Shown: piece after piece, positions 1-64,000 of the stretch
Position numbering within the stretch: position 1 is the stretch's first letter
Layout of the letters: each line of letters starts with the position of its first letter
Position numbers and translations under genes: made by a program
The notes under the pieces: model-generated
Told to the model about the DNA's origin: nothing
Database searches by the model: none
The model's input: only the letters and a program-made list of their open reading frames with translations
Source of the DNA: Cinnamomum chago
Taxonomy: Eukaryota > Streptophyta > Magnoliopsida > Laurales > Lauraceae
Assembly (NCBI GenBank): GCA_038049695.1
Contig: CP142457.1
Location: forward strand, 26,984,501 to 27,048,500
Direction of reading: 5' to 3'
Length of the DNA: 64,000 nt

Positions 1-854
1 AAAACAGAAAACGGCCGAAAGTTGGTGATCGAAAGGGACAAAAATCCCCATGGTCGCCCGCGACCCTAAAAATCTAGGTCGCTGGATTTTCGCCAAAAAC
101 TCGTTCTGGGTCCCTTTTCGCGTTTCGAGATGACTGGCCTCTGTGATTTTCCAAAAATCTGATTTTCGGGGCACGAAATCCGTTGATCTTCTCAACATCA
201 CAGATCCGCCATCAAAATCATAGCATATGTGGATCGCCTATCTTGTTAGATATTCATGGAAATTTGACTATGATTCAAATGCTTTGTGTTTCTGATGATC
301 TTGTCTATTCGTTTATTCTGCTTAGTACTACATATCTATTAATGTTTATATATATATATATCTGCTTGCTGACCGTCATGTCTAATGATGCTACTCTTGG
401 TGCATAGGAGCAGAGGGAGGAAGTCCAGGCAGATCAACCTGATGACCTCCTACATTATTGTACAAACATCGTTGTATAGTCGTACGGCCCCGTACTGAGG
501 GCCGTCATGACTATCTTGGCCAGATTCACCTTTTGTCCTTTTATGTTCTTTTGGTTCGGCCCAAGTTTTTGTGTGGCCTTTGTTGTAATTAATACTTTTG
601 TTTACCTGTTAAATTTTAACCTCGATAAATATATTTCAGCATTTGCTCTTAACTATATATCGTGAGATACCACTTGTTTATTGAAGAAGCTTTCGTTATA
701 CGTTTTATGCATTTGAGGAAATGTTCACACCTCACAACGGTATTTGATCTATATGGGACATGATTGGGGTCACGTGTCGTGAATTACTTTTGAAAAGTTT
801 TAATTGACCCTAATCTCACGCATAATCCCCATTTTAACGAATGGGGGTGTGACA
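1..854. mobile_element. LTR of an LTR retrotransposon (probably Ty3/Gypsy), right part
   Basis: The stretch has no gene and ends in GGGTGTGACA at 854. This is the common terminal form of plant Gypsy LTRs, and host coding sequence (NAL1-like) begins at once after it. The left part lies outside the window, so neither LTR length nor target-site duplication can be read. Family assignment rests on the terminal form only. It is a fossil insertion next to, or into, a host exon. Confidence 0.55.
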
Positions 855-856
855 CT

Positions 857-1083
857 TATGGGACTCTTAGTACTATGGTGAAGGGCCGAACAGGTAGCCA
901 ACAACTTGGTTTCCTTACAAACAAGCATGTTCCAGTAGATTTAGACTACTCAAGCCAGAAGATGTTTCATCCCTTACCTCCCAACCTTGGACCTGGTGAG
1001 TGTGTATCTTGGAGCTGTTGAGAGGGAAACATCATTCATCACAGATGATCTTTGGTATGGAATATTTGCTGGAACAAACCCAG
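857..1083 (+). pseudogene. NAL1: NAL1-like exon (protease core, His region)
   Basis: The frame from 857 reads YGTLSTMVKGRTGSQQLGFL and then TNKHVPVDLDYSSQKMFHPL, a close NAL1 match that includes the catalytic-type His. After LGPG, four extra bases (GAGT within GGTGAGTGTGTAT) throw the frame off. In another frame the NAL1 sequence resumes as VYLGAVERETSFITDDLWYG and then IFAGTNP. The donor is CCAG|GTAACA at 1083/1084 and leaves one base of a Glu codon that is completed at 14011. Confidence 0.85.
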
Positions 1084-1350
1084 GTAACATGGTTCCTTTT
1101 TACTACTGTTGTCTTTATGTTCTGCACATGTAAATTGTGAATTGTGATTTTTTTTTTAATAATAAGAGGTTATCGGTGTCGCAGAATGTAAATACAAGTG
1201 TGAGTGGCTCAATTTCTTGTGTTTTACAACTTTCGTGGTTCAAAAAAATTGACTCTATTAGTCCATTTGACCTTATTCACCTGACTTCTCATTTTCTCAA
1301 ACAAAACAGTCTAGAAAAATTGCTTATGGACAAAATAGTGTTTGCTACTT
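1084..1350. other. NAL1 pseudogene intron 1, left remnant
   Basis: AT-rich intron sequence between the donor at 1084 and the left end of the CACTA-like element. I see no feature inside it. Confidence 0.5.
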
Positions 1351-1472
1351 TACTACAAGAAAAAAGGCTTTTAGTGACACTTAAAAAGCGGCGGTTTTGA
1401 TTTTCCGCCACTAAAAGGCATTGTATAATTATTAGCAGCAGATAACATTTCCCGCCGCTAAAGGTCTAATTA

Positions 1473-2460
1473 GTGGTTAAATTTTCGGTCTGGATCCTTT
1501 CTTTTATAATTTGTGTCCCGCTTTTTATGAACTTTTCAGAGTCGAAACTCCATTTCCCCTTCTCCAAACCCCATCGTCTCCAACTTTTTAAAGTCTTTCT
1601 CGAACAACATCAACAAGAAGATGAAGAAGCAGAAGAAGCAAAAGTCGAAGAAGAAGAAGATCCTTATCCAAGCAAGACATTCTTCAAATCTCTCTCCGAA
1701 ACCAACCGTCCTGGCTTTTTCCCACCCCCCCATTTTCTCGTCTGGATTCTGATCTCTACACCATCAGAAGCATTCGACATACACTTCACAAATCTCTTCG
1801 GAAATTGAGGTAAAGATTCTGAATTTTTCTTTGGTGAAGATCATGTTAGATCTGCTGTCTTAACTTATATAGTAAGCTAGATCTTCTAATGCTCTGATTT
1901 ATCTAGCGATTTCTAGTCTGATTTTTTGGGTTTTTGTTCTAGATCTGTTTGTTTAACGTTGAAAACGGTTGAGATTTCTGTTTATTTCGGTCGATTTCTA
2001 TTTGTTTCGACTTGCATCGATTGAACTAGCGAGTTCTCGATTGCTTGTTGATGAGCAAGTCTGTTGGCCTCTAGCTAGGGCTCTGATTCAATTTCTTTGT
2101 AGCGTGATTTTGAAGGACTACCACAAGTTCACATGCACGGGGGATCGATCCATTTTAGTCAGTTGGAATATCACTGAATTTCTCTGTGTTGATAGAAATT
2201 CATTAATTTCTTCTTCTTATTATGTTGCTTTGAGGGTGACAGTTTAGTCTGTTTCTGTTTTGTTTTGTTCCCCTGTTCAGGCCTTTGAAGCCTGTTCTTT
2301 TTCCCCCTGTTTCTGGGGGCTTTTAGCCCATTCTTCTTCTTCTCTTTTAATACTTTCTTACCTTCAAGAAAAAAATTATGTTGCTTTGAGCGTTTTTAAT
2401 CACTTGTTGCAACTATTTTCACGCATTTGCTTGCATTCCATCCATGTGATGTTTGATTGA
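1473..2460 (+). other. CACTA interior resembling a gene 5' leader
   Basis: A pyrimidine-rich stretch is followed by purine-rich AAGAAGATGAAGAAGC runs and then a possible donor (TTGAGGTAAAGATTC near 1806-1820). It looks like the untranslated leader and first intron of a host gene. Short open frames exist but none resembles a known protein. CACTA elements often carry captured host gene pieces, so capture is a reasonable inference. No source gene is recognised. Confidence 0.25.
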
Positions 2461-2870
2461 TATAGTTTATGTTCTATGTAATATGAAATTTAAATATGCA
2501 CATCAAGTGTATGTTATAATGCTTGTAAGAAATTTAAACATACAATACACACATGTATATATTTTCTACATGCATATGTATTTTTGTCATCCGTAGTTGT
2601 CACTATAAAGGAATAATTAGTTATCTGGTGGCAGTTGGTAAGGAAATTAAGGATCGTCCATCCAGGGTCTCCTACCCTACAAATCCCAGTGAGTCTCACT
2701 ACCAAGCACCAACTGCTTGGGTTTTGCTTTCATATGTTGATCACAAAACAAGAGAATCCATGTTCTGTGGCTGCTGTAATGTTCAGTTTGGTGAACTTTC
2801 ATGTTTGGCATCTCTATTTCATGCCTTTATTTTTTTAAATGTCTAAATCGGACAGATGTTTGAACAATTA

Positions 2871-3138
2871 GAGTGTTTGGCACAAGATTCTAGACTCCGT
2901 TCGCTTTAGACATTTAGAGGCGAATCCTTTAAAATCCAAATGCTCCAAAAGTAGGCTAATGAGAAATAGAGCTTTTGGGTCTTAAAATATAGAGGCGAGG
3001 TATTTAAAATAGATTCGTGTGTTACCAAACACGTTTTTTTTAATTTTTTATTCTAGCCTCTTTTTTTTTATGGATCTTTTTTTAATGGCTCTATTTTAGA
3101 TGGATCTATAAAAAAAGAGTAGAGATGCCAAACAAGCC
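2871..3138. mobile_element. Short MITE, PIF/Harbinger-like
   Basis: The left end GAGTGTTTGGCAC and the right end, read in reverse, GGCTTGTTTGGCATCT form an imperfect inverted repeat with the core TGTTTGGCA. TTA lies just left and TAA just right, which fits the TWA target of PIF/Harbinger elements although the two copies differ. The 268-bp interior is AT-rich with no frame. Confidence 0.5.
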
Positions 3139-3941
3139 TAAGTATAACAAGAACTTCTTTTACAAAATTTCATGTTCTGTTCTTTTCGGTTTTTTTGTGA
3201 CATCACTCTTTTTCACAGTTTGATTCGACATTACGTTTTGGAACTATTGCAAATGAGCATGATAAAACACGTTTGTTTGCCCTTGATGGTTTGAAAGATT
3301 TACTAATGGTACTTCTAGTTTGAATGGAGTGAGGTCCAAACTCATTCTGAAAGTGTCTTGTTTTTATAAGCTGTAACTGTTAGTTCTTTGGCTCAACCAT
3401 CATCATCGTAGTCATTGTCGTCGTCGTCATCATCATCCTCATCCTCATTTCTACATGTGGATGTTGATTAAACTAGGAAACTTGAATTGGAAAGTAACTG
3501 AGTGGAGTCAGGGTGAGTCAAATTGTGTCACAGTTACTATTTAGTTGTGAGTGTTGTTTAAACTGGGAAACTTGAATAAAACTTGGAAATTTATTGAGTC
3601 GAGTCGGGGCATCGAGTCGAGTTGGACTTATATTTCCTGAAATTATATTCTATAATTTCTCTGGGTCTGTTTGGATGAGGAGAGAAATGTTCGAGAAAAA
3701 ATTGTCTAAAGTTCAAGTTTGTGCTGTGGACAGTTTTATCTACCCATTTTCCTATATCGAAATGCCCCTTTGTTGATGCCATTTTTTTCATTAAAAGACG
3801 GGGTCCAATTGAGTGACTAGCTTGGATCTGTATATGCATTTTGACGTGTTCAATCTCCAGTCACTGTTGAGTAACTTGAATATGTGTGTTAACTATCATA
3901 GTCTCTTTCTTGTAATTCTTCATTTTCAACCACCCCATATA

Positions 3942-4233
3942 TATACATATATAGATAGGTATGTATATATACATACCTATCTATATAGAGGAGCTTCTCC
4001 CACCTTACTATGAGAGATAAAGTGGGGGCCCTCACATCCATATCCAATACCAACAACTTAAATGTGAGGGCCCCACCCTATCTCTCATAGTAAGGTGAGA
4101 GATGCTCTCATAGGAGCATCTCCCATCTATATATGTATATATATATATATGTGTGTGTATGTTTGTATGTATGTATGTATGTATGTATATAGGTATGTAT
4201 ATATATACATACATACATACATATATTTACATA
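3942..4233. repeat. TATA/CATA microsatellite around a hairpin MITE
   Basis: TATA, TACA and TATG repeats flank a perfect-looking hairpin. Arms 4000-4037 and 4062-4097 both spell CACCTTACTATGAGAGATA followed by GTGGGGGCCCTCACAT in opposite senses, around a 24-base loop. The outer arms extend with more mismatch into GGAGCTTCTCC / GGAGCATCTCCC. This is the form of a foldback MITE inserted in TA-rich sequence. Confidence 0.6.
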
Positions 4234-5951
4234 TGTATATATTCAAATCAAATGCATCTAATGCATATTAGTGATTGATTGCCAAAACATGATCCTACAT
4301 CACTCCCAAACCTGTTACCTATTAGTAAAGAAAAAGGAAGCCAGTTACTTTCATTTGGGATATTACAGGAGTCAGTAAAGAAAACGGAGCATTGCTACAT
4401 TGGCTACAACTTGATAGCACTTTCTGAGGCATGGTCTTGAGACAATCAATTTCTCCTCTTCTTTTCTTGCTTCACATCTACAACTGCAGTTGAATTATCT
4501 TTGTCTGTACATGCTTCTTGAAATTGGTAATCCCAAGCACATTTTTTTTTTTTTTGGTTATTTGTTTAGTTTAGTAATTCCTTTTTTTTCTTCTTAATCT
4601 ACAAGAGCAATAGCTTTTTTTTTTTTTTTTCTTTTGTTTGGTTCTAGAAACTAATTATTGTTTCAAGTGGGTTCTTGTTGTTTCTCCCTAATCACCACCA
4701 AGATTTCCTGTTTGGCATATACGTATTAGAATCTCTGCACCATTTTTGTTGTTTTCATATATCTGTGAGGCATTGAAGAGTTGTTCCTGTTTTGAGGTTT
4801 TTTATGAGAATCAAATTTAGTAGATGGTAGTTTTGACCCATTTTTTCTTTTATTCTCAATTTTCTCTCTTTTACTCCCTCACCTGTTCAGGAAAGAAGTG
4901 GGGTTTGCTTTGTTTGTGATTATAAACTAGTTTTGGTTGGTAGAGGTGAAGATTTTCTCGTTTTTTGGATGGGAACAGTGAGGGTCTTTTACTGATCCTA
5001 GTTCCATTTCAACATTTAGTGTATTCTTGAGTTCCACAAGTTCCTACATGAAAAAGTCAGAATAGCCCGAGTATAACTCATGGGAACCATAAAATTAATG
5101 GATAGAAAACAAATTTATCTGAAGTATCATAATGAGTTTGATTAGTACCTGTAGTTTTATCTGAAGTATTGTAAGGACCACTAAAGTTGCTCATTTTATT
5201 TCTATAGCCCTATTTTATTTACAAAAGTGGAACTTAAATATAACAGCACATAGAGATGTATACAATAAAGAGGATCACAATATATTAGGGAAAAGAAAGA
5301 TAATGAGTAATCCGAACCAATTTGCTGGAGCCTAAGAGACATTTATAACATACCAAAATTGTAATCTGAACCATGCATTCTTGCATCACTGCTCGAAAAA
5401 ACTGTGGTTAAAATAACATTTAGTTGTATCATGCCATTATTATTATTATTTTTTTTTTGTGGTTAACAGTAGTTGAATTCTCAAGTCCTTGCATCTTTTT
5501 TTTTTTTGTGTGTGTGTTTGTTAACTACAAGTTATTTCTTTTGCTAAGAGTCTTAAAAGTCCTTGAATTTACTAAGTAACTATTATTGCATATAAGTTCA
5601 TTGGTGCACATGCTAGATATGTCATCTTCTTCACAAGCAGGGGTCCGGCCAATACAAATGGACACTCAGACATCAACTTCAGGTAATTACATATATTCAA
5701 AAATAAGTTCCACATACTTGTTTTACTAGAAAAGAAACTATGGTTTTTACTCATAGACTATACAGAGGTCATTGAAATTGACTTTGGAATAATTGGATTT
5801 TATCAATATACTGTTACTTTTACACATTCATCTTCACTACATCAAAGAGGTTTTATCATAAAGAAAAGGAATTTCTAATTATTTCAATCCATATTTGATG
5901 CAGAAATTGTATTTAGGATAAGTGGGTCACAAGTTTAAAACAGGAGGAATG
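4234..5951. other. CACTA interior, no gene seen
   Basis: AT-rich sequence with several long T runs. I find no long frame and no recognised repeat in it. Confidence 0.4.
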
Positions 5952-5964
5952 CCTTGGGTGAATC

Positions 5965-6177
5965 ATTTTTTTTTACTATCAAAGCGTGCCCAACCCTTTG
6001 AGCTGGACTAATTCCTTCGGGCCCAGAGAGAAGCCGGGTAAACACCCCTGTGGCCCTAAGGTGGTAGCACTAGTGGACTCAACCTTCGATTCTCGAAGAA
6101 GGGGGAACCAGGGGTCAATACCAAGACCTCTAGTTCCGGAAGAGGGAGGAACTGTGGTCCTGACCACTCGGCCAACT
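5965..6177 (-). mobile_element. tRNA-derived SINE with 13-bp target duplication
   Basis: The 213-bp insert is flanked by a perfect 13-base direct repeat CCTTGGGTGAATC (5952-5964 and 6178-6190). Read on the minus strand it starts with GAGTTGGCCGAGTGGTCAGG, a tRNA-like A box. It ends in an A tract, seen as T's at 5966-5974. The same family is present at 33950-34139, sharing the CTGGACTAAT and GGGCCCAGAG blocks. It inserted into the CACTA-like element. Confidence 0.8.
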
Positions 6178-6190
6178 CCTTGGGTGAATC

Positions 6191-8408
6191 CTATAAGCTA
6201 TTGTACCTGTGTCATTTCAATGTGTACAGCTGTTTAATTAAATCCAAAGTATCCAATTCACCTGTCAACTCTTTATTGACCACCATGTAAAAATCACATC
6301 AATCACGTGGTTTATTCACATTCTTCTGTTTTGTTGCCATGCACTTTACAATGTGCAGATTGAATGGGCAGGGATGTCAATGCCCAAGCTTCGTTCCATC
6401 AGATGTATGGTTCAGATTGACCAGTGGACTTGTTTTTCTGAATTTTTTTTAATCATCTACTTTTTAGACCTTTGATCGTATGCTCGTGAGTATCTGTTTG
6501 GTGTGTTTTTTTAGCAGTATCAAAATACAACTATGAGGAGGTTATGAACTCTACAATTACTATAGTCACAGTGCACTTGGTTCACAAAATGTTATTCATC
6601 CATCTTTGCAAGGTAGGGGCTGTGAAGTGTGACCTGTCCTTTTTTTTTTCATGTTTTTTGAATCATGGTGGCCCATGCCAGTAAATGATCTCTTCTTCTT
6701 TTTTTCCCCTGCAATGATGGAATCTCTTGTCTTGAGACTTGAGAGGTCATGTGAAGGAGATGGAGAGGAAAGCTCTAAAAGCTCCAAATTCTTGAAGTTT
6801 CTGAAGTTGGATTTGGTGAATGGAGAATAGAGAATAGATTGGTATACCGATTGCAGGTAAATTAGATTTACAAGTGATCTAAACTTAGGTTTTTGCCTGG
6901 CTGATACTGTTTGTTTGTGGTTAGGAAATAAAATAATGAGATTTTACTGGTGAGAAGGGAACGGAAAATTATACTGTGGGAGGTAGTGGGTTTTTTAATG
7001 TGAAGATGAAACAAGAGAAACTAGGCACTAGGGCAGTGGGGCTGAGGTTTTAATGGTGAGCTTTAAGTCATTGTCATGGTTTTTCTCTAACTGAAAGGTT
7101 TATTTTTATGTGGGTGTTTCCTGCTGTTAGAAAAATGCCCTTCAATGGGTCCTATTTATCTGGATTCCTCTTGTGAAAGCTTCTTGTGGATACCCATTTT
7201 CACAATTACAGAGAAATGGGTATGGCTCTTTGGCTAGCTGTTGTGGCCTCTTTCAAATCACAATCTTTGTTGGTAATGGGCTGTTTCTTATAATCTAACA
7301 GAGTTCCATATCCTTTTTCGTTGATGGAATAAAATTTCCTGTTATTTCTCTTTGACCAAATTTAAATCATAAATTCTCCAAGTAGATATGAGTCCAACAT
7401 GTATTATCAATCAATTGCAGATAAACTGAGTGATGAACCTGAGCCACAAGATAGTTGATTGATCGAAAATTTAGTTAGTTCTACATTCCTCTTTGAGGCT
7501 CTAAATATTAAGTTCGTTTGTAAGACTTCTAGCAGTGATACGGCTTTCAAGAAACCAGCCAAATTTTGCAGGTGCTAACCACTAAATCAAGTCAATTATG
7601 AATTCTGAAATTGGCCTATTATACATACACTGCCCAATACCATAAAAGAAGGTTTCACTGCAACAATCAGCCATTTCTCCAAATGTTAATAAAAAACAAT
7701 TACCAACATAGCTTGTCAATTTAGAGTATTAGTTTATAAAATAAATAAATAAATGAAACAAGCTGGGGGTTACCTCCCGTCCCCATTTGAACAGGAAATT
7801 GCAGGTTAGATAGGAATAGGATTACTAGGAGGGGTAAATAATATTGAGGAATAATGACAATAATTTGTTTGCGTGACCACTGTATTTGAGCTCAAACCAT
7901 TTATCATGAATCCCCCTTTTGGTTGCAACATTGTTAACTGGGTCATATTAGGAACGGTGAATAATTGGCAACATATACTTAGATTTGACAATAGTTCTAA
8001 AAATAGTAGGTATCATCATATTAGGAGCAGAAATGCAGAATGCTCTCTACTGCTTTTTTGACAGTAAGACACCCTACTTGATGAAGTTAACTGGCCGGGT
8101 CTACCAGACGCACGAGGATCCACATACAATATGGGTTTAGTTGGGCCATCTGTCCTCCGCATGAAGATTCATGTGGGTTTAGCCCCTTTTTTAGGGCCCA
8201 GTTATTAAATATGTAAGAGGCTAAAAATTCCACCAGCCCCAGCCCTAGACCCAGTCAAATCTTGTTCTAAAGCTGAGGCCAACATGAGCACCTTCTTTGC
8301 AACTCTTCCAGCTTCCGAAGGGTAATTATTATTTTTCTTTATAAAAGGAATTTAGCGGTGGATAAAACAAACCGCCGATACTGAATATCCGTCGCTAGAG
8401 GCATCAGT
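6191..8408. other. CACTA interior, right part, no gene seen
   Basis: No credible frame or recognised repeat over most of it. The last 120 bases carry the GCGGTGG / CCGCCGAT subterminal repeats of the CACTA right end, showing that the Copia element that follows landed inside that end. Confidence 0.4.
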
Positions 8409-8413
8409 GATGC

Positions 8414-8850
8414 TGTTGAATTATGCCTCAGCAGCTGCAAGAGCAACTTCAGGAAGCTGCAGTGTTACTGAAGGATGCTGATCTGGCATTACCAAGTGGC
8501 TGCACATGTGGAATTGAGGCTGCAGTGAGGAGAACGTGTGTAAGAAGTGGTGCTGAACATGGTTGAGGGCTGCAAGATAGTTTAAGCAGCACGTATTTGT
8601 TTTTACCAAGTCTTTAGGAGTTAGTTTCTCATTTTCAGTTAGTAACTGCATGTAGCTGTTAAAGGCAGCAAATTAGGAGTTTGTTAGTCATGGAAACAAA
8701 CGTGTCTTGCTACATTTCTGAAATTCTGTTATTTAAGCATCTGATTATTCAATGAAAAAGTAGACAATTTCAGCAACATTTGCTATTGTTCTTGTTTTTT
8801 CTCCTTTGTTGTTTGCTTATTCTTTGCAAGCAAAACTAACTATTCCAACA
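8414..8850 (+). repeat. Copia left LTR
   Basis: 437 bp, TG...CA ends, direct repeat of 12398-12834. The primer-binding site lies just inside its right edge. Confidence 0.93.
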
Positions 8851-8926
8851 AATTGGTATCAGAGCCCTCTTCTTAAAGGGACTTGTGAAGAGAACTGAGT
8901 GAACCCCACCAAAAAGACTATACATC

Positions 8927-11900
8927 ATGCTCCAATCCATTACACAAATGGATTCTGAAACACCATTCACAGCACTAGCGCCACCTGTGTTCAATGGTGA
9001 CAATTATCATGTCTGGGCAGTCAGAATGGAGGCACACCTAGAGGCAAATGATCTCTGGGAAGCTGTTGAGGAAGACTATGAAGTTCTTCCATTAACAGAC
9101 AATCCAACCATGGCTCAGATCAAAAATCACAAGGAAAGGAAAGGAAGAAAGTCAAAGGCAAGAGCTTCTTTGTTTGCTGCTGTCTCACTAGAAATTTTCA
9201 CCAGAATTATGACCATGAAATCAGCATTTGAAATCTGGAATTTTCTCAAGAATGAATATGAAGGAGATGAGAGGATCAAGGGAATGCAAGTGCTGAACTT
9301 AGTCAGAGAATTTGAGATGCAAAAAATGAAGGAGTCAGAAACAATCAGAGAGTATGCTGATAAACTTCTAAGCATTGTCAACAAGGTAAGATTGCTTGGT
9401 TCCGAGTTTTCTGATTCAAGAATAGTTCAGAAAATACTAGTTACAATCCCTGAAAGATTTGAGGCCACTATTACTTCCTTGGAAAATGCTAAAGATCTGT
9501 CAAAAATCAGCTTGGCAGAACTTCTAAATGCTTTGCAGGCCCAGGAACAAAGAAGATTAATGAGGAGTGAAGGTTCTGTGGAGGGAGCATTGCAAGCTAA
9601 ATTGCAGATCAACCAAGGAGAGAAAAACATTGGCACACCAGAAGCAGCTGCTAACACCAGTAATAATGGAGGACACAACAAAAATTTTCCCCCCTGCAAA
9701 CATTGCGGCAAAAAAGGTCATCCTCCTTCCAAGTGCTGGAGAAGACCTGATGTCCAGTGTGCCAAATGCAATAAGTTGGGGCATCATGAGAGAATCTGCA
9801 AAAGCAATTTTCAGCAAAGGAATGATGCTCAAGTTGCAGACCAGCAGGAGGAGGAAGAGCAGCTGTTTGTAGCAACCTGTTTTTCCAACAGCAGCTCAAG
9901 AGAATGCTGGCTTGTTGATAGTGGCTGTACAAATCACATGACCTATGATCAGGAGATTTTCAGGGAGCTAGATACATCAGAGGTATCAAAAGTCAAAATT
10001 GGAAATGGCGAGCTCATTACTGTCAAAGGAAAAGGAACTGTCGCTATTGAAAGTTGCACAGGTACAAAACTAATTACTGATGTTTTGTTTGTACCTGACA
10101 TTGACCAAAACTTGTTGAGTGTGGGACAGTTACTTGAGAAGGGATTTAAAGTCATCTTTGAAAACAAGCAATGTCTGATAAAGGATGCCAACAATAAAGA
10201 AGTTTTCAGAATCAAAATGAAAGGCAAAAGCTTCTCACTAGATCCAATGAAGGAGGAGAAATCAGCTTATCCTATCACTTTAAGTAACACAGAGACTTGG
10301 CACAAAAGACTAGGTCATTTTCATCATGCAGCAGTATTGTCCATGCAAAGAAAGCAGCTGGTTCAGGGATTACCACATTTGGATGCTAAAGTGTCAAATT
10401 GCAGGGCTTGTCAATTTGGCAAACAAGCAAGATTACCCTTCTCACAGTCAACTTGGAGAGCAAATGAGAAATTGCAACTCATCCACACTGATTTGGGTGG
10501 TCTTCAAAGAACTCCTTCACTTAAAGGGAGTAAGTATTACATAGCTTTCATTGATGACTTCACTAGAATGTGTTGGATTTATTTTCTCAGGTTTAAGTCA
10601 GAAGTTGCAGGAGTTTTTTGGAAATTCAAGCAGTGGATTGAATACCAAAGTGGCTGCAAGATCCAAGTTCTGAGGTCTGACAATGCTGAAAAGAAGCAAA
10701 GTGCTGATCCTCTACCATGTCAAGATCAGTTAATTGATGATTCTCCAATGCAAAGTGCCGATCTTCTACCCCGTCAAGATGAGTTAGTTGATGATTTCCC
10801 TGTAAGAGGCACTAGATTACTCTCTGATATTTATCAAAGGTGCAATGTTGCAGTCTTTGAACCTGCAGGATATTGGGAAGCAAAAGAATATCCTAAGTGG
10901 AGGGCTGCAATGCAGGAGGAGCTCACCATGATTGAAAAAAATCAGACTTGGGAACTTGTAAAAAGGCCTGAAAACAGACAAGTGATTGGTGTCAAATGGG
11001 TCTATAGGACAAAGCTCAATGTTGATGGCTCAATCAACAAGCATAAAGCAAGGCTTGTGGTAAAAGGGTATGCTCAAATTTCTGGTATAGATTTTTCTGA
11101 CACGTTTGCTCCTGTTGCAAGGCTAGACACAATAAGGATGTTGCTGGCCATTGCTGCGCAGAAGGGGTGGAAAATCTATCAGCTTGATGTAAAATCAGCA
11201 TTTCTGAATGGATTCCTTGAGGAGGAGATCTATGTAGAGCAACCTGAAGGCTTTGCAGTGAAAGGGCAAGAGGACAAGGTTTGCTTGCTCAAGAAAGCCT
11301 TGTATGGACTGAAACAGGCACCAAGAGCCTGGTACAGCAGAATTGATGATCATTTGCTGAACTTAGGCTTTGTTAAAAGCCTTAGTGAAGCAACCTTATA
11401 TATCAAAGGTGATCAAATCAATCTTATTGTGGTTTCCTTATATGTTGATGATCTCCTAGTTACAGGCAGCAATGTTGAACTTATTCACCAGTTTAAGGAA
11501 GATATGATGCATAGTTTTGAGATGACTGATCTAGGAGAGATGGCTTACTTCCTTGGAATGGAGATCAAACAAAAAAAGGATGAGGTTTTTGTCTGTCAGA
11601 GAAAGTATGCAAAGGAGATCATGAAAAAATTCCGCATGGAGGAATGCAAGAGCAAGAGCACTCCAATGTGCCAAAAGGAAAAGCTACGCAAGGATGATGG
11701 AGCTGAAAGAGTGGACGAAACACTCTATAGAAGTCTGATTGGTTGTCTAATGTACCTCACAGCAACAAGGCCAGATATCTTGCATGCTGTGAGTGTGCTA
11801 TCAAGGTTTATGAATTGTGCAACAGAAGTTCACCTTACGGCAGCAAAAAGAGTGGTGAGGTATGTCAAGGGGACTTTGAATTTTGGAATCAAGTTCAGTA

Positions 11901-12385
11901 CAAGTCAGAGTTGCAAGCTGCAGGGTTACTCTGATAGTGATTGGGCAGGGTCTCCAGATGATATGAAAAGTACCTCAGGCTACTGTTTTAGTTTTGGATC
12001 AGGCATATTTTCATGGTGTTCTAAGAAGCAAGAAGTTGTGGCACAATCAACAGCTGAAGCAGAATTTATTGCAGCTACAGCAGCAGTAAATCAAGCCTTA
12101 TGGCTAAGGAAAATATTGTTTGATTTGCATTTGGAGCAAGCATCAAGCACTGCGGTGATGGTGGACAATCAAGCTGCAATAGCTATCTCTAACAATCCTG
12201 TCTTCCATGGAAAAACAAAACATTTCAACATTAAATTGTTTTTCCTTAGAGAAGTGAAGAAGGATGGTGCGATAGAATTGAAACACTGCAAGACTGATGA
12301 TCAGCTTGCTGACATCTTTACAAAGGCTCTTCCAAGAAGCAGATTTGAGTTTCTAAGAGAGAAGCTCGGAATCTGCAGCTACTGA
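8927..12385 (+). CDS. Copia gag-pol polyprotein frame
   Basis: A single 1152-residue frame from the retrotransposon. In order it shows a gag region, two zinc knuckles ([14 protein letters not shown] and [14 protein letters not shown]), the aspartic protease signature DSGCTNHM, an integrase region, the reverse transcriptase signature YVDDLLV and an RNase H region near the end. Integrase before reverse transcriptase is the Ty1/Copia order. It is retrotransposon-derived, not a host gene, and is somewhat shorter than typical full-length members. Confidence 0.9.
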
Positions 12386-12397
12386 AGCAAGGAGGAG

Positions 12398-12834
12398 TGT
12401 TGAATTATGCCTCAGCAGCTGCAAGAGCAACTTCAGGAAGCTGCAGTGTTACTGAAGGATGCTGATCTGGCATTACCAAGTGGCTGCACATGTGGAATTG
12501 AGGCTGCAGTGAGGAGAACGTGTGTAAGAAGTGGTGCTGAACATGGTTGAGGGCTGCAAGATAGTTTAAGCAGCACGTATTTGTTTTTACCAAGTCTTTA
12601 GGAGTTAGTTTCTCATTTTCAGTTAGTAACTGCATGTAGCTGTTAAAGGCAGCAAATTAGGAGTTTGTTAGTCATGGAAACAAACGTGTCTTGCTACATT
12701 TCTGAAATTCTGTTATTTAAGCATCTGATTATTCAATGAAAAAGTAGACAATTTCAGCAACATTTGCTATTGTTCTTGTTTTTTCTCCTTTGTTGTTTGC
12801 TTATTCTTTGCAAGCAAAACTAACTATTCCAACA
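12398..12834 (+). repeat. Copia right LTR
   Basis: 437 bp, same sequence by eye as 8414-8850, followed by the GATGC target duplication. Confidence 0.93.
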
Positions 12835-12952
12835 GATGCAGACCTCTAGCAACGGAAACAAAAGCGGACATTTTTCCGCCCCAACCTTTTTAGCGGCGGT
12901 TTTTGGTACTTTTAGCTGATGTCCTCCTCTAAAAGCTTGTTTTCTTCGTGTG

Positions 12953-14010
12953 AATTTGGTTCCTAGATGTGCCCTTCCGAAATCAGAACTTATTTACAAC
13001 TCATCCACGATACATGTGGCATATGTGGGTGGTTATTTATTTATTTTTGAAGCTTGGCATATGTGGCACATGTTTATGGAGAAAAAAAAATTCATGTAGC
13101 TGATGCCAATATAGTCGGAAGAAGGCTTTGATGATGATGGTTTCTTTATTTATTGAAATGCAAAAGTAAAAAAAAAAAAAGGCAATATTATTGATTAAGT
13201 ACAGTAAGAAAATGTTACTGACTCTTTTTTATCTTTACAATCAGTTTTTATATCAGTTATGATAGCTTGCCATTTTCTTCTTCTATCTCTATTTGATGGT
13301 TTTGTGGGAACCCCATCCATGGTGGGTCGTGCTATTTAGATGGTGAAGATATACTTTCTGTTTGTCATGTTTTGAGGGATGACTGAGTTGCCATTTGTTA
13401 TGCTTTGTTGAATATGATCCCAAATTTTGACAATATACATCCATTTTCTGTATATGTTTTGAACTTCATATTTTTCAGTGATGTTATTTTTGAATTATAA
13501 TAGTATTCATTATTGGTTTGGATTTCAAAAGATATGACTACACTTTCACTCTACTGATCATTTCTGCCACTATACATTCTCGTTAATGTGATGATAAGTT
13601 CACATTTATCTTTTCTTTTTTTAAAGAAAGAACTAAAAAAATAGGACAAAAGGGATTGTTTTCTATAAAACATACAGTTCAGTGTTTGTTTTGATTTAAA
13701 GGTCTGTTTAAATAAAGATAAATAAAAATGAAGATTCCAACATTTCAGTACTCCAGATCATGTCTGGATCAAATCTATTGTGATCAATGGTGATATGATT
13801 AAGTAAATATCAATTTGTTAAACGCTGCTTTATCAGGTTTTTCAAGTTGATATGAATTTTAATGGCTGTTGAATTCAGAAAGTTTATATTTTGTTGGAGC
13901 TGTGATATGAACTCTGTAAGATGTATTACATCTAGCACTAGCTTAACATTAAATTATTAATTTCAACTAATTGGTGTGCTTCATGGTATTATGTCTCCCT
14001 GTACTTGCAG
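12953..14010. other. NAL1 pseudogene intron 1, right remnant
   Basis: AT-rich intron sequence up to the acceptor at 14009-14010. A small piece near 13115-13140 (GAAGGCTTTGATGATGATGG) resembles the 3' tail of an RTE LINE. Nothing else is recognised. Confidence 0.45.
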
Positions 14011-14511
14011 AAACATTTGTGCGGGCTGATGGGGCATTCATTCCTTTTGCTGATGATTTTGACATCTCCAGTGTCACCACATCGGTGAAAGGTGTGGGTG
14101 AAATTGGTGCGGTCAAGGTCATTGATTTGCAGTCACCAATCAACAGCCTCATTGGCGGGCAGGTGGTGAAGGTTGGAAGAAGTTCTGGGCTGACTACTGG
14201 GACTGTGATGGCTTATGCTCTTGAATATAATGATGAGAAAGGGATTTGCTTTTTCACTGATTTTCTTGTTGTGGGTGAGAATCAGCAATCCTTTGACCTG
14301 GAAGGTGACAGTGGAAGCCTCATTCTCTTAACTGGGCAGAATGGTGAAAAACCACGTCCCATGGGGATCATATGGGGTGGAACTGCAAATCATGGGAGAC
14401 TGAAGCTGAGAAGCGGTAATGGACCTGAGAACTGGACCAGTGGAGTTGATCTAGGACGCCTGCTTGATCTCTTGGAGCTGGATCTTATCACAACTGATGA
14501 AGGTCTTCAAG
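14011..14511 (+). pseudogene. NAL1: NAL1-like exon (protease core, Asp and Ser regions)
   Basis: The acceptor is TTGCAG|AAACATTTG. The exon is fully open and reads ETFVRADGAFIPFADDFDIS through GDSGSLILLTGQNGEKPRPM to LELDLITTDEGLQ, co-linear with rice NAL1. The nucleophile motif GDSGS is intact. The donor at 14511/14512 is CAAG|GTTCAT, phase 1. This is the best-conserved exon of the copy, which suggests the gene decayed recently. Confidence 0.88.
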
Positions 14512-14859
14512 GTTCATCCTTATTGCTTTCACTCATATTGGAGTAGGAATATACTGAATTTTTATTTTTTTTTTATCAGTAGTGCATCAGAGTATTATAG
14601 GTTATTGATGTAACTGGATGTGCAGTCTCCTTATTAAGCTGTAAAAAGGTATTGATTACCCCTTTACCCAATGGACTGTACCTGGTAACAACAGCTATGG
14701 ACCATTTAATGGTCATTATTAATGATAGGTCTGGTTTCAGGTCTAGTATGGACCTGAACTAAATTTCCATTTACCTGATCATTATAATAATAATAACAGT
14801 AATAATATCAGATGCCTATTATGTACACAAAATCTTCATTATAGACACACACACATCAA

Positions 14860-15040
14860 GGCGAAGTGGTAGGCTGACGTCTAAAGAGGACTTGGATGGT
14901 AGTAGTAATAATAGAGATAGATCTGAAGAAGTGCACCCTATTTGAGGACTTGGCTCAGGATAGATTGGAATTGAGCAGCAGAATTCATGTTGTTGACCCA
15001 ATATTGTTGGGATAAGGCTTTGATGACGAGGATGTATTTG
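14860..15040 (+). mobile_element. RTE-type LINE, 3' end fragment
   Basis: The stretch ends TGTTGGGATAAGGCTTTGATGACGAGG, preceded by TTGTTGACCC. This is the conserved 3' tail of plant RTE LINEs (usually GGGATAAGGCTTTGATGATG). Upstream codons are degenerate. It lies in intron 2 of the NAL1 pseudogene. Confidence 0.55.
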
Positions 15041-16163
15041 GTAACATTTAATAACAATTTGATAGACGACCTGGATATGGGTACAATTGGTGCATTGAGT
15101 CCCCATCCTGGGTCTAGGATAAGTACCAATTAAGAATCGGGTCCAGTTGCATAATGAACCCGATCTGGACCTGGACAGTTGCAGCCTTCTAATGTGTGCC
15201 CCACTTCGCTACTGGTAAGTAGGAGCCTGTTCATGAGGTGGGGCTTTGAGCATACAGAGGCCCAGCCCCCTCCCAACTTTCTTTTAGGCCACAAAATCAG
15301 ACCCAGGCCTAAAACCACATCCTGACTCCAGTGTAATGCAAACTAGATTAGGTTTGTTCTAGCCTTGGAGCAGCCCTTAGTGGAATGCACTGTTCAGTTA
15401 CCCTGTCTGTTGATCTGAGACCTGCTTTGGTGGGGGTACAGCAACTATATTCCAGATTAATTAGAAGATCTCAACCATCTAATTTTTGGGCAACAAAAAG
15501 ACAGTTGAACATGAAAGTACTGTAATATTTGGAAAATCAGTGTAAAGATGGCTAGAGTCTTTTAATCTGAAGATTCTCTAGATGTCCTCCATCAGTCCAT
15601 TCTCGTAGGGTTCTATCAGATCAATGATCTGAAATGTCTGGATCAGAATCATGCACCCCATTTTGTATGAATGGGCTTGTCATGACAACTGTAATTATGT
15701 ATGGGGGGACATAATTCCTCCCCTCTTTCTGGAATACAGGCTCTGGCAAGTTACAGTTAGCTCTAATTGTGTTTGTGGAAGGCCCTAGATGTGTGATACA
15801 CACTGTTGATGTGATGGGATCTACTATGATTATGTTCCATAATGTTGCCATTGGAAGATCTTCTCTCAAGTAACTGGCTTATAGATAGACACTTGATTCA
15901 GCCATGTTAAGGAAAAGGCCCAAGAATTGATGGCTAGGACCTATTCTTATTGTAGATCTTTGGAATACCTCAATCTATGGAGGATTCCTTCTGATGGACA
16001 GTCCGGTCATCAATCATGTCTGCTAGTTCCTACGTGCATAATGGGGGGAGGCGCAGCAAAACAATAAAGTTGTAATTGTGCAGTCTATGTTCATCTATTC
16101 TTGTGGTTTTTCTTTAATTTCTGTTGCACAGTCTGATTTTAGAGTCTGGTTTGGATTCAACAG
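15041..16163. other. NAL1 pseudogene intron 2, remainder
   Basis: Intron sequence to the acceptor at 16162-16163. Short frames only, with no recognised element. Confidence 0.4.
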
Positions 16164-16576
16164 AAGCTATGCAAGAGCAAAGAAGCACCTCAGCAGCCAT
16201 TGTTGGTTCTACAGCGGGGAAGCCTTCTCCGGAGGAAGGCACGTTGCTGAAGGACAAGACGAGAGATCTATGAGCCTCTGGGTCGTAACAGCCAACAGCT
16301 ACCCATGGAAGGTGCTTCTGGCATTGGACCGAGTCCGCCTTTCATGCATCCCAACTTCCATGTTGACGGGGTCAACACAGCAAATGTGGAGCTTCAGTTC
16401 ATTCCCAACCTTCTTGGAATGTCACCGATGCATCAAGACCATGGCAACAACCCTGAATCGAACAACCTCTACTCCTTGAGGAATGCTCCTGAAGAAGTGT
16501 TTCGTTGCAGCTAGGGGAAAGAGAACCCAAGAGGCAGTGTTCAGATTCCACATTTACCGTAGAAGACCAGAAATGA
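16164..16576 (+). pseudogene. NAL1: NAL1-like last exon, two frame changes
   Basis: The acceptor is TTCAACAG|AAGC. The first frame gives EAMQEQRSTSAAIVGSTAGK and on to LLKDKTR. A second frame then gives EPLGRNSQQLPMEG through ELQFIPNLLGMSPMHQD to SLRNAPEE. A third frame gives SLQLGEREPKRQCSDSTF and VEDQK before TGA at 16574-16576. All three blocks match the NAL1 C-terminus in order, so two single-base-scale frame changes lie in this exon (about 16250-16270 and 16490-16510). Sequence after the stop is NAL1 3' UTR, part of which is duplicated near 26.9 kb. Confidence 0.82.
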
Positions 16577-17315
16577 TTGGAATTTATGGGAACTGCCTGA
16601 TTGTTTTTTGGGTCATCTTTAAAAGGATTTCACATAGTATAATAGGAGCTGGTTTTGAGTCATGGAGCCAACTAGTATCAAAGCAAGCAGAACTGTAAAT
16701 TCCATGCCCTATGAACATCCATTACTTCTTGCTAATACTTGTCAGTCCGGTCATCAATCTTCTTGCTAATGTTTTAGTGATCATAGTTGTCATGTCATAG
16801 GAAGATTACTATAAAGGAAAATAGGAGTTTAGGATAGAAGTTGGTAGATTATCCTTGTTATTTATCCAAGTTCATTTTATTGTGCTTGTAAAACAGTCAA
16901 TGTTATTATCAACATTAAAATAAGCAGGCATTTACAAGCATTTTACCTGTACTACAAAATTCTTTTGTAGAGGAGAAATTATTTGCAAGGCATTTATGGA
17001 TTTTCATTCTGTGTATCCGATTTTAGCCACTTTGAGAAAGAAATTTCTTAGAGTTACTAGGAATTCAATTCCGTCAGGCAAAGGGGCCCTAGGAGTGTCT
17101 TTCTTGAGGTGTGTCTTTCTTAAGGTATAAGTTTCTGAAAATACTTTTCTAATATTGCTTTAGAGGGAAAATACTCTCATAAGGACAGTTTGCATAGGGG
17201 ACTTCCATTTGGACAGCCATGTACTGCCCACTTGTGTACTGAATGGATCATCAAAATCCCCACCCTGTATCCACACCGGTTCCATGGATTTGCACCAAAC
17301 TAAATTGAGTAGATT

Positions 17316-18383
17316 GTTGGATCGAGGGGTCAAATTTTTTTTAAAAAAAAGCCGTTAAACTTTGGAGTCTTGGGTCAAGGAATTAGGATAATCTAAAGGA
17401 CTTATATATGATTTCACATATCATTAGGTCACATTCAAATTGCTGGAGTAGAAGAGAGGAAGAAGAAGAAGAAAGGAGGGGGAAGGGTTTTGGCAGGGTA
17501 TAAAAAAAGATTGTGGCGATATCGCTGCCTAATAAACAGTTTTTAAAAAAAAAATTTGAAAAAGCCCCCTATGACCACTATGATGGATAAATATTTTGGG
17601 TCTCTTTTTTCTCCACCAAATCTAAGAGAGATTTCTGGTAAAATCCTCCGAGAGAAAATGAAGAAAAAGAATTTTTTTTGAAGAATAAATCAATAAAATA
17701 TGTCAAATTAAAGGATTAAAAATTGACCTATGGAGAAGGATCATTGACTTAAAAGTAAATTAAGTATTCTAACTAAGGGGAGATTATGCTAGAATTATAG
17801 TCTTAATATTTCCTATGGAATCCAAAGGTTGCCTGCGGAGTCTAAGAATCACCTAAAGCCTGAAAGTCATCTAGGGAATTTAAGTTTTATTTTAGAAACT
17901 CCCTTTCAATGCAAAAGATTTTGCATCTAGAAATAGCCTAGAATAGCTGTATATCTTGTGTTGATTGTGTAGTAGTGTGTGGTTAAAGTGTTGTAGAGAG
18001 ATCAAAAATTTTTGTGGAGGAAAGTATCATGAAATTTTGAAGTGAAATTTCTCATTTGATTTACAATAAAGATCTTTTCAGCCGTTGAGCCATAGATCCC
18101 TACACACACACTGTTTCTTTATATATAATTCTTTAACTATCCCTTCAAAATTTCTTGCCTTGGATCTTTGGCCTCGGCTTGGGCTGTGTGATAAGTTTGT
18201 GCAATAAAGTTTGCATGATTCAATTAAATCAACTCAATAGAGGAACATAGCACAGACCATTTTTTGTTTTTGTTGGGTTTTTTTTTTTTCCACACACTAT
18301 TTAACCGTTGTATATGCTTTCTGCATTTGCAAAGTTTAATTTAGTTGCACTCTTGGATTATTATTGAGCTACTAGGTCTTGGG
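17316..18383. other. Block present only in duplication copy 1
   Basis: Copy 2 runs straight from GAGTAGATT to TTGAGCCAGC at 28727-28743, whereas copy 1 has about 1.07 kb between these landmarks. The block is AT-rich, with no frame and no clear terminal repeats. A stretch near 17940-18120 (TTTACAATAAAGATC, CAGCCGTTGAGCC) has the look of a retrotransposon LTR polyadenylation region, but I cannot assign it. It may equally be a deletion in copy 2. Confidence 0.4.
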
Positions 18384-18738
18384 TTGAGCCAGCAAACCAC
18401 TAGCTAATCAACAATCATTATAAGCTGGGCTTCATTTTATATTGGTTCAATCCAAGGGAGTGGAAAAGAAATATCTTAAAGAAAGTTACATATGTAACAT
18501 AAGAAGCACATGTTTCTTTTCTCATTTTCTATATATAGAACTAGAAAATCCACCATTAATTATTTAATTATCATCATACACAAACACCAAAACTGAAAGG
18601 ATATAAAGCATGTGAGGCACACATTTAGAAACTTTATTGCTTTTCTATTTTTAACAAGATAAAACGGAAATCACAAATTGCATACACACTAACTGAACCG
18701 TTGACATGGTTTGTTAATAAAACTAGAACGACATAAGA

Positions 18739-21069
18739 CTAAGAAGCTGGAAATGGAGGAACTTGTACATCCATATTCCCTTCTATCATCAAAATCACAT
18801 TCTTCATTGAAGGACGAAAAGCAGATTCACTTTGAATACACCACAAACCCACCATCACAATCCTCTCAAACTGTTTCTTTTCTACTTCTTCAGCATCAAA
18901 TAGCTTAGCAAGCTCCCCTGCTCGATAGCATTTATTGACCCAATCAGTTAGAATGATCTCGTCATCTTCGACCTCTAACTCGATGTTCCTCCTGCAACAT
19001 ACAATCTCCAGCAGTACAATCCCAAAGCTGTATATATCTACCTTTACTGATATTGGTTTGTTTTGGTACCATTCAGGGGCCAGGTACCCTCTTGTTCCTC
19101 TGGGTCCTGTGAATGTTCTTGTTTGATTCGGCGTCAATAGCTTCGCCAGCCCAAAGTCAGAGATTTTTGCCGTCCAAAACTCATCGATGAGTATGTTTTG
19201 TGGCTTTATGTCACAGTGGATGATATGGGGCTCACAATCTTCATATAGATAGAGTATCCCCCTGGCAACTTCTAATACAATTCTCATCCTATCACTCCAA
19301 GGAAGGTGTCTTTCAGCCCCCCTGAAGATAAAATCCGCAAGCGAACCATTGCTCATGTACTCGTACACCAAAAGCCTATTGAAACCCTCATTGCAGATGC
19401 CAATTAAGCGCACCAAGTTCCTGTGATGGGTTCTCCCGATAGCCCTCATCTCCATCTGAAACTCCCTTTCTCCTTCCTCCACCACTTTCTCCAACTTCTT
19501 CACTGCGACAGTTCTCTCATTGTTGGATAAGGCCCCTTTATAGACAGTACCAAAAGAGCCACGACCAAGTACCTGATTGAAGCCATTTGTAGCCGCGGCC
19601 AGCTCGTTATAAGAAAATGACCGCAGAACAATGTCTTCTGTCGTACCAAGTTTCTCCTCACATGACTTTACATGCGTGAACAAACCACGTCTTAAAATTA
19701 TGTAACCAAACACTGCCATAGTAATGCCAGAGCATATTGTGAGAATGGCACCAATCACTAAAATCATGATCGATGTCTTGGAAATGGAGGAGGAATGTTT
19801 TTCTCTTGCCGAATCTCGATTAGCCAACTTGAGAAAAAGCACACTTGAAATTGAGTTATCTCTAGTTCTTTGCCCGTACCTTAGTGGAAACTTGAGTTTG
19901 TAACAAACACCAGAACTTGACAGTGCAGCCACACAATTAGAATCGGTTAAACAAGCCTCCTTACAATCTTCTTTCTCCATGTTCTGTAATGAAGAATAGT
20001 AATCAGCTTTAAACCGAGTGTTCTCAAGGGAGACAATTGTGGGAGTCATGCTCTTCTCTTCAACGCTTCCAAAGCCAGGGTCTCCCCATCTCATTTGGCA
20101 TCCCTCAGACGTTTCACTGGAGCTCGTATAATTAGAGCCAGGGAGACAAGTGCAGTCTAATTCTTCACCCACCATGCAATAGCTGTTGATTCCACAGATA
20201 CCGTTAACTGAACATTTGTCCTGGAAGGATTGCCATTTCAACTCCGCTGTAGTGTAATTGTTCTTCCGCATACTATGTGAATACAACCGAAAGATCCCAT
20301 CTTGGTCGAGAGTAGCACGGTAAATTACCAAAGTGTCCTTGGAAGAAGGCCATCCATCCGTTAAATTCCGCGAAATTGTGTCATTCTCCCTGGCTAAGTA
20401 CATGTGGCCGTTGTCATCTAAATTTAACTTGAAGAAGTCTCCCTCGTAGTCTGAATTGATTGTCCAGTAGGAACTGGAATCATCATCAGCAGGGGTCAGT
20501 GAAAGGCTGTTTCCGTGATTCAAGGAGAGTCTGAACCTTCCAATTGTGTGGTTGGTTCTCGACACCCATGAAGACAACCAATTCTTCCCTGTATTTGGTA
20601 AGAGAGACTGGCCTGATAAAATGGTGTCTGTGGGATAATAGAAGCTTTGCCAGAGGATTTCTGAATTAGTACCGTAGAGAACAAAATTGCCATTGTCGAA
20701 CATGGAACCAAAGGAAATGATCTTATCATTAGTAAACGGCCTGGCTAGGACGCCTTCGCCTATAAACATGAGTCTGCCCTCCTTCGTAAGGCCCAAACTG
20801 GCATGGGAAGGGACAAGTGGGTCGGTGTCGTATGTCGTCCAGACCACTGTAAAGTTTGGAGATCCATCTAATAACCAGATCCCAACAGCAAAGTCCCGAC
20901 CTTGTGGGTAGAATCCAAAGGCAAAATGCCCTGAAGGGGAGAGCCAACAGGTGGAGTTCCCTGTTGGGTATAGATAAGAGCCCAAGCTTATGTTTCGGTA
21001 AAGTGTTGATTGAGATCTCTCTACAATACCAAACGCAAAGAGGAACACAGCCCTAATGGTAGTTGCCAT
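18739..21069 (-). CDS. G-type lectin S-receptor-like Ser/Thr kinase (LECRK1-4 type), gene A
   Basis: An intronless gene of 776 residues, taking the ATG at 21069 (MATTIRAVFLFAFG); an in-frame ATG 16 codons upstream would put a charged run before the signal peptide. Layout: signal peptide about 1-21; B-lectin domain about 28-150; EGF-like module (CSVNGICGINSYC); PAN-like Cys-rich region (CKEACLTDSNC); membrane segment about 433-458; kinase about 498-775. The kinase has LGRGSFGTVYKG, the ATP-anchoring Lys in VAVKKL, HCDIKPQN and DFGLAK. HCD in place of HRD makes it a non-RD kinase, common among immune receptors. Usual LEYLHED reads LYLYEDC here. The N-terminus matches the fragment at 31735-32158 almost exactly, while the kinase matches gene B, so the gene may be a recombinant. 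Family membership is firm; the ligand is unknown. Confidence 0.92.
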   Translation of the reverse strand: MATTIRAVFLFAFGIVERSQSTLYRNISLGSYLYPTGNSTCWLSPSGHFAFGFYPQGRDFAVGIWLLDGSPNFTVVWTTYDTDPLVPSHASLGLTKEGRLMFIGEGVLARPFTNDKIISFGSMFDNGNFVLYGTNSEILWQSFYYPTDTILSGQSLLPNTGKNWLSSWVSRTNHTIGRFRLSLNHGNSLSLTPADDDSSSYWTINSDYEGDFFKLNLDDNGHMYLARENDTISRNLTDGWPSSKDTLVIYRATLDQDGIFRLYSHSMRKNNYTTAELKWQSFQDKCSVNGICGINSYCMVGEELDCTCLPGSNYTSSSETSEGCQMRWGDPGFGSVEEKSMTPTIVSLENTRFKADYYSSLQNMEKEDCKEACLTDSNCVAALSSSGVCYKLKFPLRYGQRTRDNSISSVLFLKLANRDSAREKHSSSISKTSIMILVIGAILTICSGITMAVFGYIILRRGLFTHVKSCEEKLGTTEDIVLRSFSYNELAAATNGFNQVLGRGSFGTVYKGALSNNERTVAVKKLEKVVEEGEREFQMEMRAIGRTHHRNLVRLIGICNEGFNRLLVYEYMSNGSLADFIFRGAERHLPWSDRMRIVLEVARGILYLYEDCEPHIIHCDIKPQNILIDEFWTAKISDFGLAKLLTPNQTRTFTGPRGTRGYLAPEWYQNKPISVKVDIYSFGIVLLEIVCCRRNIELEVEDDEIILTDWVNKCYRAGELAKLFDAEEVEKKQFERIVMVGLWCIQSESAFRPSMKNVILMIEGNMDVQVPPFPAS

Positions 21070-21117
21070 CTCAATCTCAATCTCAATCTCATGTATGTGA
21101 ATTGTGAACCAAAGCAT

Positions 21118-21836
21118 TGATTTTGTAGGGGTAGCTCCTCAAGAAAGTTCGGTGCAATCAGGACGAAAATGAATGAATATTAAATCATTATTTAAAAAAA
21201 AAAAGTCTAAATCTAAATCAAAACCACTTAAAATAACTATTTATTAATTTGGCCGGCTAAAGTGGCATCAGTGCTCAACAGTGGAACCGACCGGCCCCTG
21301 TTGAAATTGAAATAGGATACATTCTCATAATGGAATCGGGATCTCTCAAGGGATTTGACCGTGGGGCTGCTCGAATTATGATCATGCGAGGCCCAGTGCA
21401 AATGGGCTACACGTTTCGGAGTACGTACGACGTGACGTGCAAGTGGAAGACAAGCTTTCATGACGTACTACTTGCTAGTGGAAGGCCGGCTTTCGTGACT
21501 TGGATTTTCTTCTTGTCACCTTTATATCCATCGGTCTTTTTGCGGGACGAAGACGATCGAGTGAGTATCATCGATGTGGTTGCCCTGCTAATTTAGGATT
21601 TTTTAGGATTTTGAATTTTGGATATACTCGATGTGGCTCATCTGTGAGAGATCCAAGTCAATAAATAATAAATAATCTTATCGTGGGTCAATTTTAAATA
21701 TATATATATATATATATATCAAAACCATTAAAGATTAGTCTGCCCAAGTGACTTGATGATGGGCCAAATTACACACAAATCTGAATTTTGTATCACGGTC
21801 AGATTTCCAACAGTTACATTCACCACACTTGTATAT
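21118..21836. other. Upstream region of kinase gene A
   Basis: Holds the presumed promoter on the minus strand. A block at 21240-21600 is conserved at 33365-33720. There are short frames on both strands and a TA microsatellite near 21702-21719. No single TATA element could be chosen. Confidence 0.4.
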
Positions 21837-22165
21837 TTTTCACAGGAAGGAGATACATTGTGCTGGGAGGGACATGTTACTTCCCTTTAAATAACGTGAA
21901 AGATATGGATAGATATAGAGGGCTTCTAAATACACTACTAAATACACTAGCAAATGGCTATGGGCAAATTATAAAAAGGGGTATACGAAGTGGATGTTAT
22001 CGAAGCATTAGCTGAATCATGTGAGAAGAGAAGGGAATGAAGTAGCTCATAAATTAGCAAAGCAAGCCCAATATGTGAATGATATGGTAGTTTCGTGGCA
22101 CTCCACCCATACCTAATTAAGCAGTATGTAAGTGTTGATGCGATGTTGGATTCTTAATAAAAATT
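21837..22165 (+). pseudogene. RNase H-like (reverse-transcriptase-associated type) remnant, copy 1
   Basis: Codons near 22015-22110 read HVRREGNEVAHKLAKQAQYV, the C-terminal signature of plant RNase H-like domains (usual form REGN.VAH.LAK.A). The paralogous stretch at 34170-34460 retains a longer open run ending in a stop. It is probably the tail of a degraded LINE or a captured RNase H domain. Stops and shifts break it upstream. Confidence 0.5.
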
Positions 22166-23612
22166 TAGAGACTTCTTATAAAAGAAAAAAAAAACCCACA
22201 GAATCGTTCATACAATAAATGATTGTGTGAAATGACATTTTTACATCTTCTTTTTTAAAAAAAAAAGAAAAGAAAAAAGAAAAAAGAAAAAAAAAAAGCA
22301 ATAAAGAGGATATCACATGGAATCTTGCTTTCCCAAAGATGCAAGGAAAAGGACGTTTCAAGAGCTAGAAAAAAGGTGAATATAAGCAACATTCTATTGG
22401 TGTAGGATCTTTTACCATTGAGTATTAATTATGCCATTTCCTCGAAATGTAGGATATCACATAGTATGAAGGCAAAATTTTCATTTTCACACCTCATTTA
22501 TTATATCAACCATTATGCGGGGATTTTTAAAATAACTAATACATAGGCAAAATTTAAGTCTTGCAGCACACTACCGTCAAAACACCTTATAGGGTCTGTT
22601 TGTCCAAACACCTTTACATCCGAAATGGGATGCGAACAAGCCGGTAGATTTTTCTCCTTGCTTGGTGCAGCACTGAAACCCCTACACTTTCTGCCTTCTT
22701 AGTTCTTACATTGTGTTTCCTCGATAGAAAGGATCTGAATTTCTCATCTAACAAATAGGAAATCCAAAGCCGTGGATGTGGAAACTCGGTTTCCTCTTCC
22801 ACGGCTCTGCACAAACAGACCCATAAAGTCTCACCTTTTCATCTTGCAAAGCAGTGTTTCAGTCAACTGAGTCATATACAACTGATGAATGTGTTTCACA
22901 TGCTCCAAGCATGGATTTTGTTGTATATCGAGTAGATTAGAAGGAGTAATTTACAGGAAAGGCCTTCTCTATCTAAAAAGGGCATGTTACTTTAGAAGAA
23001 CTGAGAGATTTCTTGTTTTGGAGAATTCTGAAAATTTTAATAGCTACTCACTAAAGTAGAATTCCAAATGCCCAACCCGCCTCTAGCATTTGAAATGTTG
23101 GAATTATAGGAATTCATAAGGGTAAAAGTGTCTTTTCATGTGGTTTGAGAGTTTGAATTCTCGCAACAAACAGTGCATTTGAAATGCTCAAGGGATAAGA
23201 TGTCACATCATGTCATAAATCCCCAACAAACCCAAATCCCTGTCTCAAAAATTCCTTTAGCCAAACAGGCCCAAAAGTGTTCTCTTTTTCGTTTTGGTGG
23301 TGCAAAGGCCCATCATAACTCCAGAAGCAAATGACGAAAGGAAGACCATTTCACATGAAAACTTAGGGGAATTTTACCCTCTAACCTAGACAAATTATAG
23401 GTCAACGCAGTCAACTCCACAGTGGAGCTCACTTATTAAAAAAATATGAGCAACTCAAAATCAGCATTCTCACGGTGTATAGGATGTCCTTAAAATGCAT
23501 TTCAAGAAGAGTTGGCCAAACCATTAGCTTGACCATAAAATGAATTAGTGATTAATAAATATTTTTTATCACATTATTCATCATTTGGCTGATTTCACAG
23601 TGGATCCAACTT
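22166..23612. other. Intergenic, no gene seen
   Basis: AT-rich, with an A/G homopurine run near 22255-22300. It is duplicated at 34461-35898. I see no credible gene. Confidence 0.4.
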
Positions 23613-24690
23613 TTCATCATCATCATCATCAAAGTCGCGTCCCAATTATGTTCGGGTCAGCTACATAAATTATGTTTCTCCATTTCGATCTATCTTTGGG
23701 CAGATCTTTAGATAAGTTACACTTCTTCATATTTATTTTTACTATTTTTTACTATATCCATCCACGTCCTTTTTGGCCTACCCCTTCTCTTTAGCTGACT
23801 AACAACTTTCAAAGCTAGACTTTTCCTTACCGGTACTATTGTCGGCCTACGTTGGACATGTCGAAACCATCTCAAACGGGTTTCTCTAATTTTATTCCCC
23901 TTATTACTACCCCTAAATGCTCTAAAAAATGTTCATTTCTAATTTTATCCTCCCTAGTTTAATCATGCATCTACCTCAACATTCTCGTATCTGCTACATC
24001 CATTTTGTGTATATGTTGCTTCTTGATTGGCCAACAATCTGCTTCATAGGTCATAGCTGGTCTAATCGTTATTCTGTAAGATTCTTCGTTTGATCTTGTT
24101 GGCATTTATTAGTCACAAAGCACTCTAAAAGCAACTCTCCACTTCAACCATCCCGCTTTTATCATATTTTTTACATCTTCATCAATCTCCCCATCCTTAC
24201 TAATTGTAGAGCCAAGAAAACAAAAAGACTCACTTTGTGGTATTTCATGGTCTTCAATTTTCATAACAGTTTCAGCGCTTTCTACATGCCCATTGAAGTT
24301 ACAATCCATAAATGTAGTCTTTGTACGGCTTATTTTAAAGCCTTTAGTTTCTAAAACTTCCCGCCATCTCTCAAGTAATGCATTCACGTCATCTCTTGAT
24401 TTATCTACAAATACTATATCATTTGAAAATAACATATACCAAGGTACCTCTTCTTAAATATGAACAATTAACTCATCCATAATCAGTGCAAAGAGATAAG
24501 GGCTTAGGCTAATCATTGATGCAAGCCTATGGTCACTAAGAACTCTCATGTCTCTCAATAAGTAGTTCTCAACACTCGTTACTGCTCTCTCATACATGTA
24601 TTTAATAATTCCAATAGCCCTTTATTTAAAACTCATTAAATTAAATCTCTAGGTACCTTGTCGTGGGTTTTCCCCTCGTCACGCGTACTC
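23613..24690 (-). mobile_element. RTE-type LINE fragment, copy 1
   Basis: On the minus strand, codons at 24109-24435 read NDIVFVDKSRDDVNALLERW and then GFKISRTKTTFMDC and FLGSTISKDGEIDEDVKNMI. These match the region after the catalytic Asp pair of plant RTE reverse transcriptases. The 3' end is a (CAT)n tract at 23613-23629, as RTE elements have simple-repeat tails. It is 5'-truncated and interrupted by several stops and shifts. The duplicate lies at 35899-36960. Confidence 0.75.
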
Positions 24691-24903
24691 GAACTTTTAT
24701 TAGAGTAAAATTTTAGGAGATTGAATAAACAGTAAGGCCTTTTTGAACTGCTAAAATTTGTAAAATAGAAGGCCCCAATGTGGTGTTTCACTTCTTCAAC
24801 GTAGGACTTTCAGAAGCTCTTGGTTTTCAATTCCACACTCTCTCTTCAGGGGATAGGAATTGGTGCAATTCAAAGCATGTCCACGTCATTAAAAAAGGCA
24901 TGT

Positions 24904-25170
24904 TGAGAGCATGGCTCCTTACTAAGTGGTAAGGCATGGCGGTTCTCACTAGGCCGCCAAGGGTTCGAACCCTAAGTACATCACCTCTTTCCGCGTGTGC
25001 AGGCTCCCTTCCCACTTATGTTGGCTTTCTTCTCACATGTGAGCCCCTCTTTTCCCACGTGAGTATGCTGTCTTTATGTATGTGTGGCCTCTCTTTGGAC
25101 CCAGCCCAGTTCGCTAGGACACCAAAACTAAAAGGCGTGTCAAAGATCAACCCCAAGAAAAAAAACGGAT
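24904..25170 (+). mobile_element. tRNA-derived SINE, copy 1
   Basis: The head reads like a tRNA: an A-box region TGGCTCCTTACTAAGTGGTA and a B box GGGTTCGAACCC about 45 bases later. A pyrimidine-rich body and an A-rich tail (AAGAAAAAAAAC) follow. The paralog at 37190-37440 keeps the same parts. It differs from the SINE family at 5965 and 33950. No target duplication is obvious. Confidence 0.65.
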
Positions 25171-26125
25171 AATAGTACTACCAAACTTCAAAACTGATAA
25201 GATAGTTGGTTGAACACATGGATTCGGGCCAGTTTGGCAACTCTACTAATAGAGTCAAGTGATGTAAAGTTGATTTTGAAGAAAGAATAAAATATAAGTG
25301 GGTTATGACAATATTTTATTTTTTAGTTGTTTGTTCTAGAATCTTTTTGACTTTTTGTATGAAAAGTTGAGTTTTTTTGTATTTTGTGGATAATGGTAGT
25401 TGTTTTTTGACTTTTGTTGAAAAAAGATGGAGAGAGTTTTGAATTAAAGTGCTTTTTATGTGACATCTTGTCTGAAAAATAGAGGCTTTATTTGATTTTT
25501 ACTATGCTCGTAAAGTGTCAAACTAGTTAGGGTGTGTTTGGTAACGGCCACAGAAGACACGGCACCACTGTCCTACCACTCTAGGTAGGAAGTCTGGATC
25601 CAATCTATCAAGGAAAAACACACCTAAAAAAGTGCTCTCGGTGTGGCTAGGCCCGTTTCCATGGAATATGGCGCTGCACAAACAATTCCTTACTGTGAAA
25701 ACCAAGCCCGCGTTAGGGTCCCACATCTTCTTCTTCAATTCATATTCCACAAATCCACCGCCAGAAGACACGACTAGGAGGATCAGACAATTAGAGTAAA
25801 TCCAAGGATTGAAACAATTGTGGACACGCTTGAACCTCCACCGTCAAAGTCCACAAAATGACGGGAATTTAAAATAAAATTAAAAAAAAGTACATGTAGA
25901 GACAGAAATGCCATCAGCAGTGAGGATGGATTTCCTCTTCTCGCCAAGAAAGCCGTTGATGATATCTCCTTGCTAGAGCAAAGAAGCAACAAGCAAGCAT
26001 GAAGGAAAAAGGTCAAAAATATATTTGGATGGACACATCACACATGGTTCCAATTCCACCAAAATTCAAATAAACCTTCCTTCAAATAAAAATATTGTAA
26101 AAGGTTCAACCCGTAGCACATCTTT
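25171..26125. other. Intergenic, no gene seen
   Basis: Short frames only (for example near 25523-26016, minus). Its duplicate at 37441-38415 does not conserve them in length, so they are unlikely to be coding. Confidence 0.4.
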
Positions 26126-26129
26126 CACT

Positions 26130-26371
26130 GCAAAATTCTGACTATAGTTGGTCGGATGCATCTATCTCTTTGTGATGACTACCCTAAAAGGCACTAAAGT
26201 ACGATTGGTATTCTACGCTTCCTTGAAACTCCATTCTAAGTTGGTACATGCTCGAGATGTTCCTTTTGATAATTTTCAGGAATGGTTGTGTAGTTTGGAT
26301 CATCCTTTGTAAGTTATTTTTTCTTTAATTAATAGATATTTGATTTATCAAAAAACTATAAAAAAAAAAAC
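26130..26371 (+). mobile_element. L1-type LINE 3' end fragment, copy 1
   Basis: Codons read FQEWLCSLDHPL before a stop, followed by an AT-rich tail ending ATCAAAAAACTATAAAAAAAAAA. This layout is that of the end of a plant L1 second frame and its poly-A tail. The duplicate at 38410-38665 has a longer A run. Confidence 0.5.
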
Positions 26372-26429
26372 ATATTCCCAATATCTGATCCACTGATGGG
26401 AGTTGGACAGGAAGAATGAATGGATTTGT

Positions 26430-26886
26430 GTCAATTGGACAATAGATACGATCTTACTTCAAGGTCTGAAATAGAAAATCACAGTGAATTACTTAAAATC
26501 ATCAAATCAATGAACACAAGTACAAACATCAAAGTGCAATATTCAAATCCTAAATCCTAAATCCATAGCGTCGACAATATCAATTTATTTACAAATAAGT
26601 ACAAGTCTACATAACATCAGAACCAACAATTTCCTTTTGAATAGAGCCACCAGAAATCACTATGTTCCACATTTATGTACAAACGTAACATACAGAGAGC
26701 CTCCCAACCTATCACACGACCACACATTCCTTCAGTGTTACCTGTCGCTGTAGGGTTCACACCTTAACCAATGCAATGATATCCAGATAATAGAGAAAGG
26801 AGGATAAGTTGTAGAAGCAGCAAAGTCTTTCATACCTATCTACATTATGTGTAGGGCTATCTAACACAGAACGCAAATGCTTATCT
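26430..26886. repeat. Duplicated copy of the LCAT4 3' flank
   Basis: Matches 38700-39174, the sequence immediately downstream of the LCAT4 stop codon, nearly base for base (for example GATACGATCTTACTTCAAG and ACAGAGAGCCTCCCAACC). It ends GCTTATCT, after which NAL1 3' UTR sequence starts. It therefore marks the right edge of the duplicated unit. Confidence 0.88.
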
Positions 26887-27169
26887 TTAAAGGGATTTCA
26901 TATAATATAATAGGAGCTGGTTTGGGTCATGGAGCCAACTAGTATCAATGGAAGCAGAACTGTAAATTCCATGCCCTATGAACATCCATTAGCAATACGT
27001 ACATTATATGGTTTTGCTGTCAGCAATGAGCAAAGGCCACAGACCCTCCCAAACACTTCCATTGTCTGCATAATGATTTTGCATGTTTTAGTTATCATAG
27101 TTGTCATGTTGTCATAGGAAGATTACTATAAAGGAAAATAGGAGTTTAGGATAGAAGTTGGTTGATTAT

Positions 27170-27669
27170 CAGGCCCGGCCCTGGACAGGGGCTGTAAGTG
27201 CCCTTGCCCAGGGCCCATTTTCCAGAGAGGGGGGGGGGGGGGGGGGGGGGGGGGCCCAAAATCCAGAGTGAGGCTTTGTTGACTTGGCATTTGGCAGTCC
27301 TTTCTAACTCCAGGTCCTTTTTATTACTTGTTTGGATTAGTGACTTCAATGGGCCTGGAATTGGGTTTTTTCTTTTTCCCTGGATCTGAGATTCGAACTC
27401 AGATGCCCATCTTCAGCCCTTCACCTGTTCTTCTCATCTGTTAGTGGGACCCACCAATGATTTTTTATTCCCCATATATGATGCTTAAATTCTGGTATGA
27501 TTTCTCTTTTTTCTATTTTTTTTTTCAAATAGTTATACTTGGGCATCATCAACCCATTGCCAATTTTTCATATCAGTGGGGCCCACCAATGATATTATCA
27601 TATATGATCGCTGAAGAGGCCTAACTTTTACTCTTGCCCTGTGCCCGGAAAAATTCAGAACCGGCCCTG
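27170..27669. mobile_element. Non-autonomous hAT transposon, 500 bp
   Basis: The left end CAGGCCCGGCCCTGGAC and the right end ...ACCGGCCCTG form short inverted termini of the CAGGGCCGG type known in plant hAT elements. A perfect 8-base target duplication TTGATTAT flanks it (27162-27169 and 27670-27677). The corresponding site in copy 1 near 16850 has no insert. The interior has a run of about 26 G's (27229-27254) and no transposase frame. Confidence 0.88.
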
Positions 27670-27789
27670 TTGATTATCATTGCTATTTATCTAAGTTCAT
27701 CTTCTTGTGCTTGTAAAACAGTCAATGTAATTATCAACATAAAAATAAGCAGGCTTTTACAAGCATTTTACTTGTACTACAAAATTCTT

Positions 27790-28415
27790 CTGATTTGCCT
27801 TTGTTGTCGTCCTGAAACTCTTTGAGCATGATTATTTATTTAGCATACAATGAAAATAGAAAATATTCACTTGCGCACTGTGCATCCAGAATGTCCTAGA
27901 AGCGGGACCCACTTTTGAGTATCCGTGACACGTGGTCTTAGATGCGCAGGTCAATATTTTCCCAGCAAAAATATGATACACAATACCTTTGGATATATTT
28001 CTGATTGATGGTTCATAAGTATGACTTAAAAATTCAGGCAATCAAATTGAAGACGTCAAAAGGGTAGTTGTGCATATGTTTGGGCACAGTACAATGTTCT
28101 TTGAAAAGTGCAGTGGCAAAAATTTGGTATTTATATAGTTGCTTTTGATATAACGTTTAAATTTACCATATCTAATATGATTTTATAGTTTAGTGACTGT
28201 TTATTTCATGGGATTGTGAATAAATAAGAATTCTAAGAAATATATTTCTAGAAGTGGCGGCTAAAACTTGAAGAAATAAATTTGAATATCCACATATGGC
28301 TATAAAATAATCTCCCCTTCAATGGAAATTAAACTAAAGGAGGATGAGAAGTGATTTTGTAGAGTGATGACTTGGTATTCATTTTCCATCTAAGCTTAAG
28401 CCTTAATTCATTTTC
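27790..28415. other. Block present only in duplication copy 2
   Basis: In copy 1, the sequence jumps from CAAAATTCTT (about 16965) directly to the AGAGGAGAAATT landmark. Copy 2 has about 620 bp between these points. No frame or terminal repeat is seen. It was either gained in copy 2 or lost in copy 1. Confidence 0.4.
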
Positions 28416-29119
28416 CTTAGAGGGGAAATTATTTGGAAGGCATTTATGGATTTTCATCTGTGTTTCGATTTTAGCCACTTTGAGAAATATATTTTTTAGA
28501 GTTCCTAGGAATTCAATTACGTCAGGCGAAGGGGCCCTAGGAGTGTCTTTCTTGAGGTTTAAGTTTCTGAAAATACTTTTCTAATATTGTTTTAGAGGGA
28601 AAATACTCTCCTAAGGACAGTTTGCATGGGGGACAGCCATGTACTGCCCACTTGTGTACTGAATGGATCATCAAAATCCCCACCCTATATCCCCACCAGG
28701 TCCAATGGATTTGCACCAATCTAAATGGAGTAGATTTTTGAGCCAGCAAACCACTAGCTAATCAACGATCATTTTATGCTGGGCTTCATTTTATATTCGA
28801 GACAGCTCAATGTGAAGCATTGCACTTGGTTCAATCCAAGTAAGTGGAAAAGAAACATCTTAAAGAAAGTTACATACGTAACATATGAAGCACATGTATC
28901 TTTTCTCTTTTTCTATAGAACTAGAAAATCCACCATTAACATCATACACAAACACCAACAGTGAAATAATATAAAGCATGTGGGGCACACATTTAGACAC
29001 TTTATTGCTTTTCTATTTTTAACAAAGTAGGGAGAAAGAGACAAATGGAAAGCACAAATTGCATACACACTAACTGAACCGTTGACATGGTTCGTTAAAA
29101 AAACTAGAACGACTTAAGA
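28416..29119. repeat. 3' flank of kinase gene B, duplicate of copy 1 sequence
   Basis: Matches 16975-17315 and 18384-18738 in order. It includes the presumed kinase 3' UTR. No separate gene is seen. Confidence 0.6.
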
Positions 29120-31468
29120 CTAAGAAGCTGGAAATGGAGGAACCTGAACATCCATATTCCCTTCTATCATCAAAATCACATTCTTCATTGAAGGACGAAA
29201 AGCAGGTTCACTTTGAATACACCACAAACCCACCATCACAACCCTCTCAAACTGTTTCTTTTCTACTTCTTCACCATGAAATAGCTTAGCAAGCTCCCCT
29301 GCTCGATAGCACTTACTGATCCAATCAGTTAGAATGATCTCGTCATCTTCGACCTCTAACTCGATGTTCCTCCTGCAACATACAATCTCCAGCAATACAA
29401 TCCCAAAGCTGTATATATCTGCCTTTACTGATATTGGTTTGTTTTGGTACCATTCTGGGGCCAGGTACCCTCTTGTCCCTCTAGGTCCTGTGAATGTTCT
29501 TGTTTGATTCGGCGTCAACAGCTTCGCCAGCCCAAAGTCAGAGATTTTTGCAGTCCAAAACTCATCGATGAGTATGTTATGTGGCTTTATGTCGCAGTGG
29601 ATGATATGGGGCTCACAATCTTCATGTAGATAGAGTATCCCCCTAGCAACTTCTAATATAATTCTCACCCTGTCACTCCAAAGAGGCCGACCTTCACCCC
29701 TGAAGATGAAATCCGCGAGCGAACCATTACTCATGTATTCATATGCCAAAAGCCTATTGAAACCCTCATTGCAGAAGCCAATCAAGCGCACCAAGTTCCT
29801 GTGATGGGTTCTCCCGATAGCCCTCATCTCCATCTGGAACTCCCTTTCTCCTTCTTCCACCACTTTCTCAAGCCTCTTAACAGCGATAGTTCTCTCATTG
29901 TTGGATAAGGCCCCTTTATAAACAGTACCAAAGGAGCCACGACCAAGTACCTGATTGAAGCCATTTGTAGCCACGGCAAGCTCGTTATAAGAAAATGACC
30001 GCAGAACAATGTCTTCTGTCGTACCAAGTTTCTCCTCACATGACTTTACATGCGCCCACATACCACGCCTTGAAATTAGGTAACCAAACACTGCCATAGT
30101 AATGCCAGAGCATATTGTGAGAATGGCACCAATTACTAAAATCATGATCGATGTCTTGGAAATGGAGGAGGTATGTTTTTCTCCTACCCAATCTCGATTA
30201 GCCAACTTGACAAAAAGCACAATTGAAATTAATTTACCTTTCCTTTTTTGCCCATACCTTAGTGGAAAATTGAGTTTGGAACAACTATTTGCAAATTTTC
30301 CGTACTGTATAGCCACACAATTAGCATCGGTTAAACAAGCCTCCTTACAATCTTCTTCATTCTCCATGCCCTGTAATAAAGAATAGTAATCAGCTTTAAA
30401 CCAAGTGTTCTGAAGGGTGACAATTGCGGGAGTCATTCTCTTCTCTTCAACGCTTCCAAAGCTACGGTTACCCCATCTCATTTCGCATCCCGCGTACCTT
30501 TCACTGGAGTTTATATAATTAAAACCAGGGAGACATGTGCAATCTATTTGTTCACCCATGATGCAATAGCTGTTGATTCCACAGATACCATTGACTGAAC
30601 ATCTGTCCTCTAGGGATTGCCATATGACCTCCGGTGTAGAAGAGTTATTGTTCTTCCGCATGCTATGCGAATACAACCCAAAAATCCCATCTTGGTCGAG
30701 AGTTGCACGATAAATTACTGAAGTCTGATTCGAAGAAGGCCATCCATCTGTTAAATTCAACGAAATTGTGTCATTCTCCCTGGCCATGTACATGTGGCCG
30801 TTGTCATCTAAATTTAACTTGAAGAAGTCTCCATCGTTGTATGAATATTCGCGCCAGTAGGAACTGGAATCATCATCAGCAGGGGTCAGTGAAAGGCCGT
30901 CCCGATCCAAGGAGAGTCTGAACCTTCCAATTGTGTGGTTGGTTCTCGACACACTTGAAGACAACAAACTTGTCCTTGAAGGCAGAATAAGAGACTGGCC
31001 TGCTAAAATGGTGTCTGTGGGATAATCGAAGCTTTGCCAGACCATTTTTGAATCAGAACTGTAGAGAACAAAATTGCCATTGTCGAATATGGAAGCAGAG
31101 TAAATGAGCTCATCCAGTCCATCTCCAGCAATCGACTTGGGTTCGCTGCCTTCGGCTGTTAACTCGAGTTTGCCATCCTTCGTAAGAGCCAAAGTGGCAT
31201 TGGCAGGGACAAATGGGTCGTCGGTGTTTGCTGTCCAGACCACTGTCTTGTTTGGAGATCCGTGATCTAATAACCAGACCCCAACAGCAAAGCCCTGGCC
31301 TTCTTGGTAGAACCCAAAGGCGAAATTCCCAGAAGGGGAACTCCAATAGGTGCGGTTCCCTGTTGGGTATAGATAAGAGCCCGAGCTTATGTTTTGGGAA
31401 AGTGTAGCTTGGGATCTCTCAACAATAGCAAACGTAAAGAGGAACACGACCCAAATAGTAGGTGCCAT
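29120..31468 (-). CDS. G-type lectin S-receptor-like Ser/Thr kinase (LECRK1-4 type), gene B
   Basis: Intronless, 782 residues, starting MAPTIWVVFLFTFAIVERSQ (signal peptide about 1-21). Domains in order: B-lectin about 28-155, with SYLYPTGNRTYWSSPSGNFA near its start; S-locus-type region; EGF-like CSVNGICGINSYC; PAN-like CKEACLTDANC; membrane segment about 440-465; kinase about 505-782. Kinase landmarks are LGRGSFGTVYKG, Lys531 in IAVKRL, Asp626 in HCDIKPHN, Asp644 in DFGLAK and APEW. HCD marks a non-RD kinase. Length is typical of the family. It is intact and therefore probably functional, with gene A as its closest local paralog. The two differ most in the lectin region and least in the kinase, which suits diversified ligand sensing with shared signalling. 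The ligand is unknown. Confidence 0.93.
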   Translation of the reverse strand: MAPTIWVVFLFTFAIVERSQATLSQNISSGSYLYPTGNRTYWSSPSGNFAFGFYQEGQGFAVGVWLLDHGSPNKTVVWTANTDDPFVPANATLALTKDGKLELTAEGSEPKSIAGDGLDELIYSASIFDNGNFVLYSSDSKMVWQSFDYPTDTILAGQSLILPSRTSLLSSSVSRTNHTIGRFRLSLDRDGLSLTPADDDSSSYWREYSYNDGDFFKLNLDDNGHMYMARENDTISLNLTDGWPSSNQTSVIYRATLDQDGIFGLYSHSMRKNNNSSTPEVIWQSLEDRCSVNGICGINSYCIMGEQIDCTCLPGFNYINSSERYAGCEMRWGNRSFGSVEEKRMTPAIVTLQNTWFKADYYSLLQGMENEEDCKEACLTDANCVAIQYGKFANSCSKLNFPLRYGQKRKGKLISIVLFVKLANRDWVGEKHTSSISKTSIMILVIGAILTICSGITMAVFGYLISRRGMWAHVKSCEEKLGTTEDIVLRSFSYNELAVATNGFNQVLGRGSFGTVYKGALSNNERTIAVKRLEKVVEEGEREFQMEMRAIGRTHHRNLVRLIGFCNEGFNRLLAYEYMSNGSLADFIFRGEGRPLWSDRVRIILEVARGILYLHEDCEPHIIHCDIKPHNILIDEFWTAKISDFGLAKLLTPNQTRTFTGPRGTRGYLAPEWYQNKPISVKADIYSFGIVLLEIVCCRRNIELEVEDDEIILTDWISKCYRAGELAKLFHGEEVEKKQFERVVMVGLWCIQSEPAFRPSMKNVILMIEGNMDVQVPPFPAS

Positions 31469-31734
31469 CTCATGTGTGTGAGAACAATAGAGTTGAGCAT
31501 TGATTTATAATAGGACCTCCTCTTCTTGATTGGCCACGGATGAGTGTAGTACCGTGGAAAGTTCAATGCAAGCACGAGGAAAATTAATGGATCCTATATC
31601 ACAGTATATTTAAAAGAAATTTAAAAAGTGGGCCCACGGTGAAGTTCGGGGAGTGGGATGCTCACAGATCAATCCAAATTAATATCCCTACACTACAATT
31701 GGTTGGGCTCATGATCTCACTTATTAAGTGTTGA
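31469..31734. promoter_or_regulatory. Upstream region of kinase gene B
   Basis: Short spacer between the start codon of gene B and the severed fragment of a third kinase gene. It is paralogous to 32159-32232 plus 33248 onward (shared GTTGAGCATTGATTT and GGCCACGGATGAG) and provides an empty site for the Harbinger-like element. No core promoter element was chosen with confidence. Confidence 0.4.
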
Positions 31735-32158
31735 TTTGCCGGAGGATTTCTGAATTAGTACCGTAGAGAACAAAATTGCCATTGTCGAACATGGAACCAA
31801 AGGAAATGATCTTATCATTAGTAAACGGCCTGGCTAGGACGCCTTCGCCTATAAACATGAGTCTGCCCTCCTTCGGAAGGCCCAAACTGGCATGGGAAGG
31901 GACAAGTGGGTCGGTGTAGTATGTCGTCCAGACCACTGTAAAGTTTGGAGATCCATCTAATAACCAGATCCCAACAGCAAAGTCCCGACCTTGTGGGTTG
32001 AATCCAAAGGCAAAATGCCCTGAAGGGGAAAGCCAACAGGTGGAGTTCCCTGTTGGGTATAGATAAAAGCCCAAGCTTATGTTTCGGTAAAGTGTTGATT
32101 GAGATCTCTCAACAATAGCAAACGCAAAGAGAAACACAGCCCAAATGGTAGGTGCCAT
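31735..32158 (-). pseudogene. Kinase gene A-like N-terminal fragment
   Basis: Starts MAPTIWAVFLFAFAIVERSQ at 32158 and matches gene A through the signal peptide and B-lectin domain with few substitutions (for example YDTDP to YYTDP). At residue 139 homology stops: the gene A text TTTGCCAGAGG aligns as TTTGCCGGAGG, and beyond it lies the gene B upstream spacer, giving a short foreign tail and a stop. No EGF-like, PAN-like, membrane or kinase part is present. It is the remains of a third tandem gene cut by recombination. If translated it would be a secreted lectin domain, which is only a possibility. Confidence 0.85.
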
Positions 32159-32232
32159 CTCAATCTCATGTATGTGAATTGTGAACCAAGAGAGTTGAGC
32201 ATTGATTTTGTAGGGGTAGCTCCTCTTCTTTA

Positions 32233-33247
32233 GGGCACGTTTGGCAAATTGGCAGGAATCCCCTAGTTAGAGGTTTTTTTGATCCATCGGAACCAAGCCA
32301 TCCTCAAAGAACATTTCCTAAGGATAATTTCAAGTTTGGCAGAAGAGAAGAATCATGGAGTCATATGCATTATGTGATTCAACAATCATAAGTTTTTAGT
32401 CAATTTCTCATAATCCATGAAATATCAAGGGCTGATCTTTCACCCCATGACCAGTTTTGGCTCTTCAGATATTCTTAACGGTTCAGATCGTGCAAAGGGG
32501 GCCACATAAATAAAAAATAATATTTTAGAGTATGGACATTTTTGCAAATATCTCAAAATTCATCATGGATCTACTGTTGAAATTTAGGCCTTTAGTTGTG
32601 TTTGGTCTCCTCTAAATTATTTACGATTCAGATGGTGACTTCGAGGCCCACAAAAATTAGAAAAATGAAAAAAAAAAACGTACTGCCAAATAATCCTCTT
32701 TTTTTTTTTTTACACTGGGCCATATCAACGATCAGAATTGTTTTGATATTTTCTCATGATCCATGCTGAATCATATTCCCAAACTGGACCCCATAGCCAT
32801 ACTGGAACACATAGCCATTGTGGGTCTTTTTTAGAGATTGAACGGTTCAGATATCGCAAATGGGCCCCATAGAAGTCCATATTTAATGATCTAATGGCCT
32901 ACACGTTTTTGCAAATATCTCAAGTTATAGATGGAATCAACGGCTGATTTTTCTGGACCTTGTTAACACTATTACCGGTTTAGATCTTGATTGTGGGTCC
33001 TATATAAACCAATAAATGAAAAAAATCGGTGACCCATGTGAACCCGCCATACCACTATATCAACTCGTTTCCTTCGTTCCGCAGAGTTTCATAATTTAAT
33101 GGGGGCGGGTCGGAGTTGAAATGGTCGTACGGATGGAACGAAGAAAGCCTCCTAATCGTTTTCTACAGTCCACCAAACGTGGGCTTTCCATGCAAGCGAG
33201 GAAAACCAATAGGAAATCTGATGCAATCACCGTTGCCAAACGTCCCC
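32233..33247. mobile_element. PIF/Harbinger-like non-coding element, 1015 bp
   Basis: Inverted ends GGGCACGTTTGGCAA (left) and GGGGACGTTTGGCAA (right, reversed) are flanked by TTA on both sides (32230-32232 and 33248-33250). The paralogous gene B promoter has the uninterrupted sequence CCTCTTCTTGATTGGCCACGG, which serves as an empty site. The interior has no transposase frame but repeats phrases such as ACGGTTCAGAT and GCAAATATCTCA. Confidence 0.82.
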
Positions 33248-33949
33248 TTAGTGGCCACGGATGAGTAGTACCTCAGAAAGTTCGGTGCAATCATGACGAA
33301 AGTGAATGAATATTAAATCATTATTAAAAAAAAAGTCCAAATCTAAATCAAAACCACTTAAAATAACTATTTATTAATTTGGCCGGCTAAAGTGGCATTA
33401 GTGCTCAACAGTGGAACCGACTGGCCCCTGTTGAAATTGAAATAGGATATATTCTCATAACGGAATCGGGATCTCTCAAGGGATTTGACCGTGGGGCTTG
33501 ATGAATTATGATCATGCGAGGCCCAGTGCAAATGGGCTACACGTTTCGGTGTACGTACGACGTGTCGTGCAAGTGGAAGACAAGCTTTCAGGATGTACTA
33601 CTTGCTAGTGGAAGGCCGGCCTTCGTGACTTGGATTTTCTTCTCGTCACCTTTATATCCATCGGTCTTTTGCGGGACGAAGACGATCAAGTGAGTATCAT
33701 CGATGTGGTTGCCCTGCTAATTTAGGATTTTTTAGGATTTTGGATATACTAGATGTGGCTCATCTGTGAGAGATCCAAGTCAATAAATAATAAATAATCT
33801 TACCGTGGGTCCATTTAAAAAAAAAAATCAAAACCATTAAAGATTAGTCTGCCCAAGTGACTTGATGATGGCCCAAATTACACGCAAATCTGAATTTTGT
33901 ATCACGGTCAGATTTCCAACAGTTACATTCACCACACTTGTATATTATT
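33248..33949. repeat. Upstream block shared with copy 1
   Basis: Matches 21140-21836, including GGCCGGCTAAAGTGGCAT and GGATTTGACCGTGGGGCT. No gene is assigned. Confidence 0.55.
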
Positions 33950-34139
33950 ATTATTTTTTTTTTTTTTTTTTTTTTTGCTATCGGAGGGTTCCAAACCCTT
34001 TGGGCTGGACTAATCCCTCCGGGCCCAGAGGGAAGCCGGGTAAAATCCCCTGTAGCCCCAGTGTGGTAGTGCAGTTTTGAACCCACAACCTCCAGATGCA
34101 AACTGTGGTCCTAAGCCAACTGAGCTACCCCTTGGGGTT
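33950..34139 (-). mobile_element. tRNA-derived SINE, post-duplication insertion
   Basis: Flanked by a 16-base direct repeat ACACTTGTATATTATT (33934-33949 and 34140-34155). Copy 1 has the matching empty site near 21825-21845 (ACACTTGTATATTTTTCAC). The poly-A tail appears as a long T run at the left end. Read in reverse, the head is GGGGTAGCTCAGTTGGCTTA, a textbook A box. Same family as 5965-6177. Confidence 0.88.
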
Positions 34140-34155
34140 ACACTTGTATATTATT

Positions 34156-34465
34156 CACAGGAAGGAGATACATTGTGCTGGGAGGGACATGTTACTTCCC
34201 TTTAAATAACGTGAAAGATTTGGATAGATATAGAGGGCTTCTAATTACACTAGCAAATGGCCATGGGCAAATTATAAAAAGGGGTATACGAAGCGGATGA
34301 TATCGAAGCATTGGCTGAATCATGTGGGAATAGAAGGGAATGAAGTAGCTCATAAATTAGCAAAGCATGCCCAATATGTGAATGATATGATAGTTTCGTG
34401 GCACTCCAACCCAGACCTAATTAAGCAGTATGTAAATGTTGATGCGATGTTGGATTCTTAATAAA
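34156..34465 (+). pseudogene. RNase H-like remnant, copy 2
   Basis: An open run reads KHWLNHVGIEGNEVAHKLAK and then HAQYVNDMIVSWHSNPDLIK, ending at a TAA near 34458. This is the better-preserved paralog of 21837-22165. The EGN.VAHKLAK signature fits plant RNase H-like domains. Whether it came from a LINE or a cellular gene cannot be told. Confidence 0.5.
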
Positions 34466-35898
34466 AATTTAGAGAGACTTCTTATAAAAATCGTTCATAC
34501 AATAAACGATTGTGTGAAATGACATTTTTACATCTTTTTTAAAAAAAAAAAAAAGAAAAGAAAAGAAAAAAGAAAAAAAAGCAATAAAGAGGATATCACA
34601 TGGAATCTTGCTTTCCCAAAGATGCAAGGAAAATGACGTTTCAAGAGCTAGAAAAAAGGCAAATATAAGCAACATTCTATTGGTGTAGGATATCTTACCA
34701 GTGAGTATTATGCCATTTCCTATAAATGTGGGATATCACATAGTATGAAGGCAAAATTTTCATTTTCACACCTCATTTATTATATTAACCATTATGCGGG
34801 GATTTTTAAAATAACTGACGTACAAAGGCAAAAATTTAAGTCTTGGGGCACACTACCGTTTAAACACCTTATAGGGTCTGTTTGTGCAAACACCTTTACA
34901 TCCGAAATGGGATGCGAACAACCCAGTAGATTTTTCTCCTTGTTTGGTGCAGTGCTAAAACCCCTACACTTTCTGCCTTCTTAGTTCTTACATTGTGTTT
35001 CCTCGATAGAAAGGATCTGAATTTCTCATCTAACCAATAGGAAATCCAAAGCCGCGGATGTGGAAACTCGGTTTACTCTTCCACGGCTCTGCACAAAAAG
35101 ACCAATAAAGTCTCACGTTTTCATCTTGCAAAGTAGTGTTTCAATCAACTGAGTCATATACAACTGATGAATGTGTTTCACATGCTCCAAGCATGGATTC
35201 TGTTGTATATCGAGTAGATTAGAAGGAGTAATTTAGAGGATAGGCCTTCTCTATAAAAAAAAGGGCATGTTAGTTTAGAAGAACTGAGAGATTTCTTGTT
35301 TTGGAGAATTCTGAAAATTTTAAAAGATTCTCCCTAAAGTAGAATTCCAGGTGCCCAATCCGCCTCTAGCATTTGAAATGTTGGAATTAAAGGAATTCAT
35401 AAGGATAAAAGTGTCTTTTTATGTGGTTTGAGATTTTGAATTCTTGCAACAAACAGTGCATTTAAAATGCTCAAGAGATAAGATGTCGTATCATGTTATA
35501 AATCCTCAACAAATCCAAATCCGTGTCTTAGAAATTCCTTTAGCCAAACAGGCCCAAAAGTGTTCTCTTTTTCGTTTTGGTGGTGCAAAGGCCCGTCATA
35601 ACTCCAGAAGCAAATGACGAAAGGAAGACCATTTCACATGAAAACTTAGGGGAATTTTACCCTCTAACCTAGACAAATTATAGGTCAACGCAGTCAACTC
35701 CACAATGGAGCTCACTTATTAAAAAAATATGAACAACTCAAAATGAGCATACTCACGGTGTATAGGATGTCCTTAAAATGCATTTCAAGAAGAGTTGGCC
35801 AAACCATTAGCTCGACCATAAAATGAATGAGTGATTAATAAATATTTTTTATCACATTATTCATCATTTGGCTGATTTCACAGTGGAATCAACTTTTC
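34466..35898. other. Intergenic, duplicate of 22166-23612, no gene seen
   Basis: Same landmarks as copy 1 with scattered substitutions and small indels. No credible gene. Confidence 0.4.
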
Positions 35899-36960
35899 AC
35901 CATCATCATCATCAAAGCCGTGTCCCAATTATGTCCGGGTCAACTACATAAATTATGTTTCTCCATTCTGATCTATCTTTAGGCAGATCTTTAGATAAGT
36001 TACACTTCTTCATATTTATTTTTACTATTTTTTACTATATCCATCCACATCCTTTTTCGCCTACCCCTTCTCTTTGGCTAATCAACAACTTTCAAAGCTA
36101 GACTTTTCCTTACCGGTACTGTTGTCGGCCTACGTTGGACATGTCAAAACCATCTCAAACAGGTTTCTCTAATTTTATTCCCCTTATTACTACCCCTAAA
36201 TGCTCTAAAAAATGTTCATTTCTAATTTTATCCTCCCTAGTTTAATCATGCATCTACCTCAACATTCTCATCTCTGCTACGTCCATTTTGTGTATATGTT
36301 GCTTCTTGATTGGCCAACAATCTGCTTCATAGGTCATAGCTGGTCTAATCGTTGTTCTATAAGATTTTTCGTTTGATCTTGTTGGCATTTATTAGTCACA
36401 AAGCACTCTAAAAGCAACTCTCCACTTCAACCATCCCGCTTTTATCATATTTTTTACATCTTCATCAATCTCCCCATCCTTACTAATTGTAGAGCCAAGG
36501 AAATGAAAAGACTCACTTTGTGGTATTTCATGGTCTTCAATTCTCATAGCAGTTTCAACTCTTTCTACATGCCCATTTAAGTTACAATCCATAAATGTTG
36601 TCTTTGTACGGCTTATTTTAAAGCATTTAGTTTCTAAAACCTCCCGCCATCTCTCAAATAATGCATTCACGTCATCTCTTGATTTATCTACAAATACTAT
36701 ATCATTTGAAATAACATATACCAAGGTACCTCTTCTTAAATATGAATAGTTAATTCATTCATAATCAGTGCAAAGAGATAAGGGCTTAGGCTAATCATTG
36801 ATACAAGCCTATGGTCACTAAGAACTCTCATATCTCTCAATAAGTAGTTCTTACACTCGTTACTGCTCTCTCATACATGTCTTTAATAATTCCAATAGCC
36901 CTTTATTTAAAACTCATTAAATTAAATCTCTAGGTACCTTGTCGTGAGTTTTTCCCTCTT
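35899..36960 (-). mobile_element. RTE-type LINE fragment, copy 2
   Basis: Duplicate of 23613-24690. Minus-strand codons at 36392-36724 read SNDIVFVDKSRDDVNALFER and FLGSTISKDGEIDEDVKNMI. Since both copies share the truncation and the CAT tail, the insertion predates the segmental duplication. Confidence 0.75.
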
Positions 36961-37189
36961 CACTCGAACTTTTATTAGAGTAAAATTTTAGGAGATTGAA
37001 TAAACAGTAAGGCCTTTTTGAACTGCTAAAATTTGTAAAATAGAAGGCCCCAATGTGGTGTTTCACTTCTTCAACGTAGGACTTTCAAAAGCTCTTGGGT
37101 TTTCAATTCCACACTCTCTCTTCAGGGTTAGGAATTGGTGCAATTCAAAGCATGTCCACGCCATTAAAAAAGGCATGTTGAGAGCATGG

Positions 37190-37440
37190 CTCCTTACCTA
37201 AGTGGTAAGGCATGGCGGTTCTCACCTGGCCGCCAAGGGTTCGAACCCTAGGTACATTGCCTCTTTCCTCGTGTGCAGGCTCCCTTCCCACTTATGTTAG
37301 CTTTCTTCTCACATGTGAGCCCCTATTTTCCCACGTGAGTATGCTATCTTTATGTATGTGTGGCCTCTCTCTTTGGACCCAGCCCACTTTGCTAGGACAC
37401 CAAAACTAAAAGGCGTGTCCAAGAGCAACCTCGGGAAAAA
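37190..37440 (+). mobile_element. tRNA-derived SINE, copy 2
   Basis: Duplicate of 24904-25170 with TGGCTCCTTACCTAAGTGG and GGGTTCGAACCC. The extra C in the A-box region relative to copy 1 is the kind of single change expected since duplication. Confidence 0.65.
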
Positions 37441-38409
37441 AAACGGATAATAGTACTACCAAACTTCAAAACTGATAAGATAGTTGGTTGAACACATGGA
37501 TTCGGGTCAGTTTGGCAACTCTACTAATAGAGTCAAGTGATGTAAAGTTGATTTTGAAGAAAGAATAAAATATAAGTGGGTTATGACGATATTTTGTTTT
37601 TTAGTTGTTTGTTCTAGAATCTTTTTTACTTTTTGTATGAAAAGTTGAGTTTTTTTGTATTTTGTGGATAATGGTAGTTTTTTTACTTTTGTTTAAAAAA
37701 GATGGAGAGAGTTTTGAATTAAAGTGTTTTTTATGTGACATCATCTTGTCTAAAAAATAGAGGCTTTACTTGATTTTTACTATGCTCGTAAAGTGTCAAT
37801 CTAGTTAGGGTGCGTTTGGTAAGGGCCACGGAAGACACGGCACCACTGTCCTACCACTCTAGGTAGGAAGTCTGGATCCTATATATCAAGGAAAAACCAC
37901 ACCTAAAAAAATGCTCTAGGTGTGGCAAGGCCCGTTTCCATGGAATATGGCGCTTCACAAACAATTCCTTACTGTGAAAACCAAGCCCGCGTTAGGGTCC
38001 CACATCTTCTTCTTCAATTCATATTCCACAAATCCACCGCCAGAAGACACGACTAGGAGGATCCGACAATTAGAGTAAATCCAAGGATTGAAACAATTGT
38101 GGACACGCTTGAACCTCCACCGTCAAAGTCCACAAAATGACGGGAATTAAAAAAAAAAAAGTACATGTAGAGACAGAAATGCCATCAGCAGTGAGGATGG
38201 ATTTCCTCTTCCCGCCAAGAAAGCCGTTGATGATATCCTTGCTAGAGCAAAGAAGCAACAAGCAAGCATGAAGGAAAAAGGTTAAAAATATATTTGGATG
38301 GACACATCACACATGGTTCCAATTCCACCAAAATTCAAATAAACCTTCCTTCAAATAAAAATATTGTAAAAGGTTCAACCCGTAGCACATCATTCACTGC
38401 AAAAATTCT

Positions 38410-38665
38410 GACTGTAGTTGGTCGGATGCATCCATCTCTTTGTGATGACTACCCTAAAAGGCACTAAGTACGATTGGTATTCTACGCTTCCTTGAAACTC
38501 CATTCTAAGTTGGTCCATGCTCGAGAGGTTCCTTTTGAATGTTGTGTCACTTGATAATTTTCAGGAATGGTTGTGTAGTTTGGATCATCCTTTGTAAGTT
38601 ATTTTTTCTTTAATTAATAGATATTTGATTTATCAAAAAACTATAAAAAAAAAAAAAAAAAAAAA
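38410..38665 (+). mobile_element. L1-type LINE 3' end fragment, copy 2
   Basis: Duplicate of 26130-26371. It ends ACTATA and a run of about 20 A's. Confidence 0.5.
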
Positions 38666-39186
38666 CATATTCCCAATATCTGATCCACTGATGGGAGTTG
38701 GACAGGAAGAATGAATGGATTTGTGTCAATTGGACAATAGATACGATCTTACTTCAAGTTCTGAAATAGAAAATCACAGTGAATTACTTAAAATCATCAA
38801 ATCAATGAACACAAGTACAAACATCAAAGTGCAATATTCAAATCCTAAATCCATAGCGTCGACAATATCAATTTATTTACAAATAAGTACAAGTCTACAT
38901 AACATCAGAACCAACAATTTCCTTTTGAATAGAGCCAACAGAAATCACTATGTTCCACATTTATGTACAAACGTAACATACAGAGAGCCTCCCAACCTAT
39001 CACACGACCACACATTCCTTCAGTGTTACCTGTCGCTGTAGGGTTCACACCTTAACCAATGCAATGATATCCAGATAATAGAGAAAGGAGGATAAGTTGT
39101 AGAAGCAGCAAAGTCTTTCATACCTATCTACATTATGTATAGGGGTATCTAACACAGAACGCAAATGCTTATCTAGCCTTCACTTC
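38666..39186 (-). other. LCAT4 3' UTR / downstream flank
   Basis: Sequence just beyond the LCAT4 stop on the minus strand. Most of it (to 39174) is duplicated at 26430-26886. A poly-A signal cannot be chosen from several A/T-rich candidates. Confidence 0.45.
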
Positions 39187-39606
39187 TCAGCCACTCGTTG
39201 TAACACTAACTGCCCTCAATTCGACGTGCTGCTTTCCTTCACTCCGAGGATGAACAACAATGGTAGCATGAGTCTCTGCATACGGTTGATCCTTCTTCAC
39301 ATGAGCAACCGATACAGAACCCACCAAAGCTGTCTGTTCAGCAGCAGCCTTGCCTTGCTCGTCAGTATCGCCTGAAATGATCTCCCAGTCTTCATTCAGG
39401 GCATTTACTGTGATTCCTCGATCTCGATGTGTTTCAATGTCAAATGCAGTGGGTAGGATCACATAGTCGTTTAGAGGATTGTAGAATGGATCTGGTTCTC
39501 CTGCCTTTAACCAATGCTTGAGTAAGCGGAATACATGAGGGTCACAGACAATCCCTCGGTGATCACCGGGAACTCCGACTCTAGCCTCTGCACGAAGCCA
39601 ATCTGC
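39187..39606 (-). CDS. LCAT4: LCAT4 exon 11 (catalytic His, stop)
   Basis: Acceptor CTTTCAG|GCAGAT. Reads ADWLRAEARVGVPGDHRGIV, with the catalytic His, then EPDPFYNPLNDYVILPTAFD and a C-terminal tail EGKQHVELRAVSVTTSG before the stop. Confidence 0.94.
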   Translation of the reverse strand, partial: ADWLRAEARVGVPGDHRGIVCDPHVFRLLKHWLKAGEPDPFYNPLNDYVILPTAFDIETHRDRGITVNALNEDWEIISGDTDEQGKAAAEQTALVGSVSVAHVKKDQPYAETHATIVVHPRSEGKQHVELRAVSVTTSG

Positions 39607-42600
39607 CTGAAAGAAGGAAAGGTCCAAAAGCAAAATACTGATTAAGAAAAACATTTCATGTTATATGGACACGTTTTATTATTTCTGACAGGGGCTTATG
39701 CAAAAAGAGAGTGAGAGTGACATGTGATAGTCATGGTGAAAGATCCTGGGATTGGTATATAATGCAGTTAACTGTCAATTTTCTGCAGACAGAAGGTTCC
39801 ACTCTTCCCAAAGGAAATGAAATGAGATCCATGTAGATCTCCACCTCTAGCAATGCCTTCACCTCTCCCCTTTCTCCAGAAACCGAGTTAGAAACGCAGA
39901 ATGTGCCCTATATAATCCAAGCTATACAGAGCAATTTTGGTTCATGATGCTGTGATCGCAAACCATAAAGCAGCATAAAAAAACAAACTGCCATTTTATC
40001 CCAAAACCAGGGTGGCATTATGCATCCTGAATGAACTACAGGCAAGACCAGCGTGCCCATGCCTCTTTTTTTTTTTTTTGAATGACAACGAGAACTTTCA
40101 TTAAAATCTAAACAGTACAAGAGACCTGCCCATGCAATTTGAGACACCCAAACATAACCTTATGGCATGTTTGGATCCATGATGCCCGCATACTTGTACA
40201 AGACCAACGTATCTGTATTGGACCAATACAACACTTGTACTGGTATTTGATACTGCACCAATACTTCTAGGGAACAAGTTTAACTTTTATAACTTATAAA
40301 GTCATTTATTTCATATAGTTCTTTTAATATTTTTACTTCTCACCATAAAAAATGCTAGAAAGGGACGAAAGCAATGATAATTTCATTGATTCGAAAGTGA
40401 TCTAAATTAAAAAAATAGGACACCTGCATCCGTTTTTGTGTCCTAGATTTTCAAAAGTGTGGAGTCGTATCCCTGATCTCCGTATCAGTTTTCGTATCCA
40501 TATTAGTATCTGGAAATCATAGGTTTGGATGCCCTTTTAAAAAAAACTGGTTTGGATGTCTTTTGTAGCAGAAGGATGGCTTCCTGCCCACTCACGATCC
40601 ATTCGTTTCATGTTCTACCTCGACAGAAAAGGAACAAGAGCTAATGCAGTTACTCGTTAGTGTAACAACTCAAAAGCCATTTCCCATCAAGCTGATTCAC
40701 TAGCAAGTTTGAAAACATCATGAGAGTGTAATGCAAGGTACCCCTAAATAATTAGATAGAGATGGTGCCCAATAAAAGTTTACTAGTGGTAACTGTCCAA
40801 CAGAAAAAATCTTCCCTTGCACTAAAAGCCATCATCTTATGTTTTTCGCACAACCCTTTTTGTTAGTCCATGTACTCTTGGAATAAAATTATCTCATGTT
40901 GCTGTCAATATGGTGCTAATGGCGGAATGACAGATAACACCTGATTTAAAATGTGCGGAGCCCAATTTAATTGATCCAACTCGCTCATATCATATGCCTC
41001 AATTTGTAGGCAATGACCAAAATTTCAATTGGACAGAGTGAAATACGCTGTTGGATGATCAAGTGTGGCCACTCAAAAAAATAATAATAACAATAAGATC
41101 AAGTGTGAAATACATAGTAACGTTTCCTACACATGATCAAATCCAATGATGTACACAGCGTTCTGTCAAGAGAGAAATTCATGCCAGTTTCTACAAAGAG
41201 ATCTGTGTGATGAGTGGTTTGATCATGCAAAAGTGGGGCCAATATAGGTCATATCAGGCTTTACCTATTAGCATCAAACTGACAGCAGCACAGAATCATC
41301 TCTCTTATCCAAGATCTGATATCCAATATCTCTAAACTAGATCTATCCTTTTTCACCTTGCCTTTCTCAGTTGCCTGGCAATTCCAACCACTATCATTTG
41401 TCATTTTAATAGCCTTTTGTTTCTTTTAACTTCTCAACATTTGTTGCGACTTTTCATTGATTATTCGCTGTTCACACATTGGTTTCAACAGTGACAATGT
41501 AATCAATTTGGCTAAGTGAGGTCTTCAATTGGAGCAACTTTTCACAACTTGTCATCATCTGTTTCCCCCATTTCTTTTTAATTGATTCAACTTGCCCATA
41601 TCAAACACCTCCCAATTTGTAGGCACCAGCCCAAATTTCATTCAATTGCAGTGAAACATGCTGCTGGATTGATCAAGTGTGAAATACATATTTAGGTTTT
41701 CTACAAATGATCAATCTATGTATGAAGAGCTTTGTACGGGGTGGGCTTTGATCATGTAAAAGTGGGCCCCAAATAAGTCATGAGGGAAATAGCTGTTGTT
41801 AGCACCATACAGAGTACAGACAGCAGCATGGAATCATTTCTCTTATTCTAGATCTGATTCAATATCTCTACTCTAGATATATCCTTTTTCACCTTTCCTT
41901 TCTCGGGTTGTCCCACACAATTCCAACTACTATTATTTGACATTTTAATAACATATTTTTAACTTCTCAACATTTTTTTCAACTTTTCATCAATTGTTCA
42001 CTGTTCACAAATTGATTTCAACGGTGACTTGTTGGAATCAATTCAGCTAGGTGATTCTTCTATTGGACCAACTTTTCATGATCGTCCCCAATTGTTTCCC
42101 CTTTTTTTCTTTTTGAGAAAAGCATCTATCACTGGGAAGCATTGCATGAGAGCTAAGGTGATGTCTTCCACTTTTAAATAAACACTATGTATGTCCCCAA
42201 TCCAATGATTCACATCAAATCTCAAGGAAAAGTGTTTTTACCCATGCAACGAATCCCATTTACCAGTGAATCATAGGATTCAGGTGTGAATCTACAACTC
42301 AATACTTTTTTATCAAATATTATGATTCGGACGATTCATTTAAGTAGGAACAACAACAACCAAGAGGTTGATATTAGTGATTTAAGTTATTTATTTATTT
42401 TTGTACAATTTCTAATTTTAAAGGTTATCTAGTAATAAATGAAACCTCTTAATAATCTTTGCAATACATACGGAATAGGCATATACTTGAGCATTCGATT
42501 GTAACTATGGGTTTTGACCTGTAATCATTCTTTTAACTCTCTTCTGATTTTTTTTTTATTAACCCTCTTTTAACTTAAGGAGACATTCTAACCATGTAAA

Positions 42601-43603
42601 GTTGATTATCTAGGTTTATTTTTAGTTTTTTTTATCTAAAATTAACAAAGAAACCACTACAACTTGTTTATTTTTCTTAGTAACATTGGAATAAACATAT
42701 TGAATGATTCACAGATTATTTATGATACATTAAATATGTCAATAATTTTTTTCATATGATTGTATCCCAGTCTTATTTGTCACTATATTGATATTGTTAT
42801 CAATAGAAAATGGATGAATTACAAATAACTACTCTTTCTCTCTGTTTTTAAACTTTAATATTTTTTTTACCTTTTATCAGAAAAAGAAAATATCCTTTGA
42901 CTCATGGGTTCAAAATAGCGCTACGTAGCGGCCGCATTATCAACCGTCGCAGTTGAGGCCGCTACACTATTTTGAAAATAGCGGCGCTACAGTCTAAAAC
43001 TTAATAGAGCCAATAAATTCTAATTAAAACATTATTTTTCCTATTTCTTCTCCTCAATAGCCTTCCCTAAACTTGTCTCTATCCTTGTACAGTTTCAAAT
43101 CTCACACACACGCACGCACGCACGCACGCACACGTGCACGCGCACTCGCACGCACGCGCACACACGCGCGTTTTCTTCCATTGGCCGCTACTGCTATTTT
43201 GATCGTTGCTTTGGCTCAAACGGTTCGATTCATCCTCTTAAAAGATTTGACATACGACTGATTTTCAGAACAATGACCATCAGCTATATCTATAACCCTC
43301 ATCTTAAAGATCAACAACTATTAAAGCTTATATCTAAAAATGGTGGGTAATCAAAAGAGAAGATCCTGAGAAGATGACAAACCTTGGCTGATTCTACTGG
43401 AACTGTCCCATCACCATCAACATATATGTATTTAGCCTGAAAGCATCCAGTAAAACACAGGATGTGACAACTGTGAGGAGAAAAAGAAAAGGGCACATTA
43501 TGCATAAATATAGTTGTCACCATCAACAGTACGTAGAATGAAAGCATCCAATATCACTGTAGACGTAAAAGTTAAAGGAGGGAAAACAAAACAGAGAATA
43601 TAT

Positions 43604-43652
<49 letters not shown>

Positions 43653-46600
43653 ACTATGGCCTAAGGACTATAGGATTTTATGAAAAATCAAAAGAGCAAT
43701 GCAGGGTTTTTCCCCTCACTTGGATTCCTTTACTACCAAATTTCTGCCTGAAGACTGATAGTGTGGTTTGTGATAGAAATTAATAAGAGTAAAGGTCTGA
43801 TGGGTTTCTTTTTTTTCCACACGGAGTCTTAACAGGCCAATAATGGGCAGGTTCAGGCCATGTGCTAAAAAAAGCAGGGCTGCGGCAATCATTTTAGTGA
43901 AAAATAGAAAAACTCAATCAAAAGCTTAAAGTGCCCTATCACATTCTTGTGCTGAAGTGAGTCGCTTAGATCCATCCTTATGCTGAATGTCGGCAGCAAA
44001 GAAAAGCCAAGAATATAAGTACATGTGAAAGAGATGCTAAGGCTGATGTGTGGAGGAACAAGGATAGAATTAAGATCATAGAAGAAAATCTATGGTTGGC
44101 CCTTATTATTGAGTGTCAAGGACTCTTGTTTGAGATGGTCTGTGCACGTACAAAGAAAATAACAAAGTATTGAAGCATTGAACTTGTTCAAGAACAAAGG
44201 GTAGGGGAAGACATAAAACCACAGAAGGAACAAGACAAGAGATGCTAAATTGTGGAGTTACAGAGGACATGGCTTTAAATAGGGTTCAATAGATAGAACT
44301 CACAAAGCAAACCTCCAGAAAGAGGGGATAAGGCTTTGATGATGATGATGAACTATATTGAAAAGAGTATAGCGTAGCGATAGCTAAAAGCACAGCTACA
44401 AATTATCAAGATGTCAATATAACAAGAAAATCCAATAAAGCAATTAACACTCCAGAACATTTTATCCATTGAGATAATGGATAAGCTGTACAATGCATCT
44501 CAAAACAGAAAGCATCATTTCTCTAAAAAAACTGCTTTAAAGCCCCCTGACTCTGTTAGTGTTAGATACTCTCTGCCTTCATATTGATCGCATTGACAGC
44601 AGAACGGACCCGGGGCGGGGGGGTTGGGTGGGTGATGTTTTGGATCTCCTTCAGCCCATGGCAAAGCTTCTTTTTCTTTTTTCACTGCTACTGCCTTTGC
44701 TCATAAGTTTTCTACAGAAAGTTGCAAACAGACAAAAGACGGTAGCACAGTTGGAAGGTGCTCATAGTCGCAACGCTGAGGTTGCAGGTTTGAGTCATGT
44801 ACCATTCAAAAAAGGAAAAAAGAAAAAAGTTACAAATACCAAGCAGCCAACAGTCGTGGAATTACAAACACCTAACTGAACTGAGAGCAAATGCTGCAAA
44901 ATCATCAACATCCCCTAGTACGCCTAAAATGTCAGATGGTCCATGTTTCTTTAATGAGTTTTGTAAGCTTCCGATCACACAAAAGTGGAGCTATGAATTC
45001 ATCGGCCTTCAGTCATCTTGATTTAGTGATTGCTCCTCGATCTTCATTAATATGAAAGAAACCTATTCCATGCAACTCTTTTGTTCCAAATGACCAATTA
45101 ACCAAAATGAGACTTATTATCATTAGTCAAAGCATCAATGTAGAAGAAATCCCATCTGGTATAGGAAATCATTGTCAAACCCATCTAATGTGGGTACGCA
45201 CAACAGAATCTCATTTTGGAGATCAGAACGGGAACCATCGAGTGTTAGAAATCAGTGCATAGCCCATCTAACATTGGAAATCACAATAGGCCATCTAATG
45301 TTGGCAACTGTGATGGCTAATTTTGGCACCTAAAAGTGTTGTTGATAAGGTGGGACACACCTAATGCTGCTAATCATGGACCATGAAATGCTTGCAAAAA
45401 AATTCTTCAAGAATATATATTGAATCCAAAGAAGCTAAAATTCACATAAACTCAAGCACACAATGTATTAGTCGTGGCAGGACCCCATCTATTGCTGATA
45501 ATAAGTATGGGATCTGTGAAATGGCAGGGTTCTATATTTACGATCTAAAACACTCAATTGATTATGGTTTTTCATTAAGAAATTGCTGTCTTGTACAAAA
45601 TTACCCAACCTACCATGCGGATACACCACAGAGACATGTAGGTGTTAGAATCTAATCTACCAAGGAAAAAAAAAACCTTACAGTCATGAATAGATTATGA
45701 ACTACATTTCTGACCTATCCATTGATAAAACAAACTTTTCTAGAATATGATGGATCCACGCACACAGATGACACATATTACTTCTCTCAAGCATGGATTA
45801 AAATAGCGGCCGCTACGTCGGGCGTAATGGTCTTCACCGATACGCTAAATAGTATTTAGCGTTGTTCACATCCGTAGCGGCCGCTACGAGGCCACTACGG
45901 GGTGTGAAATTTTCCTACTTTTCAAAAAATTTCAAAATATATAATGATGCTTATTTCTTTTCTTTTTCTCTCCAAATAACATTTTTATGCAACTCTTCTA
46001 CCCTTTTATGCTTAAAAGAACACCAAAAAGCACACGATCTCGCCAAGTTATAGTGGATATGGAGAGTTCTTCTCAAGGTTTCACAAATATACAGGACCTC
46101 ATACAATGAGGGGACCGCTATGCCCCCCTTACCTCAGTTACTTTTGCAAAAAAAAGAACATTCTCTCTCATTTTCCAATATTCTAGATTTTCTACAAAAA
46201 TTTTCAGATTTTTTTGACGATTTTTTCAAATCGCACCGTTACGTAGCGTTTTGGCGGAGGGCCGCTACCGCTATTTTCATCCTTGCTCTCAAGATTTCCA
46301 CTAAGACATCAAAAAACGACACATAACATTTCAACTAGGTTTAAACTGAAATAAATTGCTTGAAGGAACATACTAAATTGGAAGCACATCATCACAACAA
46401 CAATCTTATAATTTAGTAAAAAAAGAATAACCTCCAATGATAATAGTTGTTGTAGGTCTGAAACAGGTTGTTGCTCACACCCGTAACTGCAGAGAAATAA
46501 CAAATATCAAAGATTCAGAAGTAGCCTAACACAGACAAAGATTTACAAATGCAAAATGCTGACTAGATGTACTTTCACAAGTTCATGTACTATAGTTTAA

Positions 46601-49600
46601 CAGAAAGTTATGTTTCATTTATTCTATGAATCATATAAACTCAAGCACGTATTGTTATTTGGGAAGTAAGATGCAACCAAACCTAGTAATACTTGTTCTA
46701 GCCAGGAAAATGCTCATTAGCATGACAAGGGATCTTGAAAACAGAACATTACCAGACACTATGAGGAGTTGAATTGTTAACTCCATATATATTGTAAAAT
46801 TTCACTGTTGGTGGAACCTCAGCAGATGAAAAGATCTTTCGAGTTTCATCAGCCCATTTTGAGATCTCTAAGTTGAGTGGAAAAAGCATATCCTCACCAT
46901 TATAATTAACCTGGAATCAAGAAAAAGTAAACAAGGTTTCTAATCAAAGTTATTCCTAGGTCGGACTCAAACAAAAAGAAGTATAAAACCATTAATCATA
47001 AAAATAAAATAAAATAAAAGAATAAAAATTTCCTAGATTGAGTATTTTTGGGGAGAAAAACAAAATTAACCTGTAGACCTAATTCAAAACTTACAAGATG
47101 CTAACTCAATTTAATCTCCAGTATCAATGAAGAGCTCAAACAACACTAAAGCACATTTTTTATTTGTGAACTATCTTAGGGCTAAAGCTAGCAACATGCC
47201 TTTAAACATAGTCTACCTTGTTATTTGAGAGAGCTTCCTCTAGAATAGAAATGCTTTCCCGTGGTTCGTAGGACTCTAGCATGGAACACGCATTGCCACT
47301 GCTATCATGCTTCTCTCTCCATATTTGCAGAAGAGGAGTGGTATCCCAATCATAATCAGGATGTCCCATCAACTCATATATTGATGGACATTCAACCAGC
47401 TGAAAAGAAAGAAAGTGTTTTTAGTAAGTAAATACTGAACACACTCGAAATAACGGTTTCCATGACAACGTTAAACTATGAGAAGGGGGTTGATTCCCTA
47501 CCACCTTTTTTTTTTCTGTGCAACATCAGGGACCAATCTGGATGTGCATCCTGCGGTAACCATTCAAAAAAAAAAAGGAAGATCCTATGGCATATTAAGG
47601 GTGGCCACAACTTGGTCCCCATCAAAATCCTCGGAGTTTAATATGATAAGGAATGCGATTTTATTGCCATCCAGTCCAACATTAGGTTTCAGTCATAGCA
47701 GTGTGAAACTTGAGTGAATGCCAAAGGCAATTCACAAGTAGTGAGCAAGGGTGATGCATCATATGTAGAGGAGTTTTTTTTTTCTTTTTTTTTTTTTTTG
47801 TGGGGGTGGGGGGTTTGGGGGGTGGGTGGGTTTTGGGGCACCAAACATAGTGGGACAGCCCATAGTTGTCAATCCATTGCGCCTAACCCATGGAGAGCAA
47901 ACCCAATAGGCCTACTATACCTACATTCTTACTTTGTACTTCCCAATAAAGTATTCTCGATTTAGGTACCTTACTCTAGAAAGATGATTGACATGCAATC
48001 AATTAAAAATTATAGATTGACAACTATGATGCCCAAATACAGATATGGATACTGATACGGGGATCGGAGATATGACTCCTCACTTTTGAAAATCTAGGAC
48101 AGGGATACCGATCCGGGTGTCCTAATTTTTTCTTTAGATCACTTTTGAATCAATGAAATTATCATTGTTTTCGTCCCTTTCTAGCATTTTTTATGGTGAA
48201 AAGTAAAAAAATTAAAATAACTACATGAAATAAAGGACTTTATAAGTAGGATATTTTAAACTTGTTTCCTAGAAGCATCGGTGCAGCATCAGGTATCAAT
48301 ACAAGTGTCGTATTGGTCCGATACGGATATGTTGAGCTTGTACAAGTGTCCGGGTATCATAGATTGACATGTGTTCCATTAAAGATTATTGATTGACATG
48401 AAAGAGGAAAGAAAGTCCCATAAAGTAAAAAGAAATTGGCATATAATCAATTTCATGGAAGGGAAAGGAAACCTTATGTAGGTCCCTAATAGGTGGGTTT
48501 GACCACCCCTCTAAAAATACCTTGCAATCTCTCATTTGTGGATTAATGAAAAGTTCTCTCTTTCCCTCTCGTTATTGTCAGCAAGTGTTTCCCCTCGTAA
48601 AAATAAACATTAAAAAAAAAAAAAGAGGGTTTCCAACTCCGATGAATCCAAAGGTTGGGCATCCACAGTGAATGTGTGAAGACTCCATCCATCATCGCAA
48701 CCCATCACTATTGCTCACTGGATCCTGTATGTCTTCCTATCTTATCCATCCCTCGATGTGTGCGTGTAACTGTGTATGCTTTAAGAGAAAACTAGTTCCC
48801 TTATTTAGGAAAAAACAAAAGGAATCCAAACCTCATGAATACCTTTTTTTTAATGGTCTCACATATACCTCCCCAACCATGTATTGGCACTCGTCCCAAT
48901 TCGATACTCATTCAACTAATATAGACAGTTGGAACTAAAAATGAAATAAGATTAAAACAAAGATTATTTTATCTAGGATTGAAATTTTAAGGCCCCCAAA
49001 TCAAGGCTAGCATGTTTTTAGTGGAACAATTTCTAGTCTACCTTAATCCACATGCAGCCCCACCCAACCTGCCCTCTTCTACCACGAGTGGCATGCATCC
49101 ATGTGGACTACAAAATAAATTCCTTATTTTTAAATAAGGAATTTGTCCATCTATTTATCCATCCATCTTAAAAATCAATAAAATTGGCTGCACTAATGTT
49201 TTTCTCATTGCCTAAGAACATAAAGGAACGATTTTATTTTTTTTAGACACTTTTACATTTCCAATAAACAATTAGAATTAATTATTTGACTTTCAGATTA
49301 ATAAAGAAAAGGTAATTACCAGTTGTTGCATGCTCCATTTGGAAATGAAGAAGTTCTGTTCCCATCCTTCCACAAAAGACATTCCATTCAAGAGAGAAGA
49401 AGTAATATATCCAGGAGCACCTACCAGTAGACAAAAGTATTTAAATGACATGAGAGAGAGAGAGAGAGAGAAGCAGAGAACAAGAGAAGAAAAAGAAGTC
49501 TTATGCTTTGAATATAGGAGCCGCCTCTTTTTTCGTTCTTTGTTTTTTTTTTTTTTTCAGAAGGTGACCATTGGAACTTCAAGGAGAATTTAGGGAATAG

Positions 49601-52600
49601 AACTTATGCAAGAATAAGAATGAAGGTGAGAGTATGCGTCCATATATCAACCACAATGTTATTGTTTTGTAAATTCAAACTTACAAAGAATTACGAGTTA
49701 GGCAGGGCACCGTGCCCTTTTTTCTCAATCAGGTCAGAAGCGGAGAACGATTGTAGATAAGATAACCCAGCTTGAGTGAAAATATAATTTAAAGACTCAG
49801 ACAATTTGCAGGACATTCATTTAAACTATATTGCCAACAGTATTGCATGCAACTCTCTTTCATCGAATGAGCCATCATCTAGCTAATTTTAAGATGCCTC
49901 AAGGCAGTGTATGGTTAACAATTGAAAATTTCAAAGTTGTTTTCACCTGTAAAGAGTAAGGAATTTCTATGCCCCAAATCAAGGTGTCATCTTACATCAA
50001 TATTTTATCCTGCACAGAGAACTTGAGGTGCACCCTTCTTTGGCCCTGATCCCCATCCACACACCTGAACTTTCAACTATGTGATCAATCCTCTACAATT
50101 TCATCCATAGTTATTCCCTAATTTCTCAGAATTGAGTTAAGTTTTCATATGTACATACATGATTGAAGAAAGGTATAAGTGTGCATGAAAAGTATGATAC
50201 TGTTGGCATATAGAACATGTTCCCCGCAATTTTGTAAACATGCCCGTGACATACAAATAAAGAATTTGACACCACACAACCATGTGGAGTATGTTGTCAA
50301 TCTGATGGGTTTAAAACATAAGCAACTAAACTTCTCTAGAGGGAGAGTTCTATTGTAACACCCCAACCCTCCCTAAGTGTGTTTGCTGCCAAATTAATCT
50401 TAATTAGGTGCCTAATGGTTATTTTGGATGATAATGTGCTTGGTTCGGTAGAATTAGTGGGGTTTGACCCAAGCCTAGGTAGTCTTATGACTTTTCCTTG
50501 ATTTTGGGTATGTTGGGTTTTCGGGGTGTATTTTCAGTTTTGTCGTGGTTTTGGGTGCATTGGGAAGAGCATGTCATCATCTTCGATTTCCGTGTCTTGA
50601 CCCGACCCATTTGAGCTCATCTAGGCCCAATACCAACCCAAAAACCCTTTCTTAATATTTCGCTTTTTATTATGGACCTGCATGCAAAGACCCAAAATTT
50701 GTTTCAATTAAACAACCCACCTCCAAACAGTCAATCATTTTCCCCATTGCATGACCTCTCTCTTCATCTTCTTGCATGCAAATCCTCCATTGAAGCTCTT
50801 GCATGTGGGTTATCCAAGTTTAGGGAGGCTCCAACATCATCTTCATCTTCCACAAGTCTCCATTTTCCCTAATCCACCTCTTACATCTCTATTGGTAAAC
50901 CTCTTTCTCCCATTCTCTTTCCTTGCTTCTAATCATTTGTAGGGAGTCAGTTTCATTTGCATGAATCTTCCTCCTTCCTCATTTCTTGCTTTTCTTCATT
51001 TGTAGAGTTTTCCTTAGAGTTTGCATTTGGGGTTCTGTCTTGGAGGCTTTGGTTAGCTTAGAAAGCTTGGAATTTCTGTAGGAATTGGTTACAAGCACCA
51101 CAAGAGGCAAGTGTAATATCTATAATTCATGCATTTATAGCCATATTGATTCACCTTTATGATCAATGCTTAGTTTGCCCCAATTTGAGCTCAATGTATG
51201 ATTTTAGATTCAATTGGATTGCATGTATGTGGGTTTAATTCTTATTTGATGGAGAACGGGTTGTTTGGTGGAGCATGGAGGCTCTTTTTTGTGCAAGTGT
51301 CTGCCTTTGGAAAGGCTTGGGTGTAGGAGATTTAGAAACCCACCGAAGTAGAGCCTGCTCAGGCTTAATCCGCACATTTTCTATAGTTTGGCGGTTAACT
51401 GCAGGCTAACCGCCATTTTCCTGGTTCTTGTTTCTAGAACCTGCTTTTGACGGGAAATTACCTTACGGCTAGCCGTAAATGGCTTACAGCCACCGAAATT
51501 CCGTGGTTCCTGTTTCTGGATTGAAGTAGCGTAGGGGCAAAGGAGGGTAGCCAGCGGGCTATTCCTCAAGCCAAACGGCTTATATAGGGCGGTCTCACAC
51601 CACAGACAAAGAGAATCACACGCTTGAGAAAACTCAATTATCAATTAATTTCTGCATATCCCAAGAGAAGGGATTACAACCTATATATAATAGAGTATCA
51701 ACATGAGTTTAGTAATCAATCTCTACTCCTAAGAAACTTCTTAATTCTAAGAATACTAAGAATCTTGAAAATTAGAAACTACCTAATCAAAGCAATTAAA
51801 GAAATCTACTAATTCTAGAACTCTATTAAAATAGGAAACTGCCGATAGAAATCTTTCAATTTCGTTACTTATGGGCTTGGGCTTTGGGCCTTCTGGAATG
51901 ACTTTCAAACGGGGCCCAGTGGTCTGGCCTACATCAGCTCTCCCCCTCTTGGAGGGAACTCGACCTCGAGTTCAGTAGGTGGCCTCCTGGGTCGAAAACC
52001 AAGCGAACAACTTGTCGTTGTTCTCGATCTTCTTGCTCTTGACATGACTTCGAACCTTCACTCGATCTTTTGCTCCAAGAAAATTTCAGATAGTGCTATT
52101 TTTGATGGTTTGAGCTTGCTTGAAAGAATGACCGCAGAATCTGCAAAATCAAATTGCAATCGCCAAGTGTCCATTGTTGATCTCCAAAGATAAAGTCAAT
52201 GTGAGATACTTCAGCTAATGGATCTTCTTCTGGACGATTTGGAATAATGGACTTGCTTTCCGATAATCCAATGGGCTTGTCTGTAAGTAACACTTTGATT
52301 AGATCGATCGGACGTTCATTTTCCTTACTAACCATATCCAAGTCTTCAATGCTTGCCTCTGATTCTTTTGCTGCTTGCATGTTTTAATCACCACTATTCA
52401 CAAATAATTTGGGCTCATTGTCTTTGAATTCTTTTGAGGTATCATCCATCATAAGAATGCTATGTGACGTATCATCTAACTTTGTCATGGCATATTCATT
52501 TCTTTGATCTTGCTTCTCAATGTAAGCTTTGACATTCTCCTTGACTGGGTCCACCATATGGACTTCAGTGGTTTGCGGAGACTTTTCTTCTTGCATCTTA

Positions 52601-55600
52601 GCTTTTCGTAGGCGATAGCGTTTTATAGAGTGTTCGACACGGATCGCTTCCCAAAAAGCCTCGTGCATATCTTTGCATTCTTTCTTCATATTTTTCAATA
52701 TGCTCGGACGCAAACCTTTGAGAAACTGATTGGAATTTGTAGTGTTTCATTTCGGCGGGGATCAGGCTTTTGGTCCTAATGGATTGCTCTCAATGCTTTT
52801 CTTTCAAAAAATTTACGATGCTCTAAAAACTAATTACTAATGTTATCAAATTTTTAATGAATTCCACTCTTGTGGAAAGTTATGAAAGGAAATGGTAGCA
52901 ACATTAGGCAGACAAGTTTTGAATACCATTCTTATTGGTCATGAATGTCTTGATTCAAGGCATAAGAAGAAGTGATGCAATCCTAGGGTTAGGATCGCAA
53001 GTGCTGGGGCACAATTAGGGTTCCAATAGAACAATAACACGATGAAGACACTCTCCAACGATAAGCCCACAAAGGGAAATTCTATTAACTCCAAATCTGA
53101 GATTACCAATCTCTACAATGTTATATTCATAAGAAAAGAAACTTAAGGGCTAAGAAAGAAATCCTAATCAAACTAGGAAACCAAATAAATAATCCTATCC
53201 AAATTAGAAACTAATCCTAATTACAAGCTTTGCTAAAATTAAAGCTAATGATAATTTAAAAATCAGAATTTCATGGGTCCAACATGTGGCCCACGTGCTT
53301 TGTTGCACTGATACGGTACTGCTGCTGCATCAAGAAGATGGAGATTGGAGTATTATGCAAGCTTGGATACCATTCCAATAAAATAAAATAAAACAATGCA
53401 AGCTTAGACTTTGAGAAAGTCTACAATATGCTTGATTGGAATTTTTTATAACAGCTTTCTTTTATAATTCTACCATACACACTAAATATAAACATAAAAA
53501 TTGGAGCTTCTATTTCAGGCCTTAATCTAGTTAGCTCTTATTAATTAGATTAGAGTTTCCAAGCGGCCCTAATGAATAATAAACCAAAAGTAACAAAACC
53601 ACAGAATTATAATTACCCTGGAATGGTGCAGCAATTGCAATCCAGTTCTTAACGTACTTCTCAAAAATCTGCAGAAAAGCAAAGCATGAGGGAATACAAA
53701 TTATTCGAACTGGAACATTGAACTTATAAATGTCAGCAGATGCAGAAAGAGACAACTACCAATGCATGCTCCAAAAGAAAAATGTATAGATCGAAACAGT
53801 TAAGGAAAGAAATCATGCCTTTTATTCTCTTTTTCACTCCAAAATGATCAAAGAAATCAACACTTACATCAGTGTGCAGACACATGAAGCATTTCACCAG
53901 TAAACCCCCCATAGAGTGAGTTATAATGTTTATTTTCTTCCCTCCAGAAGCATTGCACACTGACTCCAGTTTTGCAGAGAAGCGATCCAATGTTTCCTGG
54001 AGCCTGCCAGAAGTATAAACAGTGAGCATCTCAGTCTCATGGCATCCATCACTGGAAAAGGTCAATAACAAATGCCAGGATGAAACAAGGGATAATGCAT
54101 CATCACGTCCACATAGTGGAGCTCCATTCCATGTAATCTTTTAATGTAATCTCCCAAATGTCCTGTTAGATGTTTCAAGAAGCAAGACATGTAAAATATG
54201 AAATGTTTGATGTTTACACAAAGAACTCAAGAACATTGACAGCAGCTTTATGTGCAGCAGATTCTCATGGCACTTTATTTCCCCAATAATTCCATTTTCA
54301 GCGGAGAGTGGAAACTGAGAAATTCATTTTCTACAGCAAGTTTTTGTTGCTTGTTGCAGTAAAACATTTCCCTTGGTGAAATGTATTAATTCTATACCAT
54401 TCAAAAGAAAAGGAAATGCGTTTACTCTAGTAACTATTCAAAAGAAAAGTGTGTTTATTCCTCTCGTAAGACTGGTGTTTATTCCTTGCGTAAGACTGAA
54501 GAAAATGGCTCTCTACGACGCTACCTCCTGGGTTAAAATCTGCTTTCTGCATAAATTGCAGAAAATGTGTCCACCTCAAAATATGAAAGCCACAGAAAAT
54601 GTTAACACCAACAACAGAAAATCATTCTACTTTGGAAACTATTTTCATTTTCCCCAGAAAATGCTCAAAAACATGCCTTTAAATAAGGCAGTGGGGCCTT
54701 AGATGAAGCCAAATGTTGGGCGATGAAAATATGGTGCTGACTTACGTAAGTTAAGATGGATGTGCAGACCCCACAAGAAATGATGGTCAGAAGTTAGCAC
54801 GTCAGAAAAAATCTACGAGTGACTCCAATAAGAAGAGAAAATCAAGGAATCTTGTCTTAGCAGGTTTAGATGTGCTTGAAAGTTAAAATAACAAAAACAG
54901 CCTGTGTATGAAGAACTTAAGTGGAAAGGGGGCTTGAAAGAAAGTAGTTCAAATTTGTAGTGTGACAAAGACCATGATGAATTGAGATGAACTTATAAAG
55001 CCATCCCCACTTAGATAGGGTAAGATTCAATGATGATAGCTCAGAAGCAGTTAACCAGAGGAATGTGCACTTCTAACCAATACAATGAAAGCATAAATTT
55101 GAACCTGTTACTTTGCCGGAAATCATAGCCAAACCCAAATAGTGTTTTGCCTTCTTGGTAACCCCATTGAATCATTTCCTCTATCATATCATGATAATAA
55201 CAAACGCATTCCTGTCCGATGATCTGCAAAAGAAGAAAAATATGTTAGTTGGAAATTCACATCTTAGTACATAGTCTCTCCTTATATGGTGCAATGAGTG
55301 TCCAGCCACTAGCTTAGCAGCATTTAGTAAAGAGATGTAATTACAATATCATTACAAGTAAAACACCATAAAGTAGGTTTTCTTAGTGGAAACATCAAAA
55401 CAGAAATAAACTAATACTTGTCCTGTTGAAGTAAAAGAATGTAGTGGCCTGTTCGATTGGGAGGTTACAGATGATCATATTTCTTACCTTTATATTTATC
55501 TAGATTATGCCAATATCGGTAGTTGGCATCAATATTCAGATAAGCAGATAGACAGTAACCCGCCTAAGATGGTTTCTGATTCTTTACTGCTCCAAAATGC

Positions 55601-58600
55601 ATAAATGAATGAAGAATCATTCACTACCCTGTAAATAAACAAATTCATGGTTTTGGAACATCCAAGCCAGCAGGACAAGAACACTAGTGTAGTTGCATTT
55701 CTATCCTATAGAGGATATCAGTACAAGCATGGAAATAACTCAAATAAGTTCTCTTGTACCGAGTTTCAGCCATGGCCGCAGCAGCCACTTGTATGAACAT
55801 AAAGGGAACGTTTGGCAACAATCCATGGCATGGAATCCTCGCCTCTTTTCCTCGGGATTACTGCAAACCCATGTTTGGTAATCCATCCCACCATATGAGA
55901 GGATTTCCCAAAATACATAAAAATCCTCATATGGAAAGATATGGTCCATCCCCCCTCTAATTCCGGAAAACTGGAACTCACAGAAAGGCGCATGAACAGT
56001 GATGGTAAGTTGTGATTAACCATCTTTTGCTCGGAAACCCCATTTTTGGGTCCCATAATCACAATCCAAACCGTTAATCAGGTTATTAAGATCCAAAACG
56101 GCTATGTGATGAAATATCAGCCGTTGATTTTTCATAGATTTTTAGATATTTGCAAAAAAGTCCAGACCGTTGGGTATGACATCTGGATTTTTGTGGGGCC
56201 TATTTGGGGAGTATGAACCATTTTCATCTCTTCAAAAGGCCTAAAACTGCTATGAGGTCAAATTTGGCATATTCATCATGGATAGAGAGAACAATGTCAA
56301 AAACCTACTAGTCGTTCATCATGTCCACAATGAAACGGTTCCTACTTGCGCTTCAACAGTGACGGGACGGTAATGTATTTGTTATGGTTTTGGTTTTAAA
56401 AACTTATTTTATGGGTCCCACAATCAAGATCGAACCATCCATCATGTTCAGAAAGTTCAAAACGGCTCCTAGATCAATTTTGAGCCGTTGATTCTTTATA
56501 TATTTTGAAATATTTACAAAAATGTTTACAACTTAAAATTTTATTTTTTAAATTTGTCGAACCCATAATTAAAATCTGAACCATCCATCATCTCTAGAAG
56601 GCAACAAACGACTAGAGATTCAAGTTTTAGTGCTTAATTCATGGCGGATTACGAGAAAATGGCAAAAAAATTGTGACCGCTGGATGTAGTATATACAAAT
56701 CCTCAATTCTCTGTTGTTTGCCAAACATGGATTGCAGTGGACCTTCTTCATAAGAAATCCTCATGGAGGATATCATCATATAAGAATAATAAAAGAATCC
56801 TCTTAATAGAGGAATCCAATCCTGTTGCCAAACCTGCCCAAAATGTCACCTATTCAATTGCTTCACACTGATCGAAATGGGACTGACAGTAGGATTGGCT
56901 GTCAATATCTTTTCATACATAAAAGCATTAAACCTGTGGCCAAAAATCAAGGGGTTAGGATGATCTCATGGCCCTGAAATTTTAAACAAAGTGGGGCCCA
57001 TGTGGATCTTTTGATCCCCCACCTTCCCATTGATCCAGCATGCAGGGATCACACCCTTATATCACACCCTTGACAAAGGTGGTGGGGTGGGCCCCACCGA
57101 TCAATGGGTCCATTTGGATTGAAAGATCTGGATGAGCCCTACCTCTATATAGAGTTTCACGCCCATCAAATCATCAAATGCCTCCATCCGTGGCCTACAA
57201 GCTTAACAGTTTTATAAATATAAAAAAATTTGGACAGTCAATCCAACGATTCAATCCATTAGGATCGCTATAAAAAAAGGGATCGGTGATTATCATGGGG
57301 GTGGTCCATTCAAACTGGTGATCGGGTAGGCCCCACTAGTCGTGCAACCTAAGACTCAAGGAAAAGGTGTCCACTAAATAATTTCTGTATATAAAAATAT
57401 AAGAAAAGCCTCCATTAAGCTCATGCACTCATCAGCTCAAGTGTGGAAATGCCTAGTGGGGCCCACTTAATGATCCACCCGAGTGGACCATAAAACAAGG
57501 AGCCCCCTGATTGTTGGTGCACTCATTTTGGACAATGAAAACTTGTCAAACATTGGTCAAGTGGTCAGGACCACCATGCGAGCCTCCATCACCGTACACA
57601 AGCAGGTTGGGAGAGGGGGGGAAGATCTTTCATGCATTCGTTAAACATGGGAGAAGTTTTTTGCTTAAAATTGCTCGGGCATTTTGCAGCACCACTAAGT
57701 GCATGTTTGGGAGGGTCTAATTTTTCCCTCTATTTCTCTATTTCTCTAAAATGGATAAAGGTTTAAAAAAAAAAGTGTTTGGCACCACCTTTCAACCTTT
57801 ACCCATTTTAGAGAAGTAGACGCAATGCCTCTACTTTCCATAGCCCCTTTGATGAGGTAGTCGAGAAATAGAGGGAACAAAATAAGAGGCGGAGCTACAG
57901 TGTTTTGTGTATAATCACGCCCAGTCCGTTTTTTTAATTTTTCTCCAAATCTGAAAAGGCCAATCAAGATCCAAACCGTTGAAAATGTCCACAAGGTCAA
58001 ACACGGCCATGCATCCAAATTTCAGCCGTTGAATTATCACTAATCTCGAGATATGTGCCAAAAACCGTGAGCAATTAGATATAATTTGTTATGATCTGTG
58101 GGCCCCAAAAACAAGATCAAAACCGTTGGATATGTTTGGAAGGCGGAAAATGGCTATGTGGTCAATTTTGATCACATAATACCTTATGAATCTCGATATA
58201 TGTGCAAAACAAAAATAACAATTAATGTATTATGCTCAATATTGCATTTGTCAATGAGCGGTAAATTGTTTCAATTTTTTTATTTAGAGGCGTGTAAAAT
58301 AAGATCTAAACCATTAGTAATGTTCACAATATCAAACATGACCATGAGACCAAATTTCACCCTTTGGATCATCACCAATCTCTAGATATGTGCAAAAAAG
58401 TGAGTCATTAGGTATAATTTTGTGGATTATGTGGGCCCCAAACACAAGATCCAAACCGTGAGATCTCTTTGGAAGGCTGAGCACGTCCATAGGGTCAATT
58501 TTCATGGCCTAATAACTTGTGGATCTCAAGAAATATGTGAAAAACTCTCAACCAATGATATAAAAATGTCTATTTAGCATAGACCCTTGCATTACCAAAC

Positions 58601-59733
58601 ACCTCTTTTTTCTATGGCCCTTTTTTGTATGGGTCTATTTTGAATGGTCTTTGAAAAATAGACTAGACCTCCCAAACAAGCCCTTAGAGTATCCCTCATT
58701 TTAGAACCCTTGGATTCTAAAACATCCCGTCATCTACCACGTTTCGTATTCACACCATCTCTACATTCATCCACCAACACTATATCATCTACAAACAACA
58801 CGCACCAAGGTACCTCTTCTTGAATATGAGCAGTTAACTCATGCATAATTAGTGTAAAGAGATAAGGGCCTAAAGCTGACCCCTGATGCACTGAGATTAT
58901 GGTCACCGTCACTGGAAATTCACCTACCTCTCCACAGGTAGTTCTCACGTTTGTTATCGCTCCTTCATATACGTCTTTAATGACATCAATAGAAGGTTCC
59001 CCACATCGTGTGCTCAAATCCCACCCCAGACTTACCCGTGCACGCATGTGTGGGTTTCGTGTGTGCGCTTAGGGGAATAGTCGTGTCCCGTCGGGTTATA
59101 TACCATGGGGAAAGCGTCGTCATAAAAAAAATTTTATATATATATATAAACCTAGTTGGGACATTCCTTTTATTTAAAACCCATCAAATCGAATCTCTAA
59201 GCACCTTGTGATAGGCTTTCTCTACATCGATGAACACTATATGAAGATTTTTCCTCTTCTCTGCTTAAGTGAGAAAAAATCTTTCATAGTTCACCATCAT
59301 AGTATGAAGTCGAACTTATTAAAAAATATATTGGTCACATGTCTAATTCTTTAATCTGTCCCCATTACTCTCCCATAGTTTTATAATGACTCATAGTTTA
59401 ATCCCACAATAATTGGTACAACTTTGTATATCTCCTTTGTTCTTATATATGGGTCATACAATACTTCTCCTATGTTCGTCCGCCATTTTCTTTTTCATTA
59501 ATATCTTTTAAAAGAGCCTAAGGCCTATTTGGCATCAATCCTTTAAAACATTTATATGTTCCCACAAGATATGGGAGAGTATGCGTTCAGTTAGCCATTT
59601 CTAAAAAAAATTCTCTAGAACATTTCAAAATGATTAATAGTTGCTTTTTCGGTGGAATGACTCCTCATCCACATTAGGACATATTACCTCAACACACTAT
59701 CTCCGAATTGCTCCTCTCAAAAACCTCTATGGG

Positions 59734-59780
<47 letters not shown>

Positions 59781-62700
59781 AAAAAAAGCTCCTGCTCTTG
59801 TACAAGCTTCCCTTACGATCTTACGGTACAAACTACCAAGTGGGGCATACACTGGTTCATCCAAGTGAACCATTAAAACCATGGATAAAAAAATCGGCCG
59901 ACATGAACCGGTATCGGCCCATACTGGTACGTTATGGCCCCGAGATATCGGTATCGGTATCTCGGGGCCATATATCCCCAATATCTCGGCCCATATTGGC
60001 CGAGATAAACTTCATCTTGGTTTTTCCGAGAAATATCGGCCGAGATCTCATAAAAAGGAATAAAACCCTATTTTTTCTATCTTTTGCCCCCATCTTCATC
60101 TTCTTCTCCTCTCCTCTCCTCACCTTACTCCTTAGAGCAGCAGCCATACTCCATCACACATCCCTTTTGCATATTTTCAAATCCCACATTTATTTCTTGA
60201 AGAAAATATTATTTAAGATAAATCAACTTAAAGCATTTTATTATGTTGTTTTTATTTTTTATTTTTAGATGAAGCATAGAAATCATTGAGTTTGTCATTT
60301 GTGTTGTGTTCTTCATTTAGAAGTTAGATTTACATACTTTCATGCTAGATCTACTCATACATATGATTTTGCAATTTTTTTTTTCAATTTTTTTTATTTT
60401 CGGATTTTTTAATATTTGAATTATAATATATCATTTTTTGGGGATTTCATCATAAATATGTTCTTTTAATGATTCATGATCATTATATGGTGTGTAAATG
60501 ATTGATCTACATGCTTTTATGCTAGATCTATATATTTAGGATTTTGAAAATGATTTTATTAAATCTTCATATGAAATACTGGAGAAGACAGTAAACTGCG
60601 ACACAGACCGGACTCATAACTTAAGGTGACCGAGATTTTGATTTATTGTTGTTACTAAAGGAAAAAATATATTTTTTCCAGCATTTTCTAATATTCTAGG
60701 TTTTTTTGATATTTTTGCGAATTTTTTTGGATTAAAAAAAAATTCACACCGCGACGACCGAGACGGACCGATATCCGCGACCGATACCGATATCATATCG
60801 GTTTTTCGGCCCTGCCAATACCGTGACCGAGACCGAGATTTTAAACCATGATTCAAACCCACTCCTATTTACACAGGTGCCACCGGATTTTGATAGATCC
60901 GATTAGAGTGAACCGTTTGATGAATGGTCGATTTTATTATTTTATATAAAGCCATTAAACTTGTGGACCACAGAAGAATGGGTTAGAGGTGTTAGATTGA
61001 CTTCAAACTTGATATCTAGGTTGGCCCCACTTAGATCTTTCGATCCCCCCTTGTTTCATGATTCGTCAGGTCCCTAGTAGGCCCCACTAGGTGGCTTGTA
61101 CCGTAAGACCTTAAGGGGAGCTTGTATAGGAGCATTTCTCATATATATATATATATGCATGTGTGTATTTTGAGCATGTCAATTACCATTGCTCAATTTT
61201 TTAGTTGTTTTAGGTGTGCATAAAAAAATAAAAATAAAATAGAGGGAGAGAGAAAGACAATTAAGAGGTCAGTAAAAGCCAGAAACTAGAAGTAAAAAAT
61301 GGTGGATGGAGGTGGGGGAGAGAGAGAGTGAGAGTAAAGGGTGACCCTTGGACTGAGTGACAAGCAAATTGCCCACTTCGGCAGTATCTACCCAACACCT
61401 GGAAATTGGCAAAAGTACCTAAATAATAAAGCAATGAACAAAAGAAGGTCTCGCCAAATACACTCCATCTTACGCATGACACAATAATTAAGAAGAAACA
61501 ATGTTTTACTCCGCCTATGATCCATTGTGGAAACTCGGCACACGGAATCCAACAAAAAGGACCCAACTTCAGGAGAACCAAATTTCCAAATAAGCCTAGC
61601 TTGGCAATAACAAGCAATATATGCATTAAGTTGTATATGTCAAAATTTTACAAATGAAACCAAATAATAAATTCATATCTAAGTGCAACCCTGTATCAAT
61701 ATATAATATAATAGATTGAGAAAGTCTTATTAATGAAGAATCATGATTCTACCCTACACATAAACGAGATACGTCATGATTTCATGATATTGCTATGGTA
61801 AATGAGATATGTCATGAGAAACATCATCATCATCTAGTGGCAGCATACATTGTCTTTGCAACGTGCTAAAATGGTATGCCATACCCAACATTATGGAGAG
61901 CAAGGTTATGGGTCCAAAACCAGTGTAAATCATGCTTGCATTCCCAATTTGCAGTCTCAGTTGCCAATAGGACAGTGCATAAAAACAGAAAAAGGCATGA
62001 ATTACATAAAGGAAGCAGAACGTACCAAGTCAGGATCCAAGTTATCGATTGCATACAGTCCATATCTGTCTTCAGGCACAACAATTCTTGTTTTCGGGTC
62101 TAATGAGGAAGTATGACCTGCTCAATAAATTTGACAGGTTCTATATCAATTATAAACCTTGAGTGGCAATGTCACCTCCAATACTAACAATTATTATAAA
62201 GTGCTGGCTTGGGCAAAAATAAAATGTAAATATTCTATAATATATATATGTTCAAGTCCTCGTCTTTGACCATAACAAAGATGAACCAAAATTCATAATG
62301 ACTCAATCAAATCAATTCAAGCCAATTTTTTAACATTGAAGAACCAAAACTCATAATGACTAAATCAAAGCAATTGAAGCCAATTTTTTTTCCATTCGGC
62401 AAAAATCCAAACGCAATTCCACTGAAATTTCCTGACCTTACAATTTTGTGGGGTGCATCCAAATGCGAATTATAAATCCTGATTACAGAATCGAACATCT
62501 TTTGTTTCCAGTACATGGATTAAAGCAGTGTTTCGATACAATCACCCAAACTTCAAATTAAAAATAGAAAAAACAAAAACAAGGAGAAGAAGAACCAAGA
62601 GAGAAAACCCCTTTCATACCAGTAGAAGGATCGAAACGAGACCAAAGCTTCGTGCGGAATTCATGATCCGCACCGAGGATCCGAACCCAGACGCGCTCTT

Positions 62701-62881
62701 CGGAGCCGTCCTCGTCGTTGACGGCGTTCATGATCGAGCCGCCGATGCCGGGGACGAGCAGAACTGGATCGAGATTAGGGTTTACGTACGACTGCTCCTT
62801 CTTGATCAGCCTCAGCCATAACTCGATCGACTGAATCAACTCGTCGAGCGCCACCACCATCGTAGAATTCGATTCGGCCAC
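39187..62881 (-). CDS. LCAT4: LCAT4-like lecithin-cholesterol acyltransferase-like phospholipase, complete, 11 exons
   Basis: Exons (minus strand, 5' to 3'): 62620-62881, 62026-62117, 55105-55223, 53868-54003, 53617-53668, 49320-49420, 47217-47399, 46753-46910, 46432-46486, 43383-43436, 39187-39606. They sum to 1632 nt, in frame throughout, giving 543 residues (Arabidopsis LCAT4 is about 535). Every intron is GT-AG. The protein opens MAESNSTMVVALDELIQSIE, then NPNLDPVLLVPGIGGSI (lipase lid/oxyanion region). The nucleophile is Ser188 in THSMGG, the acid Asp395 in DGDGTVP and the base His420 in GDHRG, a complete LCAT-type triad. There is no signal peptide or membrane segment, matching the cytosolic phospholipase A role reported for the LCAT3/LCAT4 clade. 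Introns of up to 6.8 kb carry many transposons. This is the best-supported gene of the window. Confidence 0.95.
40063..40126 (-). mobile_element. Tiny 5'-truncated L1-type LINE tail
   Basis: A 64-base insert flanked by the direct repeat TGCCCATGC (40054-40062 and 40127-40135). Read on the minus strand it is 50 bases of 3' end followed by a poly-A tract. It lies in LCAT4 intron 10. Confidence 0.65.
40177..40522. mobile_element. hAT-like MITE, 346 bp
   Basis: Perfect 8-base target duplication GTTTGGAT (40169-40176 and 40523-40530). Short inverted ends CCATGAT / CTATGAT. The interior is an inverted relative of 48024-48362, sharing AAAAAATGCTAGAAAGGGAC and GATAATTTCATTGATTC. No frame. In LCAT4 intron 10. 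Confidence 0.82.
40968..42108. repeat. Two tandem ~0.55-0.6 kb repeats in LCAT4 intron 10
   Basis: Unit 1 (about 40968-41575) and unit 2 (about 41576-42108) share, in the same order, TTGATTCAACTTGCCCATAT-like openings, GATCAAGTGTG, GTGGGCCC / GTGGGGCC, CTAGATCTGAT-like text and CAACTTTTCA near the end. Divergence is moderate (substitutions and small indels). No coding frame. Confidence 0.75.
42903..43208. mobile_element. hAT-like MITE of the CATGG...AAAATAGCG family, 306 bp
   Basis: Ends CATGGGTTCAAAATAGCG and (reversed) CAACGATCAAAATAGCAG. The 8-base target duplication CTTTGACT / CTTTGGCT has one mismatch (42895-42902 and 43209-43216). Inside is a CA/CG microsatellite at 43102-43170. Related to 45792-46285. 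Confidence 0.78.
43383..43436 (-). CDS. LCAT4: LCAT4 exon 10 (acid Asp)
   Basis: Acceptor CTTTCAG|GCTAA. Reads AKYIYVDGDGTVPVESAK, which holds the catalytic Asp; donor AAG|GTTTGT. Confidence 0.93.
43606..43649. repeat. (CT)n microsatellite
   Basis: About 22 CT units in LCAT4 intron 9. Confidence 0.95.
44000..44352 (+). mobile_element. RTE-type LINE 3' end, degraded
   Basis: Ends GGGGATAAGGCTTTGATGATGATGATG, the RTE 3' tail with a short GAT-type repeat. Upstream text resembles the RTE C-terminal region but is badly eroded. In LCAT4 intron 9. Confidence 0.55.
44731..44825 (+). mobile_element. Very short tRNA-like SINE
   Basis: A 95-base insert with an A box GGTAGCACAGTTGGAAGG, a B-box-like GGTTTGAGTC and an A-rich tail. 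It is flanked by AAAGTTGCAAACA / AAAGTTACAAATA (44718-44730 and 44826-44838, two mismatches). It is little longer than a tRNA itself. Confidence 0.62.
45792..46285. mobile_element. hAT-like MITE of the CATGG...AAAATAGCG family, 494 bp
   Basis: Ends CATGGATTAAAATAGCGG and (reversed) CAAGGATGAAAATAGCGG. Perfect 8-base target duplication CTCTCAAG (45784-45791 and 46286-46293). The subterminal GCGGCCGCTACG repeats occur at both sides. No transposase. It ends 146 bases upstream of LCAT4 exon 9 in plus-strand terms, within intron 9. Confidence 0.85.
46432..46486 (-). CDS. LCAT4: LCAT4 exon 9
   Basis: Acceptor TCTGCAG|TTACGG. Reads CYGCEQQPVSDLQQLLSLE; donor GAG|GTTATT. Weakly conserved segment but correct length and phase. 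Confidence 0.87.
46753..46910 (-). CDS. LCAT4: LCAT4 exon 8
   Basis: Acceptor ATTCCAG|GTTAAT. Reads VNYNGEDMLFPLNLEISKWA through VPPTVKFYNIYGVN to TPHSV; donor TCTG|GTAATG, phase 2. Confidence 0.92.
47217..47399 (-). CDS. LCAT4: LCAT4 exon 7
   Basis: Acceptor TTTTCAG|CTGG. Reads LVECPSIYELMGHPDYDWD through SMLESYEPRESISIL to ALSNNK; donor AAG|GTAGAC. Confidence 0.92.
48024..48362. mobile_element. hAT-like MITE, 339 bp, inverted relative of 40177-40522
   Basis: Ends CTATGATGCCC and (reversed) CTATGATACCC. Target duplication ATTGACAA / ATTGACAT (48016-48023 and 48363-48370). In LCAT4 intron 6, in opposite orientation to its relative in intron 10. Confidence 0.78.
48371..49319. other. LCAT4 intron 6, remainder, no gene seen
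   Basis: Intron sequence with T and A runs and short frames only. Confidence 0.4.
49320..49420 (-). CDS. LCAT4: LCAT4 exon 6
   Basis: Acceptor CTGGTAG|GTGCT. Reads GAPGYITSSLLNGMSFVEGW and NFFISKWSMQQL; donor CTG|GTAATT. It lies on the minus strand, so plus-strand frames there are shadows. Confidence 0.92.
49452..49472. repeat. (GA)n microsatellite
   Basis: A short GA run in LCAT4 intron 5. Confidence 0.8.
50355..51320 (+). mobile_element. LTR-like fragment, probable Gypsy
   Basis: Begins TGTAACACCCCAACCCTCC, the usual opening of many plant Gypsy LTRs. The right edge is unclear. No coding part is attached in the same orientation. Fossil fragment in LCAT4 intron 5. Confidence 0.45.
51330..52760 (-). 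mobile_element. Ty3/Gypsy-type retrotransposon remnant, incomplete
   Basis: On the minus strand, a short internal region (52760 to about 51936) is followed by a purine-rich tract and an LTR-like stretch starting TGATGTAGG at about 51935. Only a small share of a normal internal region is left, and it has several breaks. The family is inferred from layout. Old fossil in LCAT4 intron 5; edges approximate. Confidence 0.45.
52761..53616. other. LCAT4 intron 5, remainder
   Basis: AT-rich, without recognised gene. Parts may belong to the neighbouring retrotransposon fossil. Confidence 0.35.
53617..53668 (-). CDS. LCAT4: LCAT4 exon 5
   Basis: Acceptor CTGCAG|ATTTTT. Reads IFEKYVKNWIAIAAPFQ; donor CAGG|GTAATT, phase 1. 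Confidence 0.92.
53868..54003 (-). CDS. LCAT4: LCAT4 exon 4 (nucleophile Ser)
   Basis: Acceptor TGGCAG|GCTCC. Reads LQETLDRFSAKLESV and INIITHSMGGLLVKC, with the nucleophile Ser in HSMGG; donor GAT|GTAAGT. Confidence 0.93.
54850..55035 (+). mobile_element. Possible RTE LINE 3' tail
   Basis: CCATCCCCACTTAGATAGGG followed by TAAGATTCAATGATGATAG resembles a degraded RTE tail. Weak evidence, in LCAT4 intron 3. Confidence 0.35.
55105..55223 (-). CDS. LCAT4: LCAT4 exon 3
   Basis: Acceptor TTTGCAG|ATCATC. Reads IIGQECVCYYHDMIEEMIQW then TLFGFGYDFRQSN; donor ACAG|GTTCAA, phase 2. Confidence 0.92.
55804..56839. mobile_element. PIF/Harbinger-like non-coding element, 1036 bp
   Basis: Inverted ends GGGAACGTTTGGCAACA and (reversed) GGGCAGGTTTGGCAACA, flanked by AAA on each side. 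It shares termini and interior phrases with 32233-33247. Repeated interior units carry AAGATC..AAC, ACGGCT, AGCCGTTGAT and ATATTTGCAAAAA. No transposase. In LCAT4 intron 2. Confidence 0.75.
57693..58687. mobile_element. Non-coding inverted-repeat element with four internal repeats
   Basis: The left end CTAAGTGCATGTTTGGGAGG and the right end, reversed, CTAAGGGCTTGTTTGGGAGG are matching inverted repeats. Between about 57963 and 58565 there are four units of about 130-170 bases, each opening AAGATCCAAACCGTT (with variation) and each holding a GTCAA..TTT phrase and a GATATGTGCAAAA phrase. No frame. No clean direct duplication flanks it. In LCAT4 intron 2. Confidence 0.65.
58700..59560 (-). mobile_element. 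RTE-type LINE reverse-transcriptase fragment
   Basis: Minus-strand codons at 58730-59000 read IDVIKDVYEGAITNVRT, HQGSALGPYLFTLIMHELT and VPWCVLFVDDIVLVDECRDG. These are the conserved core of plant RTE reverse transcriptases. The catalytic motif is FVDD where FADD is usual. Further eroded matches run to about 59560. Truncated at both ends, in LCAT4 intron 2. Confidence 0.75.
59737..59787. repeat. (TA)n(GA)n microsatellite
   Basis: A TA run followed by GA and A runs, directly left of the foldback element. Confidence 0.85.
59788..61133. mobile_element. Foldback-type element interrupted by a hAT-like element
   Basis: Arms of about 60 bases: the left arm, 59788-59850, opens GCTCCTGCTCTTGTACAAGC. 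The right arm, 61077-61133, reversed, opens GCTCCTATACAAGC. Both continue to TCTTACGGTACAA and AGTGGGGC. TA-rich microsatellite lies on both sides. Without its nested insert the element is only about 370 bp. Confidence 0.72.
59880..60850. mobile_element. hAT-like element of the CATGG family, 971 bp, nested
   Basis: Ends CATGGATAAAAAAATCGG and (reversed) CATGGTTTAAAATCTCGG. Target duplication ATTAAAAC / ATTCAAAC (59872-59879 and 60851-60858, one mismatch). Subterminal regions are dense in ATCGGTATCGG-type repeats. No transposase. It sits inside the foldback element. Confidence 0.75.
61134..62025. other. LCAT4 intron 2, right end
   Basis: Intron sequence with a TA run near 61141-61156 and no recognised gene; plus-strand frames around 61850-62116 overlap LCAT4 exon 2 in antisense. 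Confidence 0.4.
62026..62117 (-). CDS. LCAT4: LCAT4 exon 2
   Basis: Acceptor GAGCAG|GTCAT. Reads HTSSLDPKTRIVVPEDRYGL and AIDNLDPDL; donor TTG|GTACGT on a codon boundary. Confidence 0.93.
62620..62881 (-). CDS. LCAT4: LCAT4 exon 1
   Basis: Start ATG at 62881-62879. Reads to WSRFDPSTG; donor ACTG|GTATGA, phase 1. GC-rich compared with its surroundings. Confidence 0.93.
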
Positions 62882-62956
62882 GGAAAAAAGTGCAGATGAA
62901 TCGATATGCAGAAACCCTGGTGTTGAAGAAAGATCGGATTTTTAAGAAGAAACCTT

Positions 62957-63014
62957 AACCCTAACCAGGAATTTGGGGGTAAAGGAAAGGAGAGAAGGAA
63001 TTTGGGGATTTATA
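62957..63014 (-). promoter_or_regulatory. LCAT4: LCAT4 core promoter: TATA box and telo-box
   Basis: On the minus strand, TATAAAT lies at 63014-63008, about 130 bases before the start codon. A telo-box (AACCCTAA on the plus strand, 62957-62964) lies about 45 bases downstream of it, near the expected transcription start. Telo-boxes near the start site are common in broadly expressed plant genes. Function is inferred. Confidence 0.5.
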
Positions 63015-63232
63015 CGTAGAGAGAGAAAGAGGGGGTTATATTTAACGGCGAGTCGGCGAGTTACGACAGCGAAGGTGAGAAGGTAAGAAAAGGAAAATTT
63101 GCTCTTGAAGGGAAAGGGGGCAGGTGAGAGGGAAGACTTTTGAAAAAACTTAAAACTTTTTCACGCATGGTGGAGCCCACCTATGGTTGACCCAAATCCT
63201 CCCGAGTAAGTCCACTTGGACAACCTGTGGGG

Positions 63233-64000
63233 TAGAGATGTCAAATGGGCCGGGCCGGCCCGGTTCGGCCCGGCCCAGCACGCTGGTCAACGGCCCGTGG
63301 CACGGCCCGGCCCACAAGGCACGGCCCGTGTCTGGGCCAAGGTCGCTGGGCCCGTTGGCCCGCTAGGCCCGGGCCCGCCAGGCACGCCAGCCCGCTGGGC
63401 ACGCCTGGATCAGCCCGCTGGGCACGCCAGGCCCGAGCCCGCCAGCCCGCCAACCCGCCCAACGGCTGGCACGCCAGCCCGCCCAACGGCAGGCCCGCCA
63501 GGCCCGCCCAACGATTTTTAGTACTTTTTTTCAAAAAAAAGTCACTTTTACCCCCCCCAACAGCCATAAAACGGTCATATAAAGGGTATTTTGTGTCATT
63601 TGTCATTTTACAAAGTCTATAAATACCTTAACCCTCCCATTCTCATTCCTCACCAATTTACACAACTCTTTCATTCTCTTTATACATTCTCTACTTCAAT
63701 CTCAAAGCATTCAACTCTTTCACTCTCTCTAAGAAGTTTTTGGAAGGCCAAACATCAAGTCATCAAGAGACAAGATAAAGGGGCCTTCAAAGATTTAGAG
63801 GTATTTATATTATTTAAATTTGAGATTCCATATATATAAGTTTATATTATATTATATTAACTCTCATTTTCTCCCCTTTCTTATATTAATTATCACAAAA
63901 GAAGGCTATTAGAGCCTATTACTATTATTATTTATAAAGTTTATTTTTTGAAATATGGCAAGAAGACTTCCCACAGAATCTTCTTCTGTTAATTTAGGGG
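63233..64000 (+). mobile_element. hAT-type transposon, 5' end (continues beyond the window)
   Basis: Starts TAGAGATGTCAAATGGGCCG, a form shared by many Ac-like plant hAT elements. About 270 bases follow that are rich in GGCCCG / CGCCAGCCCG repeats (63240-63510), the GC-rich subterminal zone of such elements. A TATA box TATAAATA at 63618-63625 is then followed by a CT-rich leader. The first likely coding ATG is at 63955 (MARRLPTESSSVNLG) and runs off the window. Promoter plus start codon suggests a transposase-bearing copy, unlike the other hAT-like elements here. Confidence 0.6.

Follow-up and report, generated by a model that had tools for sequence, protein, structure and literature searches.

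An apparent direct tandem duplication between convergent NAL1-type and LCAT4-type genes of Cinnamomum chago, joined at sites without long homology

Several described systems resemble the duplicated locus analysed here. In a rice survey, non-homologous recombination was credited with 52.98% of the CNVs and NAHR with 0.48%, and the 27 non-co-linear cases in that survey comprised 14 ascribed to end joining, 12 to transposons and one to crossing over (PMC4812662). As in the present case, the breakpoints of these rice gene copy-number changes share few bases and lack long homology, and the proportions reported imply that a no-homology junction such as ours is ordinary. The 27 rice cases are, however, non-co-linear copies, whereas ours is an old direct tandem of ~10-12 kb that contains transposon-like insertions (PMC4812662). 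Fork stalling and template switching likewise generates direct duplications with microhomology junctions, but the junction studied here has no visible templated insert or second switch (PMC4544587). Reversed-ends transposition of maize Ac also produces direct tandem copies, and these are similar in size (from 8,157 bp upwards); in contrast, the present junction is a 4-base overlap instead of an 8-bp target duplication, and no transposon was seen where the copies start (PMC3744419). Finally, copy-number variation in tandem receptor-kinase arrays involves gains and losses, as at our locus, but the present unit is delimited by the 3' ends of flanking genes and the kinase that survives differs between the copies (PMC4544587).

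Here, we analyse a window of 64,000 nucleotides (contig CP142457.1, positions 26,984,501 to 27,048,500 of the forward strand; no N, G+C 38.3%) that contains a direct tandem duplication with a clean junction. The sites joined lack long homology, and one copy carries transposon-like insertions at sites that are empty in the other. The class of mechanism is already known, and the event is of an ordinary kind. Among the papers listed when the literature was searched for the three genes jointly, there was no mention of 'LCAT4' or 'narrow leaf 1'.

Structure of the duplicated interval and its junction

The duplication lies between two convergent genes. The one on the plus strand is of the NAL1 type: a frame upstream of its last exon (13971-14546) matches Pfam Nal1_C (E=3.4e-91), and all nine distinct sequences among the PDB matches listed for the NAL1-type frame are NARROW LEAF 1 chains. 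A Copia-type retrotransposon is present at 8414-12837, upstream of the NAL1 C-terminal frame. Its 440-bp end repeats are 99.8% identical, so that its insertion was probably recent, and a single frame of 1,160 aa contains gag, integrase and reverse transcriptase domains, of which the integrase match is below the Pfam cut-off. For the gene on the minus strand, a motif scan gave 12 frames from 39190 to 62941, and we interpret 8 of these as LCAT-like and arranged in the order expected. The name LCAT4 is presumptive, being based on motifs, and a Pfam search with two of the LCAT4-type frames, including that of the last exon, gave no match. With its motif-bearing frames in order, this gene seems to be stretched over ~23.7 kb (39190-62941).

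Self-comparison of the window revealed two direct tandem copies, A and B, of the sequence that lies between these genes at their 3' ends (Table 1). The similarity is far above chance, self-BLAST giving E = 0 over 5,104 aligned columns at 94.2% identity. Direct matches link 16615-16853 to 26883-27170 and 21825-26886 to 34140-39174; the chain between them is interrupted by insertions, and the diagonals end at 16615, 26883-26886 and 39174, the three points at which the initial annotation expected a dot-plot to show them ending.

Table 1. Positions in the window of the duplicated copies, their breakpoints, and the genes and insertions discussed in the text
Feature	Position	Strand	Remarks
NAL1-type gene, last exon	16251..16514	+	Last exon by inference; frame opens at 16251, start unfixed; stop TAG 16512-16514; frame ends ...APEEVFRCS, then stop
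Left breakpoint ATCT	16615..16618	+	100 bp past the NAL1-type stop codon
Copy A	16615..26886	+	Self-BLAST and MAFFT
Copy A-only block	17320..18383		1,064 bp; no clear target duplication
KA, intact B-lectin/S-locus/PAN receptor kinase, copy A	18739..21138	-	799 aa stop to stop
Junction ATCT	26883..26886	+	LCAT4-side sequence leftwards, NAL1-side sequence rightwards
Copy B	26883..39174	+	Self-BLAST and MAFFT
hAT-like insertion, copy B only	27170..27669		8-bp target duplication TTGATTAT
Copy B-only block	27793..28417		625 bp; no clear target duplication
K1, intact B-lectin/S-locus receptor kinase, copy B	29120..31504	-	794 aa stop to stop; Pfam
Spacer 5' of K1	31528..31734		207 bp; two partial matches
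K2, broken N-terminal remnant, copy B	31724..32266	-	Kinase-like to 31735, ~141 codons
Insertion of ~1.04 kb, copy B only	32226..33264		Inverted-repeat sequence near ends; imperfect 10-bp flanking repeat
SINE-like insertion, copy B only	33950..34139	-	16-bp target duplication, poly-T start, tRNA-like head
Right breakpoint ATCT	39171..39174	+	12 bp from the LCAT4-type stop codon
LCAT4-type gene, last-exon frame	39187..39660	-	Stop TGA 39189-39187

The initial annotation had also described a readable junction, and this description stands: the strings TCATCTTTAAAAGG, CTTATCTTTAAAGGG and CTTATCTAGCCTTC are located at 16613, 26880 and 39168, respectively, ATCT is common to the left breakpoint, the junction and the right breakpoint, where the diagonals stop, and the identities of the flanks switch sides. 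To the left of ATCT, 98 of 100 bases of the junction are those of the LCAT4 side and 28 of 100 those of the NAL1 side. To its right, an ungapped comparison gives 38 of 60 bases identical to the NAL1 side and 17 of 100 identical to the LCAT4 side; when one gap is permitted, the junction and the NAL1 side agree at 103 of 109 aligned bases. With ATCT counted, the junction is identical to the LCAT4 side in an unbroken run of 29 bases towards the left, and to the NAL1 side in one of 9 bases towards the right.

Both breakpoints are positioned just beyond the stop codons of the convergent genes, and the unit corresponds to nearly the entire intergenic interval. The nearness of the breakpoints to the stops may be due to chance, to breakage near gene ends or to an artefact, and we offer no further account of it.

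Joining of sites that share few bases

The shared ATCT had been taken as microhomology that points to end joining or template switching, and not to crossing over between repeats. The exclusion of repeats fared well, whereas the four bases proved to be weak evidence for a pathway. Among 200,000 random position pairs from the window, at least 4 shared bases at the join were found in 2.1% (P = 0.021), and at least 3 in 6.3%. Because matches of at least 4 bases arise at this frequency, the overlap exceeds chance only weakly, and as microhomology it is no more than suggestive. One more base agrees past a mismatch, and mismatch-tolerant microhomology in polymerase-theta joining is described in a recent review (PMC13015775).

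That the outer sites share no long homology is firmer evidence than the 4-bp overlap. The NAL1 and LCAT4 sites are identical at 29 of 100 positions on the left and at 24 of 100 on the right, and blastn of their 500-bp neighbourhoods detected exact matches of 10-12 bp only, all of them away from the breakpoints and with E values of 0.03 or more. Repeat-mediated crossing over is therefore disfavoured. No repeats were found inside either outer site taken separately, and those inside the junction site were one direct and one inverted pair of 11 nt (91% each), which we take as chance. Unequal crossing over (NAHR) was not supported, there being no long repeat at the outer breakpoints and the junction, although such a repeat could have been lost subsequently. 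A Helitron was also considered; the CTRR ending of these elements is not seen at the right end before the join. The sequence does not distinguish between blunt joining, end joining and template switching.

Unequal content and divergence of the two copies

Copy B contains three insertions (hAT-like, SINE-like and one of ~1.04 kb), at each of which copy A has a single near-identical site. The target duplications of the hAT-like and the SINE-like insertions are exact. Both classes are presumptive, the hAT-like one being assigned from its ends and target duplication. Within the hAT-like insertion, there is a run of 26 Gs (27229-27254), 342 bases from the junction, which is the only run of G or C of 9 or more in the window. 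The insertions show separate histories, whether of copies or of haplotypes. Three related frames (24109-24453, 36392-36754 and 58730-59068) look like fragments of non-LTR reverse transcriptases; the first, the only one submitted to Pfam, matched RVT_1 with E = 0.00063, below the cut-off. Each copy contains one such fragment, so that these two would derive from one present before the duplication; the third lies elsewhere. An Rfam search of the whole window at gathering thresholds gave no matches.

Divergence was determined block-wise, which superseded a first MAFFT alignment of the copies; there, three windows at 17019-18277 were 39-45% identical, values that we read as misaligned insertions. 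The NAL1 side shows 61 differences in 969 aligned noncoding sites when one non-matching block (16725-16768 versus 26992-27082) is omitted; in block L1, the divergence is 8/193 without the non-matching block and 35/238 with it. The omitted stretch is short, lies close to where each copy starts and was apparently replaced in one of the two. To the right of the kinase, 139 of 2659 noncoding sites differ (28/659 at 21141-21823 and 111/2000 at 21840-23878). The NAL1-side value is not significantly different from this total (p = 0.22), nor does it stand out against either part (p = 0.077 and p = 0.45, respectively).

Over 21840-26882, the copies differ at 191 of 4974 sites, but not evenly: the differences in consecutive 500-site windows number 21, 36, 29, 25, 18, 14, 20, 17 and 7, followed by 4 in the final 474 sites. 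These ten windows are non-uniform (chi-square 43.9, 9 df, p = 1.5e-6), with a rank correlation of -0.87, and the two at the LCAT4 end, with 11 differences in 974 sites, contrast with 180 in 4000 elsewhere in the region (p = 4e-8). Constraint on LCAT4 is not a ready cause of the low right end because the right end of copy A is not beside LCAT4; gene conversion between the copies would be the best reading.

The kinases have changed in another way. KA matches Pfam B_lectin, S_locus_glycop, PAN_3 and Pkinase, whereas a Pfam search with K2 gave no match. In the spacer 5' of K1, 71 columns match 33252-33320 at 77%, and 63 columns match 21143-21201, upstream of KA, at 75%. For the two intact kinases, KA and K1, Ks is 0.17 and Ka 0.11, while for KA and K2, Ks is 0.041 (4 of 101 synonymous sites) and Ka 0.028, K2 being nearer to the KA N-terminus than K1 is; for K1 and K2, the values are 0.135 and 0.233. 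The synonymous divergence of KA-K1 (76.8/506) is greater than that of KA-K2 (p = 0.0012), and the four-fold sites of KA-K1 (31/252) exceed both the noncoding value of 111/2000 (p = 0.00015) and the NAL1-side value of 61/969 (p = 0.0029). Over the first 160 alignment codons of KA-K1, Ka (0.21) is higher than Ks (0.13), while the kinase domain shows little amino-acid change. The 3' end of KA is near K1, with 16 mismatches in 450 sites across 19232-18783. A single change point in the KA-K1 silent differences was not significant (permutation p = 0.31). These differences are weakly heterogeneous (p = 0.034), and their longest silent-identical run is unremarkable (p = 0.15).

Judged by these divergences, KA and K1 look like older paralogs that predate the duplication; K2 appears to agree with the age of the flanks, and K1 would agree less well. 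As KA-K2 matches the flank age and KA-K1 exceeds it, the ancestral unit probably carried two kinases, of which each copy later shed a different part. The dating of KA and K1 as older than the duplication leans on KA-K2, with its 4 synonymous changes, and coding and noncoding rates may differ; moreover, the K1-K2 Ks is not far above the flanks. Alternatively, K1 may have arrived in copy B later from another locus.

Origin of the tandem copies

A single direct duplication of the NAL1-LCAT4 interval, as proposed in the initial annotation, accounts for the three sites. It does not account for what the copies now contain, because the full kinases look like older paralogs and copy B has a broken closer twin. 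Similarly, provided that the tandem duplication is genuine, the proposed ancestral order of NAL1, kinase unit and LCAT4 follows from it, whereas the content of the unit does not. We therefore favour a fuller model, which as a whole we hold to be likely. The interval between the convergent 3' ends would have been copied once, head to tail, when it already contained two receptor-kinase genes, one K1-type and one K2-type. A site just past the LCAT4-type stop would have been joined to one just past the NAL1-type stop, with the ATCT overlap and no long homology, presumably by microhomology-mediated end joining or replicative template switching. Copy A may then have retained one full kinase, with a K2-like N-terminus and a 3' end close to K1, and copy B may have retained K1 plus only the first part of K2, cut after ~141 codons. 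Gene conversion would afterwards have re-homogenised the LCAT4-side end.

Instead, the tandem might be a false heterotype duplication, an assembly artefact in which two diverged haplotypes of the same interval were placed one after the other although each chromosome carries it once. The ~6% noncoding divergence, the presence and absence of transposons and a divergence mostly over the receptor ectodomain also fit two haplotypes. Further points in favour of an artefact are the breakpoints, which directly follow the two stop codons and hence the end of conserved coding sequence, and the G run close to the junction. In one study, same-scaffold errors of this kind make up 7-24% of the false duplications in its older assemblies and, by its table, most of those in the newer ones; it also states that false copies are mostly separated by gaps, though sometimes linked by wrong gap filling (PMC9516828). 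The window, however, has no N, and the 4 bases shared by the ends were judged too few for an overlap join, so that the junction would have had to come from a read or from gap filling; such an artefact is, in our judgement, unlikely. Only a small chance is given to an inter-homolog event, by which, in a heterozygous or hybrid plant, two haplotypes that differed beforehand were joined end to end, so that the copies were never identical. It would produce uneven divergence without gene conversion and a KA-K1 divergence in excess of that of the flanks. Nevertheless, the closer relative of KA is the broken remnant in copy B, extra events are needed either way, and conversion is the simpler cause of the 1% right end. 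If it were true, one joining step at the 3' ends of the flanking genes would have brought two different receptor alleles onto the same chromosome.

It is very improbable that the copies arose by unequal crossing over between repeats or that a hAT element made them by reversed-ends transposition. The outer sites, which lack long homology, speak against the former. As to the latter, the hAT-like element starts 283 bases inside copy B, but it is internal, has its own 8-bp target duplication and corresponds to a single near-identical site in copy A, and by eye no transposon end is seen where either copy starts; such transposition has been shown to yield tandem copies from 8,157 bp upwards (PMC3744419). 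Which of the three sites is derived is not told by sequence alone, and this leaves room for a ready-made two-unit array inserted between the genes, with the outer sites new and the middle one old. It would then take chance for both outer ends to fall on unit boundaries and to have ATCT in common, and we regard such an insertion as hardly credible.

On the favoured model of one head-to-tail duplication without homology, a two-kinase ancestor, differential kinase loss and later conversion of the right end, the main appeal of this old event of a common type is the unequal change of the two copies since. Its junction, still legible after ~6% divergence, orients the event and is a usable marker for which plants share it. 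The receptor pair may pass for simple tandem twins and yet be older paralogs, which calls for caution when tandem receptor genes are dated from a single gene pair.
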